Shown here: positions 1-64,000 of the stretch, one piece after another
Position numbering within the stretch: the stretch's first letter is position 1
How the letters are laid out: every line of letters starts with the position of its first letter
Origin: Roseateles asaccharophilus
GTDB taxonomy: Bacteria > Pseudomonadota > Gammaproteobacteria > Burkholderiales > Burkholderiaceae_C
Direction of reading: 5' to 3'
DNA length: 64,000 nucleotides
Assembly (NCBI RefSeq): GCF_004362405.1
Contig: NZ_SNXE01000001.1
Coordinates: 682,001 to 746,000, forward strand
Translations under genes and position numbers: made by a program
The notes under the pieces: generated by a model
Seen by the model: only the letters and a program-made list of their open reading frames with translations
Database searches by the model: none
What the model was told of the DNA's origin: nothing

Positions 1-162
1 GCCGAGGGGCAGTACTTGCTCACCTACCGCAGTGCCCATCGCCAGGCAGACGGTACGCTGCAGGGCCACAGCAACCGCTGCTCAATCTGGAGCCGCGAGC
101 CCGGCGCGGATTGGCAGATGCGTTTCCATCAGGGCACACCCTGTGAGCCCTTTGAAGCATGA
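1..162 (+). CDS. DUF4440/SnoaL-like protein, 3' end only
   Basis: The reading frame is open from base 1 to a TGA at 160-162 and gives 53 residues with no start in the window, so the 5' part lies upstream. The tail contains YLLTYRS, a serine/tryptophan strand (SIW) and the ending WQMRFHQGTP. This resembles the last strands of the small NTF2-fold DUF4440 proteins common in Proteobacteria. These are usually 110-130 residues and of unknown substrate. The family call rests on this short tail only. The next 188 bases, up to the phosphatase gene, hold no convincing gene. Confidence 0.6.
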   Translation, partial: AEGQYLLTYRSAHRQADGTLQGHSNRCSIWSREPGADWQMRFHQGTPCEPFEA

Positions 163-350
163 ACAGTCGCGGCTGCAGCGCTTGCAGCAGCGGCGGAAGT
201 TGCCGCCCCTGGAAAAGTCCAGGGCATGCTGCTGAACCGCAAGGGCCATACCGGCTGGCAGTGATCCGGCTGCCCTGAGGGCCCAGGCCGCTGCGGCCTC
301 AAAACCCTGTTGCCGCCCGGGCCAAGCCGCACCGTCTAGGCTGGTCCCCC

Positions 351-911
351 ATGAACAGCTTGCATTCCGATCTGTACCGCTGCTCGCGGCGCGGGTGGCG
401 TCCGGTCCTGGCGGGTCTGCTGGCCGGCACCAGCCTGGATCTGGCGGCCATGAGCGAGCGGCGTCTGGGTGACCATCTGAGCCTGGCGCTGCCCCTGGGC
501 ACCCTGGCGGTGGAGGCTTGGCGCGGCGACTGGGAGGGGGCCTGGCAGCTGACCCAGACCTTTGCCCTGACCACGGGTGTGGCCGAGCTGCTGAAGAAGA
601 GCACGGGCGTCACCCGCCCCGACGGGCAGGGCGACACCAGCTTTCCCAGCGGTCATGCGGCGCGTGCCTTCAGCGCCGCCAGCTATGTGCATCTGCGCCA
701 TGGCTTGGACAAGGCCTGGCCCCTTTATCTGGCGGCCACCTATGTGGGTCACACCCGGGTGCAGGCTGACCGGCATCGCTGGAGCGAGGTGCTGGCCTCG
801 GCCGGCTTGGCCTATGGCATGGCGCGCTGGCGGGTCGAGCCCCTGGGCGCCAAGGCCCAGCTCAGTGTGCAGGACGGCGGTGTGTTCCTGAGCCTGCACT
901 GGCAGCCCTGA
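351..911 (+). CDS. PAP2-family phosphatase
   Basis: A 186-residue protein. It shows the three PAP2 phosphatase motifs in order: K..TGVTRP near residue 82, PSGH near residue 101, and a third motif TRVQADRH near residue 141. The family removes phosphate from lipids such as phosphatidic acid or undecaprenyl pyrophosphate, usually at the membrane. The hydrophobic stretches are short here, so topology is uncertain. In the third motif the residue four after the His is Glu (HRWSE) where the family normally has Asp. The start was taken at the first in-frame ATG. No strong Shine-Dalgarno is visible. It faces the convergent AraC gene with a 22-base gap. Confidence 0.75.
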   Translation: MNSLHSDLYRCSRRGWRPVLAGLLAGTSLDLAAMSERRLGDHLSLALPLGTLAVEAWRGDWEGAWQLTQTFALTTGVAELLKKSTGVTRPDGQGDTSFPSGHAARAFSAASYVHLRHGLDKAWPLYLAATYVGHTRVQADRHRWSEVLASAGLAYGMARWRVEPLGAKAQLSVQDGGVFLSLHWQP

Positions 912-933
912 ACCCGGGGCCGCTGGCACATGC

Positions 934-1968
934 TCAGCGCATTACCGCGCTGGGCAGCAGGCCGGTCCAGCGCTTGAAGAAGCGGCGGAAGTTGGCGCCG
1001 TCGAAGAAACCCAGGGCCTGGGCCACGGCCTCGTTGGGCTGGCCGCGCAGCTGCAGCAGGTACAGGGCCATCAGGGCGCGCAGCTGGTCCAGCTCGGCCT
1101 GGTAGTGGCTGCCATGCTGGGCCAGGCGGCGCTTGAAGGTGGCGGGGCTCATGCCCAGTTCCGCGGCCAGTTGCTCCAGGCTGGGCGGGCTGTCCAGGGC
1201 GGGCAGCAGGCGGTCGTGCAGGGCCGCGATCAGGCCGCGGGCCTGGGAGCCGGGGTCGGCCCCCGCCGCCAGGGCCGCGGCGGCCCGGCCGGGCCGGGTG
1301 GGCCAGGGCTGGCGGGCCAGCGCCAGGGGCAGGCGCATGGCATCGGCCTGGCAGCCGAAGCGCAGGTCGGCGGGTTCGCCAGCCTGCAGATAGACCAGAT
1401 GCTGGGCCAGATCGCGCGGGGCCGTGCGGTTGAAGCTGTAGCGCCAGGGCAGGCGCTGACCGCCCAGCCAGTCGGCCAGGCCGGTCACGGCGCTCATATG
1501 CAGGTCAATCACAAAGCCGCGCAGGCCCGGCGGCAGGCCGCAGGCCTCGGTCCAGACCAGGATCAGCTCCTGATCGTCCAGCAGCAGACGCGGCGTCAGC
1601 AGGGGGCAGAGCCTGCCGGCATGCCGGCACAGCAGCTGCAGGGCCGTGAGCAGATCGGGCGCCTCCTGCAAGGCCTGGCTGGCCAGGCCGTAATGGCCCG
1701 GCAGCCAGTGGCGGCCGATCACGAAGGCGGTGTCGGGCCCCCCCTCGGTGCGCAGGGCTTCCAGTAGGGCCAGCAGCTGGCGCGGGCTGATCAGGCCGCT
1801 GCCACTGGGCGGCTGCAGCGGGCTCAGGTCGCGGCTGCGGGCGAACTCGGCCAGCAGCACGGCCTGGTCGGTCCAGGCCAGGCAGGGGCTGTCCAGCTCA
1901 TAGCGCGCGGCGGCCGGCGCACCGGGCGCCGCCGGTGGCGGATAGAGCGAGGGCAGTTCAAGCGCCAT
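934..1968 (-). CDS. AraC-family transcriptional regulator, arabinose-binding-domain type
   Basis: A 344-residue cytoplasmic regulator. The N-terminal two thirds look like the sensor domain of OruR/MmsR-type AraC proteins, with a run around SPRQLLALLEALRTEGG. The C-terminal ~100 residues carry the two AraC helix-turn-helix motifs: SLEQLAAELGMSPATFKRRL, then EAVAQALGFFDGANFRRFFKRWTG. The start ATG at 1968 lies 8 bases inside the 3' end of the upstream GGDEF-like gene, so the two are probably translationally coupled. A longer in-frame extension exists upstream but it is a shadow of that gene. The inducer is unknown. Confidence 0.85.
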   Translation of the reverse strand: MALELPSLYPPPAAPGAPAAARYELDSPCLAWTDQAVLLAEFARSRDLSPLQPPSGSGLISPRQLLALLEALRTEGGPDTAFVIGRHWLPGHYGLASQALQEAPDLLTALQLLCRHAGRLCPLLTPRLLLDDQELILVWTEACGLPPGLRGFVIDLHMSAVTGLADWLGGQRLPWRYSFNRTAPRDLAQHLVYLQAGEPADLRFGCQADAMRLPLALARQPWPTRPGRAAAALAAGADPGSQARGLIAALHDRLLPALDSPPSLEQLAAELGMSPATFKRRLAQHGSHYQAELDQLRALMALYLLQLRGQPNEAVAQALGFFDGANFRRFFKRWTGLLPSAVMR

Positions 1969-2893
1969 GCAGGCCACTCGCGAGCTGCTGCAGGCGCTGC
2001 TCGGGCGCCAGGCGGTCATCGGGCGCCAGGTCCAGACCGACCAGGCATGGCGTGAGCGCGGGGCCCTGGGCCCAGTCCTGCAGGGCGCGGCGCAGCAGCT
2101 CGGCCCGGGCGCGTGCCGCGCCGCCCTGCTGCGCCGGGAGCAGCAGCACGAAGCGGTCGCCGGCATAGCGGCACAGCAGCTCCCCCGGTGCCAGATGCAG
2201 GGCCAGCAGGCTGCCGGCATTGCGCAGCAGCTGGTCGGCGGCGGCCAGGCCTTGCTGTCGGGCCACGGCGGCTTCGAAGCCGGGCCAGCCCAGCATGCAG
2301 AGGTGCCCCCCGCGACCGGCTTGGCGCTCCAGCTCGATCTGGGCCGCCATATAGGCGGCGTCACCCAGCTGGGTGAGGGTGTCGATGCGGCGATGATCCC
2401 GGAACAGGCGCTCGCGCGTGCCCAGCTGGCGGTTCAGGGCCAGCTGCTCCTGCCGCCACAGATGCAGGCCCCAGGTCAGCACGGCCATGCCCAGGGGCGT
2501 GAGCAGGGACTCCAGCCAGTTGTCCCAGACCATGGCCTTGGGCAGCAGCCAGAACTCGTCCAGCAGGTCCACATAGCCGCCCAGCAGCATGCCGGCCATG
2601 CCCAGGCACAGGCGATCGGTCACCGGACCGGCGGGCCTTGCGGCGCGCAGATAGGCCAGCCACACGGCCACCATGAGGCTCATGCCGCCCTCGCCCAGCA
2701 CATCCATCCAGCGCCACTGGGCCAGCGGCCGGGGCGTGCCCAGCAGGGCATAGGGCAGGAGCAGCAAGGCCGCCAGCAGCAGCAGGCCATGGCCGAAATG
2801 GCGCAGGCCCAGCACCGGGGCAAGCAGGGGCATGGGCGCGCGGGCGGGCAAGAGACCGGCGCGCAGCAGCTTGAGCAGGGACATGGGCGCCAT
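1958..2893 (-). CDS. Membrane protein with degenerate GGDEF domain
   Basis: About 311 residues if started at the ATG at 2893. A frame start at 2923 would run through a perfect inverted repeat and is less likely; an ATG at 2884 is also possible. The N-terminal ~170 residues contain about five hydrophobic segments. The C-terminal region aligns with GGDEF domains (RIDTLTQLGDAAY..., then a core strand) but the signature reads YAGDRFVLLLP, not GGDEF/GGEEF. Diguanylate cyclase activity is therefore doubtful, and it may bind GTP or act as a membrane sensor. The 3' end overlaps the AraC regulator by 11 bases, which suggests a sensor-regulator pair. Confidence 0.7.
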   Translation of the reverse strand: MAPMSLLKLLRAGLLPARAPMPLLAPVLGLRHFGHGLLLLAALLLLPYALLGTPRPLAQWRWMDVLGEGGMSLMVAVWLAYLRAARPAGPVTDRLCLGMAGMLLGGYVDLLDEFWLLPKAMVWDNWLESLLTPLGMAVLTWGLHLWRQEQLALNRQLGTRERLFRDHRRIDTLTQLGDAAYMAAQIELERQAGRGGHLCMLGWPGFEAAVARQQGLAAADQLLRNAGSLLALHLAPGELLCRYAGDRFVLLLPAQQGGAARARAELLRRALQDWAQGPALTPCLVGLDLAPDDRLAPEQRLQQLASGLHGA

Positions 2894-2903
2894 GCTAGGC
2901 GGC

Positions 2904-2927
2904 CTGTGTGACAGGGCTGTCACACAG
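2904..2927. promoter_or_regulatory. Perfect inverted repeat, candidate operator
   Basis: CTGTGTGACA, a 4-base spacer, then TGTCACACAG: ten paired bases with no mismatch. It lies just upstream of the degenerate GGDEF gene and 157 bases before the TonB receptor start, in the divergent control region. The arms contain TGTGA...TCACA, reminiscent of Crp sites, but the spacing is 8 and not 6, so the cognate regulator is unknown. The neighbouring AraC protein or a phosphate-responsive regulator are candidates. Confidence 0.6.
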
Positions 2928-3084
2928 CCTGGGCAAGATGCGGGGGGAGTCCCAAAAGCTCAGCCTGGGCCCGTGGCTGCGCCGCTGTGCCCGGGCCGGG
3001 CGCGCTGTCACGCAACTGCCATGGCGGCCGACCAGCATGCGCAGCCATTCCTCGACTGCCCGGCGTCAGCGCCCTCACACCCTC

Positions 3085-5598
3085 ATGTCTGCCTCTTTTG
3101 CCCATCCCCTCCGGCTCAGCCTGCTCAGCCTCAGCCTGGCCTTGGCCTGGTCCGCCCAAGCCCAGACCGCCACCCCCGAAAAGCTGGACACGGTGCGTGT
3201 GACCGGCCAGGGCGCCAATCTGCGTGGGGCGCTGGACAAGCAGCGCGCTGCCCTGGGTGTGATGAGCGTGGTGCATGCAGATGCCATCGGCGCCCTGCCC
3301 GACAACAATGCCGCCGAGGCCCTGGCCCGCCTGCCGGGCGTTTCGGTCGAGCGCGACCAGGGCGAGGGCCGCTTCATCCGCGTGCGCGGCATGGGCCCCG
3401 ACTACAACGCCGTCACCATCAACGGCGCCACCGTGCCGGCCTCCGAGGCCGAGCGCCGCGCGCCCGGGCTGGACGTGGTGCCGGCCGGCCTGATCCGCTC
3501 CCTGGTGGTGGCCAAGACGCTGACGCCGGCCGACGATGCCAACTCCATCGGCGGCAGTGTGGCGGTGAACACGCTCTCGGCCTTTGACCTGGCCGGCAAG
3601 CTGCTCAGCCTGGATCTGGGCGCCAACCACGATGCCAATGCCGGCAAGACCCGGCCCCGCGGCTCGCTGACCTTTGCCGACCGCTTCCTGGGCAACACCC
3701 TGGGCCTCGCCCTGGCGCTCTCGGCCGACCAGCGCCGCTTTGCCAGCGACAATGTGGAGACCGGCGGCGCCTGGGACGGCAGCAAGCTGGAGGAGTTCGA
3801 GCTGCGCCGCTACGAGATCCTGCGCGAGCGCCTGGGCGCCGCGATCAATCTCGACTACAAGCCGGCTCAGGGCCGGCACTTCTACCTGCGCGGCTTTGCC
3901 AGCCAGTTCGACGACACCGAGACCCGCCAGTCGCAGGCGATTGAGTTCGATGATGCACAGGCCAGTGGCGCCCTGGGCAAGGCCAGCGTGCTGCGCGGCC
4001 TGAAGTCGCGCGTGGAGAACAACCGCAGCAACTCCCTGGTGCTGGGCAGCCATCTGGCTTTGAGCGACTGGCAGCTCAATGCCGAGGCCGGCCAGGGCCG
4101 CGCCAGCGAGGCCAAGCCGAATGCGCTGGCTTCCTCGGCCTTCAAGAGCAGCTTCAGCGGCGTGGGCTTTAGCGGCACGCAGCGCCCGCAGCTGCTCGGC
4201 CCCGCGACGCTGGCCGGCACGAGCGGCTACGCGCTGGACAAGTTCAAGATCGAGGACTCCAAGGCCAATGACCGTGTGCGCCACGCCAAGCTGGACCTGC
4301 AGCGCGAGTTCGAGCTGGCCGGCGGCGCCGAGCTGGAGCTCAAGACCGGCCTCAAGGCCACGCGCCGCGACAAGCGCAATGAGCAGGAGACCTACGCCTA
4401 CAGCGCCAAGAACCTCAGCAAGGCCGGCATTGCCAAGAGCGCCCTGGCCATGGACCAGTTCCTGGCTGGCGGCGCGGTGGACTATGCCTGGGGCAGCTTT
4501 GGGCCGGCCTTGAATGCCGACGCGCTGCGCCGCCTGGTGTCGGGTCTTGACCCCGCCAAGTTCCGCGATGCCGTGGACTCGTCCTCCAACGACTTCGCCA
4601 TGCAGGAAGACGTGGACGCCGGCTATGCCCAGCTGCGCTGGGAGCGGGGCGGCACCCAGCTGCTGGGCGGCCTGCGCTACGAGCGCATTGCCTTCAGCGC
4701 CGAGGGCTTCGCGGCGCTGGACGACGTGATCAGCGCCAGCAAGGCCAACACGCGCAGCAGCCACTGGCTGCCTGCCCTGCTGCTGCGCCAGGACCTGATG
4801 AGCAAGAACACGCAGCTGCGCGCCGCGCTGACGAACTCGGTGCTGCGCCCCAGCTTCGGCCAGCTCTCGCCCGGCCGCGTGGTGGATGGTGACGAGGCCG
4901 AGCTGGGCAACCCCCTGCTCAAGCCCCTGCGCTCGCGCAATCTGGATCTGGGCATCGAGCACGCGCTGGGCCAGGGCGGCCGCGATGGCGCCATCTCGGC
5001 CTATGTGTTCCAGAAGAACATCAAGGACTTCGTGTTCCAGACCGATCTGGCCGGCAGCAAGGGCTGGGAGGCCTTCAGCGCGGTACACAGCTATGCCAAC
5101 GGCGACAAGGCCACGGTGCGCGGTCTGGAGCTGGCCTACAGCCAGCTGCTGCGCCAGCTGCCCGCGCCCCTCAACGGCCTGATCGTGGGTGCCAATGCCA
5201 CCTTCGTCGACTCCACGGCCCGCATCGGCGGTTTTGATGGCGGCCAGTGGAAGTCGCGCGAGATTTCGCTGCCCAGCCAGTCGGACCGCACGCTCAATCT
5301 CAGCCTGGGTTGGGAGGGCCATGGCCTGAGCACCCGCCTGGCGCTCAACCACAAATCGCCCTATCTGCTGGAAGTGGGCGATGTGTTTGACGCTGCCCGC
5401 GATCTGAAGGTGGACAGCCAGAAGCAGGTGGACTTCTCGCTGCGCTACCAGCTCAATCCGCGCGTGGAGCTGAGCTTCGAGGCCCTGAACCTGGCCAATG
5501 CCAAGTACTACGTCTACCAGGCCGACAAGGCCCGCAACGCGCAGTTCGAGCAGTATGGTCGCAGCATCAAGATCGGTGTGAAGGCGGCGGTGTTCTGA
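3085..5598 (+). CDS. TonB-dependent outer-membrane receptor, phytase-linked
   Basis: 837 residues from the ATG at 3085. This start was chosen because it is followed at once by a signal peptide of 27 residues ending AWSAQAQ; the frame is open further upstream. A TonB-box-like LDTVRVTG sits near residue 34, then a plug domain (LPDNNAAEALARLPGV, RVRGMGPDYNAVTING), then a beta-barrel ending in the terminal Phe typical of outer-membrane proteins. It is of the type seen with carbohydrate or phosphate-ester uptake in Proteobacteria. Its stop overlaps the phytase start by one base (TGATG). This implies coupled translation and uptake of phytate or its breakdown products. The substrate assignment is inferred from context. 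Confidence 0.88.
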   Translation: MSASFAHPLRLSLLSLSLALAWSAQAQTATPEKLDTVRVTGQGANLRGALDKQRAALGVMSVVHADAIGALPDNNAAEALARLPGVSVERDQGEGRFIRVRGMGPDYNAVTINGATVPASEAERRAPGLDVVPAGLIRSLVVAKTLTPADDANSIGGSVAVNTLSAFDLAGKLLSLDLGANHDANAGKTRPRGSLTFADRFLGNTLGLALALSADQRRFASDNVETGGAWDGSKLEEFELRRYEILRERLGAAINLDYKPAQGRHFYLRGFASQFDDTETRQSQAIEFDDAQASGALGKASVLRGLKSRVENNRSNSLVLGSHLALSDWQLNAEAGQGRASEAKPNALASSAFKSSFSGVGFSGTQRPQLLGPATLAGTSGYALDKFKIEDSKANDRVRHAKLDLQREFELAGGAELELKTGLKATRRDKRNEQETYAYSAKNLSKAGIAKSALAMDQFLAGGAVDYAWGSFGPALNADALRRLVSGLDPAKFRDAVDSSSNDFAMQEDVDAGYAQLRWERGGTQLLGGLRYERIAFSAEGFAALDDVISASKANTRSSHWLPALLLRQDLMSKNTQLRAALTNSVLRPSFGQLSPGRVVDGDEAELGNPLLKPLRSRNLDLGIEHALGQGGRDGAISAYVFQKNIKDFVFQTDLAGSKGWEAFSAVHSYANGDKATVRGLELAYSQLLRQLPAPLNGLIVGANATFVDSTARIGGFDGGQWKSREISLPSQSDRTLNLSLGWEGHGLSTRLALNHKSPYLLEVGDVFDAARDLKVDSQKQVDFSLRYQLNPRVELSFEALNLANAKYYVYQADKARNAQFEQYGRSIKIGVKAAVF

Positions 5599-7226
5599 TG
5601 AAGCAAGTGATCAAGCAAGGCCTGGCCCTGGCGGCTCTGGCCATGAGCCTGGCTGCAGTCCTCACCCCGACCCAAGCCCAGACCCTGAGCCTGGGCAAGC
5701 AGGGCCTGGAGCTGCGTGCGGCCGATGGCCGCCTCAGCGACCAGCTCAAGCTGCGCATCAAGCGCTGGGACCAGCGCCTCGACAGCCAGGGCCGGACACT
5801 GGCCCTGGTGCAGGATGCCGACAGCGGCCGCCTGCTGCTGCTGCGCGCCGAGCCGGATGGCAAGCAGCTGAAGCAGCTGGCACGCTGGAGCGGCCCGGCC
5901 TATGCCACCGAGCAGCTCTGCCTGCACCGCGATGCGCAAGGCCTGCTGCAGCTCTTCCTGCTGGGTGATGACGGGCTCTCGGAGCAATGGCTGCTGGACG
6001 AGAGCGGCCGCAGCGCGCCGCGCCAGCTGCGCCGTCTGGCCACGCCGCACGCGCCCCTGGCCTGCCGGGTGCGCGATGCCGAGGCGGCGCTCTACATCGC
6101 CGAGCCGGGCGTGGGCCTGTGGCGCTATGCGGCCGATGCCGAGCGCGAGGGCCGCCGCCTGGTGCTGGCCGATGCCCAGTCCGACGAGAAGGCCCTGCTG
6201 CAGCGCCTGGACGCCTGGCTGGCCGCCACGCCGGTGGCGCAGGCCACGGCGCCCGCGCCGGCCATCGTGCTGCCCAGCGCGCAGACCGAGCCGGTGCGCG
6301 CCCAGGGCGATGCGGCCGACGATCCGGCCATCTGGGTGCATCCGCTCCGGGGCGAGCGCAGCCTGATCCTGGGCACCGACAAGAAGCTGGGCCTGGCCGT
6401 CTATGACCTGCAGGGGCGCGAGCGCCAGTTCCTGCCCGTGGGCCGCATCAACAATGTGGATCTGCGCCAGGGTCTGCGCTATGGCGCACAGTCCCTGGAT
6501 CTGGCCGTGGCCACCCAGCGCGATGAGCATGCCCTGGTCTTGTTCGGCATCTCGCGCCAGGACGGGCGCGTGCGCGAGCTGGCCCGCCTGCCCACGGGCC
6601 TGGACGATATCTACGGTCTGTGCGTGGGCCGCAATGCCGAGGGCGGGCTGGACGCCTTTCCCAACGACAAGGACGGCCGTGTGCGCCAGTTCCGCCTGAA
6701 GCGCGATGCCGTGCAGAAGGGCGGCTGGAGCGCCACCCTGGTGCGCGAGTTCCGCCTGCCCAGCCAGCCCGAGGGCTGCGTGGTGGACGAGGCGAAGCAG
6801 CAGCTCTTTGTGGGCGAGGAAAAGCGCGGTGTCTGGCGCGTGGCGCTGGATGTGGCCGAGGCCCAGCCGCAGCTGGTGATCCCGGTCAGCGAGTCCCTGC
6901 ACGGCGATGTGGAGGGCCTGGCCATCCACGACTCACCCAAGGGCCGCTTCCTGGTGGTGTCGTCCCAGGGCAATGACAGCTATGCGGTCTACGAGGCCGA
7001 TGCGCCGCACGCGCTGCGCGGAACCTTCCGCATTGGCATCAATGCCGCTTTGGGCATAGACGGCGCCTCGGAGACCGATGGCCTGGACCTGACATCGGCC
7101 AATCTGGGCGGCCCCTACCGCGAGGGCCTGCTGGTGGTGCAGGACGGCCGCAAGCGCCTGCCCCAGGGCACGCAGAACTTCAAGCTGGTGCCCTGGCGCG
7201 AGGTGGCGGACAAGCTGGGGCTGTGA
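5598..7226 (+). CDS. Beta-propeller phytase (3-phytase type)
   Basis: 542 residues with a signal peptide (first ~28 residues, ending TQAQ), so it is exported. The C-terminal ~320 residues match beta-propeller phytases: DDPAIWVHP at about 240, GTDKKLGLAVYDL, RINNVDLR, a GDVEGLA motif, and QGNDSYAVY. These acidic and Asp/Asn-rich strands bind Ca2+ and phosphate in the family. The first ~200 residues look like a partial, more divergent propeller, as in two-domain phytases. The enzyme hydrolyses inositol hexakisphosphate in the periplasm or outside the cell. Placement directly behind a TonB receptor is a known arrangement for this phytase class in Proteobacteria. Confidence 0.9.
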   Translation: MKQVIKQGLALAALAMSLAAVLTPTQAQTLSLGKQGLELRAADGRLSDQLKLRIKRWDQRLDSQGRTLALVQDADSGRLLLLRAEPDGKQLKQLARWSGPAYATEQLCLHRDAQGLLQLFLLGDDGLSEQWLLDESGRSAPRQLRRLATPHAPLACRVRDAEAALYIAEPGVGLWRYAADAEREGRRLVLADAQSDEKALLQRLDAWLAATPVAQATAPAPAIVLPSAQTEPVRAQGDAADDPAIWVHPLRGERSLILGTDKKLGLAVYDLQGRERQFLPVGRINNVDLRQGLRYGAQSLDLAVATQRDEHALVLFGISRQDGRVRELARLPTGLDDIYGLCVGRNAEGGLDAFPNDKDGRVRQFRLKRDAVQKGGWSATLVREFRLPSQPEGCVVDEAKQQLFVGEEKRGVWRVALDVAEAQPQLVIPVSESLHGDVEGLAIHDSPKGRFLVVSSQGNDSYAVYEADAPHALRGTFRIGINAALGIDGASETDGLDLTSANLGGPYREGLLVVQDGRKRLPQGTQNFKLVPWREVADKLGL

Positions 7227-7277
7227 GGCCCTGGGGGCCGCATGGCACGGGTTAGCATGGCATTTCCATCGATCGCT

Positions 7278-7281
7278 GGAG
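7278..7281 (+). promoter_or_regulatory. Shine-Dalgarno that selects a GTG start
   Basis: GGAG ends 6 bases before GTG at 7288 but abuts the ATG at 7282. The GTG is therefore the better start for the DUF1992 gene. Confidence 0.55.
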
Positions 7282-7287
7282 ATGCTT

Positions 7288-7629
7288 GTGAATCCGCTTC
7301 AACTGCGTGAAGACGAGATCGGACGAAAGCTCGACGAAGCCCATCGATCTGGCGAGCTGAGCACGGCGCAGAGCTATGGCAAGCCCATGCTCAGCGACGC
7401 GGGCTGGGTGCAGACGCCGGACGAGTTCAGGATGGGTTTCAAGATCCTCAAGAACGCCGGCGTGGTGCCGCCCGAGGTGGAGTTGTTCCATCAACGCGCC
7501 CAGCTGCGCGCCGCGCTTGCAGCGGCAAGCACCGAGCCGGATCGGCTGGCGCTCCAGAAGTCTCTCAGTGAGCTGGAGCAGCGGATTTCCCTGCGGCTCG
7601 AAGCCTTGCGAGCCAGCGGCTCCCTCTAG
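7288..7629 (+). CDS. DUF1992 (DnaJ-C28 conserved domain) protein
   Basis: 113 residues from the GTG at 7288. The DUF1992 pattern is clear: an N-terminal helix (IGRKLDEAHRSGEL), a short SYGKPM...D motif, then FRMGFKILKNAGVVPPEVEL, close to the family consensus for the ILKN.G..PPEVEL segment. A C-terminal helix rich in Leu/Glu/Arg follows. The family occurs widely in Gammaproteobacteria and Betaproteobacteria and in the eukaryotic DNAJC28. Its biochemical role is not established. The gene stands alone between the phytase and a convergent GFA gene. Confidence 0.85.
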   Translation: MNPLQLREDEIGRKLDEAHRSGELSTAQSYGKPMLSDAGWVQTPDEFRMGFKILKNAGVVPPEVELFHQRAQLRAALAAASTEPDRLALQKSLSELEQRISLRLEALRASGSL

Positions 7630-7688
7630 CGCCGCTCGGCAGCCGACCGGCGTCGATGGTGGATGAGCGAGCCCAGGGACTGGCGCGC

Positions 7689-8093
7689 TCAGTCCTGGTT
7701 CTGCGGCAGCCCGTCGGCAATCTCGTAGTAGTCGCCCTTGTGCGCCACGAAGATGTGGCGCTCCAGGGCGAGGTGCGTGGCGCCGTCTAGCGCCCCCAGC
7801 GCGACCGAGGTCCAGTCCCTGTGGATGGGCTCCCAGAACAGCCAGCAGCCACAACGTGAGCAAAACCCCCGGCGCACCTTGTCGGAAGCCTGGTACCAGC
7901 TGAGGTGCTCCGCTCCCGACAGCTGCAGCGCCGACTTGGGCAGATTGGCCGATGCGAAGTAGTGGCCCGACTGCTTGCGGCACTGTGTGCAGTGGCAGGC
8001 CGTGGCTTCGGTGGGCGGCTGCATCAGTGTGAAGCGCACGGCACCACAGTTGCAGGAACCGTGTAGAGGGGGTGGAGGACTAGGTGGATTCAT
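7689..8093 (-). CDS. GFA-family zinc protein
   Basis: 134 residues. The glutathione-dependent formaldehyde-activating (GFA/CENP-V) fold is shown by SCNCGAVRF at the N-terminus, CHCTQCRKQSG near residue 40, then FCSRCGCWLFW near residue 82. These give the Cys ligands for two zinc sites. Most family members have no proven activity, and the name does not show that this protein acts on formaldehyde. It is a separate transcription unit, running away from the ABM gene. Confidence 0.87.
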   Translation of the reverse strand: MNPPSPPPPLHGSCNCGAVRFTLMQPPTEATACHCTQCRKQSGHYFASANLPKSALQLSGAEHLSWYQASDKVRRGFCSRCGCWLFWEPIHRDWTSVALGALDGATHLALERHIFVAHKGDYYEIADGLPQNQD

Positions 8094-8143
8094 GGGCGGG
8101 CGGTCCGACTCCGGGCAGACCTATCCTAGGCCGCGGTATGGAC

Positions 8144-8479
8144 TCAGGGACGCTGCGCTTCAGTGGCAGCGGGCGTGCTCAGGCCAGGCCCCGCCACGTG
8201 GGTGTAGTGCAGCACCGTCGGGAAGGGGTCGTAGAAGTGATGCAAAAGCTCGCGCCACTGCTGGTACTGCGGCGACTTGCGAAAGCCGACTTCGTGGTGT
8301 TCCACCGAGGCCCAGCGAACCAGGAGCATGTAGTGGTCAGCATGCTCCAGGCACTTCTGGAGCTCGTGGCCCAGGTAGCCCGGCATCGACGCAATGATCC
8401 GCTGCGCCTGGAGAAACGCCGCTTCAAACTCAGCCCCTTGGCCGGGCCTGATCTGCAGCTGGGCGATTTCAAGAATCAC
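8144..8479 (-). CDS. Antibiotic biosynthesis monooxygenase (ABM) domain protein
   Basis: 111 residues from a GTG at 8479 (VILEIAQLQIRPG). A GGGAG-like Shine-Dalgarno lies about 9 bases upstream, and the longer in-frame reading is a shadow of gshA. Ferredoxin-like ABM features are the N-terminal strand, ...GQGAEFEAAF helix, and the HYMLLVRWAS strand; the domain ends at HFYDPFP. Such small proteins are heme- or quinol-modifying enzymes or unknown. It starts 32 bases after the end of gshA on the same strand and is probably cotranscribed with it. Confidence 0.75.
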   Translation of the reverse strand: MILEIAQLQIRPGQGAEFEAAFLQAQRIIASMPGYLGHELQKCLEHADHYMLLVRWASVEHHEVGFRKSPQYQQWRELLHHFYDPFPTVLHYTHVAGPGLSTPAATEAQRP

Positions 8480-8510
8480 GGATGCTCGCTCCCCGGCTTG
8501 TCGCCCGACT

Positions 8511-10040
8511 TCAGACCACCAGGCTCTGCGCCGCCAGGTACTGCTGCCGATAGGTCTCGAAGTCCACCGTGTCGGCCGCCTCGATGCGGCGTTGTGCGGC
8601 GATGGATTCGGCCGCCATGCGGACATAGCGATCGGTCTGCGCCTCGCTCCAGGGCAGGGCCAGCAGGCGCTGGCGGGTCTGCTCGGACTGGGCGCGGATG
8701 AAGGCCACGTGCGAGTCGCCAAAGTCCTGCTTCATCGCGGCCAGCACGCGGGCCGAGGGCGTCAGCGCGGCGTCGGCCAGGCGGGCCCTGGCCATGGCCA
8801 GGGCCTCGGCGTGCTCGCTGCCGCCCTGCAGGGCATCCAGCTGGGCCGCCAGCGGCGCGCATTGCTCGACGATCTCGGCGCCCCATTCGCGCAGATCGAC
8901 CTCGGCGCCGCCGCGCTGCAGGCGCAGGCCCGGCTCGCGGCCGCGCGCAGCGGTGCGGTGCTGGTTGGCGCCCAGAGCGGCGATTTCCTCGGGCGTGTCC
9001 GGCGCGCTGGCCTGCGTCAGGCAGTGCAGCAGGAACACATCGAGGAAGCGCATGGTCTGGGCATTGATGCCCAGGGGCTCGAAGGGGTCGAGGTCCATGC
9101 AGCGCACCTCGACGTATTCGACGCCGCGCTCGCGCAGGGCATGCAGGGGGCGCTCGCCCTGGCGGATCACGCGCTTGGGACGGATGGTTCCGTAGAACTC
9201 GTTCTCGATCTGCAGCAGGGTGGGGCTGAGCTGGTTGTAGTCGCCGCCGGGGTTGCGCACGCCGATGGCCTCATAGGCAGGGTAGGGACGTGTCAGCGCG
9301 TCTTGCAGCGAGGCGGCATAGCGCTCCAGGCAGTTGTAGCTGACGCACAGCGAGGACTGGGCATCGCTTTGGTAGCCCAGCCGGCCCATGCGCAGCGAGG
9401 TGCCGTAGGGCATGTGGAAGGTGTGGCTGCCCAGGGCCTGCAACTCATGCTGGCGGCCGGCCACGAAGGTGGAGCACAGCGCCGGCGAGGCACCGAAGAG
9501 GTACAGCAGCAGGAAGCTGTGGCGGCGGAAATTGCGGATCAGGCCGAAGTACTGCTCGGTGCTGACTTCGGGCAGGCTCCAGTTGTAGTGGATGCCCGAG
9601 ATGGTCTGCATGCGCCGGCCATAGCGCTGGCCCAGGCCCATGCGGTAGATGCTCTTGGAGCGGCCCACATTGCTGCTGCCGTAGCGGCCCAGTGGAATGG
9701 TCTCGTCGGTGGGCAGGCCGCAGGGCATGGAGCTGACCCACAGGCGCTCCTCGCCCTCGGTCTGCAGCACCTGGTAGACGGCTTGGTGGATTTCCTGCAG
9801 CTCGGCCAGGCAGGCGTCCGCGCTGGCATGGACGCCGGTGATCAGCTCCAGCTGGCTTTCGCTGAAGTCGGTGGTGATCTTGTCGTGCGTCAGCGCCGAG
9901 CCCAGCTGCAGCGGATGTGGCGTCAGCGCCAGCATGCCGCCCGGCAGGGCACGCAGGCTTTCCTTCTCGATGCCTCGACGTATGCCTTGTAGTTGTGTGA
10001 TGGCCGGTGCCTGCGGCGCTTGCTTGGATGCTTCGCTCAT
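8511..10040 (-). CDS. gshA: Glutamate-cysteine ligase
   Basis: 509 residues, close to the ~518 of the Escherichia coli type. It makes gamma-glutamylcysteine from glutamate and cysteine with ATP, the first step of glutathione synthesis in the cytosol. Recognisable blocks: GIRRGIEKESLR at the N-terminus, THDKITTDFSESQLELITG, PCGLPTDETIPLGRYG, GLGQRYGRRMQTISGIHYNWS, and YVEVRCMDLDPF. The family and length are clear. The start ATG at 10040 keeps the usual short lead before the GIEKE block. The ABM protein follows directly. Confidence 0.96.
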   Translation of the reverse strand: MSEASKQAPQAPAITQLQGIRRGIEKESLRALPGGMLALTPHPLQLGSALTHDKITTDFSESQLELITGVHASADACLAELQEIHQAVYQVLQTEGEERLWVSSMPCGLPTDETIPLGRYGSSNVGRSKSIYRMGLGQRYGRRMQTISGIHYNWSLPEVSTEQYFGLIRNFRRHSFLLLYLFGASPALCSTFVAGRQHELQALGSHTFHMPYGTSLRMGRLGYQSDAQSSLCVSYNCLERYAASLQDALTRPYPAYEAIGVRNPGGDYNQLSPTLLQIENEFYGTIRPKRVIRQGERPLHALRERGVEYVEVRCMDLDPFEPLGINAQTMRFLDVFLLHCLTQASAPDTPEEIAALGANQHRTAARGREPGLRLQRGGAEVDLREWGAEIVEQCAPLAAQLDALQGGSEHAEALAMARARLADAALTPSARVLAAMKQDFGDSHVAFIRAQSEQTRQRLLALPWSEAQTDRYVRMAAESIAAQRRIEAADTVDFETYRQQYLAAQSLVV

Positions 10041-10196
10041 GCGGCGGTCCTTGTCGTTCTAGACCGCGGAAGTTACCAGATGCGGATGAAGGGTGCAGCC
10101 ATCGGGCCTTTTTCCGACGGTTCAGCGCCCCGGCCTCCCCGGCCCTGGGGCTACACTGGCCTGAGACTCTCGACGGCAACAGCCGCGGCCACTTCC

Positions 10197-12068
10197 ATGG
10201 ATGAGTTCTGGCGTCTGGTCTTGCATCCGGCCCTGCGCATCTGGCGGCGCGACGGTGACCTGTTGGCCGAAGCCAATGGCGCGGCCAGGCAGTGGGCGGC
10301 ACAGCAGGGCCTCGACGACGCCTCCCAGGAGCGTGCCTGGCAGGCTTTGGCGCCCGAGGTGCTGGCCGTCACCGATGCCCGCAGTCATCGCTGGCGCATG
10401 GAGGGCGCGACCCTGGACTTCGAGGCCCAGGTGCTGCCCGCGGATGAGGGCGCCCTGCTGCTATGGCTGGCGCCGGCGGCCCCCGCGGGTGTCTTGCATG
10501 CCTTGGCGGCCGGTGGGGTGGGTGTGTGGCGGCGGGCACCCGGGCAGCGCACCCAGTGGAGCGATGCGATGTATCACCTGCGCGGCCTGCAGCCCGACGA
10601 TCCCCGTGCCCCGGACGAGCTGGCCCTGCAGTGCCTGCACCCCGAGGATCGCGAACAGTGGCAGCGCATTGCCCGCGACTATGTGGAGGGCACGGGATTT
10701 CGCGAGACGCATGAGTGGGAGTTCCGCGTGCTTTGGCCGGACGACTCACTGCACTGGCTGGTCAGCCGGGGGCGCACAGTCTTCGATGCCCAGGGGCGCC
10801 CGGCCTACATGACCGGGATCAATATGGACGTCACCGAGCGGCGACGTGCCCAGGCCCTGGCCCTAGAGAACGAGCGCCTGGCCCAGCTCAAGCGCACCCA
10901 GTCCGAGTTTCTGGCCCGTGTCAGCCATGAGCTGCGCACGCCCATGAACGCGGTGCTGGGCTTTGCCCAGCTGATGCATTACGACCGCAGCGAGTTCCTC
11001 AGCGAGCGCCAGCACGAGCGCCTGGCGCATATCGAGGGGGCCGGCCGCCATCTGCTGGCCCTGATCGACGATGTGCTGGATCTGGCCAGCCTGGAGGCCG
11101 ACCGCCAGCAGCTACGTGACGAGCCCGTGGCGCTGGACGCGCTGGCCCGCGAAGCCCTGGGCTGGGTGGACGATCAGGCACGGGCCGCCGGCATCAGCCT
11201 GCGTCTGGCGCGCCCGCGTTTGGGCGGCCGGGTGCGTGCGGACCGCCGGCGTCTGGGACAGGTGCTGCTGAATCTGCTGACCAATGCCATCAAGTACAAC
11301 CGGCCCCAGGGCTGGGTGGAGGTGGATGTGCGCGGCAGCGAGCCCGGCTGGGCCGAGGCGGCTTCGGCCCAGTGGGCCCTGTGCGTGCGCGACAGCGGGC
11401 GCGGACTCAGCCCCGAGGCCCGGCAACGCCTGTTCGAGCCCTTCAACCGCCTGGGTGCCGAGCTGGAGGGCATTGCGGGCACGGGCATCGGGCTCAGCAT
11501 TGCGCGCCAGCTCACCGAGCGCATGGGCGGACGCATCGAGGTGGACAGCGAGCCGGGTCGCGGCAGCGAGTTCAGAGTCTGGCTGCCCGCCGATCAAGAA
11601 GACACCCAGCCGGCGCCGCTGGACGAGCTGCCCGCCCTGATCCAGGATCCGGCGCCGGCATCGGGGTGTCGACGCAAGCTGCTCTATATCGAGGACACGC
11701 CGGCCAATCTGCTGCTGGTGCGCCAGCTGATGGCCCTGCGCCCGCAGTTCGAGTTCAGCAGCGCCGACTGCGGCCGCGCCGGCCTGGCCCTGGCCCTGCA
11801 GCTGCGGCCCGATGTGATCCTGCTGGACATGCAGCTGCCCGATCTGCATGGCAGCCAGGTGCTGCGCGCCCTGCGCCTGGCGCCGGAGCTGGCGCACTGC
11901 AAGGTGATCGCGCTCTCGGCCAACGCCCAGGAGCGCGATATCCAGGCCGCCCTGGCCCTGGGCTTTGATGACTACTGGACCAAGCCCCTGGAGATGGGGC
12001 GCTTTCTGCGCGGCCTGGACGATCTGCTGGCGCAGCGGCTTGAGGCGCGGGCGCCGGGGCGGCCCTAG
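10197..12068 (+). CDS. Hybrid sensor histidine kinase, PAS-HisKA-HATPase-REC
   Basis: 623 residues from the ATG at 10197 (MDEFWRL); the frame is open further upstream over the gshA promoter. No membrane segment or signal peptide is seen, so it is probably cytoplasmic. A PAS/PAC region covers about 90-215 and ends TGINMDVTERRRAQ. HisKA has HELRTPMN with the phospho-acceptor His near 244. The HATPase follows with NAIKYN, DSGRGLS and GTGIGLSIA. A C-terminal receiver (about 495-610) has LLDMQLPD with the Asp near 544 and ends near YWTKPLEMG. The output partner is not adjacent. Its stop codon overlaps that of the convergent SulP gene. Confidence 0.88.
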   Translation: MDEFWRLVLHPALRIWRRDGDLLAEANGAARQWAAQQGLDDASQERAWQALAPEVLAVTDARSHRWRMEGATLDFEAQVLPADEGALLLWLAPAAPAGVLHALAAGGVGVWRRAPGQRTQWSDAMYHLRGLQPDDPRAPDELALQCLHPEDREQWQRIARDYVEGTGFRETHEWEFRVLWPDDSLHWLVSRGRTVFDAQGRPAYMTGINMDVTERRRAQALALENERLAQLKRTQSEFLARVSHELRTPMNAVLGFAQLMHYDRSEFLSERQHERLAHIEGAGRHLLALIDDVLDLASLEADRQQLRDEPVALDALAREALGWVDDQARAAGISLRLARPRLGGRVRADRRRLGQVLLNLLTNAIKYNRPQGWVEVDVRGSEPGWAEAASAQWALCVRDSGRGLSPEARQRLFEPFNRLGAELEGIAGTGIGLSIARQLTERMGGRIEVDSEPGRGSEFRVWLPADQEDTQPAPLDELPALIQDPAPASGCRRKLLYIEDTPANLLLVRQLMALRPQFEFSSADCGRAGLALALQLRPDVILLDMQLPDLHGSQVLRALRLAPELAHCKVIALSANAQERDIQAALALGFDDYWTKPLEMGRFLRGLDDLLAQRLEARAPGRP

Positions 12069-13717
12069 TCCTGCGCTTCCATGCCCTGGTGGTGGCTCAG
12101 GAAGAGCCGGCCGCGGAACCAGCGCTCCCAGTGGCCGGCGCGCAGCCGGTCCAGCACCGGGCCCTTGACCTCGCTGAGGTCCAGGCGAATTTCTCGCCGG
12201 GCTAGGGTGTCGTGCAGCTCGCGCAGGGCCTCCAGGCCGCTGAAATCGATGGCGTTGACCGGCGTCATCTGCAGCACCACGCGCCGGGTCTCGGGGTGGG
12301 GGGCCAGATAGGTCTGCACCACATCGGTCAGGCTGCGGGCATTGGTGAAGAGCAGGCTCTCGTCGATGCGCAGGGCCAGCACGCCGGGCAGGCGCTCGAC
12401 CTCGTAGCGGTCCACATTGCGGTAATGCTCGGTGCCGGGCACGCGGCCCAGCAGGGCCACATGGGGCCGTGCGGTGCGCTGCAGCAGCAGGGCGATGGAG
12501 CCCAGCACGCCCAGGCCCAGGGCGGCGGTGACGCTCCAGCACAGCACCATCAGGCTGACCGCCACCATCAGCAGCCCTTCGGGCTTGGCGTAGCGCCAGG
12601 CATCGCGGTAGGGGCCCAGCTTCAGGCCCGAGAGCACGGCCACCAGAATGGTGGCGCCCAGCACCGCCTTGGGCAGCAGGGCCAGGGGGCCGGCCAGGGC
12701 CAGCATGGCGCCGCCCATGGCGAAGGCGATGAAGACGCCGGTCATGCGGGTGCGGCTGCCGGCATCGGCCATCAGCACGCTGCGCGAGAAGCTGGCCGCC
12801 ACCGGCATGCCACCGCTCAGTGCCGCGGCCATATTGGCGCCTGCCAGGCCGCGCAGCTCGGCACGGGCGTCGATGCGCACATTGGCGCGCCGGCCCAGGG
12901 ACTCGGCCACCACCAGGCTGGAGACATAGCCCACCAGGGCCACCATCAGGGCGCCGGGCAGCATGGCCAGCCAGAGCTGGGCATCCAGGCGTGGCAGCGA
13001 CAGGCCCAGATGCAGGGGCGGCAGGGTGCCCACCAGGGGCACGCCGCGGCTCAGGGCATCGCTGGCCGCGGCCAGGGCCATGGCGCCTAGCAGCACGGCC
13101 AGCGGCGCCAGGCGCGCCCACATGCCGCGCAGCCAGCGCCTGGCGGCCAGCAGCAGCAGCAGGGCCGCCAGACCATAGGCGGCGGCCAGGGGCTGGAAGG
13201 CGAAGCCGCTGGCCGCGGCGCTTTCCAGCAGGGCCGGCAGCTCAAAGCCCTTGGCCGGGCTGCCCAGCAGCACCGGCAGCTGGCTGGCCGCGATGGAGAG
13301 GGTGGCGCCGGTTTCGAAGCCGTGCAGCACCGGCACGCTGAGCAAGGCCGCCAGCGCATCCAGGCGCAGGGCGGCGGCCAGGGCCAGGATGATGCCCACC
13401 TCGGCCGCCAGCACCAGGGCTGCCTCGCTGGGGCTGACGCCCGGCGGCGCCTGGGCCAGGGTCTGGGCAATCACCAGGGCCAGCACCGCCACCGGGCCCA
13501 GGCCCAGATGCGGGCTGGAACCCAGGGCGGCATAGGCCATCAGGGGCAGCAGGCTGGCGTACAGGCCCACCTGCGGCGGCAGCCCGGCGAGCATGGCATA
13601 GGCAATGCTCTGCGGGATCAGCAGCACGCTGACGACCAGGGCCGCCAGCAGGTCTTCGCGCAGATATTGCTGGCGGTAGGTGCGCCAACCGCCTTGGGGT
13701 GCTGGATCTCGCGTCAT
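12065..13717 (-). CDS. SulP-family anion transporter with STAS domain
   Basis: 550 residues from the ATG at 13717 (MTRDPAPQ); an open upstream stretch is ignored because it lies over the next gene's end. The early SulP motif appears as LLIPQSIAYAMLAGLPPQVGLYASLLP. About ten or more membrane segments follow, with the Pro/Gly-rich GGMPVAASFSRS block. A C-terminal STAS domain from about 430 includes VLALRIDESLLFTNA and MTPVNAIDFSGLEAL. The family moves sulfate, bicarbonate or dicarboxylates; the substrate cannot be told from sequence. It is a lone gene. Confidence 0.9.
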   Translation of the reverse strand: MTRDPAPQGGWRTYRQQYLREDLLAALVVSVLLIPQSIAYAMLAGLPPQVGLYASLLPLMAYAALGSSPHLGLGPVAVLALVIAQTLAQAPPGVSPSEAALVLAAEVGIILALAAALRLDALAALLSVPVLHGFETGATLSIAASQLPVLLGSPAKGFELPALLESAAASGFAFQPLAAAYGLAALLLLLAARRWLRGMWARLAPLAVLLGAMALAAASDALSRGVPLVGTLPPLHLGLSLPRLDAQLWLAMLPGALMVALVGYVSSLVVAESLGRRANVRIDARAELRGLAGANMAAALSGGMPVAASFSRSVLMADAGSRTRMTGVFIAFAMGGAMLALAGPLALLPKAVLGATILVAVLSGLKLGPYRDAWRYAKPEGLLMVAVSLMVLCWSVTAALGLGVLGSIALLLQRTARPHVALLGRVPGTEHYRNVDRYEVERLPGVLALRIDESLLFTNARSLTDVVQTYLAPHPETRRVVLQMTPVNAIDFSGLEALRELHDTLARREIRLDLSEVKGPVLDRLRAGHWERWFRGRLFLSHHQGMEAQD

Positions 13718-13766
13718 GCTCAATTCTGTAGCTCCATGGCGGGACGAAGGCGGCGAGTATGCCCGC

Positions 13767-15779
13767 TCAGGGGCCCGGGATGTGCTGCAGGCGCACACGC
13801 TGCGACCGGCAGGCGGCGTCGAAGTCGGCCTCGATCTCGCTGAGCACCGCGGCATCTCGGGCGTCCACCGCCGCCAGGCCCACGGCCTGGTTGCGGCCCT
13901 GGGCCTTGGCGGTGTAGAGCACCATATCGGCCCAGTTCACGGCCTGCTCCCAATGCTGGCGCAGCTTGGCCGGGGGCAGGGGGAAATGCGCAAAGCCTAT
14001 GGAGACGGTCACGCGCAGGGGGCCGTTGTCGGTGGCCACGGGCTGGCTGCCCACGCTGTTCAGCACCCGCTCGGCCAGGCGCGCCAGATCGGCGGGCTCC
14101 ACATTGGGGGTGAAGACCAGAAACTCCTCGCCGCCCCAGCGCACCACCAGATCCTGGTCCCGCACCGAGCTGCGTATACGCTGGGCCACCTCACGGATCA
14201 CCGCATCGCCGGCCGCGTGGCCATGCTGATCGTTCACATGCTTGAAGTGGTCGATATCGATCATCAGCAGCCCGCCGGCGAAGAGCTGCTCGGACTGCTG
14301 CTGCATCACGGCCAGGAAGTGGCGGCGGTTGGCCAGATCGGTGAGCGGGTCGCGCTCGCTCTGGGCGCGTAGCAGCTGCTGATTGGCCTTGAGCTGGCGA
14401 TTGGCCGCGCGCACCCGCTGCAGCATCACCACCACCAGCACCAGGGACAGGCCCAGCAGCACCGCCAGCGCCAGTCCCACGCCTTGGGCCATGGCATGGT
14501 TGGCCAGCTGCTGGTCCTTGAGGCTGCGCTCCCGCGTCAGCAGCTCCAGATCACGTTGTTTGCGCTCGCTGTCGTACTTGAGCTGCAGCTGCTGCATTTG
14601 CGCCTCGCGCTGGCTGGCGTGGATCTGGGCCGATAGCTCGCGCTCCGCATGGAACACGGTGATGGCCTCCCGGGCTTGGCCGCTGCTGGCCCAGGCGTGA
14701 CCGATCTCGCGCAGCTCCTCGGCGCGGCGGGCCGGGTCCGGCAGCTCGCGTGCCAGTTGCTCGGCCCGCACCAGCTCGCGGCGGGCAGCCTCAAACTGCC
14801 GCTGCAGCAGCAGGGCCACGGCCAGGTTGTGGCGCAGGGTGCGCTCCAGCCGGAGGTCCTTGAAGGCCAGCACCACGGGCAGGGCCAGGCGCGCCTCGCG
14901 AACGGCCAAGGCTGGCCGTCCGCTGTGCATATGCAGATCCGCCAGATTGACACGTATCTGAGCCTCGGTGCGCGGGGCGTCGGCCTGCTGCGCCAGGGCC
15001 AGCGCCTCCTCGTAGCCGTTCAGCACACCTTGTGCGTCGCCTCGCTTGGAGGCCACGATGGCCTCGGACTGCTTGACCCGAGCCAGGGTGCCGGGCAGCT
15101 CTTTCGCCTGCTCCTGCGCTGCGATCAGCCAGCGCCTGGCGGCATCGGGCTGGTCCTGGTCCTGGCTCAGCACAGCCAGTCTGTTGAGACTGATGGCGCT
15201 CAGATGTCGGTCTGCACCAGCCTGGGCGAGCGCCAGCGAGCGCCTCAGAATGGACTCGGCCTCCGCCAGCCGCCCTTGTGCGCTTTGCTCGCGCTCCAGG
15301 ACGCGCAGTGCGGACCAGACAGCGCGAAACTCGCACTGCCCTCGCTCGATGGCCTGCGCCAGACCCTGATCCCGGCAGCCGGCCTCCAGGCTCTGCAGGC
15401 TGGCGCGCGCGAGCTCGGCCGCCTCGGCCCGACGCCCCAGGCGATCAGCGATCAGCGCGCGCAGCAGCAGGCCCAGAGCCTGGCCTTGCGGCTCGCCTTC
15501 CAAGATGCCGGCGATGGCCTCGGCCCCCTGAATGTCCCCGCGGTGTACCAGGATCTGGCCCTCGGCCAACGTGAATCCCAGTGCGTTGCCCGCGGGGCGG
15601 GACTGCCGCAAGGCCTGCAAGGCCTCAAGGGCTGCATCGGGCCGGTCGTAGGCCCGCGCCACCAGATGCGACAGCTCACGGTCGAGCTCGCGGTCCAGCG
15701 CGGCGGCCAGGCGCGTCTCGGCCTGGGCGAGCAGGGGGGCGCAAAGACTGAGCAAGAAGACGAGCAGCCGGCGATTCAT
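13767..15779 (-). CDS. TPR-GGDEF diguanylate cyclase, periplasmic sensor
   Basis: 670 residues. A signal peptide (MNRRLLVFLL...AQA, about 20 residues) leads into a periplasmic region of TPR-like helices to about 415, then a single membrane segment (AQGVGLALAVLLGLSLVLVV). A cytoplasmic coiled linker follows and then the GGDEF domain with DPLTDLANRRHF and an intact WGGEEF near 548, so it should make cyclic di-GMP. An RxxD inhibitory site is not obvious. The start overlaps the stop of the upstream paralogue (ATGA), so the two are coupled and look like a tandem duplication. Confidence 0.9.
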   Translation of the reverse strand: MNRRLLVFLLSLCAPLLAQAETRLAAALDRELDRELSHLVARAYDRPDAALEALQALRQSRPAGNALGFTLAEGQILVHRGDIQGAEAIAGILEGEPQGQALGLLLRALIADRLGRRAEAAELARASLQSLEAGCRDQGLAQAIERGQCEFRAVWSALRVLEREQSAQGRLAEAESILRRSLALAQAGADRHLSAISLNRLAVLSQDQDQPDAARRWLIAAQEQAKELPGTLARVKQSEAIVASKRGDAQGVLNGYEEALALAQQADAPRTEAQIRVNLADLHMHSGRPALAVREARLALPVVLAFKDLRLERTLRHNLAVALLLQRQFEAARRELVRAEQLARELPDPARRAEELREIGHAWASSGQAREAITVFHAERELSAQIHASQREAQMQQLQLKYDSERKQRDLELLTRERSLKDQQLANHAMAQGVGLALAVLLGLSLVLVVVMLQRVRAANRQLKANQQLLRAQSERDPLTDLANRRHFLAVMQQQSEQLFAGGLLMIDIDHFKHVNDQHGHAAGDAVIREVAQRIRSSVRDQDLVVRWGGEEFLVFTPNVEPADLARLAERVLNSVGSQPVATDNGPLRVTVSIGFAHFPLPPAKLRQHWEQAVNWADMVLYTAKAQGRNQAVGLAAVDARDAAVLSEIEADFDAACRSQRVRLQHIPGP

Positions 15780-17857
15780 GGCGCGCCCTCCAGAACCGGG
15801 CCATTGATGGCGACCAGGCCGACGCGGCCCTGCTGCCAGGCCTGCTCCAGCTGCCGTGCCAGGGCGTCCAGCTCCTGCTCGTTGCGGGCATCGGCATGCT
15901 CCACGCCATAGGCCTTGTTGCGCCCATGCGCCTTGGCCATGTACATCACGGTGTCCACCAGATCGATGGCACGTTCCCAGCCCAGGCTCAGTCCATGCGG
16001 GGCGACGGGGAAGCTGGCAAAACCGATGGAGGCGCTGATGGGCACGGCCACCGCGCCATGTTGCACCGGCAGGGCCAGCAGCCTGAGCAGGCGCTGGGCC
16101 AGGGTGCTGGCGCCCTCGGCTTCGCGCGAGGGCACGATGATCAGGAACTCCTCGCCGCCCCAGCGCACCACCAGATCGTCCTCGCGCAGCGCGCTGCGCA
16201 GGCGCCGGGCCACCTCGATCAGCACGCTGTCGCCGGCGGCATGACCCCATTGATCGTTGATGCGCTTGAAGTGGTCGATGTCGATGAGGTAGACGGTGCC
16301 CGACAGCCCGCCGGCATCCGCCAGGCGCTTGATCGCGGCCTGGAAGTGGCGGCGGTTGGACAGGCCGGTGAGCGGGTCGCGTTCGCTTTGCAGCTTCAGG
16401 CTTTCATTGCTGCTGGCCAGGGCGGCATTGGTGCGCCTGATGCGGCGGTAGCTCATGCCCAGCAGCACGGCGCAGATCAGCACGCAAGCCGCCAGCGTGG
16501 CCCAGAGCTTGATTTCCAGCTCATGGGCGCGGATACGCTCGGCCTTGAGGCTGTTGTCATGGTTGAGCAGCTCGATCTCCTTGGCGCGCCGCTCGGCCTC
16601 GTAGCTGGCCTGGGTTTCGAGCACCGTCTTGCGCGTGTCTTCGCGCAGCACCTGGTCAATCAGGCGGCGGTAGGCGTGGTGGGCCTCGATGGCGCCGCCC
16701 CAATCGCCCGCCTTCTCCAGGTACTGACCCAGCTCGCGCCAGCCTTCAGCCGCATAGGCCAGGGCGCCCTGCTGTTCGTCCAGGGTGATGGCTTGGCGCA
16801 CATCGCGTGTGCCCTCGGCCACACGCTTGAGACCGATCTTGGCCAGGCCCATATTGTGCAAAGCCAGGACCTCGATGCTCAGGGCCTGTTCCCGCCGGGC
16901 CAGGGGCAGGGCCTGGCTGGCCAGCTCTAGGGCGCGTTCGTACTCGCCGCGGCGCAGATGATGGTCGCTGTAGTTGGCCAGTGACAGGGCCAGGGCGCCG
17001 TCGGCACCGGCCTCCCGGGCGTATTGCAGCGCCTGCTCCCAGGCCCGCTGGGTGTGGCTGGGGTCGGCGTCCTGGGCATAGGCGATACCGCGCATCGTGA
17101 AGATGCTGTGCATCAGCAGCGGTGCCGGATCCTCCTTGGCAGCGGCCAGGGCCTCGGCGCTGGCGCGCTGGGCCTGCTCGGGTTGCTGGGCGCGGGTATA
17201 GGCATAGGACAGCTCGTTGAGCGCCACGGCACGGCGCCAGGACTGGCCCATGCTGTCGGCCTGCTTGACGGCTTCCAGCGCCATGCTCAGGGCCTCATCC
17301 AGCATGCCGCTGTCGGACTTGATGGAGGCCCAGGCCAGACGTGCCCGCCAAAGAATCTGGGGGCTGAGCTGTTGTTGCTGCTGGGACTTCAGCGCCTGCA
17401 TGGCCAGGGCGGCGACCGCCTCACGCAGATCACCGCGCACCTGATGGTCCAGCGCCCGCATGGTGGCAATCGCCAGCTCGGCGGAGGGCTGCGCAGCGGG
17501 CAGGGGCCAGTGATCGAGGTCCCGCTGCACGGCCTCGAGGGTCGGGCGATCACGGTTGTAGGCGGCCATCAGGCCGCGCAGGGCCAGAAGCTCCAGCCGC
17601 TCGGCACTGGCCGGCTGCGTGCTGGCCTGCAATGCCTGCAGGCGCTGCTCGCTCTCCCGTGCCCGCGCCCGGCCCTCGCGCTCGATGCGGCCGAACTCCT
17701 GCCAGATCGCCTGTTGTGCTTCGCTCTGCGTCGCGGAGGCAGGGGGTGGCGTGTCGGTGTCGCGCTGGCAGGCGCTCAGGCCCAGGCTGACAGCCAGCAG
17801 CAAGGCGGCGATATGGCTGCGCCCGGCCCGGGGCTGGCAGAGGCTCGGTCGATTCAT
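15776..17857 (-). CDS. TPR-GGDEF diguanylate cyclase, probable lipoprotein
   Basis: 693 residues, the same plan as the downstream gene: N-terminal export signal, periplasmic TPR helices, membrane segment (LWATLAACVLICAVLLGMSY) near 445, then GGDEF with DPLTGLSNRRHF and WGGEEF near 566. The N-terminus reads VSLGLSACQ, a lipobox-like site. It may be lipid-anchored, or the Cys may sit in an ordinary signal. It is first in the coupled pair and probably owns the promoter, which should lie in the 128-base gap before the SDR gene. The two sensor regions differ, which suggests different ligands feeding the same second messenger. Confidence 0.88.
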   Translation of the reverse strand: MNRPSLCQPRAGRSHIAALLLAVSLGLSACQRDTDTPPPASATQSEAQQAIWQEFGRIEREGRARARESEQRLQALQASTQPASAERLELLALRGLMAAYNRDRPTLEAVQRDLDHWPLPAAQPSAELAIATMRALDHQVRGDLREAVAALAMQALKSQQQQQLSPQILWRARLAWASIKSDSGMLDEALSMALEAVKQADSMGQSWRRAVALNELSYAYTRAQQPEQAQRASAEALAAAKEDPAPLLMHSIFTMRGIAYAQDADPSHTQRAWEQALQYAREAGADGALALSLANYSDHHLRRGEYERALELASQALPLARREQALSIEVLALHNMGLAKIGLKRVAEGTRDVRQAITLDEQQGALAYAAEGWRELGQYLEKAGDWGGAIEAHHAYRRLIDQVLREDTRKTVLETQASYEAERRAKEIELLNHDNSLKAERIRAHELEIKLWATLAACVLICAVLLGMSYRRIRRTNAALASSNESLKLQSERDPLTGLSNRRHFQAAIKRLADAGGLSGTVYLIDIDHFKRINDQWGHAAGDSVLIEVARRLRSALREDDLVVRWGGEEFLIIVPSREAEGASTLAQRLLRLLALPVQHGAVAVPISASIGFASFPVAPHGLSLGWERAIDLVDTVMYMAKAHGRNKAYGVEHADARNEQELDALARQLEQAWQQGRVGLVAINGPVLEGAP

Positions 17858-17985
17858 CGCGCGCGGCGGCGGTTCCCTTGTCTTTATGCCTGCAGTGTAG
17901 AAGTATGGGCGGCCCGCACAGACTGGGGTGCGCCCTAGACGGGCGAGCGTGGTGAATATGCACGTTTGACCGTGCGATGACCGGC

Positions 17986-18696
17986 CTACCAGGGGATGGG
18001 CAGGCCCCGGTGATCGATGAAACGGGCGCCGGCGGCGGGCTCCAGCCGGCCCAGGGCCTGCAGGAGGCCGGCGACCGACGCATCGGCATCGGTCAGGGCG
18101 TGGCCGGCATTGAATGGCGCGGACAGGGGCGAGGCCACGGTGCCGGGCTGCAGCGCGGCAAAGACGGCCAAGGGCCGGCTGCGCTGGGCCTCGATGGCGG
18201 CGGTCTGCAGCAGCATATTGCCGGCCGCCTTGGCCGCACGGTAGCCGTACCAGCCACCCAGCCGGTTGTCGGCAATGCTGCCCACCCGGGCCGACAGCAC
18301 CGCCAGGATGCTGGCTTGATTTCGCGGCGCGAGCAGGGGAATGAAATGCTTGAGCAGCAGGGCCCGCCCTGTGGCATTGATCTGGAAGCTGCGGGCCAGG
18401 CCGGTGGCATCCAGCTCGGCCAGACGCTTCTCGGGACCGCGCCCGTCTATGGTCAGCGCGCCGGTGGCATCGATGATCAGGTGATAGGGGCCCTCGGACG
18501 CCACGGCGGCCGCGGCCTCGCGCAGGCTGTCTTCCTGCTCCAGGATCAGGGCGGGCTGCCCGCTGCGCGACAGGCCCTGCACCGTGGCACAGCGGGCATC
18601 GGCCCGCAGGGCTCGCACAAAGGCGCTGCCCAGCGTGCCGCTGGCGCCCAGCACCAGGGCGCGATAGGACGGCGGCAGGCGCGCCAACATCGTCAT
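17986..18696 (-). CDS. Short-chain dehydrogenase/reductase
   Basis: 236 residues. It has a Rossmann start with GASGTLGSAF near residue 17 (the NAD(P)-binding glycine motif). Catalytic Ser is in LSARVGS near 132, and the Tyr-x-x-x-Lys pair is in YGYRAAK near 148. The rest fits the CsgA/YddE-like branch of SDRs that act as small unclassified reductases. The start codon overlaps the end of ubiG (ATGA), so it is translated with ubiG. A direct role in ubiquinone synthesis is possible but is not shown by the sequence. Confidence 0.87.
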   Translation of the reverse strand: MTMLARLPPSYRALVLGASGTLGSAFVRALRADARCATVQGLSRSGQPALILEQEDSLREAAAAVASEGPYHLIIDATGALTIDGRGPEKRLAELDATGLARSFQINATGRALLLKHFIPLLAPRNQASILAVLSARVGSIADNRLGGWYGYRAAKAAGNMLLQTAAIEAQRSRPLAVFAALQPGTVASPLSAPFNAGHALTDADASVAGLLQALGRLEPAAGARFIDHRGLPIPW

Positions 18697-19445
18697 GCGC
18701 CGCCGGCCGCCGGACGGATGTAGCGGCTCTGATAGTTCACCGCCCGTGAGCCCGTCCAGCCCGCGCGGTGCAAGAGGGGCACATAGCGCAGGCCGCGGCT
18801 CTCCGCCAGGCGCAGGCCGCTGGCGGCGGCCAGGGCATCGAGCTCGGCGGGCTTGACGAACTGCTGCCAGCGGTGCGTGCCGCGTGGCAGCAGGCGCAAC
18901 ACATATTCCGCGCCGACGATGGCCAGCAGCCAGCTCATGGGCGTGCGGTTGATGGTGGAGGCCACCAGGGTGCCGCCCGGGCGCAGCCGGGCCGCGGCCT
19001 GGGCAAAGAAGCCGGGCAGGTTCTGCACATGCTCCACCACCTCCAGCACCAGCACCACGTCGAAGTCTTCCTCGGGGCGCAGCTGTTCGACCAGCTCGCC
19101 GGCCCGGTACTCGATGCTCAGCCCCTGGGCGGCCGCGTGGGCCCGGGCGACCTCGATATTGCGGGGCGCGGCATCGATGCCCAGGACCTGGGCGCCTGCC
19201 CGCGCCAGGGCCTCGCTGGCCAGTCCGGCGCCGCAGCCCAGGTCCAGCACCCGCAGGCCGCGCAGATCAGCCGCGGCCCGGCCGAAGTGCGCGGCCAGAT
19301 GCTCCAGCAGATAGGCGCTGCGCAGCTGGTTGAGCACATGCAGGGGCCGCATGGGGCCACGCGGATCCCACCACAGGGCGGCCAGGCGCTCGTAGCGCTG
19401 GCGTTCGACCGGGTCAATGGTGGGGCTTGGGGCGGCGGCGCTCAT
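18693..19445 (-). CDS. ubiG: Ubiquinone biosynthesis O-methyltransferase
   Basis: 250 residues. It is a class I SAM methyltransferase with LRVLDLGCGAGLASEALA, preceded by the UbiG signature WWDPRGPMRPLHVLNQLR. Later blocks are VLEVVEHV and ASTINRTPMSW. It adds both O-methyl groups in ubiquinone synthesis. The family UbiG is usually 230-250 residues. Gene order (followed by an overlapping SDR) differs from the common ubiG-gph arrangement of related bacteria. The start at 19445 gives the normal short N-terminal lead. Confidence 0.92.
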   Translation of the reverse strand: MSAAAPSPTIDPVERQRYERLAALWWDPRGPMRPLHVLNQLRSAYLLEHLAAHFGRAAADLRGLRVLDLGCGAGLASEALARAGAQVLGIDAAPRNIEVARAHAAAQGLSIEYRAGELVEQLRPEEDFDVVLVLEVVEHVQNLPGFFAQAAARLRPGGTLVASTINRTPMSWLLAIVGAEYVLRLLPRGTHRWQQFVKPAELDALAAASGLRLAESRGLRYVPLLHRAGWTGSRAVNYQSRYIRPAAGGA

Positions 19446-19534
19446 GGGGGCTGGGCTGGGTCAGCAAGGTCCTAGCATTGTGCTGGGCGGCCCCGACCCA
19501 TGCCGGCCTGGGGTTGTCTCGGCTTGGCCAGCGC

Positions 19535-19563
19535 TTGCAGTTCTTGTTTTGCATGCGTACTAT
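19535..19563 (+). promoter_or_regulatory. Sigma-70 promoter of the TetR operon
   Basis: A -35 TTGCAG (19535-19540), 17-base spacer, and -10 TACTAT (19558-19563). The -10 shares bases with the left arm of the operator palindrome, so repressor binding should block polymerase. This is a close match to the consensus in an otherwise AT-poor region. Confidence 0.7.
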
Positions 19564-19598
19564 CCAATAAATTGATTCATTGCTTATTTAATGGATAG
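19560..19598. promoter_or_regulatory. TetR operator, inverted repeat before the TetR gene
   Basis: Left arm CTATCCAATAAAT (19560-19572) and right arm ATTTAATGGATAG (19586-19598) pair at 12 of 13 positions around a 13-base centre. The repeat ends 3 bases before the TetR start codon and overlaps the -10 box. This is the usual layout of a TetR autoregulatory operator, with long arms here. Confidence 0.7.
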
Positions 19599-19601
19599 CA
19601 A

Positions 19602-20342
19602 ATGAGGATTTCAAAATCCCAGCAGGACAAGAACCAGCGCCAGCTGCTGGCGGCTGCGGTGGAGCTGATCGTCAGCCAGGGCTATGAGCGGACCACCATG
19701 AAGCAGATCGCGCGCGCCGCCGGCCTGGGGGATGCCACGATCTACAAATACTTTCCCAGCAAGGAAAAGCTGGTGCTGGGCTACTACGAGCTGGCTGTGC
19801 GCGAGGCCCTGGCCCAGACGCTCAAGACCAAGGGTCTGGCGGACTACGGCTTGCAGGAGCGTCTGCAGCGCCTGGTGGATGCGGTGCTTGAGTGCCTGCT
19901 GCCGGACCGAGAGTTCGTCGCCATCACCCGCGGCCTGGCACGCGACAACCCGCTGCTGCTGCTGGGCGATGCGCTGCCCGGCAAGGCGGCACTGAAGGCT
20001 CAGTTCGAGGCCTGGCTGGCCGAGGCGGAGGCGGCCGGCCAGATTGCGGCCTGCGGCTTCAAGGGCCTGCTGGCCGGGCTGATGGCCGACTATGTGTTCG
20101 CCATCGTCGTCTACTGGTTGCAGGACGAGAGCGCGGAGTTCTCCGACACCACCCAGCTCACCGATCTCAGCCTGGGTCTGCTGGTGCTGATGCTGGAGAG
20201 CGGGCTGATCAACAAGCTGGGCGAGTTGGGCGGCTTTCTGCTGCGCAACCAGCTGGCCCGCCTGCTTCAGGGGGGCGGTGCGCTGGAGCTGCTGAGCCTG
20301 GCGCGACGCGGCCTGGGTGCCGCCAGGGAGGCCCGTCCATGA
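19602..20342 (+). CDS. TetR-family repressor
   Basis: 246 residues. The N-terminal TetR helix-turn-helix is clear: LLAAAVELIVSQGYERTTMKQIARAAGLGDATIYKYFPSKEKLVLGYYEL. The remaining ~180 residues are all-helical ligand and dimer domains, longer than the classic TetR C-domain. It leads a four-gene unit (DUF2867, ABC1 kinase, DUF6463), each gene overlapping the next by an ATGA. The operator next to its start points to autorepression and control of the whole operon. The inducer may be a lipid or quinone-like compound given the partners; that is inference. Confidence 0.9.
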   Translation: MRISKSQQDKNQRQLLAAAVELIVSQGYERTTMKQIARAAGLGDATIYKYFPSKEKLVLGYYELAVREALAQTLKTKGLADYGLQERLQRLVDAVLECLLPDREFVAITRGLARDNPLLLLGDALPGKAALKAQFEAWLAEAEAAGQIAACGFKGLLAGLMADYVFAIVVYWLQDESAEFSDTTQLTDLSLGLLVLMLESGLINKLGELGGFLLRNQLARLLQGGGALELLSLARRGLGAAREARP

Positions 20343-20884
20343 AGTCCTGGACCTTGAGCAAGATCGCCGTGCCGGCGCAAAGCGTGCTCGCGCCCAGTCT
20401 GGCGACGGCCGACTTTGCCGACTGCTACCTGCTGCCCGATCCCGACCCGGGCCGTGACCTGCTGTCGATCTGGCTGCAACTCAGTGGGCGCACGCCGGCC
20501 TGGATGGGGGCGCTCATGCGCTTGCGTAACCGGGTCGTGCGCCTGGTCGGACTCAAGGACCTGGGCGGCCTGGCCGCTCAGACGGGTGGCAAGCCGGCCG
20601 AGCATTTCCGTATCGGTGATCGGCTCGGCATCTTCACGCTGGAGGAGCGCTGGCCGGGGGAGCTCGTGCTGGGTGACAGAGACAAGCACCTGCATGTGCG
20701 CCTGTCCCTGCTGCGCCTGACCCAGCCTGACGGTGGCAGCCGCCTGGCCCTGAGCACGGTGGTGCATGAGTACAACCGCCTGGGCTGGCTCTACATGGCG
20801 GTGGTGGGGCCCGTCCACAGCCTGATCGTGCCGCTGATGCTGCGTCAGGTGATGCGCCAGCTGCGGCGTGAGCGCCGGGCATGA
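20339..20884 (+). CDS. DUF2867 protein
   Basis: 181 residues from the ATG at 20339, which overlaps the TetR stop. It shows the DUF2867 pattern: an N-terminal ADFADCYLLP strand, RIGDRLGIFTLEERWPGELVLGDRDKHLHVRLSLLR, then a helix near VHEYNRLGWLYMAVVGPVHSLIVPLMLR. The family has a ligand-binding-like fold and unknown function, and members often sit beside SDR or quinone-related genes. The upstream extension in the same frame is a shadow of TetR and was not used. Confidence 0.82.
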   Translation: MKSWTLSKIAVPAQSVLAPSLATADFADCYLLPDPDPGRDLLSIWLQLSGRTPAWMGALMRLRNRVVRLVGLKDLGGLAAQTGGKPAEHFRIGDRLGIFTLEERWPGELVLGDRDKHLHVRLSLLRLTQPDGGSRLALSTVVHEYNRLGWLYMAVVGPVHSLIVPLMLRQVMRQLRRERRA

Positions 20885-22233
20885 CTGCCGCCAGCCGGCC
20901 TCCGCGCACCGGACGCCTCGCGCGCGGCGCCATCGCCGGTACCGCGCTGGCACGCGCTGGCGTCGCCCGCTTGAGTCACAAGGCGCAGGAGCTGGCGCGC
21001 GATGGGGCTGAGCGCGACGCGGCCCGAACGGCCCATGAGGCCGAGCTGGGCCGCATCCTGTTTGCTGCACTCAATCAGCTCAAGGGGGTGGCGCTGAAGG
21101 CGGCCCAGCTGCTGAGCAGCGACACCCGGCTGCTGCCCGAGGCCCTGCGTGCGCAGCTGGCCCGGGCCTGTTACCAGGCCACGCCCATGAATCAGGCCCT
21201 GGTGGGCAAACGCCTGCGTCAGGCCCTGGGGCCGGACTGGAGCGAGCGCTTTGCTGTGTTCGAGCCGCAGGCCTTTGCGGCCGCCAGCCTGGGGCAGGTG
21301 CATCGGGCCCGGCTGGCCGATGGCCGCGAGCTGGCGCTCAAGCTCCAGTACCCCGGCATCGCCGCCACCGTGGCGAGCGATATGCGTCTGCTGCGCGGTC
21401 TGCTGCTCGGTCCCCTGCGCAGCCTGGCGCTGGGCGAGGCTGCCCTGCCCGATGAGGCCTTGCTGGGTCGGGTCCTGGCCGATATCGAGGCCAGCCTGGC
21501 GGCCGAGCTGGACTATGCGCAGGAAGCGCGTGCGATGGATGAGTTTCGGGCCGCGCTGGCGCCGCGTCTGCCGCAGCTGGTCGTGCCCGTGGTTTGCCAC
21601 GAGCTCAGCACCCCCCAGCTGCTGGCCATGCAGGCCCTGCCGGGCCTGCACCTGGCCGAATGGTTGGCGGGCGAGCCCAGCCAGGCGCAGCGCGATCACT
21701 ATGGCCAACTGATCTTTGACAGCTTCATGCAGATGGTCTTCGAGCTGGGGCGCCTGCATGCCGACCCCCATCCCGGCAACTACCTCTTCATGCCGCAGGG
21801 CCGCCTGGGCCTGCTGGATTTTGGCTGCACGCGGGTCCTGCCGCCCCGCTTTGTCGGGGCGCTGGCACGGGCCTGGTCGGCCGCCCTCAGGCCCGATGGT
21901 GATGCAGCCCTGCACCAGGCTTATCGAGACCTGGGCCTGATCGATGTGGGCCTGGACCTGAGCGCCTTCCGCCGCGAGCTGCGGCCCGCGCTGGCGCCGC
22001 TGCTGGACTGGCAGCTGGCGCCCTTTCGCCAGCCCCGATTCGATTTCCGCATGCGTGCGCCCTTGCCCAATCTGGACGTTGCGCAGCAGCGCCTGGCGAT
22101 CCGGCATCTGCACGACCTGCCTCCCGAGTTGCCCTACTTCGACCGCGCCTTCCTGGGCCTGAACCAGCTGCTGGCGCAGCTGGGCGCCCGGGTGTGCACC
22201 CGCAATCCCTGGATCAACGGAGAGACCGCATGA
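20881..22233 (+). CDS. ABC1/UbiB-family atypical kinase
   Basis: 450 residues. The ABC1 (ADCK/UbiB) signature is an N-terminal KGVALKAAQLLS (K..xxKxxQ), then AAASLGQVHRARLADGRELALKLQYP with the nucleotide-binding Lys, and HADPHPGNYLF (catalytic loop) followed by LGLLDFGCTR (metal-binding DFG-like). Family members support quinone synthesis or lipid homeostasis and are ATPases more than protein kinases. It overlaps its neighbours by ATGA on both sides. Confidence 0.9.
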   Translation: MTAASRPPRTGRLARGAIAGTALARAGVARLSHKAQELARDGAERDAARTAHEAELGRILFAALNQLKGVALKAAQLLSSDTRLLPEALRAQLARACYQATPMNQALVGKRLRQALGPDWSERFAVFEPQAFAAASLGQVHRARLADGRELALKLQYPGIAATVASDMRLLRGLLLGPLRSLALGEAALPDEALLGRVLADIEASLAAELDYAQEARAMDEFRAALAPRLPQLVVPVVCHELSTPQLLAMQALPGLHLAEWLAGEPSQAQRDHYGQLIFDSFMQMVFELGRLHADPHPGNYLFMPQGRLGLLDFGCTRVLPPRFVGALARAWSAALRPDGDAALHQAYRDLGLIDVGLDLSAFRRELRPALAPLLDWQLAPFRQPRFDFRMRAPLPNLDVAQQRLAIRHLHDLPPELPYFDRAFLGLNQLLAQLGARVCTRNPWINGETA

Positions 22234-22631
22234 AGACCTTGTCGCCGACTCGCCCCTGGATGGGCCGCTGGCTGCTGGCCGTGGCCGCGCTGCACACGCT
22301 GTTCGGGCTCCTGGTGTTCGCGGGGCCGCTGCAGCAATTGCTGCACTTGGGGGTGTTCGATGCCGTGGGTGTCGATCCCTTGCTGGGCGCCGTCACCTGG
22401 TTCCTGCTGTTTGGCGCACCCCTGGCCTTGCTGGGACAGGCCCTGAGCTTGCTGGAGCGCCGGGTGGATGCGGCATCGCTACGCCCGCTGGGCTGGGGGC
22501 TGTTGGCCCTGAGCGTGCTGGGCATCGTGCTGATGCCGGCCTCGGGCTTCTGGCTGCTGCTGCCGGTGGCGTGGGCACTGCTGCGTCCACGCCCGGTGGC
22601 CGGCGGGGCGTCGCCGACTTCCTGGCCCTGA
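22230..22631 (+). CDS. DUF6463-like membrane protein
   Basis: 133 residues from the ATG at 22230, overlapping the ABC1 stop. There are about four membrane segments (WLLAVAALHTLFGLLVF, LLGAVTWFLLFGAPLALL, LGWGLLALSVLGIVLM, GFWLLLPVAWAL). It resembles small four-helix proteins now grouped as DUF6463. It is the last gene of the TetR operon and its role is unknown. Confidence 0.7.
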   Translation: MKTLSPTRPWMGRWLLAVAALHTLFGLLVFAGPLQQLLHLGVFDAVGVDPLLGAVTWFLLFGAPLALLGQALSLLERRVDAASLRPLGWGLLALSVLGIVLMPASGFWLLLPVAWALLRPRPVAGGASPTSWP

Positions 22632-22632
22632 T

Positions 22633-22659
22633 CGGCCGCGCGCGCTTGCTGCGCGGCCA
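22633..22659 (+). terminator. GC-rich hairpin after the TetR operon
   Basis: Nine-base stem (arms GGCCGCGC/GCGCGGCC plus one T-A pair) with a 9-base loop, beginning 2 bases after the last stop. There is no T-run, so it is not a classic intrinsic terminator. It may stop transcription with Rho or protect the mRNA end. Confidence 0.35.
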
Positions 22660-22757
22660 CGTCCGGCGGGGTGGCCAGATGGTTGTTGGCGGTGTGGGGC
22701 GGCGTTCCGCGCATGCCGCAGCGATGCTGCGGTTGCGGCAGCGGCTCAGCGCCTGCG

Positions 22758-23081
22758 CTACTTGCGCTGGCAGCTCGGCGGGTTGCTCATGCCGAAGGAC
22801 AGCAAGTTGCCACCGTTGATGGTGCAGCTGTACTCCTTGCCCGCACGGCTTCGAAGCACCGCGTAGGTGTTGGTCCCCGAGGTGTGCCGCGATTGCAAGC
22901 TGAGTTCGGCTGGCGCGAGGCCCAGCGCGCCCGCAGACTCCGCAATCACACGCTCGTCGCTGAGCATATTGCTCTTCTCCGCCAGCGAGGAGCAGGCCAC
23001 CAGCGGCAGCAGGCAGATGAGGCTGGCGCCCAGGGTCAGCGCACGCGAGATTGAGAAGAATGGCAACAAAGAAGGATTCAT
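22758..23081 (-). CDS. Small lipoprotein of unknown function
   Basis: 107 residues from the ATG at 23081. The N-terminal hydrophobic run (LTLGASLICLLPLVACSS) ends in a lipobox-like LVAC, so it is likely a lipid-anchored periplasmic protein of about 80 mature residues. The mature part has two Cys (YSCTINGG and NPPSCQRK) that could form a disulfide. I do not recognise the family. It overlaps the DoxX gene by ATGA and is translated with it. Confidence 0.65.
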   Translation of the reverse strand: MNPSLLPFFSISRALTLGASLICLLPLVACSSLAEKSNMLSDERVIAESAGALGLAPAELSLQSRHTSGTNTYAVLRSRAGKEYSCTINGGNLLSFGMSNPPSCQRK

Positions 23082-23521
23082 GGGGTCTCGAAACGCCTGG
23101 AGTGGGTTGATGAGGCGGGGGCTGTCGGCTGCACCCAGGCCAGCAGCAGCAGACAAACGATCAGCAGCACCGAGTACTCGGCGCCATTGCGACCCAGTCC
23201 GACCACGAACCAGCCCGCCCGCGCGTGCACCAGTGCAATGCCCATCGCATACAGGCCTGCCAGCAGCAGGCATAGCGGACGCACTCCGCGACCCAGCACA
23301 AGCAGCAGCGGCCCGGCAATTTCCAGTGCCGTGATGCCGCTGGCCAGCCAGATCCCCGCTGGCCAGCCCTGCGCTTGCAACCAGTCGCCGAAGGGACGTA
23401 CCGCACCATGGGTCAGACGCGCAACGCCATGGGCCGCCACGAGCAAGGCCAGCGTGCACCGCAGCGCGGCCCAAGCCATGTGCTGGCGCTGCGCGAGCTG
23501 AGGGAAGGGCTTGAACTTCAT
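23078..23521 (-). CDS. DoxX-family membrane protein
   Basis: 147 residues from the ATG at 23521 (MKFKPFPQL). Four membrane helices are visible: ALRCTLALLVAAHGVARL, ASGITALEIAGPLLLVLG, RPLCLLLAGLYAMGIALV, and YSVLLIVCLLLLAWV. The pattern is that of DoxX/DoxD proteins, which have been linked to quinone redox and oxidative stress but lack a fixed function. It is the first gene of a two-gene unit with a lipoprotein, divergent from the LysR gene 132 bases away. Confidence 0.78.
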   Translation of the reverse strand: MKFKPFPQLAQRQHMAWAALRCTLALLVAAHGVARLTHGAVRPFGDWLQAQGWPAGIWLASGITALEIAGPLLLVLGRGVRPLCLLLAGLYAMGIALVHARAGWFVVGLGRNGAEYSVLLIVCLLLLAWVQPTAPASSTHSRRFETP

Positions 23522-23653
23522 GGTCGAATTGGGATTGGCCCAAGGCCAATTAGGTCTCGATGCGATGAATCTCATCTTCGCCCGCTGACTCATGCGCCGC
23601 AAACTGAAATTCTTGAGCCACAGGCTTAGCTGAATTTGGTGTCTACTCGTGCC

Positions 23654-24556
23654 ATGGACAAACGAGCGCTTCCTCCCCTGCCCGCGCTGCGGGCCTTTGA
23701 GGCGGCTGCCCGGCATCTGAGCTTTGCGCGCGCGGCCGGTGAGTTGCATGTCACCGCGGCGGCCGTCAGCCATCAGATCAAGCAGCTGGAGCATTGGTTG
23801 GGACGTGCGCTGTTTCAGCGCAGTGCCAATGGCGTGAGCCTGACGCCGGCGGGCAGCGACTATGCATTGCGCATCCGCGATGCCTTCGAGCGCCTGGTCA
23901 GCACCAGCTGCGCGGTACGTGATCACCAGCTGCGCCCGGTGGTGAAAATCCGAACCCAATTCAGCGTCGCTGCGCTTTGGCTGACGCCGCGTGTCGCATC
24001 CCTGAGTCGCCAGCGCCCCGAGCTTGAGATCCGGGTGATTGCGGCCGAGCACCGAGCCAGCGGTGCGATGAATGCTGACATCGGCATCTATTTCCAGCGC
24101 GGCGAGCTACCCGGCCACAGCCAGCAGCCTCTGCTGAGCGGTCCCTTCCGCGCCTATGCATCACCGGCGCTGTTCGGGCGCGGGCGCGATCTGCGTCCTG
24201 CCGACGTGGCGATGCTGCCTTTGCTGCATCTGAGCATCGAGGACCGCGGCTGGCCCTCGCCGGGCTTCGCGGACTGGTTTGAGCAAGCCGGCGTCCCGGT
24301 GCATGGGCCTCTGCCTGGTCTGCGCTTCAATCTGGCCCACTTGGCGGCCCATGCCGCCATGCTCGGTGCGGGCGTGGCGCTCTTGCCGCAGGACCTCTGC
24401 GAAGACGCGGTGCGCCAGGGCAGTCTCTTGCCGCTCCCGGGACCGGCATTGCCGGCGCCTCATCCCTATATGCTGATGTGCCGCACGGCGCCGGAGGAAG
24501 CCGTGGCGTGGGTGCGCGATGCGCTGCTGCGCGATGCCACCCGCCCGTCGCTGTGA
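23654..24556 (+). CDS. LysR-family regulator, GcvA-like
   Basis: 300 residues from the ATG at 23654 (MDKRALPPLPALRAFEAAARHLSF); a TTG 18 bases upstream is in frame. The winged helix-turn-helix covers about 5-65 with AAGELHVTAAAVSHQIKQLEHWLG, a GcvA-type sequence. A LysR substrate-binding domain follows from about 90. It is transcribed divergently from the DoxX/lipoprotein pair, which is the usual layout for a LysR regulator and its target. The ligand is unknown. The 154 bases after it hold no convincing gene. Confidence 0.88.
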   Translation: MDKRALPPLPALRAFEAAARHLSFARAAGELHVTAAAVSHQIKQLEHWLGRALFQRSANGVSLTPAGSDYALRIRDAFERLVSTSCAVRDHQLRPVVKIRTQFSVAALWLTPRVASLSRQRPELEIRVIAAEHRASGAMNADIGIYFQRGELPGHSQQPLLSGPFRAYASPALFGRGRDLRPADVAMLPLLHLSIEDRGWPSPGFADWFEQAGVPVHGPLPGLRFNLAHLAAHAAMLGAGVALLPQDLCEDAVRQGSLLPLPGPALPAPHPYMLMCRTAPEEAVAWVRDALLRDATRPSL

Positions 24557-24710
24557 GGCTGCCCGGGGATGGCACCCGCCGAGGTCACGGTCAGTACCGC
24601 GGCCTCGGCGCTATTGATCGGGGCGCCCGCATGCTCATCCTCGGCGGGCGCAGGCGGCAGCGCTCGCATCACCCGCGGCCTCCCGGCCCGGCGCTGCGAG
24701 CGCTTGGCGC

Positions 24711-26414
<1,704 letters not shown>

Positions 26415-26418
26415 GTCT

Positions 26419-27474
26419 TTACTCCAGGCCACGCAGCTTGGGATCCAGCGCATCGCGCAGCGCATCGGTGAAGAGCGCGAAGGCGGTGACGAAGATGGCC
26501 ATGAAGCCGGTCACGGCGGCCAGCTGCCACCAGTAGCCCAGGATCAGCTCGCTCTGGCTCTCGGACAGCATGGTGCCCCAGGAGACCTGGTCCACGCCCA
26601 CACCCAGACCCAGATAGGACAGGATGACCTCGCTCTTGATGAAGGCCACCACATGCAGGGAGAGCTGCACCAGGGCCACATGCGAGACATTGGGCAGGAT
26701 GTGCTTGAACATGCGGCTGGTCTTGGAGGCGCCAATGGCCTCGGCCGAACGCACATACTCGCGCACCGAATGCTTCATGAACTCCGCGCGGATCAGGCGG
26801 TAGATGCCGGGCCAGCCGGCCAGGCCCAGAATCATCACCACCGAGAGCACGCCGCGGCCGAAGATCACGGCGAAGGCGAAGATCAGCAGGATGCCGGGGA
26901 TGGCGGTGAAGACGTTGTAGAGCCACTCCAGGAAGTCGCCCACCTTGCCGCCGAAGAAGCCCGAGATGGCGCCCAGCACGGTGCCGATAATGGTGGCCAC
27001 CACGGCCGCCAGCACGCCCACCATGATGGAGACCTCGGCGCCCTTGATCACCTTGGCCAGCACATCGCGGCCCAGGCGGTCACCGCCCAGCGGCAGGGTC
27101 TCGGCCTTGACCACTTCCTCGGTCTTGAACTGCTTGGCGCGCTCTTCCCATTCCTGGTAGCGCGGGGCCAGCGGGTCGATGTCCGAGAGGTCCACATTGG
27201 GACCCTTGGGCGTGGCGATGGTGCCCATGGCTTCGGCCGGAGCCGGACCCATGAAGGTGGGCGGCGCATTGGCCACGCCCACTTCCTTCTGCCAGTCCTT
27301 GGCCACCAGGCCGGCGCCCGAGGCGATGACCAGCAGCAGGAACAGGCCGACGATGGTCATGCAGACCATGCCCACCTTGTCGGCACGCATGCGGCGCCAG
27401 GACGCGGCCCAGACGCCTTCGGAGCGCTGCGGCTTGGCCGCAGCGGTGTTGGGGGTAGAAAGCACTGCGCTCAT
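26419..27474 (-). CDS. Peptide ABC transporter permease (YejE/DppC type)
   Basis: 351 residues. There is an N-terminal membrane segment after a basic run, then a long periplasmic insert (about residues 60-130), then the BPD domain with ISMMVG-like helices. The EAA loop is EYVRSAEAIGASKTSRMFKHILPN, which contacts the ATPase. The long insert is like YejE. It lies between yejF- and yejB-like genes on the same strand, 4 bases from the ATPase gene. Confidence 0.9.
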   Translation of the reverse strand: MSAVLSTPNTAAAKPQRSEGVWAASWRRMRADKVGMVCMTIVGLFLLLVIASGAGLVAKDWQKEVGVANAPPTFMGPAPAEAMGTIATPKGPNVDLSDIDPLAPRYQEWEERAKQFKTEEVVKAETLPLGGDRLGRDVLAKVIKGAEVSIMVGVLAAVVATIIGTVLGAISGFFGGKVGDFLEWLYNVFTAIPGILLIFAFAVIFGRGVLSVVMILGLAGWPGIYRLIRAEFMKHSVREYVRSAEAIGASKTSRMFKHILPNVSHVALVQLSLHVVAFIKSEVILSYLGLGVGVDQVSWGTMLSESQSELILGYWWQLAAVTGFMAIFVTAFALFTDALRDALDPKLRGLE

Positions 27475-28409
27475 TTCAGCACCACGCGCGGGTCGACCAG
27501 CTTGTACAGCAGGTCAGTCAGGAGGTTGACCACCATGGTCAGGAAGGCGATGTAGATCGCGAAGGCCTGGATGACGGGGTAGTCGCTGCGGTTCACGGCC
27601 AGCAGGATCTCGCGGCCCAGACCCGGGATGGAGAAGAACACCTCCAGCAGGAAGGAACCCACGAACACGCCCGGCAGTGCCACCGCGACATTGGTCAGGA
27701 TGGGGATCATCGCGTTGCGCAGCACATGCTTGAGCAGGATGGTCTTCTCGGTCAGACCCTTGGCGCGCGCGGTGCGCACATAGTCGTGGCCGATCTCATC
27801 CAGGAAGAAGGTGCGGTACAGACGGGTCTGGGGCGCCAGGGCCACGGCCACGGCCACCAGCACCGGCAGCGGCGCATAGGTGGTCAGGTTGGTCCAGACG
27901 CTGTCGGTCCAGCCCTGCACCGGGAACCAGCCCAGGCGGAAGGCGAACACATACTGGGCCACGATCACATAGACCAGCAGGGAGATGGACACGGCCACCG
28001 TGGTGATGATCATCACCGAGCGGTCGGTCAGGCTGCCGCGCACATAGGCCACGCCCAGGGCGAAGGGGATGGCCAGCAGCACTTCCAGCACCAGGATGGG
28101 CAGCATCACCGTCAGCGTGGCCGGCAGGCGGCTGGCGAAGAGGTTGGCGACCGACTCGTTGGTGGCCCAGCTCTTGCCCCAGTCGAAGGTGACGATCTGC
28201 TTCAGGAAGATGAAGAGCTGTTCCCAGACCGGCTTGTTCAGACCCAGCTGTTCGCGGATCGCTTCGATCTGTTCGGGGCTGGCATTCAGGCCACCCAGGA
28301 TCTCGGCGGGGTCACCACCGAAGTATTTGAAGAGGAAGAACACCAGCAGCACGACGCCCAGCAGGGTGGGAATCATTTGCCACAGGCGCCTTATCAGGTA
28401 TGCCGCCAT
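27471..28409 (-). CDS. Peptide ABC transporter permease (YejB/DppB type)
   Basis: 312 residues from the ATG at 28409 (MAAYLIRRLWQMIPTLLGV). The DppB hallmarks are the first helix followed by a periplasmic loop with LGLNKP. The EAA loop is HDYVRTARAKGLTEKTILLKHVLRNAMIP. It ends with LLYKLVDPRVVLK, as DppB-type subunits do. It is the first gene of the transporter operon and overlaps the next by ATGA. A GGAG site sits about 10 bases before the start. Confidence 0.92.
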   Translation of the reverse strand: MAAYLIRRLWQMIPTLLGVVLLVFFLFKYFGGDPAEILGGLNASPEQIEAIREQLGLNKPVWEQLFIFLKQIVTFDWGKSWATNESVANLFASRLPATLTVMLPILVLEVLLAIPFALGVAYVRGSLTDRSVMIITTVAVSISLLVYVIVAQYVFAFRLGWFPVQGWTDSVWTNLTTYAPLPVLVAVAVALAPQTRLYRTFFLDEIGHDYVRTARAKGLTEKTILLKHVLRNAMIPILTNVAVALPGVFVGSFLLEVFFSIPGLGREILLAVNRSDYPVIQAFAIYIAFLTMVVNLLTDLLYKLVDPRVVLK

Positions 28410-28791
28410 CGCTGTCGGTCTCCAAGCAAGGTCTAAAACGAAACCCCGGGCACTTGTGGCGACCGGGGTTCCCAGGGCGAAAACAGGCGGGAGTCTAATG
28501 GACGCGGACCTGGGGACAACCCGCATTTGCCCTTGGTTTTCGGGAAAAGCCCCGCGTGAACCCCATGAACAGGGGCGAAACCGGGCATTTCTGGGCGAAA
28601 ATGCGCGCCCGATGCACCCTGGGGGCCGCGCTCCTGGGGTTGCCGTGCATGGCTTTTAGCCTCCCGGCGCCTTAGACTGCGCGGCTTCGCCCGGAGCCCG
28701 CGCCCATCCGCGCCGGTCCCCTGTAGTGATGCGCCCCGCCGCCCACAAGGCCGGTGGCGTTGTGGTTTGCGAGATAAGGATTCTTGACGTG
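28410..28791. other. Divergent control region of the peptide transporter
   Basis: 382 bases without a gene between the permease operon (left) and the binding-protein array (right). On the minus strand TTGTCC (28514-28519), a 16-base spacer and TAGACT (28492-28497) form a plausible sigma-70 promoter for the permeases, with a leader of about 76 bases. On the plus strand TAGACT (28673-28678) recurs with a weak -35 (TGGCTT, 28650-28655) and would serve the binding proteins. Both -10 boxes sit in the same TTAGACT string. No clear inverted repeat was seen. Confidence 0.45.
28492..28519 (-). promoter_or_regulatory. Promoter for the YejB/E/F-like operon
   Basis: On the minus strand, -35 TTGTCC and -10 TAGACT are separated by 16 bases. 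It is about 83 bases upstream of the YejB-like ATG. Confidence 0.4.
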
Positions 28792-30618
28792 ATGCGACGT
28801 GGATTTGCAAGGGCTGCTGGCCTGGCCGCCCTGCTCGGCGCCTTCTCCCTGACTGTGGCGGCCCAGACGGCCCAGCCCACCAAGACGCTGAGGTATTCCT
28901 TCCGCGTGGCCGAAACCGGCTTCGATCCCGCCCAGATCTCGGACCGCTACTCCAAGACGGTGGCCGCCGGCATCTTCGAGGCGCCGCTGGAATTCGCCTA
29001 TCTGGCCCGCCCCTACCAGCTGCGCCCCTCGACGGCCGCGGCCATGCCCGAGATCTCGGAAGACTTCAAGACCCTGACCTTCCGCATCAAGCCCGGCATC
29101 TACTTCTCGGACGATCCGGCCTTTGGCGGCAAGAAGCGCGAGCTCACCGCGGCCGACTACATCTACTCCATCAAGCGCCACTACGACCCGGCGCTCAACA
29201 GCCGCAACCTCTATCTGCTGGAGAACGTGCAGATCCTGGGCCTGTCCGAGCTGCGCAAGGAGCTGATGGCGGCCAAGAAGCCCTTTGACTACGACCGCGA
29301 GGTCGAGGGCCTGCAGCTGCTGGACCGCTACACCTTCCGCGTCAAGCTGGGCGTGGGCGATCCGCGCTTCATCAACCAGTTTGCCGACTCGGCCTTCCTG
29401 GGCGCCATGGCGCGCGAGGTGGTGGAGTACTACGGCGAGAAGAAGATCATGGAGCACCCGGTGGGCACCGGGCCCTACCGCCTGGCCGAATGGCGCCGCA
29501 GCTCGCGCATCGTGCTGGAGAAGAACCCGAACTATCGCGAAGAGCTCTACGACGAGCAGCCGCCCGCCGATGCCGACCCGGTGCTCAAGGCCCAGGCCGC
29601 CAAGCTCAAGGGCCGCCGCCTGCCCCTGACCGAGCGGGTGGAGATCGCCATCATCGAGGAGAACCAGCCGCGCTGGCTGTCCTTCCTGCGCCATGAGGCC
29701 GATGTGCTGGAGGAAGTGCCCTCCGAGTACGTGAGCATCGCCACGCCCAACGGCAAGCTGGCGCCCAATCTGGCCAAGGAAGGCATGCGCTCGGTGCGCT
29801 TCCCCTATCCGGAAGTGGCGTTCAGCTACTTCAATATGGAAGACCCGGTGGTGGGCGGCTACACGCCCGAGAAGGTGGCCCTGCGTCGCGCCATCTCGCT
29901 GGCCGTGGACATCGACAAGGAAATCCGCCTGCCGCGCCGCGGCCAGGCCATTCCGGCCCAGGGCCCCTTCGGCCCCGGCACCTTCGGCTACCGCCCGGAC
30001 TACAAGTCCGAGATGAGCGAGTACAACCTGCCCAAGGCCAAGGCCCTGCTGGATCTGTACGGCTATGTGGACAAGAACGGCGACGGCTGGCGCGATCTGC
30101 CCGACGGCAAGCCCCTGGTCATCGAGTACGCCACCCAGCCCGACAGCCAGAGCCGCCAGCTCATCGAGCAGTGGCAGAAGAATATGGACGCCCTGGGCGT
30201 GCGCATCGAGTTCAAGACCGCCAAGTGGCCCGAGAACCTCAAGAGCGCCAATGCCGGCAAGCTGATGATGTGGGGCGTGTCCTGGGTGGCCACCGCGCCG
30301 GACGGCGACACCTTCCTGGCCCTGGGTGATGGCCGCGCCAAGGGCCAGGCCAACAAGTCGCGTTTCGACCTGCCGGCCTACAACGAGCTCTACCAGAAGC
30401 AGAAGCTGCTGCCCAACGGCCCCGAGCGCCAGGCCCTGATGGAGCAGGCGGCCAAGCTGATGATCGCCTACATGCCCTACAAGATCACGGTGCACCGCCT
30501 CTTCACCGACCTGGCCCAGCCCTGGGTGATCGGCTTTGACCGCAATGTCTTCATCCGCGATTTCTGGCAGTACGTGGACATCGACACCGAACAGCTCAAG
30601 AAGCAGCAGGCGCGCTGA
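28792..30618 (+). CDS. Peptide ABC transporter substrate-binding protein 1 (family 5)
   Basis: 608 residues from the ATG at 28792, with AAGGA about 12 bases upstream; a GTG at 28789 is an alternative. A signal peptide ends VAAQ. The mature protein has the SBP_bac_5 fold of DppA/OppA/YejA: LRYSFRVAETGFDPAQISD, an FRIKPGIYFSDDPAFGGKKREL strand, and NMEDPVVGGYTPEKVALRRAI. It should capture peptides in the periplasm and deliver them to the permeases encoded divergently. It is first of four tandem paralogues. Confidence 0.88.
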   Translation: MRRGFARAAGLAALLGAFSLTVAAQTAQPTKTLRYSFRVAETGFDPAQISDRYSKTVAAGIFEAPLEFAYLARPYQLRPSTAAAMPEISEDFKTLTFRIKPGIYFSDDPAFGGKKRELTAADYIYSIKRHYDPALNSRNLYLLENVQILGLSELRKELMAAKKPFDYDREVEGLQLLDRYTFRVKLGVGDPRFINQFADSAFLGAMAREVVEYYGEKKIMEHPVGTGPYRLAEWRRSSRIVLEKNPNYREELYDEQPPADADPVLKAQAAKLKGRRLPLTERVEIAIIEENQPRWLSFLRHEADVLEEVPSEYVSIATPNGKLAPNLAKEGMRSVRFPYPEVAFSYFNMEDPVVGGYTPEKVALRRAISLAVDIDKEIRLPRRGQAIPAQGPFGPGTFGYRPDYKSEMSEYNLPKAKALLDLYGYVDKNGDGWRDLPDGKPLVIEYATQPDSQSRQLIEQWQKNMDALGVRIEFKTAKWPENLKSANAGKLMMWGVSWVATAPDGDTFLALGDGRAKGQANKSRFDLPAYNELYQKQKLLPNGPERQALMEQAAKLMIAYMPYKITVHRLFTDLAQPWVIGFDRNVFIRDFWQYVDIDTEQLKKQQAR

Positions 30619-30690
30619 GCCTGCGCCCCAGAGCCCCCGAGTGCAGCGCCCGACCGGGCGGCCCGACTAGCGAGAAGCGTGTAAGCCACC

Positions 30691-32526
30691 ATGAAGATCC
30701 TGCGTCGCCAACTCTGCACTCTGGCCGCTCTGGGCACCCTGACGGCCCTGTCCCTGGGGCCCATCCGGGCGCTGGCGGCCGATGCGCCGCCCCCCGCGGC
30801 CAAGGTGCTGCGCTACGCCTTCCAGGTGGCGGAGACGGGCTTTGATCCGGCCCAGCTCTCCGACATCTACTCGCGCACCATCACCGCCCACATCTTCGAG
30901 GCCCTCTACCAGTACGACCATCTGGCCCGGCCGGTGCGCCTCAAGCCGCTGACGGCGGCGGCCATGCCCGAGGTCAGCGAGGACTTCCGGACCTGGACCA
31001 TCAAGCTCAAGCCCGGCATCTTCTTTGCCGACGACCCGGCCTTTGGCGGCAAGAAGCGTGAGCTGGTCGCCGAGGACTATGTCTACAGCTTCAAGCGCTT
31101 TGCCGACCCGGCCTTCAAGAGCCCGGCCTGGGCCACGATGGAGGACGCGGGCATCCTGGGCCTCAAGGCCCTGCGCGAGCAGGCGCTCAAGAGCAAGCAG
31201 GCCTTTGACTACGACAGCCCCATCGAGGGCCTGCGCGCCCTGGACCGCCACACCCTGCAGATCCGGGTGCAGCAGGGGCGACCCCATCTGCTGCAGGCCC
31301 TGCTGACCGGCTCCGACCTCTATGGCGCGGTGGCGCGCGAGGTGATCGAGGCCTATCCCGGCAAGAGCATGGAGCATCCGGTGGGTACCGGGCCCTTTGT
31401 GCTCAAGGAATGGCGGCGCAGCTCGCGCATGGTGCTGGAGCGCAACCCCAGCTACCGCGAGCGCTTCTACGACGCCGAGCCCGCGGCCGACGATGCCGAG
31501 GGTCAGGCCTTGCTGGCCCGCTTCAAGGGCCGCCGCCTGCCCATGCTGGACCGGGTGGAGATCTCGGTGATTGAGGAAGCCCAGCCGCGCTGGCTGAGCT
31601 TTCTGAACGGCGAGAAGGACTATCTGGAGCGCGTGCCGGCCGAGTTCATCAGCCAGGCCCTGCCCAATGGCCAGCTAGCACCCGGCCTGGCGCGCCGCGG
31701 CATCCAGGCGCAGCGCATCGTGGGCCCCGAGTCCACCATGACCGTCTTCAATATGGAAGACCCGGTGGTGGGCGGCTACACGGCCGAGAAGGTGGCCCTG
31801 CGCCGCGCCATCGGCCTGGCCATCGATGTGGACCGCGAGATCCGTCTGGTGCGCCGCGGCCAGGCCATTCCCGCGCAGTCGCCCGTGGTGCCTCACACCA
31901 CCGGCTATGCGCCGCAGTTCAAGAGCAGCATGAGCGACTTCGATCCGGCCCGGGCCAAGGCCCTGCTGGAGCTCTATGGCTATGTGGACCGCGATGGCGA
32001 TGGCTGGCGCGAACTGCCCGATGGCAGCCCCCTGACCCTGACCCGCCATACCCAGCCCGAGAGCGCCTCGCGCCAGCTCGACGAGATCCTGCAGAAGAAC
32101 CTCAAGGCTGTGGGCCTGCGCATCGAGTTCAAGACGGCCAAATGGCCCGAGAACCTCAAGAGCGTGCGCGGCGGCAAGTTCCAGATCTGGGGCGTGGCCT
32201 CCTCGGCCGACAAGCCCGATGCGCAGGCGGCGCTGCAGCGCCTCTACGGCCCGGCCACGGGCGGGCAGAATCTCTCGCGCTTCAAGCTGCCGGCTTTTGA
32301 CCGCCTCTACGAGCGCATGCAGACCCTGCCCGACGGCCCCGAGCGCCTGGCCCTGATCGAGGAGGCCAAGCGCATCGCCGCGGTCTACCTGCCCTATCGC
32401 AACCATGTGCACCGGCTCATCACCGATGTGAACCAGCCCTGGCTGATCGGCTACCGTCGCGCCCTGTTCTGGCAGGACTGGTGGCAGTACGTGGATGTGG
32501 ACCCGACCCTGAAAGCCCAACCATGA
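30691..32526 (+). CDS. Peptide ABC transporter substrate-binding protein 2 (family 5)
   Basis: 611 residues, signal peptide ending RALAADAP. It has the same family-5 blocks as its neighbours: LRYAFQVAETGFDPAQLSD, KPGIFFADDPAFGGKKREL, VGTGPFVLKEWRRSS, and NMEDPVVGGYTAEKVALRRAI. It starts 72 bases after the first paralogue and overlaps the third by an ATGA. High similarity to its neighbours suggests recent duplication with possible change in ligand range. Confidence 0.88.
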   Translation: MKILRRQLCTLAALGTLTALSLGPIRALAADAPPPAAKVLRYAFQVAETGFDPAQLSDIYSRTITAHIFEALYQYDHLARPVRLKPLTAAAMPEVSEDFRTWTIKLKPGIFFADDPAFGGKKRELVAEDYVYSFKRFADPAFKSPAWATMEDAGILGLKALREQALKSKQAFDYDSPIEGLRALDRHTLQIRVQQGRPHLLQALLTGSDLYGAVAREVIEAYPGKSMEHPVGTGPFVLKEWRRSSRMVLERNPSYRERFYDAEPAADDAEGQALLARFKGRRLPMLDRVEISVIEEAQPRWLSFLNGEKDYLERVPAEFISQALPNGQLAPGLARRGIQAQRIVGPESTMTVFNMEDPVVGGYTAEKVALRRAIGLAIDVDREIRLVRRGQAIPAQSPVVPHTTGYAPQFKSSMSDFDPARAKALLELYGYVDRDGDGWRELPDGSPLTLTRHTQPESASRQLDEILQKNLKAVGLRIEFKTAKWPENLKSVRGGKFQIWGVASSADKPDAQAALQRLYGPATGGQNLSRFKLPAFDRLYERMQTLPDGPERLALIEEAKRIAAVYLPYRNHVHRLITDVNQPWLIGYRRALFWQDWWQYVDVDPTLKAQP

Positions 32527-34367
32527 AACGCAGACAACTCTTTGCCGGCGCCTTGGCGCCCCTTGCGCCTCTTGCCGCCGCCCTGCTGCTGAGCGGCGCC
32601 GTGCCCCAGGCCCTGGCGAACAAGAGTGAGGCGCCGGCCGAGCCCAAGGTGCTGCGCTATGCCTTCTTGGCCTCCGAGACCGGCTTCGACCCCGCCCAGC
32701 TCAGCGATCTGTACTCGCGCATCGTCACCGGCCATCTCTTCGAGGGCCTGTACAAGTACGACTATCTGGCCCGTCCCTACAAGATCAAGCCCAATGTGGC
32801 GGCCGATATGCCCGAGGTCAGCGCCGACTACCGGACCTGGACCATCAAGCTCAAGCCCGGCATCTTCTTCACCGATGACCCGGTCTTCAAGGGCAAGCCG
32901 CGCGAGCTGGTGGCCGAGGACTTTGTCTACGCCTTCAAGCGCTTCTTCGACCCGGCCACCAAGAGCCCCGTCTACGCCGGCATGGCCTCGATCGGCATGC
33001 TGGGCGTGGACGAGCTGCGCCAGGCCGCGCTCAAGAACAAGAAGCCCTTCGACTACGACACCCCTGTCGAGGGCCTGCGCGCCCTGGACCGCTACACCCT
33101 GCAGATCAAGCTCAAAGAGCCGCGCCCGCGCCTGCTCTTTACCCTGGCGGACAACAGCCTGATGGGCGCCGTGGCCCGCGAGGTGGTGGAGCATTACGGC
33201 GACAAGATCATGGAGCATCCGGTGGGCACGGGGCCCTTCAAGCTCAAGAGCTGGCGCCGCAGCTCCCAGATCGTGCTGGAACGCAACCCCAGCTACCGCG
33301 AGCTGGTCTACGACGCCGAGCCCAATGCCGACGATGCGCGGGCCCAGGAGTTCGCCGCCCGTTTCAAGGGCCGTCGCCTGCCCATGCTGGACGAGGTGCA
33401 CATCTCCATCATCGAAGAGTCGCAGCCGCGCTGGCTGGCCTTTCTGAACGGCGAGTTCGATCTGGTGTCCGTGCCCCTGGAATTCAGCGGCGTGGCCCTG
33501 CCGCACGGCAAGCTGGCGCCCAACCTGGCCAAGCGCGGTGTGCAGCTGGAGCGCGTGCTCAACACCGACCGGGTGCTCTACTACTTCAATATGGAAGATG
33601 CGGTGGTGGGCGGCTACACGGCCGATAAGGTGGCGCTGCGCCGCGCCATCAGCCTGGCCACCGATGTGGGCCGCGAGATCCGTCTGGCGCGGCGCGGCCA
33701 GGCCATCGTGGCCCAGTCCGTGGTGGCGCCCTTCTCCTACGGCTACGACCCGGAGTTCAAGACCGAGAACAGCGACTTCGACCTGCCGCGCGCCAAGGCC
33801 CTGCTGGAGATGTACGGCTACAAGGACCGCGACGGCGACGGCTGGCGCGAGCTGCCCGATGGCAAGCCCCTGGAGATCGAGTACGCCAGCCAGCCCGACG
33901 CGCTCTCGCGCCAGTTCGACGAGCTCTGGAAGAAGAACATGGACGCCCTGGGCGTGCGCTTCAAGATCAAGGCCGGCAAGTGGCCCGAGCAGCTCAAGAG
34001 CGCGCGCGCCGGCCAGCTGCAGATCTGGCAGCTGGGCTATAGCGCCGCCTCGCCCGATGTGCAGGACGGTCTGCAGATCCTCAACGGCCCGGACGCCGGT
34101 GGCCAGAACCTGGCGCGCTTCCGCAACGATCGCTTCGACGCCATCTACAAGCGCATGCAGGAGCTGCCGGACGGCCCCGAACGCCTGGCCCTGCTGCGCG
34201 AGGCGCAGCGCATCACGGTGGCCTTCATGCCGCAGAAGTACACGGTGCACCGCATCATCAACGACCTCAGCCAGCCCTGGCTGATCGGCTACAAGCGCCC
34301 GCCCTTCGGCAATGTCTGGTGGCAGTACGTGGACATTGACGAGAGCAAGCGCGAGACCGCGCGCTGA
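32523..34367 (+). CDS. Peptide ABC transporter substrate-binding protein 3 (family 5)
   Basis: 614 residues from the ATG at 32523 (MKRRQLFAGAL), which overlaps the stop of paralogue 2. An export signal ends PQALANKSEA; MKRRQLF could be Tat-like, although the region is Ala-rich as in Sec signals. Family blocks: LRYAFLASETGFDPAQLSD, KPGIFFTDDPVFKGKPREL, and NMEDAVVGGYTADKVALRRAI. The Pro-Val to Ala-Val change in the last block marks it off from the first two. It ends 8 bases before paralogue 4. Confidence 0.88.
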   Translation: MKRRQLFAGALAPLAPLAAALLLSGAVPQALANKSEAPAEPKVLRYAFLASETGFDPAQLSDLYSRIVTGHLFEGLYKYDYLARPYKIKPNVAADMPEVSADYRTWTIKLKPGIFFTDDPVFKGKPRELVAEDFVYAFKRFFDPATKSPVYAGMASIGMLGVDELRQAALKNKKPFDYDTPVEGLRALDRYTLQIKLKEPRPRLLFTLADNSLMGAVAREVVEHYGDKIMEHPVGTGPFKLKSWRRSSQIVLERNPSYRELVYDAEPNADDARAQEFAARFKGRRLPMLDEVHISIIEESQPRWLAFLNGEFDLVSVPLEFSGVALPHGKLAPNLAKRGVQLERVLNTDRVLYYFNMEDAVVGGYTADKVALRRAISLATDVGREIRLARRGQAIVAQSVVAPFSYGYDPEFKTENSDFDLPRAKALLEMYGYKDRDGDGWRELPDGKPLEIEYASQPDALSRQFDELWKKNMDALGVRFKIKAGKWPEQLKSARAGQLQIWQLGYSAASPDVQDGLQILNGPDAGGQNLARFRNDRFDAIYKRMQELPDGPERLALLREAQRITVAFMPQKYTVHRIINDLSQPWLIGYKRPPFGNVWWQYVDIDESKRETAR

Positions 34368-34375
34368 GCCTGCGC

Positions 34376-36184
34376 ATGCCGGCCATGAGCTGCATCACCC
34401 CGCGTCGCCGCGATCTGTTGCTGGGCAGCCTGGCCGCCGCCGGCGTGGCCCTGCCGGGCGCGGGCCTGGCGGCCACCGGCCGCAAGGTGCTGCGCGTCGC
34501 CTTCCAGACCGCGGAGGTGGGCTTCGACCCGCCCCAGGTCTCGGACCAGACCTCGGTGCACATCAACGCCCATATCTTTGAGCCGCCGCTGTGCTACGAC
34601 CCGCTGGCCCCGGGGGCGGTGCTGCGCCCGCTGACGGCGGCGGCCCTGCCCGAGATCAGCGCCGATGCGCGGCACTTCGTCTTCAGCATCCGGCCCGGCA
34701 TCTTCTTTGCTGACGATCCGGCCTTCAAGGGTCAGCGCCGTGAGCTGGTGGCCGAGGACTATGTCTACAGCATCAAGCGCTTCTTCGATCCGCGCCTGCG
34801 CACCGAGCATCTCTACCAGTTCGAGGGTGCCCAGATCCTGGGCCTGAACGAGCTTCGCCAGGCGGCGATCAAGAGCCAGCGTCCCTTCGACTACGACCGT
34901 CCGGTGCCGGGCCTGCGCGCCCTGGACCGCTACCGTTTCGAGATCCGCCTGGCCGAGGGTGATCCGCGCTTTGTGCACCACTTCGCCAATGCGGGCCTGA
35001 CCGGCGCGGTGGCGCGCGAGGTGGTGCAGGCCTATGGCGAGGAGCTGATGGCCCACCCCGTGGGCACGGGCCCCTTCCGGCTGGCGCGCTGGCGGCGCGG
35101 CTCCCTCATCGTGCTGGAGCGCAACCCCGGCTTTCGCGAGCAGCGCTTTGACAGCGTGGCCCCGCCGGACGATGCCCAGGCCCAGGCCATGGCCGCGCAT
35201 CTGGCCGGCCGGCGTCTGCCCCTGCTGGACGAGGTGCATGTCGCCATCATCGAGGAGTCGCAGCCGCGCTGGCTGGCCTTCCAGGGCGGCGAGCTCGATG
35301 TGCTGACCCTGCCGCCCGGCTTGGCCCCCGTGGTCATGCCCGGGGGGCGGCTGGCGCCGCATCTGGCCAAGCGTGGCATGCAGGCACGCACCAGCCTGGG
35401 TCCCGACGTCAAGTTCACCTTCTTCAACTGCCAGGACCCCCAGGTGGGCGGCAACACGCCCGAGCGCGTGGCCCTGCGCCGCGCCATCGCCCTGGCCTAT
35501 GACAGCGAGCAGGAGATCCGCGTGGTGTTCAAGGGCCAGGCCGTGCCGGCCCAGTCCCTGCTGCCGCCCGTGATCTACGGCCATGACCCCCAGCTGCGCA
35601 GCGAGCTCAGTGCCGCCGACCTGCCGCGTGCCCGCGCCCTGCTGGACATCTACGGCTACCGCGACCGCGACGGCGACGGCTGGCGCGAGCATCCCGATGG
35701 CCAGCCCCTGACCCTGCGCATGGCCGGCACGGCGCACTCCAACCAGCGCGCGGTCAACGAGCTCTGGAAAAAGCGCATGGACGCCCTGGGCCTGCGCATG
35801 GAGTTCGAGACCAGCCAGTTTGGCGAGCTGATCAAGAAGAGCCTGGCCGGCCAGCTGATGATGTGGGGCTTCAGCTGGGACATCAGCGCGCCCGACGGCG
35901 ACTTCTTCCTGGCCATGGCCTACGGGCCCAATGCCGGCCAGTCCAATGACGCGCGCTGGCAGCTGCCGGCCTATGACCGGCTCTACGAGCGCCAGCGCCG
36001 CCTGCCCGACGGCCCCGAACGCCTGGCCGCCATGCGCGAGGCCAACCGGCTGATGCTGGCCTATATGCCCTATATCGCGCACTCCCACGCCATCCGCGTG
36101 GACCTCTGGCAGCCCCGGGTTCAAGGCTACCGCCGCCACCCCTTCAACCGCGACTGGTGGCGCTACGTGGATCTGCAGGGCTGA
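34376..36184 (+). CDS. Peptide ABC transporter substrate-binding protein 4 (family 5), Tat-type signal
   Basis: 602 residues from 34376; a second ATG is at 34385. The signal is TPRRRDLLLGSLAAAGVAL, with a twin-Arg like that of Tat substrates, while the three paralogues upstream look more Sec-like. The mature protein is the most divergent: LRVAFQTAEVGFDPPQVSD, and NCQDPQVGGNTPERVALRRAI in place of NMEDPVVGGYT. It is the last gene of the array. Tat export suggests folding or cofactor loading before transport. Confidence 0.85.
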   Translation: MPAMSCITPRRRDLLLGSLAAAGVALPGAGLAATGRKVLRVAFQTAEVGFDPPQVSDQTSVHINAHIFEPPLCYDPLAPGAVLRPLTAAALPEISADARHFVFSIRPGIFFADDPAFKGQRRELVAEDYVYSIKRFFDPRLRTEHLYQFEGAQILGLNELRQAAIKSQRPFDYDRPVPGLRALDRYRFEIRLAEGDPRFVHHFANAGLTGAVAREVVQAYGEELMAHPVGTGPFRLARWRRGSLIVLERNPGFREQRFDSVAPPDDAQAQAMAAHLAGRRLPLLDEVHVAIIEESQPRWLAFQGGELDVLTLPPGLAPVVMPGGRLAPHLAKRGMQARTSLGPDVKFTFFNCQDPQVGGNTPERVALRRAIALAYDSEQEIRVVFKGQAVPAQSLLPPVIYGHDPQLRSELSAADLPRARALLDIYGYRDRDGDGWREHPDGQPLTLRMAGTAHSNQRAVNELWKKRMDALGLRMEFETSQFGELIKKSLAGQLMMWGFSWDISAPDGDFFLAMAYGPNAGQSNDARWQLPAYDRLYERQRRLPDGPERLAAMREANRLMLAYMPYIAHSHAIRVDLWQPRVQGYRRHPFNRDWWRYVDLQG

Positions 36185-36201
36185 GGCCCGGCAGGCGCTG
36201 G

Positions 36202-37242
36202 TCAGCGCCGCATGCGGCGCAGGGCCAGAAAGGCGATGGCCCCGGTCAGCCCGGCGATCAGGGCCAGCATGATCCAGAAGCCCCGGCCATGTTCGGCCAG
36301 GGGAATGCCGCCCACATTCATGCCGAACAGGCCCGAGACCAGATTGATGGGCAGGGCCAGCACCGTGACCATGGTCAGGGTGAAGAGGCTGCGGTTATTG
36401 GCCTCGGCCACGCGGGTGGCGTTCTCGTCCTGCATCAGCTTGATGCGCTCCTGCAGGGCCGCGATATCGCCCAGCACCAGGGCGAACTCCTCGCTGGCCC
36501 GGCGCAGCTGCTCGCGAGCCTCCACCGTCACCCAGGCGGGCGGCCTGCTGAGCATGCGCATCAGGGCGCTGGGCTCGGGCGCCAGCAGGCGCTGCAGCCG
36601 CACCATGAGGCGTCGCAGCGAGGCGATTTCGGCGGTCTGTGCCTCGGGGCGGCCGGCCAGCAAGGCGTCCTCGATCTCGTCCACCCGCTGGGTGGCCTGG
36701 CGCACGATGCGTTGCAACTCATCGGCTTGGTCATTCAGCAGATGGGTCAGCAGCTCCAGGCCCGAGCCCAGGGGCTCACCGCGCCGCACGGCCATGCGCA
36801 GCCGGTCCACCGCGCGCAGGGGACGGCGCCGGGCGCTCAGCACCAGGCCCGGACTCAGGGCCAGCCACAGCGTGGCCAGATCGCTGGCCTCGAAGCTGAA
36901 GTCGAAGGTCACGTCGTTGATCACGGCCAGCAGGCTGTCGCCGTCGCGCTCGATGCGGGTGGAGCGCGAGGCGCTCTCGTGCAGGGCTTCAAAGAAGCTC
37001 TCGGGCAGATCGGTGGCGTGCTTGCGCAGCCAGGCCTCGGCGCCGGCATGGCTGAGATTGAAGTGCAGCCACAGCACGCTGCCGTCGGCGGCGGCGCTGT
37101 CCGGATGCAATGGCAGGGCCTCGCTGGCCTGGCTCAGGGCCTGGGCCGGGCGCTCCGGATGCAGGCGGTAGCCGCAGATCAGACCGTCGGCATCGCAGCC
37201 GTAGCTGGAGATGGCGGCGGGAGCGCCAGGCAGGCCGGGCAT
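36202..37242 (-). CDS. CorA/ZntB-like divalent cation transporter
   Basis: 346 residues. A large cytoplasmic N-domain is followed by two C-terminal membrane helices joined at the CorA signature GMN, here GMNVGGIPL. GMNVGGIP with the following acidic AEHG is closer to ZntB than to CorA Mg2+ channels. It should move Zn2+ or Mg2+ as a pentamer. Specificity is inferred from that loop. It is convergent with the last binding-protein gene and 16 bases upstream of two small hypothetical genes. Confidence 0.88.
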   Translation of the reverse strand: MPGLPGAPAAISSYGCDADGLICGYRLHPERPAQALSQASEALPLHPDSAAADGSVLWLHFNLSHAGAEAWLRKHATDLPESFFEALHESASRSTRIERDGDSLLAVINDVTFDFSFEASDLATLWLALSPGLVLSARRRPLRAVDRLRMAVRRGEPLGSGLELLTHLLNDQADELQRIVRQATQRVDEIEDALLAGRPEAQTAEIASLRRLMVRLQRLLAPEPSALMRMLSRPPAWVTVEAREQLRRASEEFALVLGDIAALQERIKLMQDENATRVAEANNRSLFTLTMVTVLALPINLVSGLFGMNVGGIPLAEHGRGFWIMLALIAGLTGAIAFLALRRMRR

Positions 37243-37258
37243 GGGCTGGATGCGGACC

Positions 37259-37552
37259 TCAGTGCGGGGCCGGCTGACCGAAGCAGCCGCCGGTCAGGTC
37301 GGCAAAGGCATTGAACAGCCAGGGGCTGCCCGGCATCACGGTGTAGTGGCGGCGCTGGCCGGTGGAGCGGCGGCGCAGCGTGATCAGATGGCCCAGCTCG
37401 CTGCGCGGGCCGCTGCGCAGCTCGAAGTCCCGGGGCTCGAAGCCGGCACGGCTGAGCGTGCTGGACAGCGGTGCCCAGAGCGGGTCCTGCGGCAGATCAT
37501 CGAGGCGGGCCATGGCGGGCGGGTTGAGGCTGGGGTTGCAACAGAGCCGCAT
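37259..37552 (-). CDS. Small hypothetical protein
   Basis: 97 residues. The start at 37552 is supported by GGAGG (37561-37565 on the minus strand) 8 bases upstream; an inner ATG at 37513 lacks such a site. No family is recognised. The tail has RSTGQRRHYTVMPGSPWLFNAFADLTGGCFG, a conserved-looking aromatic and Gly segment. It ends 16 bases before the start of the ZntB-like gene, and a second small hypothetical gene lies 45 bases upstream on the same strand. Confidence 0.5.
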   Translation of the reverse strand: MRLCCNPSLNPPAMARLDDLPQDPLWAPLSSTLSRAGFEPRDFELRSGPRSELGHLITLRRRSTGQRRHYTVMPGSPWLFNAFADLTGGCFGQPAPH

Positions 37553-37597
37553 GATGAAGGCCTCCGGTGACCGCTTGATGAAGCCGGCTCGCGGAGC

Positions 37598-38062
37598 TCA
37601 GGCGGTGTTGAGCAGCACCCGCTGACGGAACAGATCGGCCCGCTCCGCATCGGCGCGGCGGCCGATCTCGGCCGTGCACTCGTCCAGCCAGCGCTGGAAG
37701 CTGCTTTCGGAGTCGACTTCACGGGCCAGCTCGCGCAGGGCCTCGTCCCGTCCGGCCAGCATGCGGGCCGCCAGATCCAGGGCGTAGACCTTGCTGCGCA
37801 AGAGGCGCTGGGCGGCCGATGGGCCTGTGGTGCCGGGCGTGGCGGGCGCGGCTGGCTGGCTGATCAGGCCTTGCTGCTGGAGTTGGGCGAAGGCGGCGTC
37901 GGCCGCCAGGCCCAGGCCCTGTGCCAGGGGGCGCAGCGCCGCCATGGACTTGCGCCCATCCACCATGATGAGCAGGGCGCGCAGTGCCGCGGGCAGGGAG
38001 GCGCGCTCGGCCAGGCGCTGCCGGCCGGCTTCGGTCTTGCACGGGATGAAGTCAGGGTTCAT
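37598..38062 (-). CDS. Hypothetical protein, winged-helix-like N-terminus
   Basis: 154 residues from the ATG at 38062 (a GTG at 38068 is also possible). The first half, LPAALRALLIMVDGRKSMAALRPLAQGLGLAADAAFAQLQQQGLI, reads like a small winged-helix or PAS-linked dimer segment seen in Burkholderiales proteins of unknown role. It is followed by a Pro/Ala-rich linker and a Leu/Arg helix (LLRSKVYALDLAARML). Function is unknown. It lies upstream of the 97-residue gene on the same strand and 75 bases downstream of the thioredoxin-like gene. Confidence 0.5.
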   Translation of the reverse strand: MNPDFIPCKTEAGRQRLAERASLPAALRALLIMVDGRKSMAALRPLAQGLGLAADAAFAQLQQQGLISQPAAPATPGTTGPSAAQRLLRSKVYALDLAARMLAGRDEALRELAREVDSESSFQRWLDECTAEIGRRADAERADLFRQRVLLNTA

Positions 38063-38136
38063 GGGCACAGCAGGTGTTGCCCTGCCATGCTGCCCCGCGC
38101 TGATGGCGGGCGGATGACGTTTGTGTGAACCCTGGC

Positions 38137-38550
38137 TTACTGCATCCAGGCCAGGATCTCGGGCGCCTGCAGCGGGCCGTTGATGCGCTGCACCTCCTGA
38201 CCGCCGCGCAGCTGGGTCAGGGTGGGAATGCTGGCGATGGCGTAGCGCCGGGCCAGGTGCGGGCTGGTGTCGCTGTTGATGCGCACCAGCAGGGCCCGTC
38301 CCTTGAGCTGGCGCGCGGCCTGCTTGAGCTGGGGCGTCATCATGCGGGCCGGTCCGCTCCAGGGGGCCCAGAAGTCCACCAGGATGGGCAAGTCGCTGCC
38401 GGCGACGACGGCATCGAAGTTCGTCTCGCAGAGCTCCACCACCTCACCGCTGAGCAGGGTCTTGCCGCAGTGCTCGCAGCTCGGGTCCAGCCCGGCGGCG
38501 GCCTCGGGGACGACGTTGCGTGTCTGGCAGTGGGGGCAGGTGAGACGCAT
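38137..38550 (-). CDS. TrxC-like thioredoxin with the active site replaced
   Basis: 137 residues. An N-terminal zinc ribbon (CPHC...CEHC), as in thioredoxin 2, leads into a thioredoxin fold with the cis-Pro strand ASIPTLTQL. Where TrxC has WCGPC this protein has WSGPA: the codons are AGC and GCC, so both catalytic cysteines are gone and the second change needs two base substitutions. It cannot act as an ordinary disulfide reductase. It may be a chaperone-like or binding-only thioredoxin fold. The frame is intact and full length, so it looks selected. Confidence 0.85.
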   Translation of the reverse strand: MRLTCPHCQTRNVVPEAAAGLDPSCEHCGKTLLSGEVVELCETNFDAVVAGSDLPILVDFWAPWSGPARMMTPQLKQAARQLKGRALLVRINSDTSPHLARRYAIASIPTLTQLRGGQEVQRINGPLQAPEILAWMQ

Positions 38551-38616
38551 GGCCGGATTGTTGAGCCGCTGCCTCGCCGCAGGCGTTGCAAGAGCGTGCC
38601 AGGCGGTAACGGCTTG

Positions 38617-39540
38617 TCAGGGCGCCGCCGCCAGGCAGCGGGCCAGCGCGTCCCCCATCTGCTGCATGAAGACTCGCACCCGGGCGGTGTCCCGCAGATC
38701 CGGATGGGTCAGCAGCCAGACGGGAATGTCCATTTCCGGCAGGACCTCGGAAACGGGCAGGAGCTCGGGCTCATGGGGCTCGATCAGCGTCGGCAGCAAG
38801 GCCAGGCCCAGGCCGGTGCGCGCCATCGCGGCGGCCGACTGCATCAGGTCGGCCCGCATCACGATACGCTCGTCCGCCACATGGCGGCGCAGCCAGCGGT
38901 CGTAAAAGCGTGAGCTGCGGTCGCGTTCATAGCCGATCCAGGGGTAGTTCTGGCAGAGCTGCGCCACCGGGGTCTGGACCTGCGGCAGATGGCGTGCGCC
39001 CCGCGCCGCATAGATGCGCATGCGCATCTCGCCCAGTCGGCGTCCCACCAGATGTTCGGGCACCTGGGCGCTGAAGCGCAGCACGATGTCGGCGTCGCGC
39101 CGCGACAGATCGACCAGGGCCGAGTTCTCGCTGATCTCGACCGCAATACCCGGATGGGCGCGAGCAAAGTCGGCCAGCGGCCGGGGCAGCAGGTAGAGCA
39201 TGGCGACGAAGGCGGTGCTCAGGCGCAGCGGGCCCTGCAGCGCGGTGTCACGCCCGAGGATGCGACGCTGCAGCTCAGCCACTCCCGGCGCCATGGCGCG
39301 AGCCTGAGCCGCCATCAGCTCACCGGCCTCCGTGGAGCGATAGCCCTGGCGGTGACGCTCGAACAAGCGCGCCCCCAGGCGCTGCTCCAGGGCATCGAGG
39401 CGGCGCAGCACCGTGGTGTGCTGCACGCCCAGGGCGCGGGCCGCCCCGGCCAGGGAGCCGGCCTCGGCAATCGCCAGCGCATAGCGCAGATCGTCCCAGT
39501 TCAGGGATTCGGCGGGATGGTCGGTAGAACGGCTTGTCAT
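38617..39540 (-). CDS. LysR-family regulator of the adjacent tautomerase gene
   Basis: 307 residues from the ATG at 39540 (MTSRSTDHP). The winged helix is SLAGAARALGVQHTTVLRRLDALEQRLG, followed by the substrate-binding domain from about 90. It is divergent from a 56-residue ORF and a tautomerase gene and shares a 112-base control region with palindromes. The effector is probably an aromatic or tautomeric acid, inferred from the target. Confidence 0.85.
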   Translation of the reverse strand: MTSRSTDHPAESLNWDDLRYALAIAEAGSLAGAARALGVQHTTVLRRLDALEQRLGARLFERHRQGYRSTEAGELMAAQARAMAPGVAELQRRILGRDTALQGPLRLSTAFVAMLYLLPRPLADFARAHPGIAVEISENSALVDLSRRDADIVLRFSAQVPEHLVGRRLGEMRMRIYAARGARHLPQVQTPVAQLCQNYPWIGYERDRSSRFYDRWLRRHVADERIVMRADLMQSAAAMARTGLGLALLPTLIEPHEPELLPVSEVLPEMDIPVWLLTHPDLRDTARVRVFMQQMGDALARCLAAAP

Positions 39541-39541
39541 G

Positions 39542-39594
39542 TGCAAATTTGCAATTTCTGTCTGCGGTTTGAGGCGTTGTTTGTGCGTCGACGC
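39542..39594. promoter_or_regulatory. Palindromes in the LysR/tautomerase control region
   Basis: TGCAAATTTGCA (39542-39553) is a perfect 12-base palindrome directly next to the LysR start. A second, GCGTCGACGC (39585-39594), is flanked by GTTTGT and AAAC and extends the symmetry. These sit where LysR recognition and activation sites occur. Exact half sites cannot be assigned. Confidence 0.45.
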
Positions 39595-39652
39595 AAACAT
39601 AGCATCCATGCCATCGAGTGCAAACCGCGCTTGACCGTCCCAGGAGTTCCTC

Positions 39653-39823
39653 ATGAGCACCCTCTCATTGCTGCGTTTTCGCACCGCCCACCGGCCGCCG
39701 GCCCTCGCCGCTGCCGCCGCGCAGCCGTCCGGCTCCGTGCTGGACCGCTGGCTCCTGGCCTGGGCTCGGAAGGCCGAGGTCCGCTGGGTGCAGCCCGGCT
39801 ATCCGCACTCGCGCTACTACTGA
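39653..39823 (+). CDS. Small 56-residue protein
   Basis: A complete ORF starting 6 bases after a CAGGAG site (39641-39646). The product is 56 residues: MSTLSLLRFRTAHRPP, an Ala-rich stretch, LDRWLLAWARKAEVRW, and an end YPHSRYY. No domain is recognised. It ends 9 bases before the tautomerase, is in the same orientation, and is likely cotranscribed and LysR-controlled. The strong ribosome site and position argue that it is translated. Confidence 0.55.
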   Translation: MSTLSLLRFRTAHRPPALAAAAAQPSGSVLDRWLLAWARKAEVRWVQPGYPHSRYY

Positions 39824-39832
39824 AGGCCCGCC

Positions 39833-40213
39833 ATGCCCCTGGTCACGCTCACCGTCCGCCAGCCCAAGCCGGCGAGCTTCAAGAACACCGTGCTGGACGC
39901 GGTGCATGCCGCCTTGGTCGCGGTCGGTGTGCCGGCTACCGACCGCTTCCAGCGGGTGCTGGAACTGCCGGCCGAGGATCTGCGCGTCGACCCGCGTTAC
40001 CCGGATCTGCAGGCCGATCGCGGCCCCGACTTCGTGCTGATTGAAATCCTCTGGTCGGTCGGACGCAGTGCCAAGGTCAAGCAGAAGCTGCTGCAGCAGC
40101 TGAAGACCGATCTGGCCCAGGCCGGCATCGATACCGAGCAGCTGATGCTCGTCTTTGTGGAGACGGGCTGGGAGAGCTGGTCATTCGGCGGCGGGCGGCT
40201 GTTGCACGTCTAG
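39833..40213 (+). CDS. Tautomerase_2-family protein
   Basis: 126 residues. The start ATG has GAAGG 6 bases upstream. The first strand begins MPLVTLTVRQPK, so the catalytic Pro-2 of tautomerases (after Met removal) is kept. Later parts (FVLIEILWSVGRSAKVKQKLLQQL, LMLVFVETGWESWSFGGG) match the Tautomerase_2 group rather than the short 4-OT type. It may isomerise keto-enol acids. The adjacent LysR gene suggests substrate-induced expression. Confidence 0.85.
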   Translation: MPLVTLTVRQPKPASFKNTVLDAVHAALVAVGVPATDRFQRVLELPAEDLRVDPRYPDLQADRGPDFVLIEILWSVGRSAKVKQKLLQQLKTDLAQAGIDTEQLMLVFVETGWESWSFGGGRLLHV

Positions 40214-40259
40214 CCCTCACGGGCCCATGCCAGCCCGCCTGGCCCTGGCCCGCGGCAAC

Positions 40260-41183
40260 TCAGAGCCGGGTCCAGCGCTTGACCTCGGGATGGAAGAAAC
40301 CGGACTGGGTATAGGCCTGGCGGATCAGGCCGCTGCGGCGCAGGTTCTGCAGGCCCGTGTCGAGCTGGCGCAGCAGGGCGGCCATGGCCGGGTGGCGGCG
40401 CGACAGCACGTAGTGACGCGTGCCCCGCATCGAGATCTTGAGGCCGCGTATGGGCAGCAGGGTGATGCCGTCCACCTGCAGGGCCATATCGACCCCGGGC
40501 TGGAAGGGGGCCAGCAAGGCATCGGCGCGGCCGCCCTGCAGCATGCGCGGCATATTGCTCCAGTTGCTGACGTGGTGAAGCCTGTCCCCCAGGCCCAGCT
40601 GCACCAGGGTCTCCCAATCCACCCGCCACTCGCGGTTGGAGAGCAGACGCAGGCGGCGCAGATCGTCCAGGCCGCGCGCGCTCTGGGCCAGATGATTGCC
40701 GGGCATGGTGTAGAGCCCCACCTCGAACTCGCCGTTCTCCAGCACCGGCTGGCTGAAGAGCAGGTCGGGGTCCTCATCCTCGAAGTCGCGACGCCAGTAG
40801 CTGGTGCCCGTGCAGGCGCCGACACCGGCGCGCAGATCGGCCTTGAGGCGGGTGGAGGTGGGGCGCTCCAGCAGCTCGGTGCTGCGGGGGCCGCCGCCCT
40901 CGGCCAGGGCCTTGTGCAGCAGCACCAGCTCGGCCACATCGCGCCGCCCGTGCGGCCCGCCGAAGTCCTGCACCTCCAGCGGCTCGCGGCCGGCCAGAAA
41001 GCGCCGGTAGTCGCGCAGCACATCGTCCGAGACCACGATGGGCAGGCGCTCGGGCGTCGTTGCAAGCGCCGGGCTGCCAGCCAGCATGCCCAGGCCGAGG
41101 CCGGCACCCAGGCCGGCCAGCAGACGTCGGCGCGAGCACGCTCGCCGCAGGCCGGTGGGTTCAGGGGAGATGAGGGGCATCAT
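40260..41183 (-). CDS. Periplasmic solute-binding-like protein, Tat signal
   Basis: 307 residues. Its Tat-type signal is CSRRRLLAGLGAGLGLGML. The mature part has a two-lobe binding-protein pattern, SREW-like (LLSNREWRVDWETLVQLGLGDRL) and a later HYVLSRRHPAMAALLRQLDTGL helix near the end. It resembles family 3 amino acid binding proteins used as ABC receptors or sensor-input proteins. No permease gene is adjacent, so it could be an orphan receptor. The ligand is unknown. Confidence 0.65.
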   Translation of the reverse strand: MMPLISPEPTGLRRACSRRRLLAGLGAGLGLGMLAGSPALATTPERLPIVVSDDVLRDYRRFLAGREPLEVQDFGGPHGRRDVAELVLLHKALAEGGGPRSTELLERPTSTRLKADLRAGVGACTGTSYWRRDFEDEDPDLLFSQPVLENGEFEVGLYTMPGNHLAQSARGLDDLRRLRLLSNREWRVDWETLVQLGLGDRLHHVSNWSNMPRMLQGGRADALLAPFQPGVDMALQVDGITLLPIRGLKISMRGTRHYVLSRRHPAMAALLRQLDTGLQNLRRSGLIRQAYTQSGFFHPEVKRWTRL

Positions 41184-41248
41184 TCATGCCATTGCAAACG
41201 GGCTGGCTTGCATCAAGCTGGCGCTAGGTGAAAGCTCGGGGGCGCCGC

Positions 41249-41743
41249 TCAGAGCGGCAGTTCGGTGTAATAGCGGCCACCGTGGAAGATCAGGGGCTGG
41301 CTGCCGGGGCGGGCTGCGCAGGACTCGACCTCGCCCACGAAGATGACGTGATCGCCCTCTTCGTACTGGCTGCGGTTGGCGCATTCAAACACCGCGGCCA
41401 CGCCGTCCAGCACCGGCGCGCCGCCCGCGCCCTCGCGCCAGGCCACGCCGGCAAAGCGGTCGATATTGCGGGTGGCAAAGCGCTGGGCCAGCTCCTTCTG
41501 GTCGGCGGCCAGGATGTTGATGGCGTAGTGCGAGCCCTGGCTGAACACCGGCATGGAGCCGGCACTGCGCGCCAGGCTCCACAGCACCAGGGGCGGGCTC
41601 AGGGAGACGGAGTTGAAGGAGTTTGCCGTCAGACCCACCAGACTGCCGTCGGCGGCGCGGGCGGTGACGATGGTGACACCGGTGGCAAACATGCCCAGGG
41701 CGGCGCGAAACTGCTGGGCGTCGGGAGGAGACAGGGGCGGCAT
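41249..41743 (-). CDS. Flavin reductase-like protein
   Basis: 164 residues from the ATG at 41743; an ATG at 41749 is close and less well spaced. The flavin reductase domain starts FRAALGMFATGVTIVTA and continues with VGLTANSFNSVSLSPPLVLWSLAR, a region that binds FMN or FAD. Members supply reduced flavin to two-component monooxygenases (HpaC, HsaB type). No monooxygenase is adjacent. The start lies 55 bases from a divergent M48 protease gene. Confidence 0.88.
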   Translation of the reverse strand: MPPLSPPDAQQFRAALGMFATGVTIVTARAADGSLVGLTANSFNSVSLSPPLVLWSLARSAGSMPVFSQGSHYAINILAADQKELAQRFATRNIDRFAGVAWREGAGGAPVLDGVAAVFECANRSQYEEGDHVIFVGEVESCAARPGSQPLIFHGGRYYTELPL

Positions 41744-41798
41744 GACCATGGCCCCTATTGTCGGTCAGCCCGTTGATCTGGCTCAGAATACGGCCATC

Positions 41799-42755
41799 AT
41801 GCAGCACGATGACGTTTTTCACTGCCCCGACACCCTGGATCTGAGCGCCGCACCGGACTACGGCTTCGGTCGCTGCGACTGCCATCGCCCGGCCGCGCGG
41901 CTCTCGCGCCGCCGTCTGTTCAGCGGCCTGGTGGGCGCGGGGGCCCTGGCGGCCACGCCGGCCTGGGCGCGCGAGGGCGTGGAGGTCGGCAACCAGAGCA
42001 GCATCGCCCGCCTGGTGCCTGCCGAGCAGGTGGAGCAGGCCGGCGCCCAGCAGTACCAGCAGATGCTGGCCCAGGCGCGCCAGCAGGGCGCGCTGGCGCC
42101 CGACAGCAACCCGCAGCTGCGCCGCCTGCGCGCCATTGCCCAGCGCATCGTGCCGCATTCCTATGGCTGGAATCCGCGTGCCCGCCAGTGGCGCTGGGAG
42201 GTCAATCTGCTGGGCAGCCCCGAGCTCAATGCCTTCTGCATGCCGGGCGGCAAGATCGCCTTCTATTACGGCATCCTGGAAAAGCTCAAGCTCAATGACG
42301 ACGAGGTGGCCACCATCATGGGCCATGAGGTGGCCCACGCCCTGCGCGAGCATGCCCGCGAGCGCATGGCCAAGACCACGGCCACCCGCATCGGGGCGGG
42401 CCTGGTCTCCAGCCTGCTGGGTCTGGGCAATGTGGGCGATGCGGTGCTGAATATGGGCGGCCAGCTGCTGACCCTGAAGTTCAGCCGCGAGGATGAGAGC
42501 GAGGCCGATCTGGTGGGCATGGAACTGGCTGCCCGCGCCGGCTATGACCCGGCCGCCGGCGTGAGCCTGTGGGAGAAGATGGGCGAGGCCAGCAAGGGCG
42601 CGCCGCCGCAATGGCTGTCCACCCACCCGGCCGGCCCCAGCCGCATCCGCGACATCCAGGCCAATCTGCCCAAGGTGGAGGGGCTGTACGCCCGGGCCGA
42701 GAAGCCGGCGCAGCGCTTCGAGGTGGCGCCGCCCCTGCCCAAGCGCGCCGGCTGA
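41799..42755 (+). CDS. M48 family metalloprotease, Tat-exported
   Basis: 318 residues from the ATG at 41799. A Tat-like signal lies unusually far in (SRRRLFSGLVGAGALAATPAWA, about 35-57 residues from the start), so a later start is possible, but no other ATG is nearby. The zinc-binding HEVAH is near residue 178, with the third ligand in EDESEADLVGMELA. The family (YcaL/LoiP/BepA type) degrades misfolded outer-membrane proteins in the periplasm. Confidence 0.88.
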   Translation: MQHDDVFHCPDTLDLSAAPDYGFGRCDCHRPAARLSRRRLFSGLVGAGALAATPAWAREGVEVGNQSSIARLVPAEQVEQAGAQQYQQMLAQARQQGALAPDSNPQLRRLRAIAQRIVPHSYGWNPRARQWRWEVNLLGSPELNAFCMPGGKIAFYYGILEKLKLNDDEVATIMGHEVAHALREHARERMAKTTATRIGAGLVSSLLGLGNVGDAVLNMGGQLLTLKFSREDESEADLVGMELAARAGYDPAAGVSLWEKMGEASKGAPPQWLSTHPAGPSRIRDIQANLPKVEGLYARAEKPAQRFEVAPPLPKRAG

Positions 42756-42782
42756 GGCGCCGACACCCCCGCGGGCCGCGAT

Positions 42783-43442
42783 CTACCAGCGCCCGGGTAG
42801 CGGGCGTAGCAGGGTGTAGCGCCCGGCGCCGTTGCGCGCCAGGTACTGGCCCTGCTCCAGATCCTTGATCAGCTTGGACACCATCTCACGCGAGCAGCCC
42901 AGGCGGCGCGCCATGGCCTGGTGTGTCAGGCGCTCATCGGGCGTGCTCTCCAGCAGGGCCTTGAGCCGACCGTACACATCGTTGAGCGCCAGCTGCTTGG
43001 TGGACAGGGTGGCGGCGCGCGCGCGGCGGATCACGCGGGTGAGCAGGTCCAGTGCAAACTCAGGATGCTGGGCAATATGGGCCAGGACGGACTCGCGGCT
43101 GAGCATCACGCAGCGGCTGGCGTCCTCGGTGATCACGCTGGCCGAACGCGGGCCGCCATCCAGGCTCATCTCGCCCACATAGTCGCCAGGCCCATAGCTG
43201 CCATAGGTGATCTCGCGACCGCGGGCATCGCAGCCGAAAGCGCGCAAGCGGCCCGAGAGCACCAGATAGATGCTGTCGCCCTGGGCGCCTTCTTCGAGCA
43301 GCAGGGTGCCCTTGCGGTAGCTGCGGGGGCAGCCGCGTACGGCCAGGGCGGCTAGCGAGGGTGGCAGCGCCGCCAGGGCGGGCTCGACCGAACCCGTCAC
43401 GGGGCTGGCGATCAGGGCTTGTGCAAGAACCGGCGTGTCCAT
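42783..43442 (-). CDS. Crp/Fnr-family regulator
   Basis: 219 residues; GGGAGA sits 6 bases before the ATG. The N-domain has the cNMP-type beta roll (GDSIYLVLSGRLRAFG and GPGDYVGEMSLDGGPRSAS). The C-domain is an HTH_CRP with LTHQAMARRLGCSREMVSKLIKDLEQG. No N-terminal Cys cluster for Fe-S is seen, so it is not FNR in the strict sense. The ligand could be cAMP, another nucleotide, or none. The gene is monocistronic. Confidence 0.9.
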   Translation of the reverse strand: MDTPVLAQALIASPVTGSVEPALAALPPSLAALAVRGCPRSYRKGTLLLEEGAQGDSIYLVLSGRLRAFGCDARGREITYGSYGPGDYVGEMSLDGGPRSASVITEDASRCVMLSRESVLAHIAQHPEFALDLLTRVIRRARAATLSTKQLALNDVYGRLKALLESTPDERLTHQAMARRLGCSREMVSKLIKDLEQGQYLARNGAGRYTLLRPLPGRW

Positions 43443-43527
43443 GGACGCTCTCCCTTTGGGCGCATGGCGAACAGCCCGGCCCGAGCGTCGGATGTTAAGA
43501 GATGCAAACGCCGGCGTCAGTCACAAC

Positions 43528-44187
43528 TTAGTTGTACAAGGCCGACATCAACGGCGGCAGCACAGCCAGCTGACGCAGCAGCTCGCGGATGCTGGGCGTG
43601 CCGGACTTGGCACGGATGCTCTGGATTTGCGTGCGTACCGTGGAGATGGCAACGCCCTGTTGCTGGGCCACGCCGGCGGGCTCATGGCCGTCGCTCAGGG
43701 CCTTGAGCACCTCGGTCTCGGCCGGGGTGAGACCGTAGCGCAGCGCAAACCACTGCACGGCCAGGGCGCCGCAGAGCTGGCGGCGCTCCAGCACCAGGAG
43801 CACGGCGGCCTGCTCCACATCGCGGTTCAGCGGCACCACCACCACATTCGCCTGTTCGGCCCCTTCGCCCAGGCGCAGCAGGCAGCGCCGGCCCTCGTCC
43901 TCGGCCTGGGCCAGGGCATCGAAGAAGGGCTTGCCGTCCTTGGGACTGCGGGTGCGCAACAGATGGCCCTGCAGCAGCAGCGGATGTCCCTGATTCATGG
44001 CCTGACGGGCAGCGCGGTTGCTGTACAGCACCTCGCCGCGCTGGTTGAGCAGCAGCACGCCATAGTCCAACTCCTCCAGCACCAGGCCCAGCCAGTGGCT
44101 GCTGAGCGAGGCGGCGCTGCGGCGTTCTGGGCGGGCCTGCGGGCCGGGGCCGCGGGACGGCGGCGAGGGGGCGAGCATCTCCAGCAT
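43528..44187 (-). CDS. PAS-LuxR transcriptional regulator
   Basis: 219 residues; GGGAG lies 6 bases before the ATG. A PAS-like region covers about 30-145 (LDYGVLLLNQRGEVLYSNRAARQAM...). The C-terminal LuxR helix-turn-helix is LTPAETEVLKALSDGHEPAGVAQQQGVAISTVRTQIQSI, so it is a LuxR-type DNA-binding protein with a small ligand sensor and not a receiver. It resembles the single-domain PAS-HTH regulators found near Crp/Fnr genes. It is on the same strand as the Crp/Fnr gene, which begins 85 bases further on. Confidence 0.82.
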   Translation of the reverse strand: MLEMLAPSPPSRGPGPQARPERRSAASLSSHWLGLVLEELDYGVLLLNQRGEVLYSNRAARQAMNQGHPLLLQGHLLRTRSPKDGKPFFDALAQAEDEGRRCLLRLGEGAEQANVVVVPLNRDVEQAAVLLVLERRQLCGALAVQWFALRYGLTPAETEVLKALSDGHEPAGVAQQQGVAISTVRTQIQSIRAKSGTPSIRELLRQLAVLPPLMSALYN

Positions 44188-44290
44188 ATTGAACTCCCTG
44201 GTGAGCGGCCGTCACAGCGGCGCGGTTCTTGATGGGGTCAAGCTTAAGGAGGGATGCCCCGCGGCGGCGGTGAATCTTGCTGCCGAACTT

Positions 44291-44305
44291 TGTGAAAAAT
44301 TCACA
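44291..44305. promoter_or_regulatory. Crp-like inverted repeat
   Basis: TGTGAA, AAA, TTCACA: six perfectly paired bases around three As, 104 bases upstream of the PAS-LuxR start. It looks like a Crp-family half-site pair with one base less than the usual spacing and could be bound by the Crp/Fnr protein encoded nearby. Confidence 0.4.
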
Positions 44306-44338
44306 TCGGCGACACGGGTCCCGCCGCAGGTCTGGGGC

Positions 44339-44980
44339 TCAGCGGTCCCGCACAAAGGGATTGCTGCGGCGCTCGGCGCCGAAGCTGCTCTCCGGGCCGT
44401 GGCCGGGGATGAAGACCGTGTCATCGCCCATGGGCCACAGGCGCTGGGTGATGGAGGCGATCAGCTCCGCATGATTGCCGCCCGGGAAGTCGGTGCGGCC
44501 TATGCTGCCGGCAAACAGCACATCGCCCACAAAGCAGCGCCGGGCCGAGGCCGAGTGAAACACCACATGGCCCGGGGTATGGCCCGGGCAGTGGCGCACC
44601 GTCAGCGTCTCGCGGCCCAGGCTGAGCGTGTCCCCGTCTTCCAGCCAGCGCGTGGGCGTGAAGCCCTCGGCCGGCGGGAAGCCGAACATGGCGCTCTGCT
44701 GGGGCAGGCCGTCAATCCAGAACTGGTCACCGCGATGCGGCCCGATGATGGGCAGGCCCTGCTCACGCGCCAGCTGACCCGCGCCGCCCGCGTGGTCGAT
44801 ATGGGCGTGCGTGAGCCAGATCGCCTGGAGCTTGAGCCCGCGTTCGGCCACGGCCGCCAGCAGCCGGGGCAGCTCCCCGCCCGGATCCACCAGGGCGGCC
44901 TCCTGGGTCTGGTCGCACCACAGCAGGGAGCAGTTCTGGGCAAAGGGCGTGACGGGCAGGGTGAGGTAGCGCAGGCTCAT
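44339..44980 (-). CDS. MBL-fold hydrolase, glyoxalase II-like (YcbL type)
   Basis: 213 residues. The metal sites are THAHIDHAGG (HxHxDH), HCPGHTPGH and a late VFIPGHGPES. It keeps the compact YcbL pattern without the C-terminal domain of GloB. These act on S-lactoylglutathione-like thioesters or other esters. It sits 70 bases after the amine oxidase on the same strand, with a palindrome in between. Confidence 0.9.
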   Translation of the reverse strand: MSLRYLTLPVTPFAQNCSLLWCDQTQEAALVDPGGELPRLLAAVAERGLKLQAIWLTHAHIDHAGGAGQLAREQGLPIIGPHRGDQFWIDGLPQQSAMFGFPPAEGFTPTRWLEDGDTLSLGRETLTVRHCPGHTPGHVVFHSASARRCFVGDVLFAGSIGRTDFPGGNHAELIASITQRLWPMGDDTVFIPGHGPESSFGAERRSNPFVRDR

Positions 44981-44995
44981 GCGGGTCGGGTGCGG

Positions 44996-45020
44996 GGAAC
45001 AATGGATCCCTCATTGTTCC
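44996..45020. promoter_or_regulatory. Perfect inverted repeat between the amine oxidase and MBL genes
   Basis: GGAACAATG, seven bases, then CATTGTTCC: nine perfectly paired bases. A second possible stem (GGATC..TCATT with AATGAGATCC, 45004-45031) shares bases with it, so the two folds exclude one another. It could be a repressor operator of the MBL gene, or an mRNA switch; no U-run follows, so it is not a standard terminator. Confidence 0.5.
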
Positions 45021-45050
45021 AAATGAGATCCCGTCTGCCGGCGCCAGGTC

Positions 45051-46502
45051 TCAAGCGCTGTGGGACACAGGGGCGCGGGCCTGCTGGCCCCCGCCCGCTC
45101 TCAGCAGCTCCTGGGCCGCGCGCAGCCCCGACTGGTAGGCGCCGTGCACGGTCTGGTAGTGCTGCCTGTCGGTGGCTTCGCCGGCAAAGAACAGACGCCC
45201 GTTGACGCTCTGGGCCAGATCGTCGCGCTGCGCCGGATGCGATCCCAGCACATGGCAGGAGTAGGCGCCCAGGGCATGAGGGTCGCTGGCCCAGCGGCTG
45301 ACCAGCACGTCCTGCGGCGCCGGGATCTGGCTGCCGAACATGCGCCGCAGCACCGCCATGGCGTCCTGCGCCAGGGCCGCGTCGCTCATGGCCTCGATGC
45401 GACGGCCATGGTCCGCCGCATTGAAACCCATCAGCACCGGGGCACCGCTGGGGCGCGCCAGGCTCACCCACTCGGTCCATTGCCCCGCCCGACCCGTCGG
45501 TGGCAAATGGTTCAGCCAGTCCAGCTGCGTATCCCAGAAGGCGCGCTCAAACAGCAAGCAACATTTGTTCAGCACCCCCATGCCCAGATGCTCGATCGCG
45601 ATCTGCTTGCGGCTGGGCAGCGCCGGGCTGAAGCGCACCTTGCCAGCCTTGAGCACGCCCAGCGGCAGGGTGACGATCAGCTGCGGCGCACTGAAGCTGC
45701 CGTGCTGGGTGCGCACCGTGACACCGGCCGCCCCTTGGTAGTCGATCTCCCGCACCTCATGCTGCAGCCGGATGTCCAGCCCGGTCGAGAGATGATCGAT
45801 CAGCGCCTTGTAGCCATCGGGGAAGATCAGCTCCCCGCCCTCGTAGGCGCTGCCGGCATCGAACCAGCGGGCCGAGAGCTGGCGGGTCGCGGCACCGTAC
45901 TCATGCTCGAACTCGCTATTGAGCAGGAAGTCGATCAGGCGCTGCTGCGGGGCCGGGCGCTCGGTGTAGTCCAGGGCCTCATAGACCAGGGCTTGCAGCG
46001 AGACATCGCGGGCCTCCAGCTCGCGCTCGGCCAGCAGCTCGCCGATCCGGCCGCGCAGATCGGCCAGGCGCCGCTGCTCCGCCGCGCGGAGTTCGCCGCC
46101 CAGGCCGTCATAAGCCTGGGCGTTCTCCATATCGGTGCTGAAGGTGCGCGCCCCGATGCGGCGCGCCAGCTGGGTCAGCGGATTGGCCGGGCCCGCCCCA
46201 TGGATCCAGGAGGCGCCCAGGTCCATGGCCGGTCCGCGCCAGGCCTGGCTGGTGAAGATGCGGCCACCGCTGCGCTCGCGCGCCTCCAGCACCAGCACCC
46301 GCTGGCCGGCGGCCCGCAAACGCTGAGCCGCCGCCAGGCCGGCAATGCCCGCGCCCACCACGATCACGCGCGGCGCATCGGCGGCATGTACGGGCTGGCG
46401 GTCACTGGCCCGCTGCAGTTGCGCCAGGGCCGGAGCCATGCCCATGCTCAAGATCGATCCCAGCCCCAGTCCGGTGGCTCCCAAAGCCTGGCGTCGTTTC
46501 AT
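45051..46502 (-). CDS. Flavin monoamine oxidase
   Basis: 483 residues from the ATG at 46502 (MKRRQALGATGLGLG), a twin-Arg type signal ending APALA. The FAD-binding motif VIVVGAGIAGLAAAQRL is near residue 45, followed by LVLEARERSGGRIFTS. A C-terminal FAD block is LFFAGEATDRQHYQTVHGAYQSGLRAA. It oxidises amines, amino acids or polyamines in the periplasm. The substrate is not given by sequence. The GNAT gene upstream ends 61 bases before its start. Confidence 0.9.
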   Translation of the reverse strand: MKRRQALGATGLGLGSILSMGMAPALAQLQRASDRQPVHAADAPRVIVVGAGIAGLAAAQRLRAAGQRVLVLEARERSGGRIFTSQAWRGPAMDLGASWIHGAGPANPLTQLARRIGARTFSTDMENAQAYDGLGGELRAAEQRRLADLRGRIGELLAERELEARDVSLQALVYEALDYTERPAPQQRLIDFLLNSEFEHEYGAATRQLSARWFDAGSAYEGGELIFPDGYKALIDHLSTGLDIRLQHEVREIDYQGAAGVTVRTQHGSFSAPQLIVTLPLGVLKAGKVRFSPALPSRKQIAIEHLGMGVLNKCCLLFERAFWDTQLDWLNHLPPTGRAGQWTEWVSLARPSGAPVLMGFNAADHGRRIEAMSDAALAQDAMAVLRRMFGSQIPAPQDVLVSRWASDPHALGAYSCHVLGSHPAQRDDLAQSVNGRLFFAGEATDRQHYQTVHGAYQSGLRAAQELLRAGGGQQARAPVSHSA

Positions 46503-46563
46503 GCGGAGATCCTTGCTTGCGGTGCTGAGGGGCGGCGCTTTCAGCGGCACTGGCCACCCGCTC

Positions 46564-47232
46564 TCACCGGGGCTCCGCCAGGCTGATCTGCCAGCGCTGC
46601 ACGCCGGCTTCGGCCACCGGCTCGGGCTCGAAGCCCGTGCGTGCCAGCAGCGTGATCATGCGCGCATTGTCGGCGAGCACCTCGCAGGCCATGCGGCCCA
46701 TGCCCGAGGCGGCGGCGGACCGCAGCAAGGCCTCCAGCAGTGCTCGCGCCAGGCCGCTGCCCTCCCAGAGCTGCGCCACCGAGATCGCGAACTCCGCGCA
46801 GCGCCGGCTGCGGTCGAGCTGGCAGCAGGCCTCGCCCACGATCAGCTCGCCCTCGCCGGCAGGCACCACCGCCACCAGCGCCAGCTGGGAGCGCCCATCC
46901 ACCCGCGTCATCTGCGAGAGCAGGCGCTCGGACGGATTCACGCCGCCGTGAAAGCGCAGCCGGCGCCGCTCTGTGCCCAGGTCCATCAGATAGCGGCCCA
47001 TGGCGCCCAGGTCTTGGGCGTCGACCGGGCGCAGCCGGGGCGCGGGCTCACTGCCGCCCGCGCCCCAGACCTGGGCCAGACGGGCGGCATGGTGACGCAG
47101 GGCGGCGAGCAGGCGCTGCCGCAAGGGGCGCCGGGCCCCAGCTCCAGCCCCAGGCCCAGCCCCATGCCCAGCCTGTAGCGGCTGGCGGCGGCGTGCCCAG
47201 GCAATCGTCGGGCGGTGTGTACAGGCGTGCAT
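46564..47232 (-). CDS. GNAT-family acetyltransferase
   Basis: 222 residues with GGAG 8 bases before the ATG. The first ~60 residues are Arg/Ala/Gly-rich and poorly conserved-looking, so a later start is possible. The GNAT core is ...VGEACCQLDRSRRCAEFAISVAQLWEGSGLARALLEALLRSAAASGMGRMACEVLADNARM, with the Gln/Arg-x-x-Gly-x-Gly/Ala-like acetyl-CoA site (WEGSGLAR). The substrate is unknown. The 141 bases before it hold no gene. Confidence 0.82.
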   Translation of the reverse strand: MHACTHRPTIAWARRRQPLQAGHGAGPGAGAGARRPLRQRLLAALRHHAARLAQVWGAGGSEPAPRLRPVDAQDLGAMGRYLMDLGTERRRLRFHGGVNPSERLLSQMTRVDGRSQLALVAVVPAGEGELIVGEACCQLDRSRRCAEFAISVAQLWEGSGLARALLEALLRSAAASGMGRMACEVLADNARMITLLARTGFEPEPVAEAGVQRWQISLAEPR

Positions 47233-47373
47233 GGACGGTGCTCCGAGGCAGGGGCCCGGTGGGCCCTCGTGGTCGATGGCTGAACTGTGTTCGCCATCCC
47301 CGCCTGCCGTCCTTCAGCCTTGCTAAGGCTGCGCCTAAGTCTTGCTAAACAGGCCTACCCATCGGATGCGGAC

Positions 47374-48834
47374 TCAGCGCAGCGTCACGGCAAAGACGCC
47401 CGCGTGGCACAGCGCTGCGCCGGGCGCCATGGCGGCCGGCAGGGGCTGCGCCCGCGTGGCCACCCGGCCGACCAGGGCCGCCTGGGTGGCCGCATCCAGC
47501 CAGATCTGGTGCGCGTTCGCGTCCTCTGTGCCGTCCGGCCCGGCGGCATCGGCCTGCCAGCTCAGCGCCAGTGCGGCATCCAGCGCTGCGCCCGTGCAGC
47601 GCCCCGGCGCGGGCAGGCCCGCGGCGGCGGGGGGCGCGACCAGCGTCAGCGCGCCGCTGGCAATGCCCACGGCCAGGCCACCCCCCGCGCGGCCCAGGGC
47701 CAGGCGCTCGGCGTTGAAGAGGTCCTGCATCTCGGCCATGTCCAGCGCGGCGCGGGTGGCGGACAGGCGCGCCTGGGCCATGGTGGCGGCCTCAGCCGCG
47801 CCGCTCCCGACGCCGAAGCGCGCCAGCAGGGTGCCCCCGAGCTCGCCCATGAGCACGCCGCCGTGGTTGGCCACGGCGTCGCGCCACAGGGTGTGGCATT
47901 CGTCCAGCCAGCGCATCTGCTCGGCGGCGGCCTGGGTGGCGCACATCGCCTGGGCGGCGCTGCGCGGCTTGACGGCCAGCACGACCGCCTCGACACGCTC
48001 GGCCTGCTGCATCACGCTGCTCTCGCTGGCGCGCGGGGCCTGTGCCGCAGCGGCCGCGGTCAGCCGCTGGATCAACTCCCGTTGCTGCTCGCGCAGGCGC
48101 GCCTTTTCCAGGCTGGAGGCCACGCGCGCCTTCAGCAGCGTGGGGTCCACGGGCTTGTGCAGATAGTCATCCGCACCCAGCTCGATGCAGCGCGCCACCT
48201 GGTCCACCGCCTCCACCGAACTCGTCACCACCACCGGCACGTCGCGCAGCTCCGGGTCGCGGGCCATGGCCTCCAGCACCTCAAAGCCGCTCATATGCGG
48301 CATGGCCAGGTCCAGCAGCAGCAGGTCGAAGCGCCGCGTGCGCAGGGCTTCAAGCGCCTGGCGGCCGTCGAGCACGGCCGTGACCTGATGCCCCAGCAGC
48401 TCCAGCGAGCGCACCAGCAGCAGGCGGTTCACCCGGTTGTCCTCGGCCACCAGCAGATGCCCCCGTGTGCCGTGCCGGGGCGGCGCCAGTGCGGTGGGCG
48501 CGGTGGGCGCGGCGGGTGCGGCCATGCCGTCCGGGCGGGGCGCGCTGGGCGGCGTGAACTGGTAGCCCCGCCCGGCCACGGTGGTGATGACGCTGGCGCC
48601 CAGCAGCTTGCGCAAGGCCGCCACCTGAACGCTCAGATTGTTCTCTTCCACCACCACGCCGGGCCAGGCCAGCTGCATCAGCTCGTCCTTGCTCACCACG
48701 CGCTCGCGCCGCTCCAGCAGGGCGCGCAGCACCTCGAAGGCGCGGCTGCCCAGCGCGGCCGGCTCACCGTGGACCAGCACCTGGCGTTGAGCGAGGCGCA
48801 CACAGAAGTGGCCGAAGTCGTGACAGTCAGACAT
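47374..48834 (-). CDS. Response regulator with winged helix, receiver and cyclase-like domain
   Basis: 486 residues. The OmpR/PhoB-type winged helix comes first (about 1-95: [40 protein letters not shown]). A receiver follows (about 127-245), with [27 protein letters not shown] and DYLHKPV. The C-terminal ~210 residues resemble a class III nucleotide cyclase fold ([24 protein letters not shown]) but lack clear metal-binding Asps, so cyclase activity is doubtful. In ordinary OmpR proteins the receiver precedes the winged helix. It overlaps the hybrid kinase by 8 bases and should be its phosphorelay partner. Confidence 0.75.
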
Positions 48835-51800
48835 GGGAGTTCGGTTCGATGAAGGCCCGCAGCGCCGCGACCAGCGGCGCCAGGCCGGTGCTCAGCGTGT
48901 GCAGTGCGGCCGGGTCGGCGGGCAGGCCCTCGTGCTCCAGCACCCGCGCCGCCTCGCCCAGGCCCAGGGCCCCGAAGGTCAGCACATTGCTGCGCAGCGC
49001 ATGGGCCGCGCTCATGAAGCGACCGGCCTCGCCGGCCGCCTGGGCCCGCTCCAGCTCCTGCAGCAGGCCCGGCGCATCCTCGGCAAAGGCCTGCACCAGC
49101 TCGGCCACAAAGTCCTGGCCGGCGCTCTGGCGCAGCCGCGCCAGGATGGCGTGATCGATGAGCGCAGACGCCTGCGCAGGCGCAGGCACCAGCGCAGACG
49201 CCTGCGCAGGCGCAGGCACCAGCGCAGGCGCAGGCGCAGGCGCCCGCGCGCGGGCCGGCCGCCGCAGCGGGCTGGCCGCCAGCACGGTGGCCAGCATGTC
49301 TTCCTCGATGGGCTTGACCACATGCCCGTCCATGCCCGCCTGCAGGCAGGCTTCGCGCTCGGCGGGCAGCACGCTGGCGGTCAGGGCCACGATGCGCGGC
49401 CTGTGCTCGCCCATGCGGCGCACGATCTCGCGCGTGGCGCTGAGCCCGTCCATCTCGGGCATGTGCAGGTCCATCAGCACCAGGTCGTAGGGCTGGCGGG
49501 CCAGGGCGTCCAGCACCTCCAGGCCATTGGCCGCCACATCGGCGCGGTAGCCCATGCGCTGCAGCAGGCGCAGCGCCACCTTCTGGTTCACGGTGTTGTC
49601 TTCGGCCAGCAGGATGCGCAGCGGGTGGCGCGCGGCCAGGCCCTGGGCCTCGGGCCCCTGCTGCGCCCTCGCCGGTGCGCTTGCGGGCGCGGGGCCCGCC
49701 CGGCCGGGGGCGCTGCCCGCCGGCTCATGCGCAGGTCGCTCGCAGGGTGTCGCCCTGATGCTGAAGTGGAAGGTCGAGCCCAGGCCGGGGCCGGCGCTCT
49801 CGGCCCACATGGCGCCGCCCATGGCCTCGGCCAGGCGCTTGCTGATGGCCAGCCCCAGGCCGGTGCCGCCGTAGCGCCGCGTGGTGCTGGAGTCGGCCTG
49901 GCTGAACTTCTCGAACAGGCGCGCGTGGTCGGCCGCGGAGAGGCCGATACCCGTGTCGCGCACGGCAAAGTGCAGGCTGCCGGGCTCCGGCCCCAGGTCC
50001 ACGCTCAGCAGCACCTCGCCCGCCTCGGTGAACTTCAGCGCATTGGCCAGCAGATTGAGCAGCACCTGCCGCGTGCGTGTCACATCGCCGGCCACGGCGC
50101 CGGGCACGGCCTCGTCCACCCGCAGCCGCAGCGCCAGGCCTTTCTCGGCCGCGCGCGAGGCCACCAGATCCAGGGCCGAATCGATGCAGGCGCGCACATC
50201 GAAGGGCTGGGTTTCCACCTCCATGCGCCCGGCCTCGATCTTCGAGAAGTCCAGGATGTCGTTGATGATGTCCAGCAGCGCGTCGCCCGAGGACCGGATG
50301 GTGGCCACATAGTCCAGCTGCACCTCGTTCAGCGGCGTGTCCAGCAGCAGGCCGCTCAGGCCGATCACCGCATTCATGGGCGTGCGGATCTCGTGGCTCA
50401 TGGTGGCCAGAAAGGCGGTCTTGGCCTCATTGGCCGCCTCGGCCTGGCGCTTGGCGCATTCCGCCTGTTCGCGGGCCTCCTGGGTCTCGTTGATCAGGCG
50501 CGCGTTCTTCATGGCCAGCTGGGCCTGGGCCGCAAAGGCCTGCACCACCGCGATCTGCCGGTCGCTGAAGGGGCGCACGGTGCGCCGGATCGCGCTCAGA
50601 ATGCCCACCACCTGGCCGTCGTCCACCAGGGGCACCATCAGGCAGGTCCGCACGCCGCCCCGGTCGGCAAAGCCCGTGGCCACCGCCAGGCCGGCCTTGT
50701 AGGCGGGCGTGTCCATCAGATCGCTCAGATGCACATAGGCGCGCTTGAGCGGCTCGGGGCCCAGCAGATGTTCCAGCGGGAACTCTCTTTGCATATCGAG
50801 CACGGCCTCGGGCCAGTTGCCCAGATCGCCCCAGCCCCCGGCCGGCCGGGCCAGGCTGCCCCGCACCAGCCACAGCCCGCCGTCATCGGCCTCGCACAGG
50901 CGCGCGACCTTGCCCGCAATCGCATGGAACACCGGCTGCAGATTGCCCGGCGACGAGGTGATGACCTGCAGCACCTCCGAGCTGGCGGCCTGCTGCTCCA
51001 GCGCCTCCTGGGTTTCGCGGTACAAGCGCGCGTGCTGGAGCGCGATCACCGCCTGGTCCGCGAAGGACTGGGCCAGCGCGATCTCGCTGCTGGTGTAGCG
51101 CGGCCAGGCCCGCTGCGCGAATAGCCGCGCGATGACCAAGGCCCCGATGACCCGACCCTGCACCACCATGGGCAGCACCAGGCCCGCGAAATTGCCCAGG
51201 GCCTCGGCCACGCGGCGAACGCTGCGGGGCACGTCCGCGCCGTTCAGCGCGTCCGGGTAATGCATGACGCGCCGCTTTTGCACCGCCTCGCCGATGATGC
51301 TGCGGCCCACCGGCTGCGGCAGGTAGTTGCGGGCCATCAGGCGCCCGTGGGGCCCCTGCACGCGGCCGATGCGCATGCTGCCTTCGTCGTCCACCACCAG
51401 CAGGCCCATGTCGGAGCAGGGGATGACGCGCTTGCAGTTCTGCAGAATCTTGTCGAACACCGGCTGGCTGTCTGCCGCCGCGCCCTGAATCACCTTGAGC
51501 ACCTCGGCGCTGGCCTTCAGCGCGGCCGCGGCCTCCTGGGCGGCGGCCTGGCGCTGCGCCAGCGCCTGCTGCAGCGCCGCCATTTCCCGCTGCTGCGCCA
51601 GCGCCAGGGCGGCCTGTGCCGCCAGGGCGGACAGCAGCGCGCCGTGCGCCGCTTCAAAGCGCCCCTGCGGCCCCTCGATATCGGCATACAGGCAGCCCAG
51701 CGGCCCCTCGGGCGCCATCAGGGGCGCCACCAGGCAGCTGCGCTGCCGCTTGGGCTCCGCGCCGGGCGGCCCGTGGCGCAGCCGGCTGGCGCCGCTGTCC

Positions 51801-52087
51801 AGCGCCTCCTGCAGCCAGGGCCCCACGGCGTCGAGCAGGGCCTCGGCGCGCTCCTGGCCCGGCAGGCGTGCGCCGGCGATGGCCGGCGGGCTCAGGCGCG
51901 TTTGCAGCACCAGCAACACCCGCTGGGCGCCCAGCAGCTGCAGCGCCTCGTCCAGCACCGCGCTCAGCAGCGCCGACTCGCGCTTCAAACCCCCAAGCCG
52001 CAGCGGCAGCCGCGCCAGGCGGTCCAGCCTGTCGGGCCATGAGGGGGTGGGGATGCTGCTGCGGGCTGAAGTCGGTTTGCTAGGCAT
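48827..52087 (-). CDS. Multi-GAF hybrid histidine kinase with receiver and HPt
   Basis: 1086 residues from the ATG at 52087; no membrane segment. About three GAF-like domains occupy 1-545 (one around [25 protein letters not shown]). A coiled segment ([21 protein letters not shown]) leads to HisKA with HEIRTPMN, His near 565. The ATPase shows NALKFT, DTGIGLS and [10 protein letters not shown] receiver with [13 protein letters not shown] follows, then a Pro/Ala linker built of 30-base repeats, and a C-terminal HPt with AAHALRSN. The chain holds His-Asp-His, so the coupled regulator should supply the last Asp. The stimulus is unknown, possibly a small ligand bound by the GAFs. Confidence 0.88.
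49161..49243 (-). repeat. Tandem repeat in the kinase linker
   Basis: Two identical 30-base units (49161-49190, 49191-49220) and a partial third. On the coding strand they give repeated Ala/Pro-rich linker residues ([10 protein letters not shown]) between the receiver and HPt. Perfect identity suggests recent expansion and a length-variable tether. Confidence 0.85.
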
Positions 52088-52551
52088 GGGCGCCGGGATT
52101 ATGTGGGCGATTGCCGCCCTCATTGCGGCGGCCCTGCTCGCAAATCACGGGCCGCTGGCGCGCTGTTTCCTGCAGCCGACAGTGCTTCTGAAATCTTGCT
52201 AAACGCGGCCTAAAAGTTCCTAAGGGCGGGGCGCTGGGCGGGCTGTGAGCGCTGCTGCGCAGCGTATCTGGGTCGCTGCTGCAGAGCGGCCGTGAGCTAG
52301 GTTGTGTCAGCTTCAGGCTGGTGACAGTCGCTGGTCCTCGCCACATGAATGGCCGCTCACGACCCGCAGCGGTAGTACAGAGTTCGCAAAGGCAGTTACT
52401 CGACGCGGATGTCTTCTGCGGGCCCTTTCCAGCCACCGACCTACTGCGAAACCGGCCATTCGAAAACTACGGGCGCCGATTTGATAGCTTCTGTTCTAAA
52501 GACGTGCTGAACTGACTTTCTGCTGCTGAGAACAGTGGCTGCAGCCAGTGT
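52088..52551. other. Gene-free left edge of the accessory segment
   Basis: 464 bases from the hybrid kinase start to the end of a small ORF. The base composition moves from GC-rich to more mixed around 52300. Short frames here have no domains, ribosome sites or conserved look, so I count none as a gene. The stretch contains an imperfect hairpin element (52347-52376). Confidence 0.45.
52347..52376 (+). repeat. Imperfect hairpin element, left flank
   Basis: A 30-base stretch with CCGCT and AGCGG arms around a GC-rich loop. It aligns at about 20 of 30 positions, in the same direction, with an element at 56954-56983 on the other side of the accessory gene. An origin as a boundary repeat or degraded intergenic repeat is inference. 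Confidence 0.35.
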
Positions 52552-52725
52552 TCAGGACTGCGCCTGCTTGATGAACAACTCCCATAGGTACTCTGCGGCT
52601 ACCTCTTGAGACGGGTGCTTGTCGCGACCGCCACCCCAGTCCGTCCCTGAACGCGCAGTACGTGTCGTTAGTTGAAGCGCGGCTTGGCACACCCCTTCCG
52701 CGGTCGAGCTTGGGTTGTGCGCCAT
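52552..52725 (-). CDS. 57-residue ORF, divergent from the large HTH-nuclease-NTPase gene
   Basis: A complete minus-strand ORF of 57 residues. GGAGG (52730-52734) lies 4 bases before the ATG, the clearest ribosome site in the region. The product begins MAHNPSSTAEGVCQ and ends with an amphipathic segment (EVAAEYLWELFIKQAQS). It has WGGGRDKHP in the middle. No family is recognised. It shares a 60-90 base control region with the large gene, so it may be a regulator, antitoxin-like or accessory protein of that system. It may also be a fragment of a longer lost gene. Confidence 0.5.
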   Translation of the reverse strand: MAHNPSSTAEGVCQAALQLTTRTARSGTDWGGGRDKHPSQEVAAEYLWELFIKQAQS

Positions 52726-52742
52726 GGTGCCTCCGACACCTG

Positions 52743-52786
52743 ATCGTCTCGGGTCGAGAAACGATGCTCAGACGGTACGTTATTCT
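52743..52786. promoter_or_regulatory. Operator-like inverted repeat and -10 box before the large gene
   Basis: ATCGTCTCG (52743-52751), GGT, then CGAGAAACGAT (52755-52765): an inverted repeat with a two-base bulge. A -10-like TATTCT follows at 52781-52786; no good -35 is visible, which suits an activated or repressed promoter. A transcript starting near 52793 would exclude the GTG at 52789 and supports the ATG at 52813. The XRE domain of the encoded protein could bind here. Confidence 0.4.
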
Positions 52787-52812
52787 GTGTGTGTGTGAAG
52801 AGCCACAAATCA

Positions 52813-55800
52813 ATGCAAGCGCCTCATATGCCCGCGCCCTACCCGGCCTTTGGCGAACTTCTGGCTCGACTTCGCGTTGCTGCCGGGTTCACCAAGCAGC
52901 AAGAGCTGGCAACCGCTCTTGGTGTCACCCAGCAGTCGGTGAGCCGTTGGGAGAGAGGGCTTGCGCGCCCTCGGTTGACCGACATCGCGGTGCTGGAGCG
53001 GCTGGTGCGGGCCAAGGACAACGAACTCCTGGCGGCGGCCGGGTACCAAGCGGCACCTGTGGACGCTCGCGCCGAGACCGCCACCTCGCACGACCGGCCT
53101 CTGCCGCTTTCCGCCCTTCCGCCGGAGACGTTTGAGAGCTTCTGCGCCGCCCTCTTGCACCGGATGTACCAGCCCCACGGAGGCACGGTGCATCGCTATG
53201 GGGGCACAGGGCACAAGCAGCACGGCATCGATATCTTCGCCACCGGCCCCTTCGGCACCCATTCTTTTCAGTGCAAGCGCGTCAATGAGTTCGGCGCCCA
53301 GAAGGTACATACCGCGGTGGCCGAGCAGACCTACGCCGCAGACCTCAAGGTGCTCCTGCTGTCCAGCGTTGCGAGCCCAAGTTCTCGCGATGCGATGGCA
53401 GCCCACGCTGGCTGGGAGTTGTGGGACCGAGAGGACATTACCCGACGGCTTCACGACCTGCCGTTGGTCGACCGCCTCGACCTGGTCGACCGGTACTTCA
53501 GTGGCCAGCGCCTCGACCTGCTTGGCATTGATGAGCCGGGGCCCATTCAGAGTCCCGAGGACTTCTTCAAACCGTTCCTGGTTTCCGACCGCTTCTTCAA
53601 CCACTCCTGGGCGCTCGTCGGTCGCGATGAGGAAATCTCACAGGTTGTTGACTGCGTCCAAGACGAGTCTGTCGTCCTAACGTGTCTCGTAGGTGCACCC
53701 GGCTCTGGCAAGAGTCGTGTTCTACGCGAAGTGACCCAACGGCTTCCACAGAGCACGCCCCTGCATGTTCGGTTTGTGTCTGCGACCGAAGAGGTCAAGG
53801 CCCACCATCTGGACAGGCTGCGCGACAGCCGAGGGTCCGCCACGCTACTCGTCGTCGATGATGCGCACGAACGCGAAGATCTCGGCATCCTCCTCAGGTA
53901 CGCGGCTGTTCCCGAGAACCGCTCGCGATTGCTCCTATCGCTTCGCCCCTATGGGAAAGAAGCGCTGCGGCTGCAGGCTGCCGACGTAAGCCTCTCTGGG
54001 CCTTCGGTCAGATTTGCTGATATGCGTCCGCAGACTCGGGAGCAAGCTCAAGCACTGGCCGAATCCGTCCTCGCCGAATGCAAGGCACCACCAGCAGCGG
54101 CTGTCGAGATTGCGCGCGCAACGTACACCACGCCGCTCGTCACTGTCTTGGCAGCGCAGTTGGTCGCACGCGATGGTGTGTCGCTCGCGCTTCTTGGCAA
54201 TGCAGAGGAGTTCCGTATCTATGTGCTGAGAAGCCTTCAGGACGTCATCACCGTTACCTTAGTTACAGGGCAGGACGTTCCAAGGCTGAGGGCAATCCTG
54301 CGCGTAATCGGACTCCTTCAACCCATCATCCCGGACGACCCAGGCCTGCTCAACATCCTGTTGAAAGCCGAGGGGATAGCGCCGCCGGACGCCAGTCGCC
54401 TAATGCGACTTCTCGGAGAAGCCGGCGTCCTGTTCAAGCGTGGGCTTCGCTCGAGGCTCGCTCCAGACCTGTTGGCCGATGAAATCATTCGCTCGAACTA
54501 CCTCAACGCGGATGGCACAGCCAACGAGCGCGTCACCCAAGTCTTCGACCTCGCCGGTGCGGACCACCTGAAAAACATGTTCGTTAATCTTGGTCGCCTA
54601 GACTGGCGCCTGCGCAGGGGCAAGACAGATGACAGCGCGCTACTGACCAGTCTTGGCCCCAAGCTGCGGTGGGGTGATCGGTACAGCAATCCCCACGTAG
54701 AGGCAGTCGAGGCCGTTGCGTACTATCAACCCAGTTTTGCGCTGGACTTCGCGGAGCGACTCATCGCCGAGGGGCATGGGGACAGCTCATCCGTATGCAA
54801 CATGGTGCGCTACGCGGCGTACACCTACGACCACGTCCAAGAAGCATGTCGGCTGCTGTGGACTGCTGGACGCAACGACGCCCGCGCGCTTCACCAGCAG
54901 CCCAGCCACGGCATTCGAATCCTCAAGGAGCTGGCCGAGTTCCAGTTGAACAAGCCAATCGAGTACGTGCGAGAGGTCGTTCACTTCGCGCTCGCGCTTC
55001 TGGAACGTCCTGCCTCGCTCAAGTCGACTTATACGCCCTTCTCCATTCTGGAAGGAGCGCTGCGGACCGAGATGGAGACGAGGCGCTTCTCCCGCTCGGC
55101 CTTGACCATTACCCGCTACCAACTGCCGTTGGAATGGGCCCGAAAAGTCAGGGACGAAGTAACTAGTGCATTACTCAAGTACCTGCGGGAGGGGCCTCCA
55201 CGACGAGCGTTTCTCTCGGCGCAGACGATAGCCCAGGCCCTGCGGGGGCCTATGCATGGCGGCACGCCCGACCATGCTTGGAAGCAACAGCAAGTAGAAC
55301 TATTGCGAGAACTCAAGGTTGTTCTGAACGAAGTTCACGTGTCGCCCGTCGTCCTGGTTCGGGTCGCGCAGTCCATCTCCTGGCATGCGTTTCACGGCTG
55401 GCCCGAGGCCTCAGTTGAGGCTCAAGCCATCCTCTCCTTGTTGAACAGAGACATTCGGACTCGACTCACACGCGCACTCGTAGACGGCTGGGGGACGGAT
55501 ACATGGAGGCTAAGCGAAGATCTCGAACGCGAAGAACACGTGAAGGACCGTCAACTCCTCACGGCAGATCTCATCGCCGCGTTCCCAGAGCCAAGCCGCC
55601 TGTTTGAAGAACTACATGCCTCCTTGGAGGAAATTGCCACCGTCGCACACGACGGATTTGGGTCGTCGATCTTTCTCGTCAACCATCTACTTGCTTCGGT
55701 AAACGGCCTTGCTACCGAACTCCTCTTGAGGAGCAACGAGGGCCGATCCGGTCGTCTCGAACAGTACGTAGGCGCAGCACTGAGCGCGGTCGTTGAGGCC

Positions 55801-56862
55801 GGCGACTCAAGTCTCGTAAACGAATATGTCATCCGATCAGAGAGGTCCGCTAAGGTGTTGGCGCAGCTCGCTGAGGCGTATATGCGGTTCGAGCCCTCCC
55901 GTCCCTACACGCCCCAAGAAGTGGAGCTGTTCAAGCGCATCTTTGAGTCGAAGGACCCGACCGTTCTATTGTTCGCTTCGAACCTCACTCGCCAGGTGGC
56001 CAGCAGAAGTCCAGCGCTGGCCGTCGAGCTCATTTGTTTGGCGGACTTTGCGGTCAACGCGCGCGCAACTCACGACATGTTCATGTGGCTCTCCGGCGAC
56101 AAGGCTATTTCGGAGGCTGACGTCGCGAGCCGACGGAACGAGTTGCTGAGGAAGCTAGTTGTGCTGAAGGAGCTAGACGACTATTGGGTCCGTGCATTCC
56201 TCGCAGCATCAATCAAGAAAGATCCCTTGTCGGTCATCACGCTGGCTATGGCACGACTCGTGGAAGCGAAACGACGAAACGATTGGTCTTACGAGCCACT
56301 GAGCAAAGAGCACAACGGGAAGGGCCTTGGCCTGATGGAAGTCGAGGCCGGGCCACGGCTATTGCGGGACTTCCTCGACTGGGCCCTCGAAGAGTCGAAG
56401 GTCATTCCGAGCACACGCCAGGTTGGCGAGACAGTCTCCGGCCTTTGCGGAGACTACGGTGAAGCCCTGCTCAACCTTCTGCTTGATTGGATGTCCTCGG
56501 GCACCCAAGCCCATGCCATGCTGGTTGCCAGAGTGCTGCAGGAGAGCCAGCCAGCTCTCATTTATGAACACTCAAAGTTTATCCAGGACATCCTCAACGC
56601 GGCCGAACTCGTTGGCGAGGAAGCTCTGGATGAGATTCGGTCGGCAATCGCCGCGGCAACACACTCCGGAATTCGTGGAGGAACTCCTGGGGAACCGTTC
56701 CCGGAGGACCTCCGAATGGAACAGCACTGCGAGCGGATGTTGGCGTCGCTTAGCCGAGCCGAACCAGCGTTCGACCTATACGACAGACTGCTCAAGGACG
56801 CTCGCTATGCGATAGCGCGTCAGCGCAAGTCAAAGGAAGCTATTGAGGAAGAAGATGACTAG
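52813..56862 (+). CDS. Candidate defence protein: XRE HTH, Mrr-type nuclease, STAND-like NTPase, helical repeats
   Basis: 1349 residues from the ATG at 52813; a GTG at 52789 is less likely and the ATG at 52828 possible. Residues ~13-75 form an XRE helix-turn-helix (ELATALGVTQQSVSRWERGL). Residues ~100-215 match the Mrr_cat nuclease: FESFCAALLHRM, then HGIDI with D140, and FQCKR with Q153 and K155, an intact D...QxK site. A P-loop NTPase follows, GAPGSGKSR (294-302), with Walker B LLVVDDAH (345-352). About 900 residues of mostly helical, repeat-like sequence complete it and probably sense the target. Composition and codon use are far less GC-biased than the neighbours, so it was probably acquired by transfer. 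The layout recalls Avs-type NTPase-nucleases, but I know no named system with an N-terminal XRE domain in this order. Confidence 0.78.
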   Translation: MQAPHMPAPYPAFGELLARLRVAAGFTKQQELATALGVTQQSVSRWERGLARPRLTDIAVLERLVRAKDNELLAAAGYQAAPVDARAETATSHDRPLPLSALPPETFESFCAALLHRMYQPHGGTVHRYGGTGHKQHGIDIFATGPFGTHSFQCKRVNEFGAQKVHTAVAEQTYAADLKVLLLSSVASPSSRDAMAAHAGWELWDREDITRRLHDLPLVDRLDLVDRYFSGQRLDLLGIDEPGPIQSPEDFFKPFLVSDRFFNHSWALVGRDEEISQVVDCVQDESVVLTCLVGAPGSGKSRVLREVTQRLPQSTPLHVRFVSATEEVKAHHLDRLRDSRGSATLLVVDDAHEREDLGILLRYAAVPENRSRLLLSLRPYGKEALRLQAADVSLSGPSVRFADMRPQTREQAQALAESVLAECKAPPAAAVEIARATYTTPLVTVLAAQLVARDGVSLALLGNAEEFRIYVLRSLQDVITVTLVTGQDVPRLRAILRVIGLLQPIIPDDPGLLNILLKAEGIAPPDASRLMRLLGEAGVLFKRGLRSRLAPDLLADEIIRSNYLNADGTANERVTQVFDLAGADHLKNMFVNLGRLDWRLRRGKTDDSALLTSLGPKLRWGDRYSNPHVEAVEAVAYYQPSFALDFAERLIAEGHGDSSSVCNMVRYAAYTYDHVQEACRLLWTAGRNDARALHQQPSHGIRILKELAEFQLNKPIEYVREVVHFALALLERPASLKSTYTPFSILEGALRTEMETRRFSRSALTITRYQLPLEWARKVRDEVTSALLKYLREGPPRRAFLSAQTIAQALRGPMHGGTPDHAWKQQQVELLRELKVVLNEVHVSPVVLVRVAQSISWHAFHGWPEASVEAQAILSLLNRDIRTRLTRALVDGWGTDTWRLSEDLEREEHVKDRQLLTADLIAAFPEPSRLFEELHASLEEIATVAHDGFGSSIFLVNHLLASVNGLATELLLRSNEGRSGRLEQYVGAALSAVVEAGDSSLVNEYVIRSERSAKVLAQLAEAYMRFEPSRPYTPQEVELFKRIFESKDPTVLLFASNLTRQVASRSPALAVELICLADFAVNARATHDMFMWLSGDKAISEADVASRRNELLRKLVVLKELDDYWVRAFLAASIKKDPLSVITLAMARLVEAKRRNDWSYEPLSKEHNGKGLGLMEVEAGPRLLRDFLDWALEESKVIPSTRQVGETVSGLCGDYGEALLNLLLDWMSSGTQAHAMLVARVLQESQPALIYEHSKFIQDILNAAELVGEEALDEIRSAIAAATHSGIRGGTPGEPFPEDLRMEQHCERMLASLSRAEPAFDLYDRLLKDARYAIARQRKSKEAIEEEDD

Positions 56863-56953
56863 CTGAGAGCCGAGCCGATGGCACCGCTTACCCGCCAGGC
56901 ATCGCGGTGCAAGAGGCGTCGCTGCGAGAGCAACCGCTTTCAGGGGAGCATGC

Positions 56954-56983
56954 GAAAGACCGCTCCTGGCCGGAAGCAGTCAT
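56954..56983 (+). repeat. Imperfect hairpin element, right flank
   Basis: About 20 of 30 bases match the left-flank element (52347-52376), including the CCGCT and AGC-GT arms, in the same direction. It lies 92 bases after the large gene. Together they enclose the accessory cargo. Confidence 0.35.
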
Positions 56984-57094
56984 CCCGCTTGGGATCCTGA
57001 CGGACAGCAACCGCTGCAAAGCCGCCCCACCTCACAGCCCAGCCCCCGGTTCTTGACCTCGGCCACCAGTTCAGCACGCCGGTGGCAGCTCGGG

Positions 57095-57166
57095 CAGCGG
57101 GTGCGGGCCTTCGTGGACTACCTCGCCAAGGCGGTCGGCGCCGCCCCAGCCGCCAACTCCCCCTGA
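57095..57166 (+). pseudogene. Possible LysR-family C-terminal remnant
   Basis: The frame ending at TGA 57164-57166 reads QRVRAFVDYLAKAVG, typical of the last helix of LysR substrate-binding domains (RVRAFVDFLAE). No LysR sequence can be traced further upstream; composition shifts there towards the accessory segment. It overlaps the last 49 bases of the GlxA-type gene on the other strand. It may be a gene cut by the insertion of the accessory DNA, or chance. Confidence 0.3.
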
Positions 57167-58149
57167 AACGCCCGCCGCCACTGCTGCGGTGAGGTCTTGA
57201 AGTTGCGCCGAAAGTGCAGCCGCAAGGACTCGGCGGACCCGAAGCCGGCCAGCCCGGCCACGGCCTCGATCGACTGGTCGGTGCGCTCCAGCAGGTTCTG
57301 CGCGCGCTGAAGCCGCTCGGTCAGCAGCCACTGATGCACCGTTGTGCCGGTGATGGTCCGGAACAGGCGGGTGAAGTGGCGCCGGCTCATGCAGGCGGCG
57401 GCGGCCAGGGTGTCGAGCGTGTGGGGCTCGTGCAGGCTCGCGCGCACATCGGCCAGCAGCTGGGAGAGCCGGCTGCTGCCCTGGGTCAGCGGCAGGGGCT
57501 GGTGGATGAACTGGGCCTGACCGCCAGACCGATGCGGCGCGACGACCAGACGCCGGGCCAGCTCCGTGGCCTTGCTGCTGCCCAGGCGCTGGCGGACGAA
57601 CTGCAGGCAGGCATCGATGCCGGCCGCTGTGCCCGCCGAGGTCATGAGGCCGGGCTCCTCGACATAGAGCACATCGGGCAGCAGCTCCACCTCCGGGTAG
57701 CGCGCGGCCATGCGCTGGGCGTACTCCCAGTGCGTGGTGGCGCGCTTGCCGGCCAGCAGGCCCGCCTCCGCCAGGACATGCGCGCCCAGACACAGGCCGA
57801 TCACGTCCGCACCACGCGCATGCGCCTGGCGCAGGAGCTTGAGCAGCGGCTCGGGCGGCCGCTCCTCCACGTCGCGCCAGCTGGGCACCACGATGACATC
57901 GGCCGCCGCCGCTTGCGCCAGACCGCGCAGGCCCGAGAGCTCATAGCCCATGCTGGTGCGCAAGGGCTGGGGCTCCGCGGCACACACAAAGACCTCGAAG
58001 GCCGGTGAGGGCCCGAAGGCTTCACCGAACACCACGCCCGGAATGGCCAGATGAAAGGGGCTGACACCCCGGAAGGCGATCACGGCGACCCGGATCGCGG
58101 GGGGCGCCGCAGCAGCGGCCGCCGCTTGCTTGTTTTCTTTCTTCGCCAT
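57118..58149 (-). CDS. GlxA-type AraC regulator with DJ-1/PfpI domain
   Basis: 343 residues from the ATG at 58149 (MAKKENKQ). The N-terminal ~190 residues are a DJ-1/PfpI-like domain (VAVIAFRGVSPFHLAIPG, GLCLGAHVLAEAGLL with the nucleophile-elbow Cys, and GLMTSAGTAAGIDACL). The C-terminal AraC pair is LAAAACMSRRHFTRLFRTITGTTVHQWLLTERL and EAVAGLAGFGSAESLRLHFRRNF. It is divergent from a cysteine hydrolase gene 118 bases away, its likely target. Confidence 0.9.
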   Translation of the reverse strand: MAKKENKQAAAAAAAPPAIRVAVIAFRGVSPFHLAIPGVVFGEAFGPSPAFEVFVCAAEPQPLRTSMGYELSGLRGLAQAAAADVIVVPSWRDVEERPPEPLLKLLRQAHARGADVIGLCLGAHVLAEAGLLAGKRATTHWEYAQRMAARYPEVELLPDVLYVEEPGLMTSAGTAAGIDACLQFVRQRLGSSKATELARRLVVAPHRSGGQAQFIHQPLPLTQGSSRLSQLLADVRASLHEPHTLDTLAAAACMSRRHFTRLFRTITGTTVHQWLLTERLQRAQNLLERTDQSIEAVAGLAGFGSAESLRLHFRRNFKTSPQQWRRAFQGELAAGAAPTALAR

Positions 58150-58267
58150 CAAGAAGCTGCCATCGAATGGCCCGATCTTGCCGCAAACCATTGTTCAGGC
58201 CAATGGGCGGATCGGCGGCGCGCTCCAAGAATGCAGGCTCAGACCCATTCAACCAAGGCACAACAGC

Positions 58268-58810
58268 ATGAACCGGCCCGCCCTGATCGTCATCGACCTG
58301 CAGAACGACTATTTCCCCGGGGGCGCCTTCCCCCTGCACCAGCCCGACGAGACGCTCGCCAGCGTCCTCGAGGCCATGCGCCGCGCCAGGCAGCAAGGCA
58401 TGCCGGTGATTCACGTCCAGCACATTGCCGATGGCAGCAAGGGCATCTCGCCCTTCTTCAATGCGGGCACCCACGGTGTCGCGATCCACGCGGACGTCCT
58501 GGCTGCCGTGCCCGAGGCGCCCGTCGTCATCAAGCACTTTGCCGACAGCTTCGAGCAGACCACGCTGCACGAAACCCTGCAGCAGCTGCAGGTGAACGAG
58601 CTGCTGCTGTGCGGCATGATGACCCAGAACTGCGTGACCCACACCGCGCTCTCGCGCCGGGCCGACCTGTACCGCCAGGTCACGGTGCTGAGCGATGCCT
58701 GCACCACGGTCAGCCCCATGCTGCATGCCATCGCCCTGAATGCCCTGTCCACCCGGGTCCGTCTGGCGACGGTGGCCGAGGCGCTGCCGGGCGCGCCCGA
58801 GGCCCGCTAG
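58268..58810 (+). CDS. Isochorismatase-family cysteine hydrolase
   Basis: 180 residues from the ATG at 58268 (MNRPALIVIDLQ); the frame is open upstream over the regulator. The family Asp is in VIDLQNDYFPGG, the Lys in VVIKHFADSF, and the nucleophile Cys in CGMMTQNCVTHTA. These give the D-K-C triad of cysteine hydrolases (nicotinamidase, isochorismatase, N-carbamoylsarcosine type). Substrate is not set by sequence. The divergent GlxA-type regulator is the probable controller. Confidence 0.88.
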   Translation: MNRPALIVIDLQNDYFPGGAFPLHQPDETLASVLEAMRRARQQGMPVIHVQHIADGSKGISPFFNAGTHGVAIHADVLAAVPEAPVVIKHFADSFEQTTLHETLQQLQVNELLLCGMMTQNCVTHTALSRRADLYRQVTVLSDACTTVSPMLHAIALNALSTRVRLATVAEALPGAPEAR

Positions 58811-58821
58811 CCGCCCGGCCC

Positions 58822-59232
58822 TTACTTCAGCGCAAAGCGCACATTCACCGGCTTGCGCCCCGGCAGCTGCACCAGGGCCACGACCTTGCTGCCGGCGGCC
58901 AGCTTGAAGTCGCCCTGGGCCTCCAGCCGCTCGCCGCCCACCGCGACCAGGCTGGCCTCGCGCTTGTCACTGCCGCTGAGCAGGGTGAGGCGGGCGCTGG
59001 CGCCGTTCAGGGCCAGGGGCTTGCCGTGGTCGCGCACATAGAGCGTGATCTGGCCGGGCCGGCTCAGCAGCAGCTCGAAGTCCAGATCGCTGGCCTCGGC
59101 CACGATGCCGCCATGCAGGGGCTTGTGATCGTGCTGGTGATTGCCGCCGGCCTGGGCCGCGGTGCCGGCCAGCAGCGTCAGGGCCAGCAGGGGGCCGTAC
59201 AGATAGGGCTGCGTTTTCTTGATCATCGACAT
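58822..59232 (-). CDS. Small periplasmic protein of the metal efflux operon
   Basis: 136 residues from the ATG at 59232, with AGGAG 7 bases upstream, the best ribosome site in this operon. A signal peptide ends AAQAGG. The mature N-terminus is His-rich (NHQHDHKPLHGG) and the rest is beta-rich, ending VNVRFALK. It is likely a metal-binding or FixH/YtkA-like accessory protein. It is the last gene after the RND pump, 52 bases away, and conserved-looking in such operons. Confidence 0.7.
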   Translation of the reverse strand: MSMIKKTQPYLYGPLLALTLLAGTAAQAGGNHQHDHKPLHGGIVAEASDLDFELLLSRPGQITLYVRDHGKPLALNGASARLTLLSGSDKREASLVAVGGERLEAQGDFKLAAGSKVVALVQLPGRKPVNVRFALK

Positions 59233-59284
59233 GCGTGTTCTCCTTGGATGGGGGAAATGGGGGGAGGGGATCAATCAGCAGGGC

Positions 59285-62404
<3,120 letters not shown>

Positions 62405-62422
62405 GACAGGCTACCTTTTCTA

Positions 62423-63553
62423 TCAACGGATCTGGTTGAGCAGGACGGCGCCCTGCACCACCACGCGCTCACCGGCCGCCAGGCCCTGCGTTACCGCCAC
62501 CCGCGCGCCATCCAGGGGCTGGACCGTCACGACGCGGGGCTCGAAGCGCTCGGCCGAGTGCTTGACCCAGACAATGGGCTGGTTGGCCGGGTTCTTCTGC
62601 AGCGCCGCGGCCGGCAGGGCCACGCCCTGCACCTGGCTCCTGGTCTGCACCACCACCGGCAGGGGCTGGCCCACGGCCAGCTTCTCCAGGCCGGCAAGAC
62701 CTGGCCCCTCGACCTGGAAGCGCAGGGGCAGGGCCTGCTCGCGCAGCGCGCGCGCCGCGCCCACCAGGCGCAGCGGCAGGGCGCTGCCGCCCACGCTCAC
62801 ATGGGCGCCGGCCACATCGGCGGCCAGGGCTGCGTCAAAGGCCAGGGCCTCGACCTGCAGGCGCGTGGGGTCCACGATCTCGAACACCAGCTCGCGGGCG
62901 TCCAGCACCTGGCCGGCCACGGCATGGGCCGCGGCAATCACGCCGCTGGCCGGGGCCAGCAGGGCCTCGCGGCCCGAGAGGCCGCCGCCCACCGCGGCCA
63001 TGCGCGCGCTCAGGCTGGCCAGCTCGCTCTCCAACGCCTCGATCTCGCGGCGCGGCACGCTGTCGGCCAGCTCCTTCAGGCGGGCCAGGCGCTTCTCGGC
63101 CAGGCTGTGGCTGGCGCGCAGCTCGGCCAGCTGGGCGGCCTGGGCGGCGCGCTCCAGGCTGTCGCTGGCCGGCTGCACATAGGCCAGCAGCTCGCCCTTG
63201 CGCACGCTCTGGCCCAGGCTGGGCAGGCCGCGCGGGCCGGCTTCCAGGCGGCCGGCCTGCATGGTCTGCACCTTGCCGCCGGCATTCGGGTCCATCAGCA
63301 CCTTGCCGTTCAGGGTGAAGGCGCGCGGCAGGGCCTGGACCTCGCCGGGCTGGGTGCGCAGGCTCATCTGGCGCTGGGCGGGCTTGGGCACAAAGACGCT
63401 GCCATCGCTCTGGCGCTGCGGGCCCTTGGCGCTGGGGGCGGGCGGGGCGTCGCCATGGTCATGGCCGGGGCCGGCCCAGGCGGCGGGCAGGCTCAAGCTC
63501 AGGCTCAGGGCCAGGCTGGCGGCCAGCAGGGACATCAGGGCGGTGCGGCTCAT
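62423..63553 (-). CDS. RND periplasmic adaptor (CusB/CzcB family)
   Basis: 376 residues. A signal peptide (MSRTALMSLLAASLALSLSLSL...) leads to a His-rich start, GPGHDHGDAPPAP. The adaptor core has a hairpin with RAAQAAQLAELRASHSLAEKRLARLKEL and an ESELASLSARM helix, then a barrel domain and a C-terminal domain ending VLLNQIR. It links the inner-membrane pump to an outer-membrane channel. It overlaps the upstream gene by ATGA and is 18 bases from the pump. Confidence 0.88.
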   Translation of the reverse strand: MSRTALMSLLAASLALSLSLSLPAAWAGPGHDHGDAPPAPSAKGPQRQSDGSVFVPKPAQRQMSLRTQPGEVQALPRAFTLNGKVLMDPNAGGKVQTMQAGRLEAGPRGLPSLGQSVRKGELLAYVQPASDSLERAAQAAQLAELRASHSLAEKRLARLKELADSVPRREIEALESELASLSARMAAVGGGLSGREALLAPASGVIAAAHAVAGQVLDARELVFEIVDPTRLQVEALAFDAALAADVAGAHVSVGGSALPLRLVGAARALREQALPLRFQVEGPGLAGLEKLAVGQPLPVVVQTRSQVQGVALPAAALQKNPANQPIVWVKHSAERFEPRVVTVQPLDGARVAVTQGLAAGERVVVQGAVLLNQIR

Positions 63554-64000
63554 GCGGCGGCCCTCCGCTGACGACCCAGGCGCAGGCCGGCGCCCAGACC
63601 CAGCAGGGCCAGGGCGCCGGCGGCGATGTACTTCCAGCGCGCGCTGGCGGCCGGCGCGGCCGGCTCGTGCGCATGCAGGTCCAGCTCGCCGGCCAGCAGA
63701 TCGCTCTCGTTGCCCGCCAGCACGGTGGCCGTGACCGGGATCAGGCCGGGCTGGGGCTCGCGCTCCAGCTGCAGGGTGAACTCGCCCTGGCCCTCGCCCT
63801 CGCTCTTGGGGACGGGCTTGAGCTTGGCACCGCCGAAGTCCAGCTCCAGCGTGGCGCCCTGCACCGGCGCATTGCTGGCCGCATGGTCCAGATAGAGGGT
63901 GAGCTGGCGGCCGTCCAGCACGCCCACCAGCTCGAAGAGTTCGGAGCTGGCGGCAAAGCGCGGCAGGGCCTGGCCCGTGGCGGCGGCGGGGGCCTCGTCA
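63550..64000 (-). CDS. Metal-efflux accessory protein, 5' end beyond the window
   Basis: 150 complete codons are seen; the frame is open to the right edge, so this is the C-terminal part. It reads ALPRFAASSELFELVGVLDGRQLTLYLDH, then a beta-rich part, and ends with a membrane segment, KYIAAGALALLGLGAGLRLG, and a basic tail. The SSELFELVGVL...LTLYL pattern also occurs as an N-terminal domain of some RND adaptors. It overlaps the adaptor gene by ATGA. It is probably a membrane-anchored periplasmic metal-binding or sensor component. Confidence 0.65.
   Translation of the reverse strand, partial: DEAPAAATGQALPRFAASSELFELVGVLDGRQLTLYLDHAASNAPVQGATLELDFGGAKLKPVPKSEGEGQGEFTLQLEREPQPGLIPVTATVLAGNESDLLAGELDLHAHEPAAPAASARWKYIAAGALALLGLGAGLRLGRQRRAAA

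Follow-up and report, generated by a model that had tools for sequence, protein, structure and literature searches.

Locus and domain architecture

The window, the stretch of 64,000 nucleotides that was analyzed, carries one large gene (the main gene, encoding the main protein), a predicted operator ahead of it and the remnants of two divergent genes. The features of the locus are as follows.

52813 to 56862, plus strand: main gene, 1349 aa, with XRE helix-turn-helix (HTH), Mrr nuclease, STAND NTPase and helical solenoid (Pfam, alignment, AlphaFold2)
52846 to 53028, plus strand: XRE/434-repressor-like HTH, residues 12-72 (Pfam HTH_31, family profile)
53098 to 53445, plus strand: Mrr-type PD-(D/E)XK nuclease domain, residues 96-211, with D140, Q153 and K155 (Pfam Mrr_cat, alignment, model)
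53599 to 54552, plus strand: STAND NTPase module, residues 263-580, with Walker A to K300 and Walker B D349-D350 (fold, alignment)
54553 to 56682, plus strand: helical HEAT/ARM-like solenoid, probable sensor, residues 581-1290 (model, fold matches, segment conservation)
56683 to 56859, plus strand: C-terminal tail, residues 1291-1349 (identity by segment)
52777 to 52792, no strand: predicted operator ACGTTATTCTGTGTGT, 20 nt before ATG 52813, satisfying the loose motif and not the strict one
52644 to 52717, minus strand: remnant of the N-terminal part of a divergent 77-aa small membrane-type gene (tblastn E 6.1e-7), with a joint relative to Polaromonas locus L024
52555 to 52647, minus strand: remnant, the last 31 codons of a divergent ThsB-like TIR gene (tblastn 81% identity, E 5.7e-10; blastn 87% over 228 bases)
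52420 to 56979, no strand: block matching L024 8565-14167 minus L024 8793-9830 (1038 bases), with the joint at 52644-52647 (blastn)

The reading frame is open from a GTG at 52789, and the 1349 residues are counted from the ATG at 52813. The gene has a GC content of 0.603 and a GC3 of 0.690, against 0.71-0.73 and 0.88-0.95 in three neighbors. Pfam HTH_31 (residues 12-72, E 5.3e-10) and Mrr_cat (residues 100-211, E 1.4e-5) match above cut-off, with AAA_16 (268-326, E 7.4e-7) and nSTAND_NTPase5 (280-376, E 6.3e-6) below it. D140, Q153-C-K155, the P-loop K300, D349-D350 and R378 are found in 17/17 aligned rows, the window counted in, and are therefore not a matter of chance; the XRE domain is present in 16 of the 17. 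PADLOC, NCBIfam and PDB sequence searches returned no family name covering the whole protein, PADLOC gave no family matching it outside the HTH or P-loop parts, and a phage collection searched with the protein yielded no match. RmrA was rejected as an identity for the protein because its PADLOC matches span the HTH alone.

Predicted structure

The AlphaFold2 model of residues 1-580 (pLDDT 83.7) begins with an HTH bundle formed by helices within residues 11-75. The nuclease part is modeled as a helix (104-122), three strands (125-128, 141-145 and 148-155), a helix (162-171), a strand (178-183), a helix (189-196) and a strand (201-204). We take this order to be that of the PD-(D/E)XK core of Mrr. 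D140 borders one strand, and K155 is the last residue of the strand after it. Sequence and model together point to a Mrr-type core fold bearing the D...(E/Q)xK site. After the nuclease, the model places a P-loop NTPase and then helical parts, and the predicted succession of P-loop, Walker B and helical modules has the arrangement of a STAND/NLR NTPase. The model of residues 440-1349 (pLDDT 87.3) is almost all helix. A first-pass annotation of the DNA had described a 1349-residue frame less GC-biased than its neighbors, with an XRE HTH, a D140...Q153-x-K155 Mrr site, a P-loop with Walker B and a long C-terminal helical region; the composition, the Pfam matches, the invariant residues and the models bear out each of these, and its four domain calls (XRE, Mrr, STAND-like NTPase and helical sensor) all hold.

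The structure search suggested with that annotation was run with Foldseek on the N-terminal model, and Avs4 (8dgf) ranked first by E-value (E 4.8e-8). A second aligner ranked Apaf-1 first by Z (Z 16.8, rmsd 5.5 over 289 residues, model residues 246-580), and Avs5 aligned to the N-terminal model with Z 16.0 and rmsd 3.6 over 187 residues. Avs4 aligned with an rmsd of 14.5 over 337 residues, which is a match of separate domains and not of the whole arrangement. The fold matches listed for the C-terminal model included SF3B1, PP2A-A, importin-type proteins and CAND1; no Avs row was among them, which excludes nothing. Pfam HEAT_2 occurs in one relative (L002), below cut-off.

A 434-like HTH and a predicted operator

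The family HTH profile hits a derivative of 434 (5.6e-8) as well as chains of the 434 repressor (7.3e-7 and 8.3e-7), and the XRE domain is closest to the phage 434 repressor, its predicted HTH fold and Q-Q recognition helix being those of a 434-type XRE repressor. A palindrome of the form AC-N-Y-N7/8-R-N-GT lies at most 60 nt before the start in 18/18 intact XRE-bearing copies in one test; shuffles of the 18 loci gave a mean of 2.4 and a maximum of 7 for this loose motif, which was formulated only after the later loci had been examined. The strict motif is found in 16 of the 18 loci (shuffles mean 0.37, maximum 3) and is absent at the window and at L049. It had been fixed before L049, L051, L052 and L053 were examined, and was present in L051 and L052 and absent from L049 and from the broken gene L053. 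The later-found L074 has two strict sites before its gene. Neither motif was found at L053, which is broken but XRE-bearing, or at L003, where the HTH is frameshifted, and at several loci the symmetry of the site is only partial. The extended window pattern has two matches in its own 4.36 Mb genome, one of them at the main gene. Palindromes upstream of three Bradyrhizobium-like loci (TGAGTTATAG...CTATAACTCA) were rejected as the same operator, as they differ and adjoin a Fic gene.

The conserved palindrome before intact XRE-bearing copies fits a fused autorepressor. Because a matching repressor-type site precedes the gene in intact relatives, the receptor probably regulates its own expression, and the suggestion of self-repression made at first pass gains support from the sequences, with no motif at distances up to 150 nt from the two relatives that lack XRE. 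The palindrome could instead serve a different regulator. Also against this reading, the HTH shows the lowest identity of all segments in the two closest relatives (81 and 75%), with a dN/dS of 0.398 relative to L024.

A scar of a divergent gene pair

In both Polaromonas and Pseudoduganella, two genes are transcribed divergently from the gene, one small and membrane-type and the other a ThsB-like TIR gene, and the TIR gene of L024 matches the PADLOC family ThsB1/ThsB (E 2.6e-148). The window holds the scar of this deleted pair, so the gene, described earlier as a single-gene system, was not always alone. No ThsA gene was recognized by eye in the L024 or L026 flanks examined or among the window's listed genes; the window has a TIR scar only and not a Thoeris system, which would comprise intact ThsB and ThsA. 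Over the 19.9 kb compared with a congener (G075), only window 57093-58804 is shared, and window 43528-44980 has its match at another place in that genome, so the locus is rearranged and not cleanly empty.

Distribution, selection and genomic context

More than 20 relatives occur across the Proteobacteria, Actinobacteria, Acidobacteria and one Verrucomicrobium, with a patchy spread of 4/398 phylum genomes (the window's own genome and one fragment counted in). The family-level protein search of 299 genomes listed 17, of which 14 match within residues 4-126 alone (the HTH end); the true relatives in that search are the gene itself and two incomplete copies, a C-terminal fragment (G238) and a remnant (G003). 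Two relatives are carried on plasmids, one gene is prophage-borne (L029/L039, L029 being from Pseudomonas jessenii) and integrase or recombinase genes lie near some others, by eye or, for the L035 integrase, by Pfam. The dN/dS relative to L024 is 0.216 overall, 0.21-0.27 in the solenoid and 0.047 in Mrr, the lowest of the large segments. The main gene is rare, has moved horizontally and is under purifying selection. The solenoid is fast-evolving, with residues 850-1290 the least conserved stretch in the more distant alignment rows, and the tail (1291-1349) is more conserved than the preceding stretch in the proteobacterial rows.

Neighbor scans, which covered selected loci, placed Gabija beside L002, CBASS and AbiH beside L031, Old and PDC-S73 beside L032, a ThsB-like TIR beside L024 and a CAP12-type TIR after L027; in one PADLOC scan, 8 of 10 neighbors had no match. 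The window's own flanks are, by eye, apparently ordinary genes and no defense island. The window copy is chromosomal, and no mobile element was recognized among the window's listed genes.

Discussion

These observations bear on the means by which bacteria hold lethal NLR-like receptors in check. We consider it probable that the main protein is a single-polypeptide NLR-like immune nuclease with an Avs4-like action and its own repressor aboard, and we infer its anti-phage activity. Two HTH domains would occupy the conserved palindrome of 15-16 bp that lies a few bases ahead of their own start codon, and this binding would repress the gene and keep a dangerous nuclease scarce. The solenoid would bind a protein from a phage or mobile element, upon which the NTPase would assemble into an oligomer, and the Mrr domains would pair and cleave DNA, so that the infection is halted or the cell dies. 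Oligomerization or loss of DNA may free the operator and raise expression, and in beta-proteobacteria with the divergent genes the same operator may govern the TIR and membrane-type pair. More tentatively, the receptor might be its own transcription switch, a possibility that we hold as doubtful: the resting dimer on the operator would silence both itself and the beta-proteobacterial TIR/membrane-protein arm, and a trigger would drive NLR-type assembly, taking the HTH off the operator for positive feedback and switching on the second arm, while the Mrr domains cut DNA.

The HTH might alternatively be a targeting or sensing domain that recognizes phage operators or repressors and directs the nuclease to incoming DNA, in the manner of restriction. 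A 434-like HTH and a DNA nuclease do share one chain, and superinfection exclusion would make sense for the prophage-borne gene. We nonetheless find this unlikely, given that the palindrome lies at the gene's own start in all loci of the one test and in L074, that the extended pattern is so scarce in its own genome, that a self-site would lay the host chromosome open to cutting and that the NTPase is NLR-type by fold and no known translocase. A toxin-antitoxin-like maintenance module, with the XRE domain as in-cis antitoxin and Mrr as a toxin stabilizing mobile elements or plasmids, would agree with an HTH that resembles XRE antitoxins and with the relatives on plasmids and near integrase or recombinase genes, but seems quite improbable: a single chain cannot lose one half, about 770 solenoid residues and a STAND NTPase better suit ligand sensing, and the chromosomal window copy has no recognized mobile element and yet a low dN/dS. 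It is very unlikely that the protein acts as a STAND transcription regulator of the MalT type, with no immune role and an incidental, DNA-binding-only Mrr domain, for although MalT is a STAND protein regulating transcription (in the accessible part of PMC10427625), the MalT complex 8bob is among the fold matches of the N-terminal model (Z 13.9) and an operator-like site is present, the nuclease residues are invariant and Mrr is the most constrained large segment, the DNA-binding domain is C-terminal in MalT (same source) and N-terminal here, and the patchy spread ill suits a housekeeping regulator.

Under the favored reading, that of a self-repressed immune nuclease, a fused and site-matched repressor would make regulation and killing separable within one gene, through the palindrome, domain deletion and a nuclease mutant. 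The published regulators that we met (CdxB on lypABC, PMC13236601; CapK/CapS, RptR and BrxR) are separate proteins, as far as the accessible parts of those sources describe them. The XRE-Mrr-STAND architecture together with AC-N-Y-N7/8-R-N-GT provides a ready signature for finding further such genes.

Comparison with known systems

Residues 3-417 of the Avs4 chain (8dgf) align with model residues 95-483, and the order of nuclease then NTPase is common to both; the Avs4 nuclease is presumably also Mrr-type, and a Mrr-type nuclease followed by a STAND NTPase is what sequence and model predict for the main protein. Avs4 begins, by alignment, at the nuclease, whereas the main protein has an XRE domain ahead of it, and the solenoid looks HEAT-like, in contrast to the Avs4 sensor, which we take to be TPR. 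Avs4 is further defined by a sensor that recognizes a phage protein such as portal and by a ligand-induced tetramer that switches the nuclease on; in the place of that sensor the main protein has its predicted helical solenoid. By the curated NCBIfam Avs4 model (NF041815), the main protein is not an Avs4, scoring 8.5 bits against a cut-off of 1500, although its fold and layout are Avs4-like. Apaf-1, plant and animal NLRs and Avs5 share the NTPase and the next helical module, with Z reaching 16.8 over about 290 residues, and differ in their effector and sensor domains; we know of no built-in repressor among them. The 434 repressor, whose operator has the form ACAA-N6-TTGT, shares the T-Q-Q start of the recognition helix, and the site of the main gene is likewise palindromic with AC...GT ends; unlike 434, the main family has the repressor domain fused to a nuclease-NLR, a half-site of ACnY and a spacer of 7 or 8. 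The divergent TIR gene of L024 resembles ThsB of Thoeris, of which the window keeps only 31 codons. LypABC, a CARD-NLR-like system of Caulobacter repressed by the XRE regulator CdxB, is, in the accessible part of its report (PMC13236601), NLR-like and XRE-controlled like the main protein, but CdxB is separate and acts in trans on lypABC, whereas the HTH of the main protein is in the same chain. A literature search, mainly of openly available papers, recognized no described XRE-Mrr-STAND protein. Among systems of the Avs/bacterial-NLR kind, the XRE-Mrr-STAND protein represents a new variant.

Domain architecture and structural models

The candidate immune gene (the main gene) is a single open frame:

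52813-56862, + strand, main gene, 1349 aa, open frame

The first-pass annotation had read this frame as an XRE HTH, an Mrr nuclease site (D140/Q153/K155), a STAND-like NTPase and about 900 helical C-terminal residues, and all four calls were borne out. The HTH (residues 12-72) and Mrr_cat (residues 100-211) are both above their Pfam cut-offs, while AAA_16 and nSTAND_NTPase5, within residues 268-376, are both under theirs. At the HTH, a profile of the protein family finds the phage 434 repressor (E 7.3e-7 and 8.3e-7) and a derivative of it (E 5.6e-8). AlphaFold2 models built on alignments of 15 sequences gave a pLDDT of 83.7 for residues 1-580 and 87.3 for residues 440-1349, the latter almost wholly helical. 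A proposed Foldseek check of the N-terminal model returned Avs4 with bound phage portal protein as its top PDB match (E 4.8e-8), and a second structure comparison matched the same model to Apaf-1 (Z 16.8 over 289 residues, rmsd 5.5, model 246-580), Avs5 (Z 16.0 over 187 residues, rmsd 3.6) and Avs4 (Z 13.5 over 337 residues, rmsd 14.5, model 95-483). Matches of the C-terminal model were to HEAT/ARM solenoids with Z no higher than 11.6, and because helical repeats give such scores without kinship, the modelled solenoid is described only as 'HEAT-like'; one relative (L002) has a HEAT_2 match under its Pfam cut-off.

The domains are accompanied by intact catalytic sites: D140, Q153, K155, K300, D349, D350 and R378 are present in 17/17 aligned rows, window included. 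HTH residues are present in 16 of the 17, the exception being a Verrucomicrobiales copy (L038) without the HTH; the copy at L054 (genome G370) likewise begins at the nuclease.

Distribution of relatives

Relatives were carried by two plasmids (among 72,556 plasmid records), by 15 loci of the genome collection, restricted to stretches matching either of two short peptide patterns, and by one viral contig, which is the same prophage as the Pseudomonas jessenii locus L029; none was found among 50,697 phage records. Surveys recovered relatives in 4/398 genomes of the phylum and 3/399 of the gene's own order (own genome counted in each), 5/242 of one genus (the genome of L032 again among them), 2/18 of one family (both of which the phylum survey had also recovered) and 2/397 of one order (both found earlier). 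Several copies are incomplete: those in genomes G003, G238, G485, G764 and G1495 are fragments, remnants or broken genes, those at L036 and L054 each reach a contig end, and L003 has a frameshift in the HTH. At position 10001 of the Paraburkholderia locus (L025), ATT stands in place of the relatives' ATG start, with the remaining frame open. In both L033 (14020-14343, without a Pfam match) and L037 (13966-14286), the 3' end of the main gene overlaps the frame of a 106-107-aa protein that, judged by eye, probably has membrane helices.

A predicted operator

A palindrome just before the start codon was first seen in distant relatives, in the upstream DNA of 16 loci, and its form was noted beforehand as GTACAC-N8-GTGTAC or ACxC-N7-GxGT. 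Two motifs, loose (AC-N-Y-N7/8-R-N-GT) and strict (AC-N-C-N7/8-G-N-GT), were formulated after the upstream DNA of L049, L051, L052 and L053 had been read, and were searched in the 60 nt immediately upstream of the start codon. There, 18/18 loci carry the loose motif (mean 2.4 and maximum 7 in 400 dinucleotide shuffles); of 60-nt windows drawn at random from these loci, 285/5276 match it, as do 182/2382 AT-matched ones. The strict motif occurs at 16/18, failing in the window and L049 (shuffle mean 0.37, maximum 3; 77/5273 random windows). The upstream site pattern is shown for these loci, a count that omitted six others. L028, a near copy of L027, and L039, the same as L029, have the site; the broken gene L053 has none, L003, whose start is uncertain, has none within 60 nt, and L038 and L054, which lack the HTH, have none within 150 nt. 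With the decayed XRE-bearing copies L053 and L003 counted, the loose motif stands at 18/20.

Among five later loci, the strict form noted beforehand is present in L051 and L052, absent in L049 and L053, and present at two positions in the subsequently identified L074 (3/5, versus 0.003 to 0.08 per locus in shuffles). The loose form, at 4/5, is not a clean test, having been formulated after four of the five were read. Seven close beta/gamma loci have a spacer of 8 and the others one of 7, and the gap from the end of the nearest site to the chosen start codon (picked by comparison in L035 and L051) is 4 to 23 nt. L031 has a TTGACA box 16 nt upstream of a TACACT that overlaps the palindrome. The 434 operator is ACAA-N6-TTGT, and two Gln aligned here are presumably the residues that contact it. 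The self-regulation proposed for the main gene has a specific candidate site, predicted from sequence, and any effect would probably be local because the extended window pattern has only two matches in its own genome, one of them at the main gene.

In L051 (~14060-14150), L052 (9800-9970) and L053 (8850-9010), the stretch separating the main gene from a divergent Fic gene (Pfam on the L052 copy alone) contains repeated palindromes TGAGTTATAG...CTATAACTCA, possibly the Fic protein's own operators.

Horizontal transfer and selection

The main gene has been transferred horizontally and is under purifying selection. The tree groups the two Pseudomonas rows with the window, Polaromonas, Paraburkholderia and Pseudoduganella (support 100/100), and under midpoint rooting this group excludes Thiomonas and another Pseudoduganella copy; the exact position of the Pseudomonas rows, beside L026, is weak (82/76). 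The window and Polaromonas copies share 92% identity, within a common block (window 52420-56979) beyond which blastn gave no hit in the tested flanks. The composition noted earlier as less GC-biased was confirmed, with a gene GC of 0.603 versus 0.71-0.73 in three neighbours.

Between the window and Polaromonas copies, dN/dS is 0.216 for the whole gene, 0.047 for Mrr, 0.172 for the NTPase part, 0.213 and 0.273 for the two solenoid parts and 0.398 for the HTH, which is also the segment of lowest identity (81 and 75%) in the two closest relatives. Residues 850-1290 are least conserved in more distant rows, and the last 60 residues are better conserved than the preceding stretch in proteobacterial but not actinobacterial rows. 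This sequence pattern is compatible with, though not proof of, a sensor facing changing demands.

Genomic neighborhood

Two relatives have a divergent gene pair upstream:

L024 (Polaromonas) 8700-9913, divergent from the main gene, TIR and 77-aa gene pair
L026 (Pseudoduganella) 8694-9902, divergent from the main gene, TIR and 77-aa gene pair

The 77-aa protein has one likely membrane helix (by eye) and no Pfam match, and the TIR protein is ~316 aa (in L024, Pfam TIR_2 and PADLOC ThsB1|ThsB, E 2.6e-148); their dN/dS between the two loci is 0.13 and 0.12. The 77-aa gene is also present in L025 and L030, and tblastn found neither gene in the Pseudomonas loci. In the window, a scar fuses the 77-aa gene start to the last 31 TIR-gene codons, with 1038 bases of intervening L024 sequence missing. 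Because these joined remnants persist, the main gene probably belonged to a three-gene unit and outlived its partners. No ThsA was recognized by eye near the L024 and L026 pairs, and the ThsB-like TIR and 77-aa genes may form a two-gene system of their own.

Other neighbors include GajA, GajB and a HEPN/RES protein (L002, upstream); a CBASS cyclase, E1-E2, JAB, a SAVED effector and AbiH (L031); Old and PDC-S73 (L032); an AbiEii-type gene (L036); a CAP12-type TIR (L027, downstream); a RES-domain gene ~270 bases past the main gene (L049, 12786-13622); and a Type II methyltransferase-like gene with phage genes (L029, upstream). TIR or RES neighbors recur in several lineages. PADLOC matched 9/10 neighbors in a first set, selected for looking like defense genes, and 2/10 in a second.

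Within the window, a large hybrid histidine kinase (48827-51988) adjoins the insert and may itself be accessory, since none of 29 other relatives searched had a match reaching E 1e-200. Four alike extracytoplasmic peptide-binding-type proteins (by eye) stand in tandem at 28729-36184, adjoining ABC transporter permease and ATPase genes on the opposite strand.

Proposed mechanism and known systems

The main-gene finding is real, and the explanation that we consider fairly likely is an NLR-like immune nuclease that acts like Avs4 and carries its own repressor; the absence of the site from L053, a broken copy that retains the XRE domain, counts slightly against it. The HTH would bind the palindrome before the gene and the solenoid would sense a foreign protein, after which NTP-dependent assembly would follow, the Mrr domains would cut DNA, the outcome would be cell death or an infection stop, and the operator would be released.

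No description of an XRE-Mrr-STAND fusion was found in a literature search. One report describes Avs1-Avs4 nucleases in which recognition of phage proteins leads to cutting of phage and host DNA (PMC12931631), and another describes an NLR-like lypABC operon repressed in trans by an XRE protein (PMC13236601). By the curated model the main gene is not a member of Avs4, but its nuclease, NTPase and solenoid all conform to the Avs/bacterial-NLR plan, and the protein therefore belongs with that kind.
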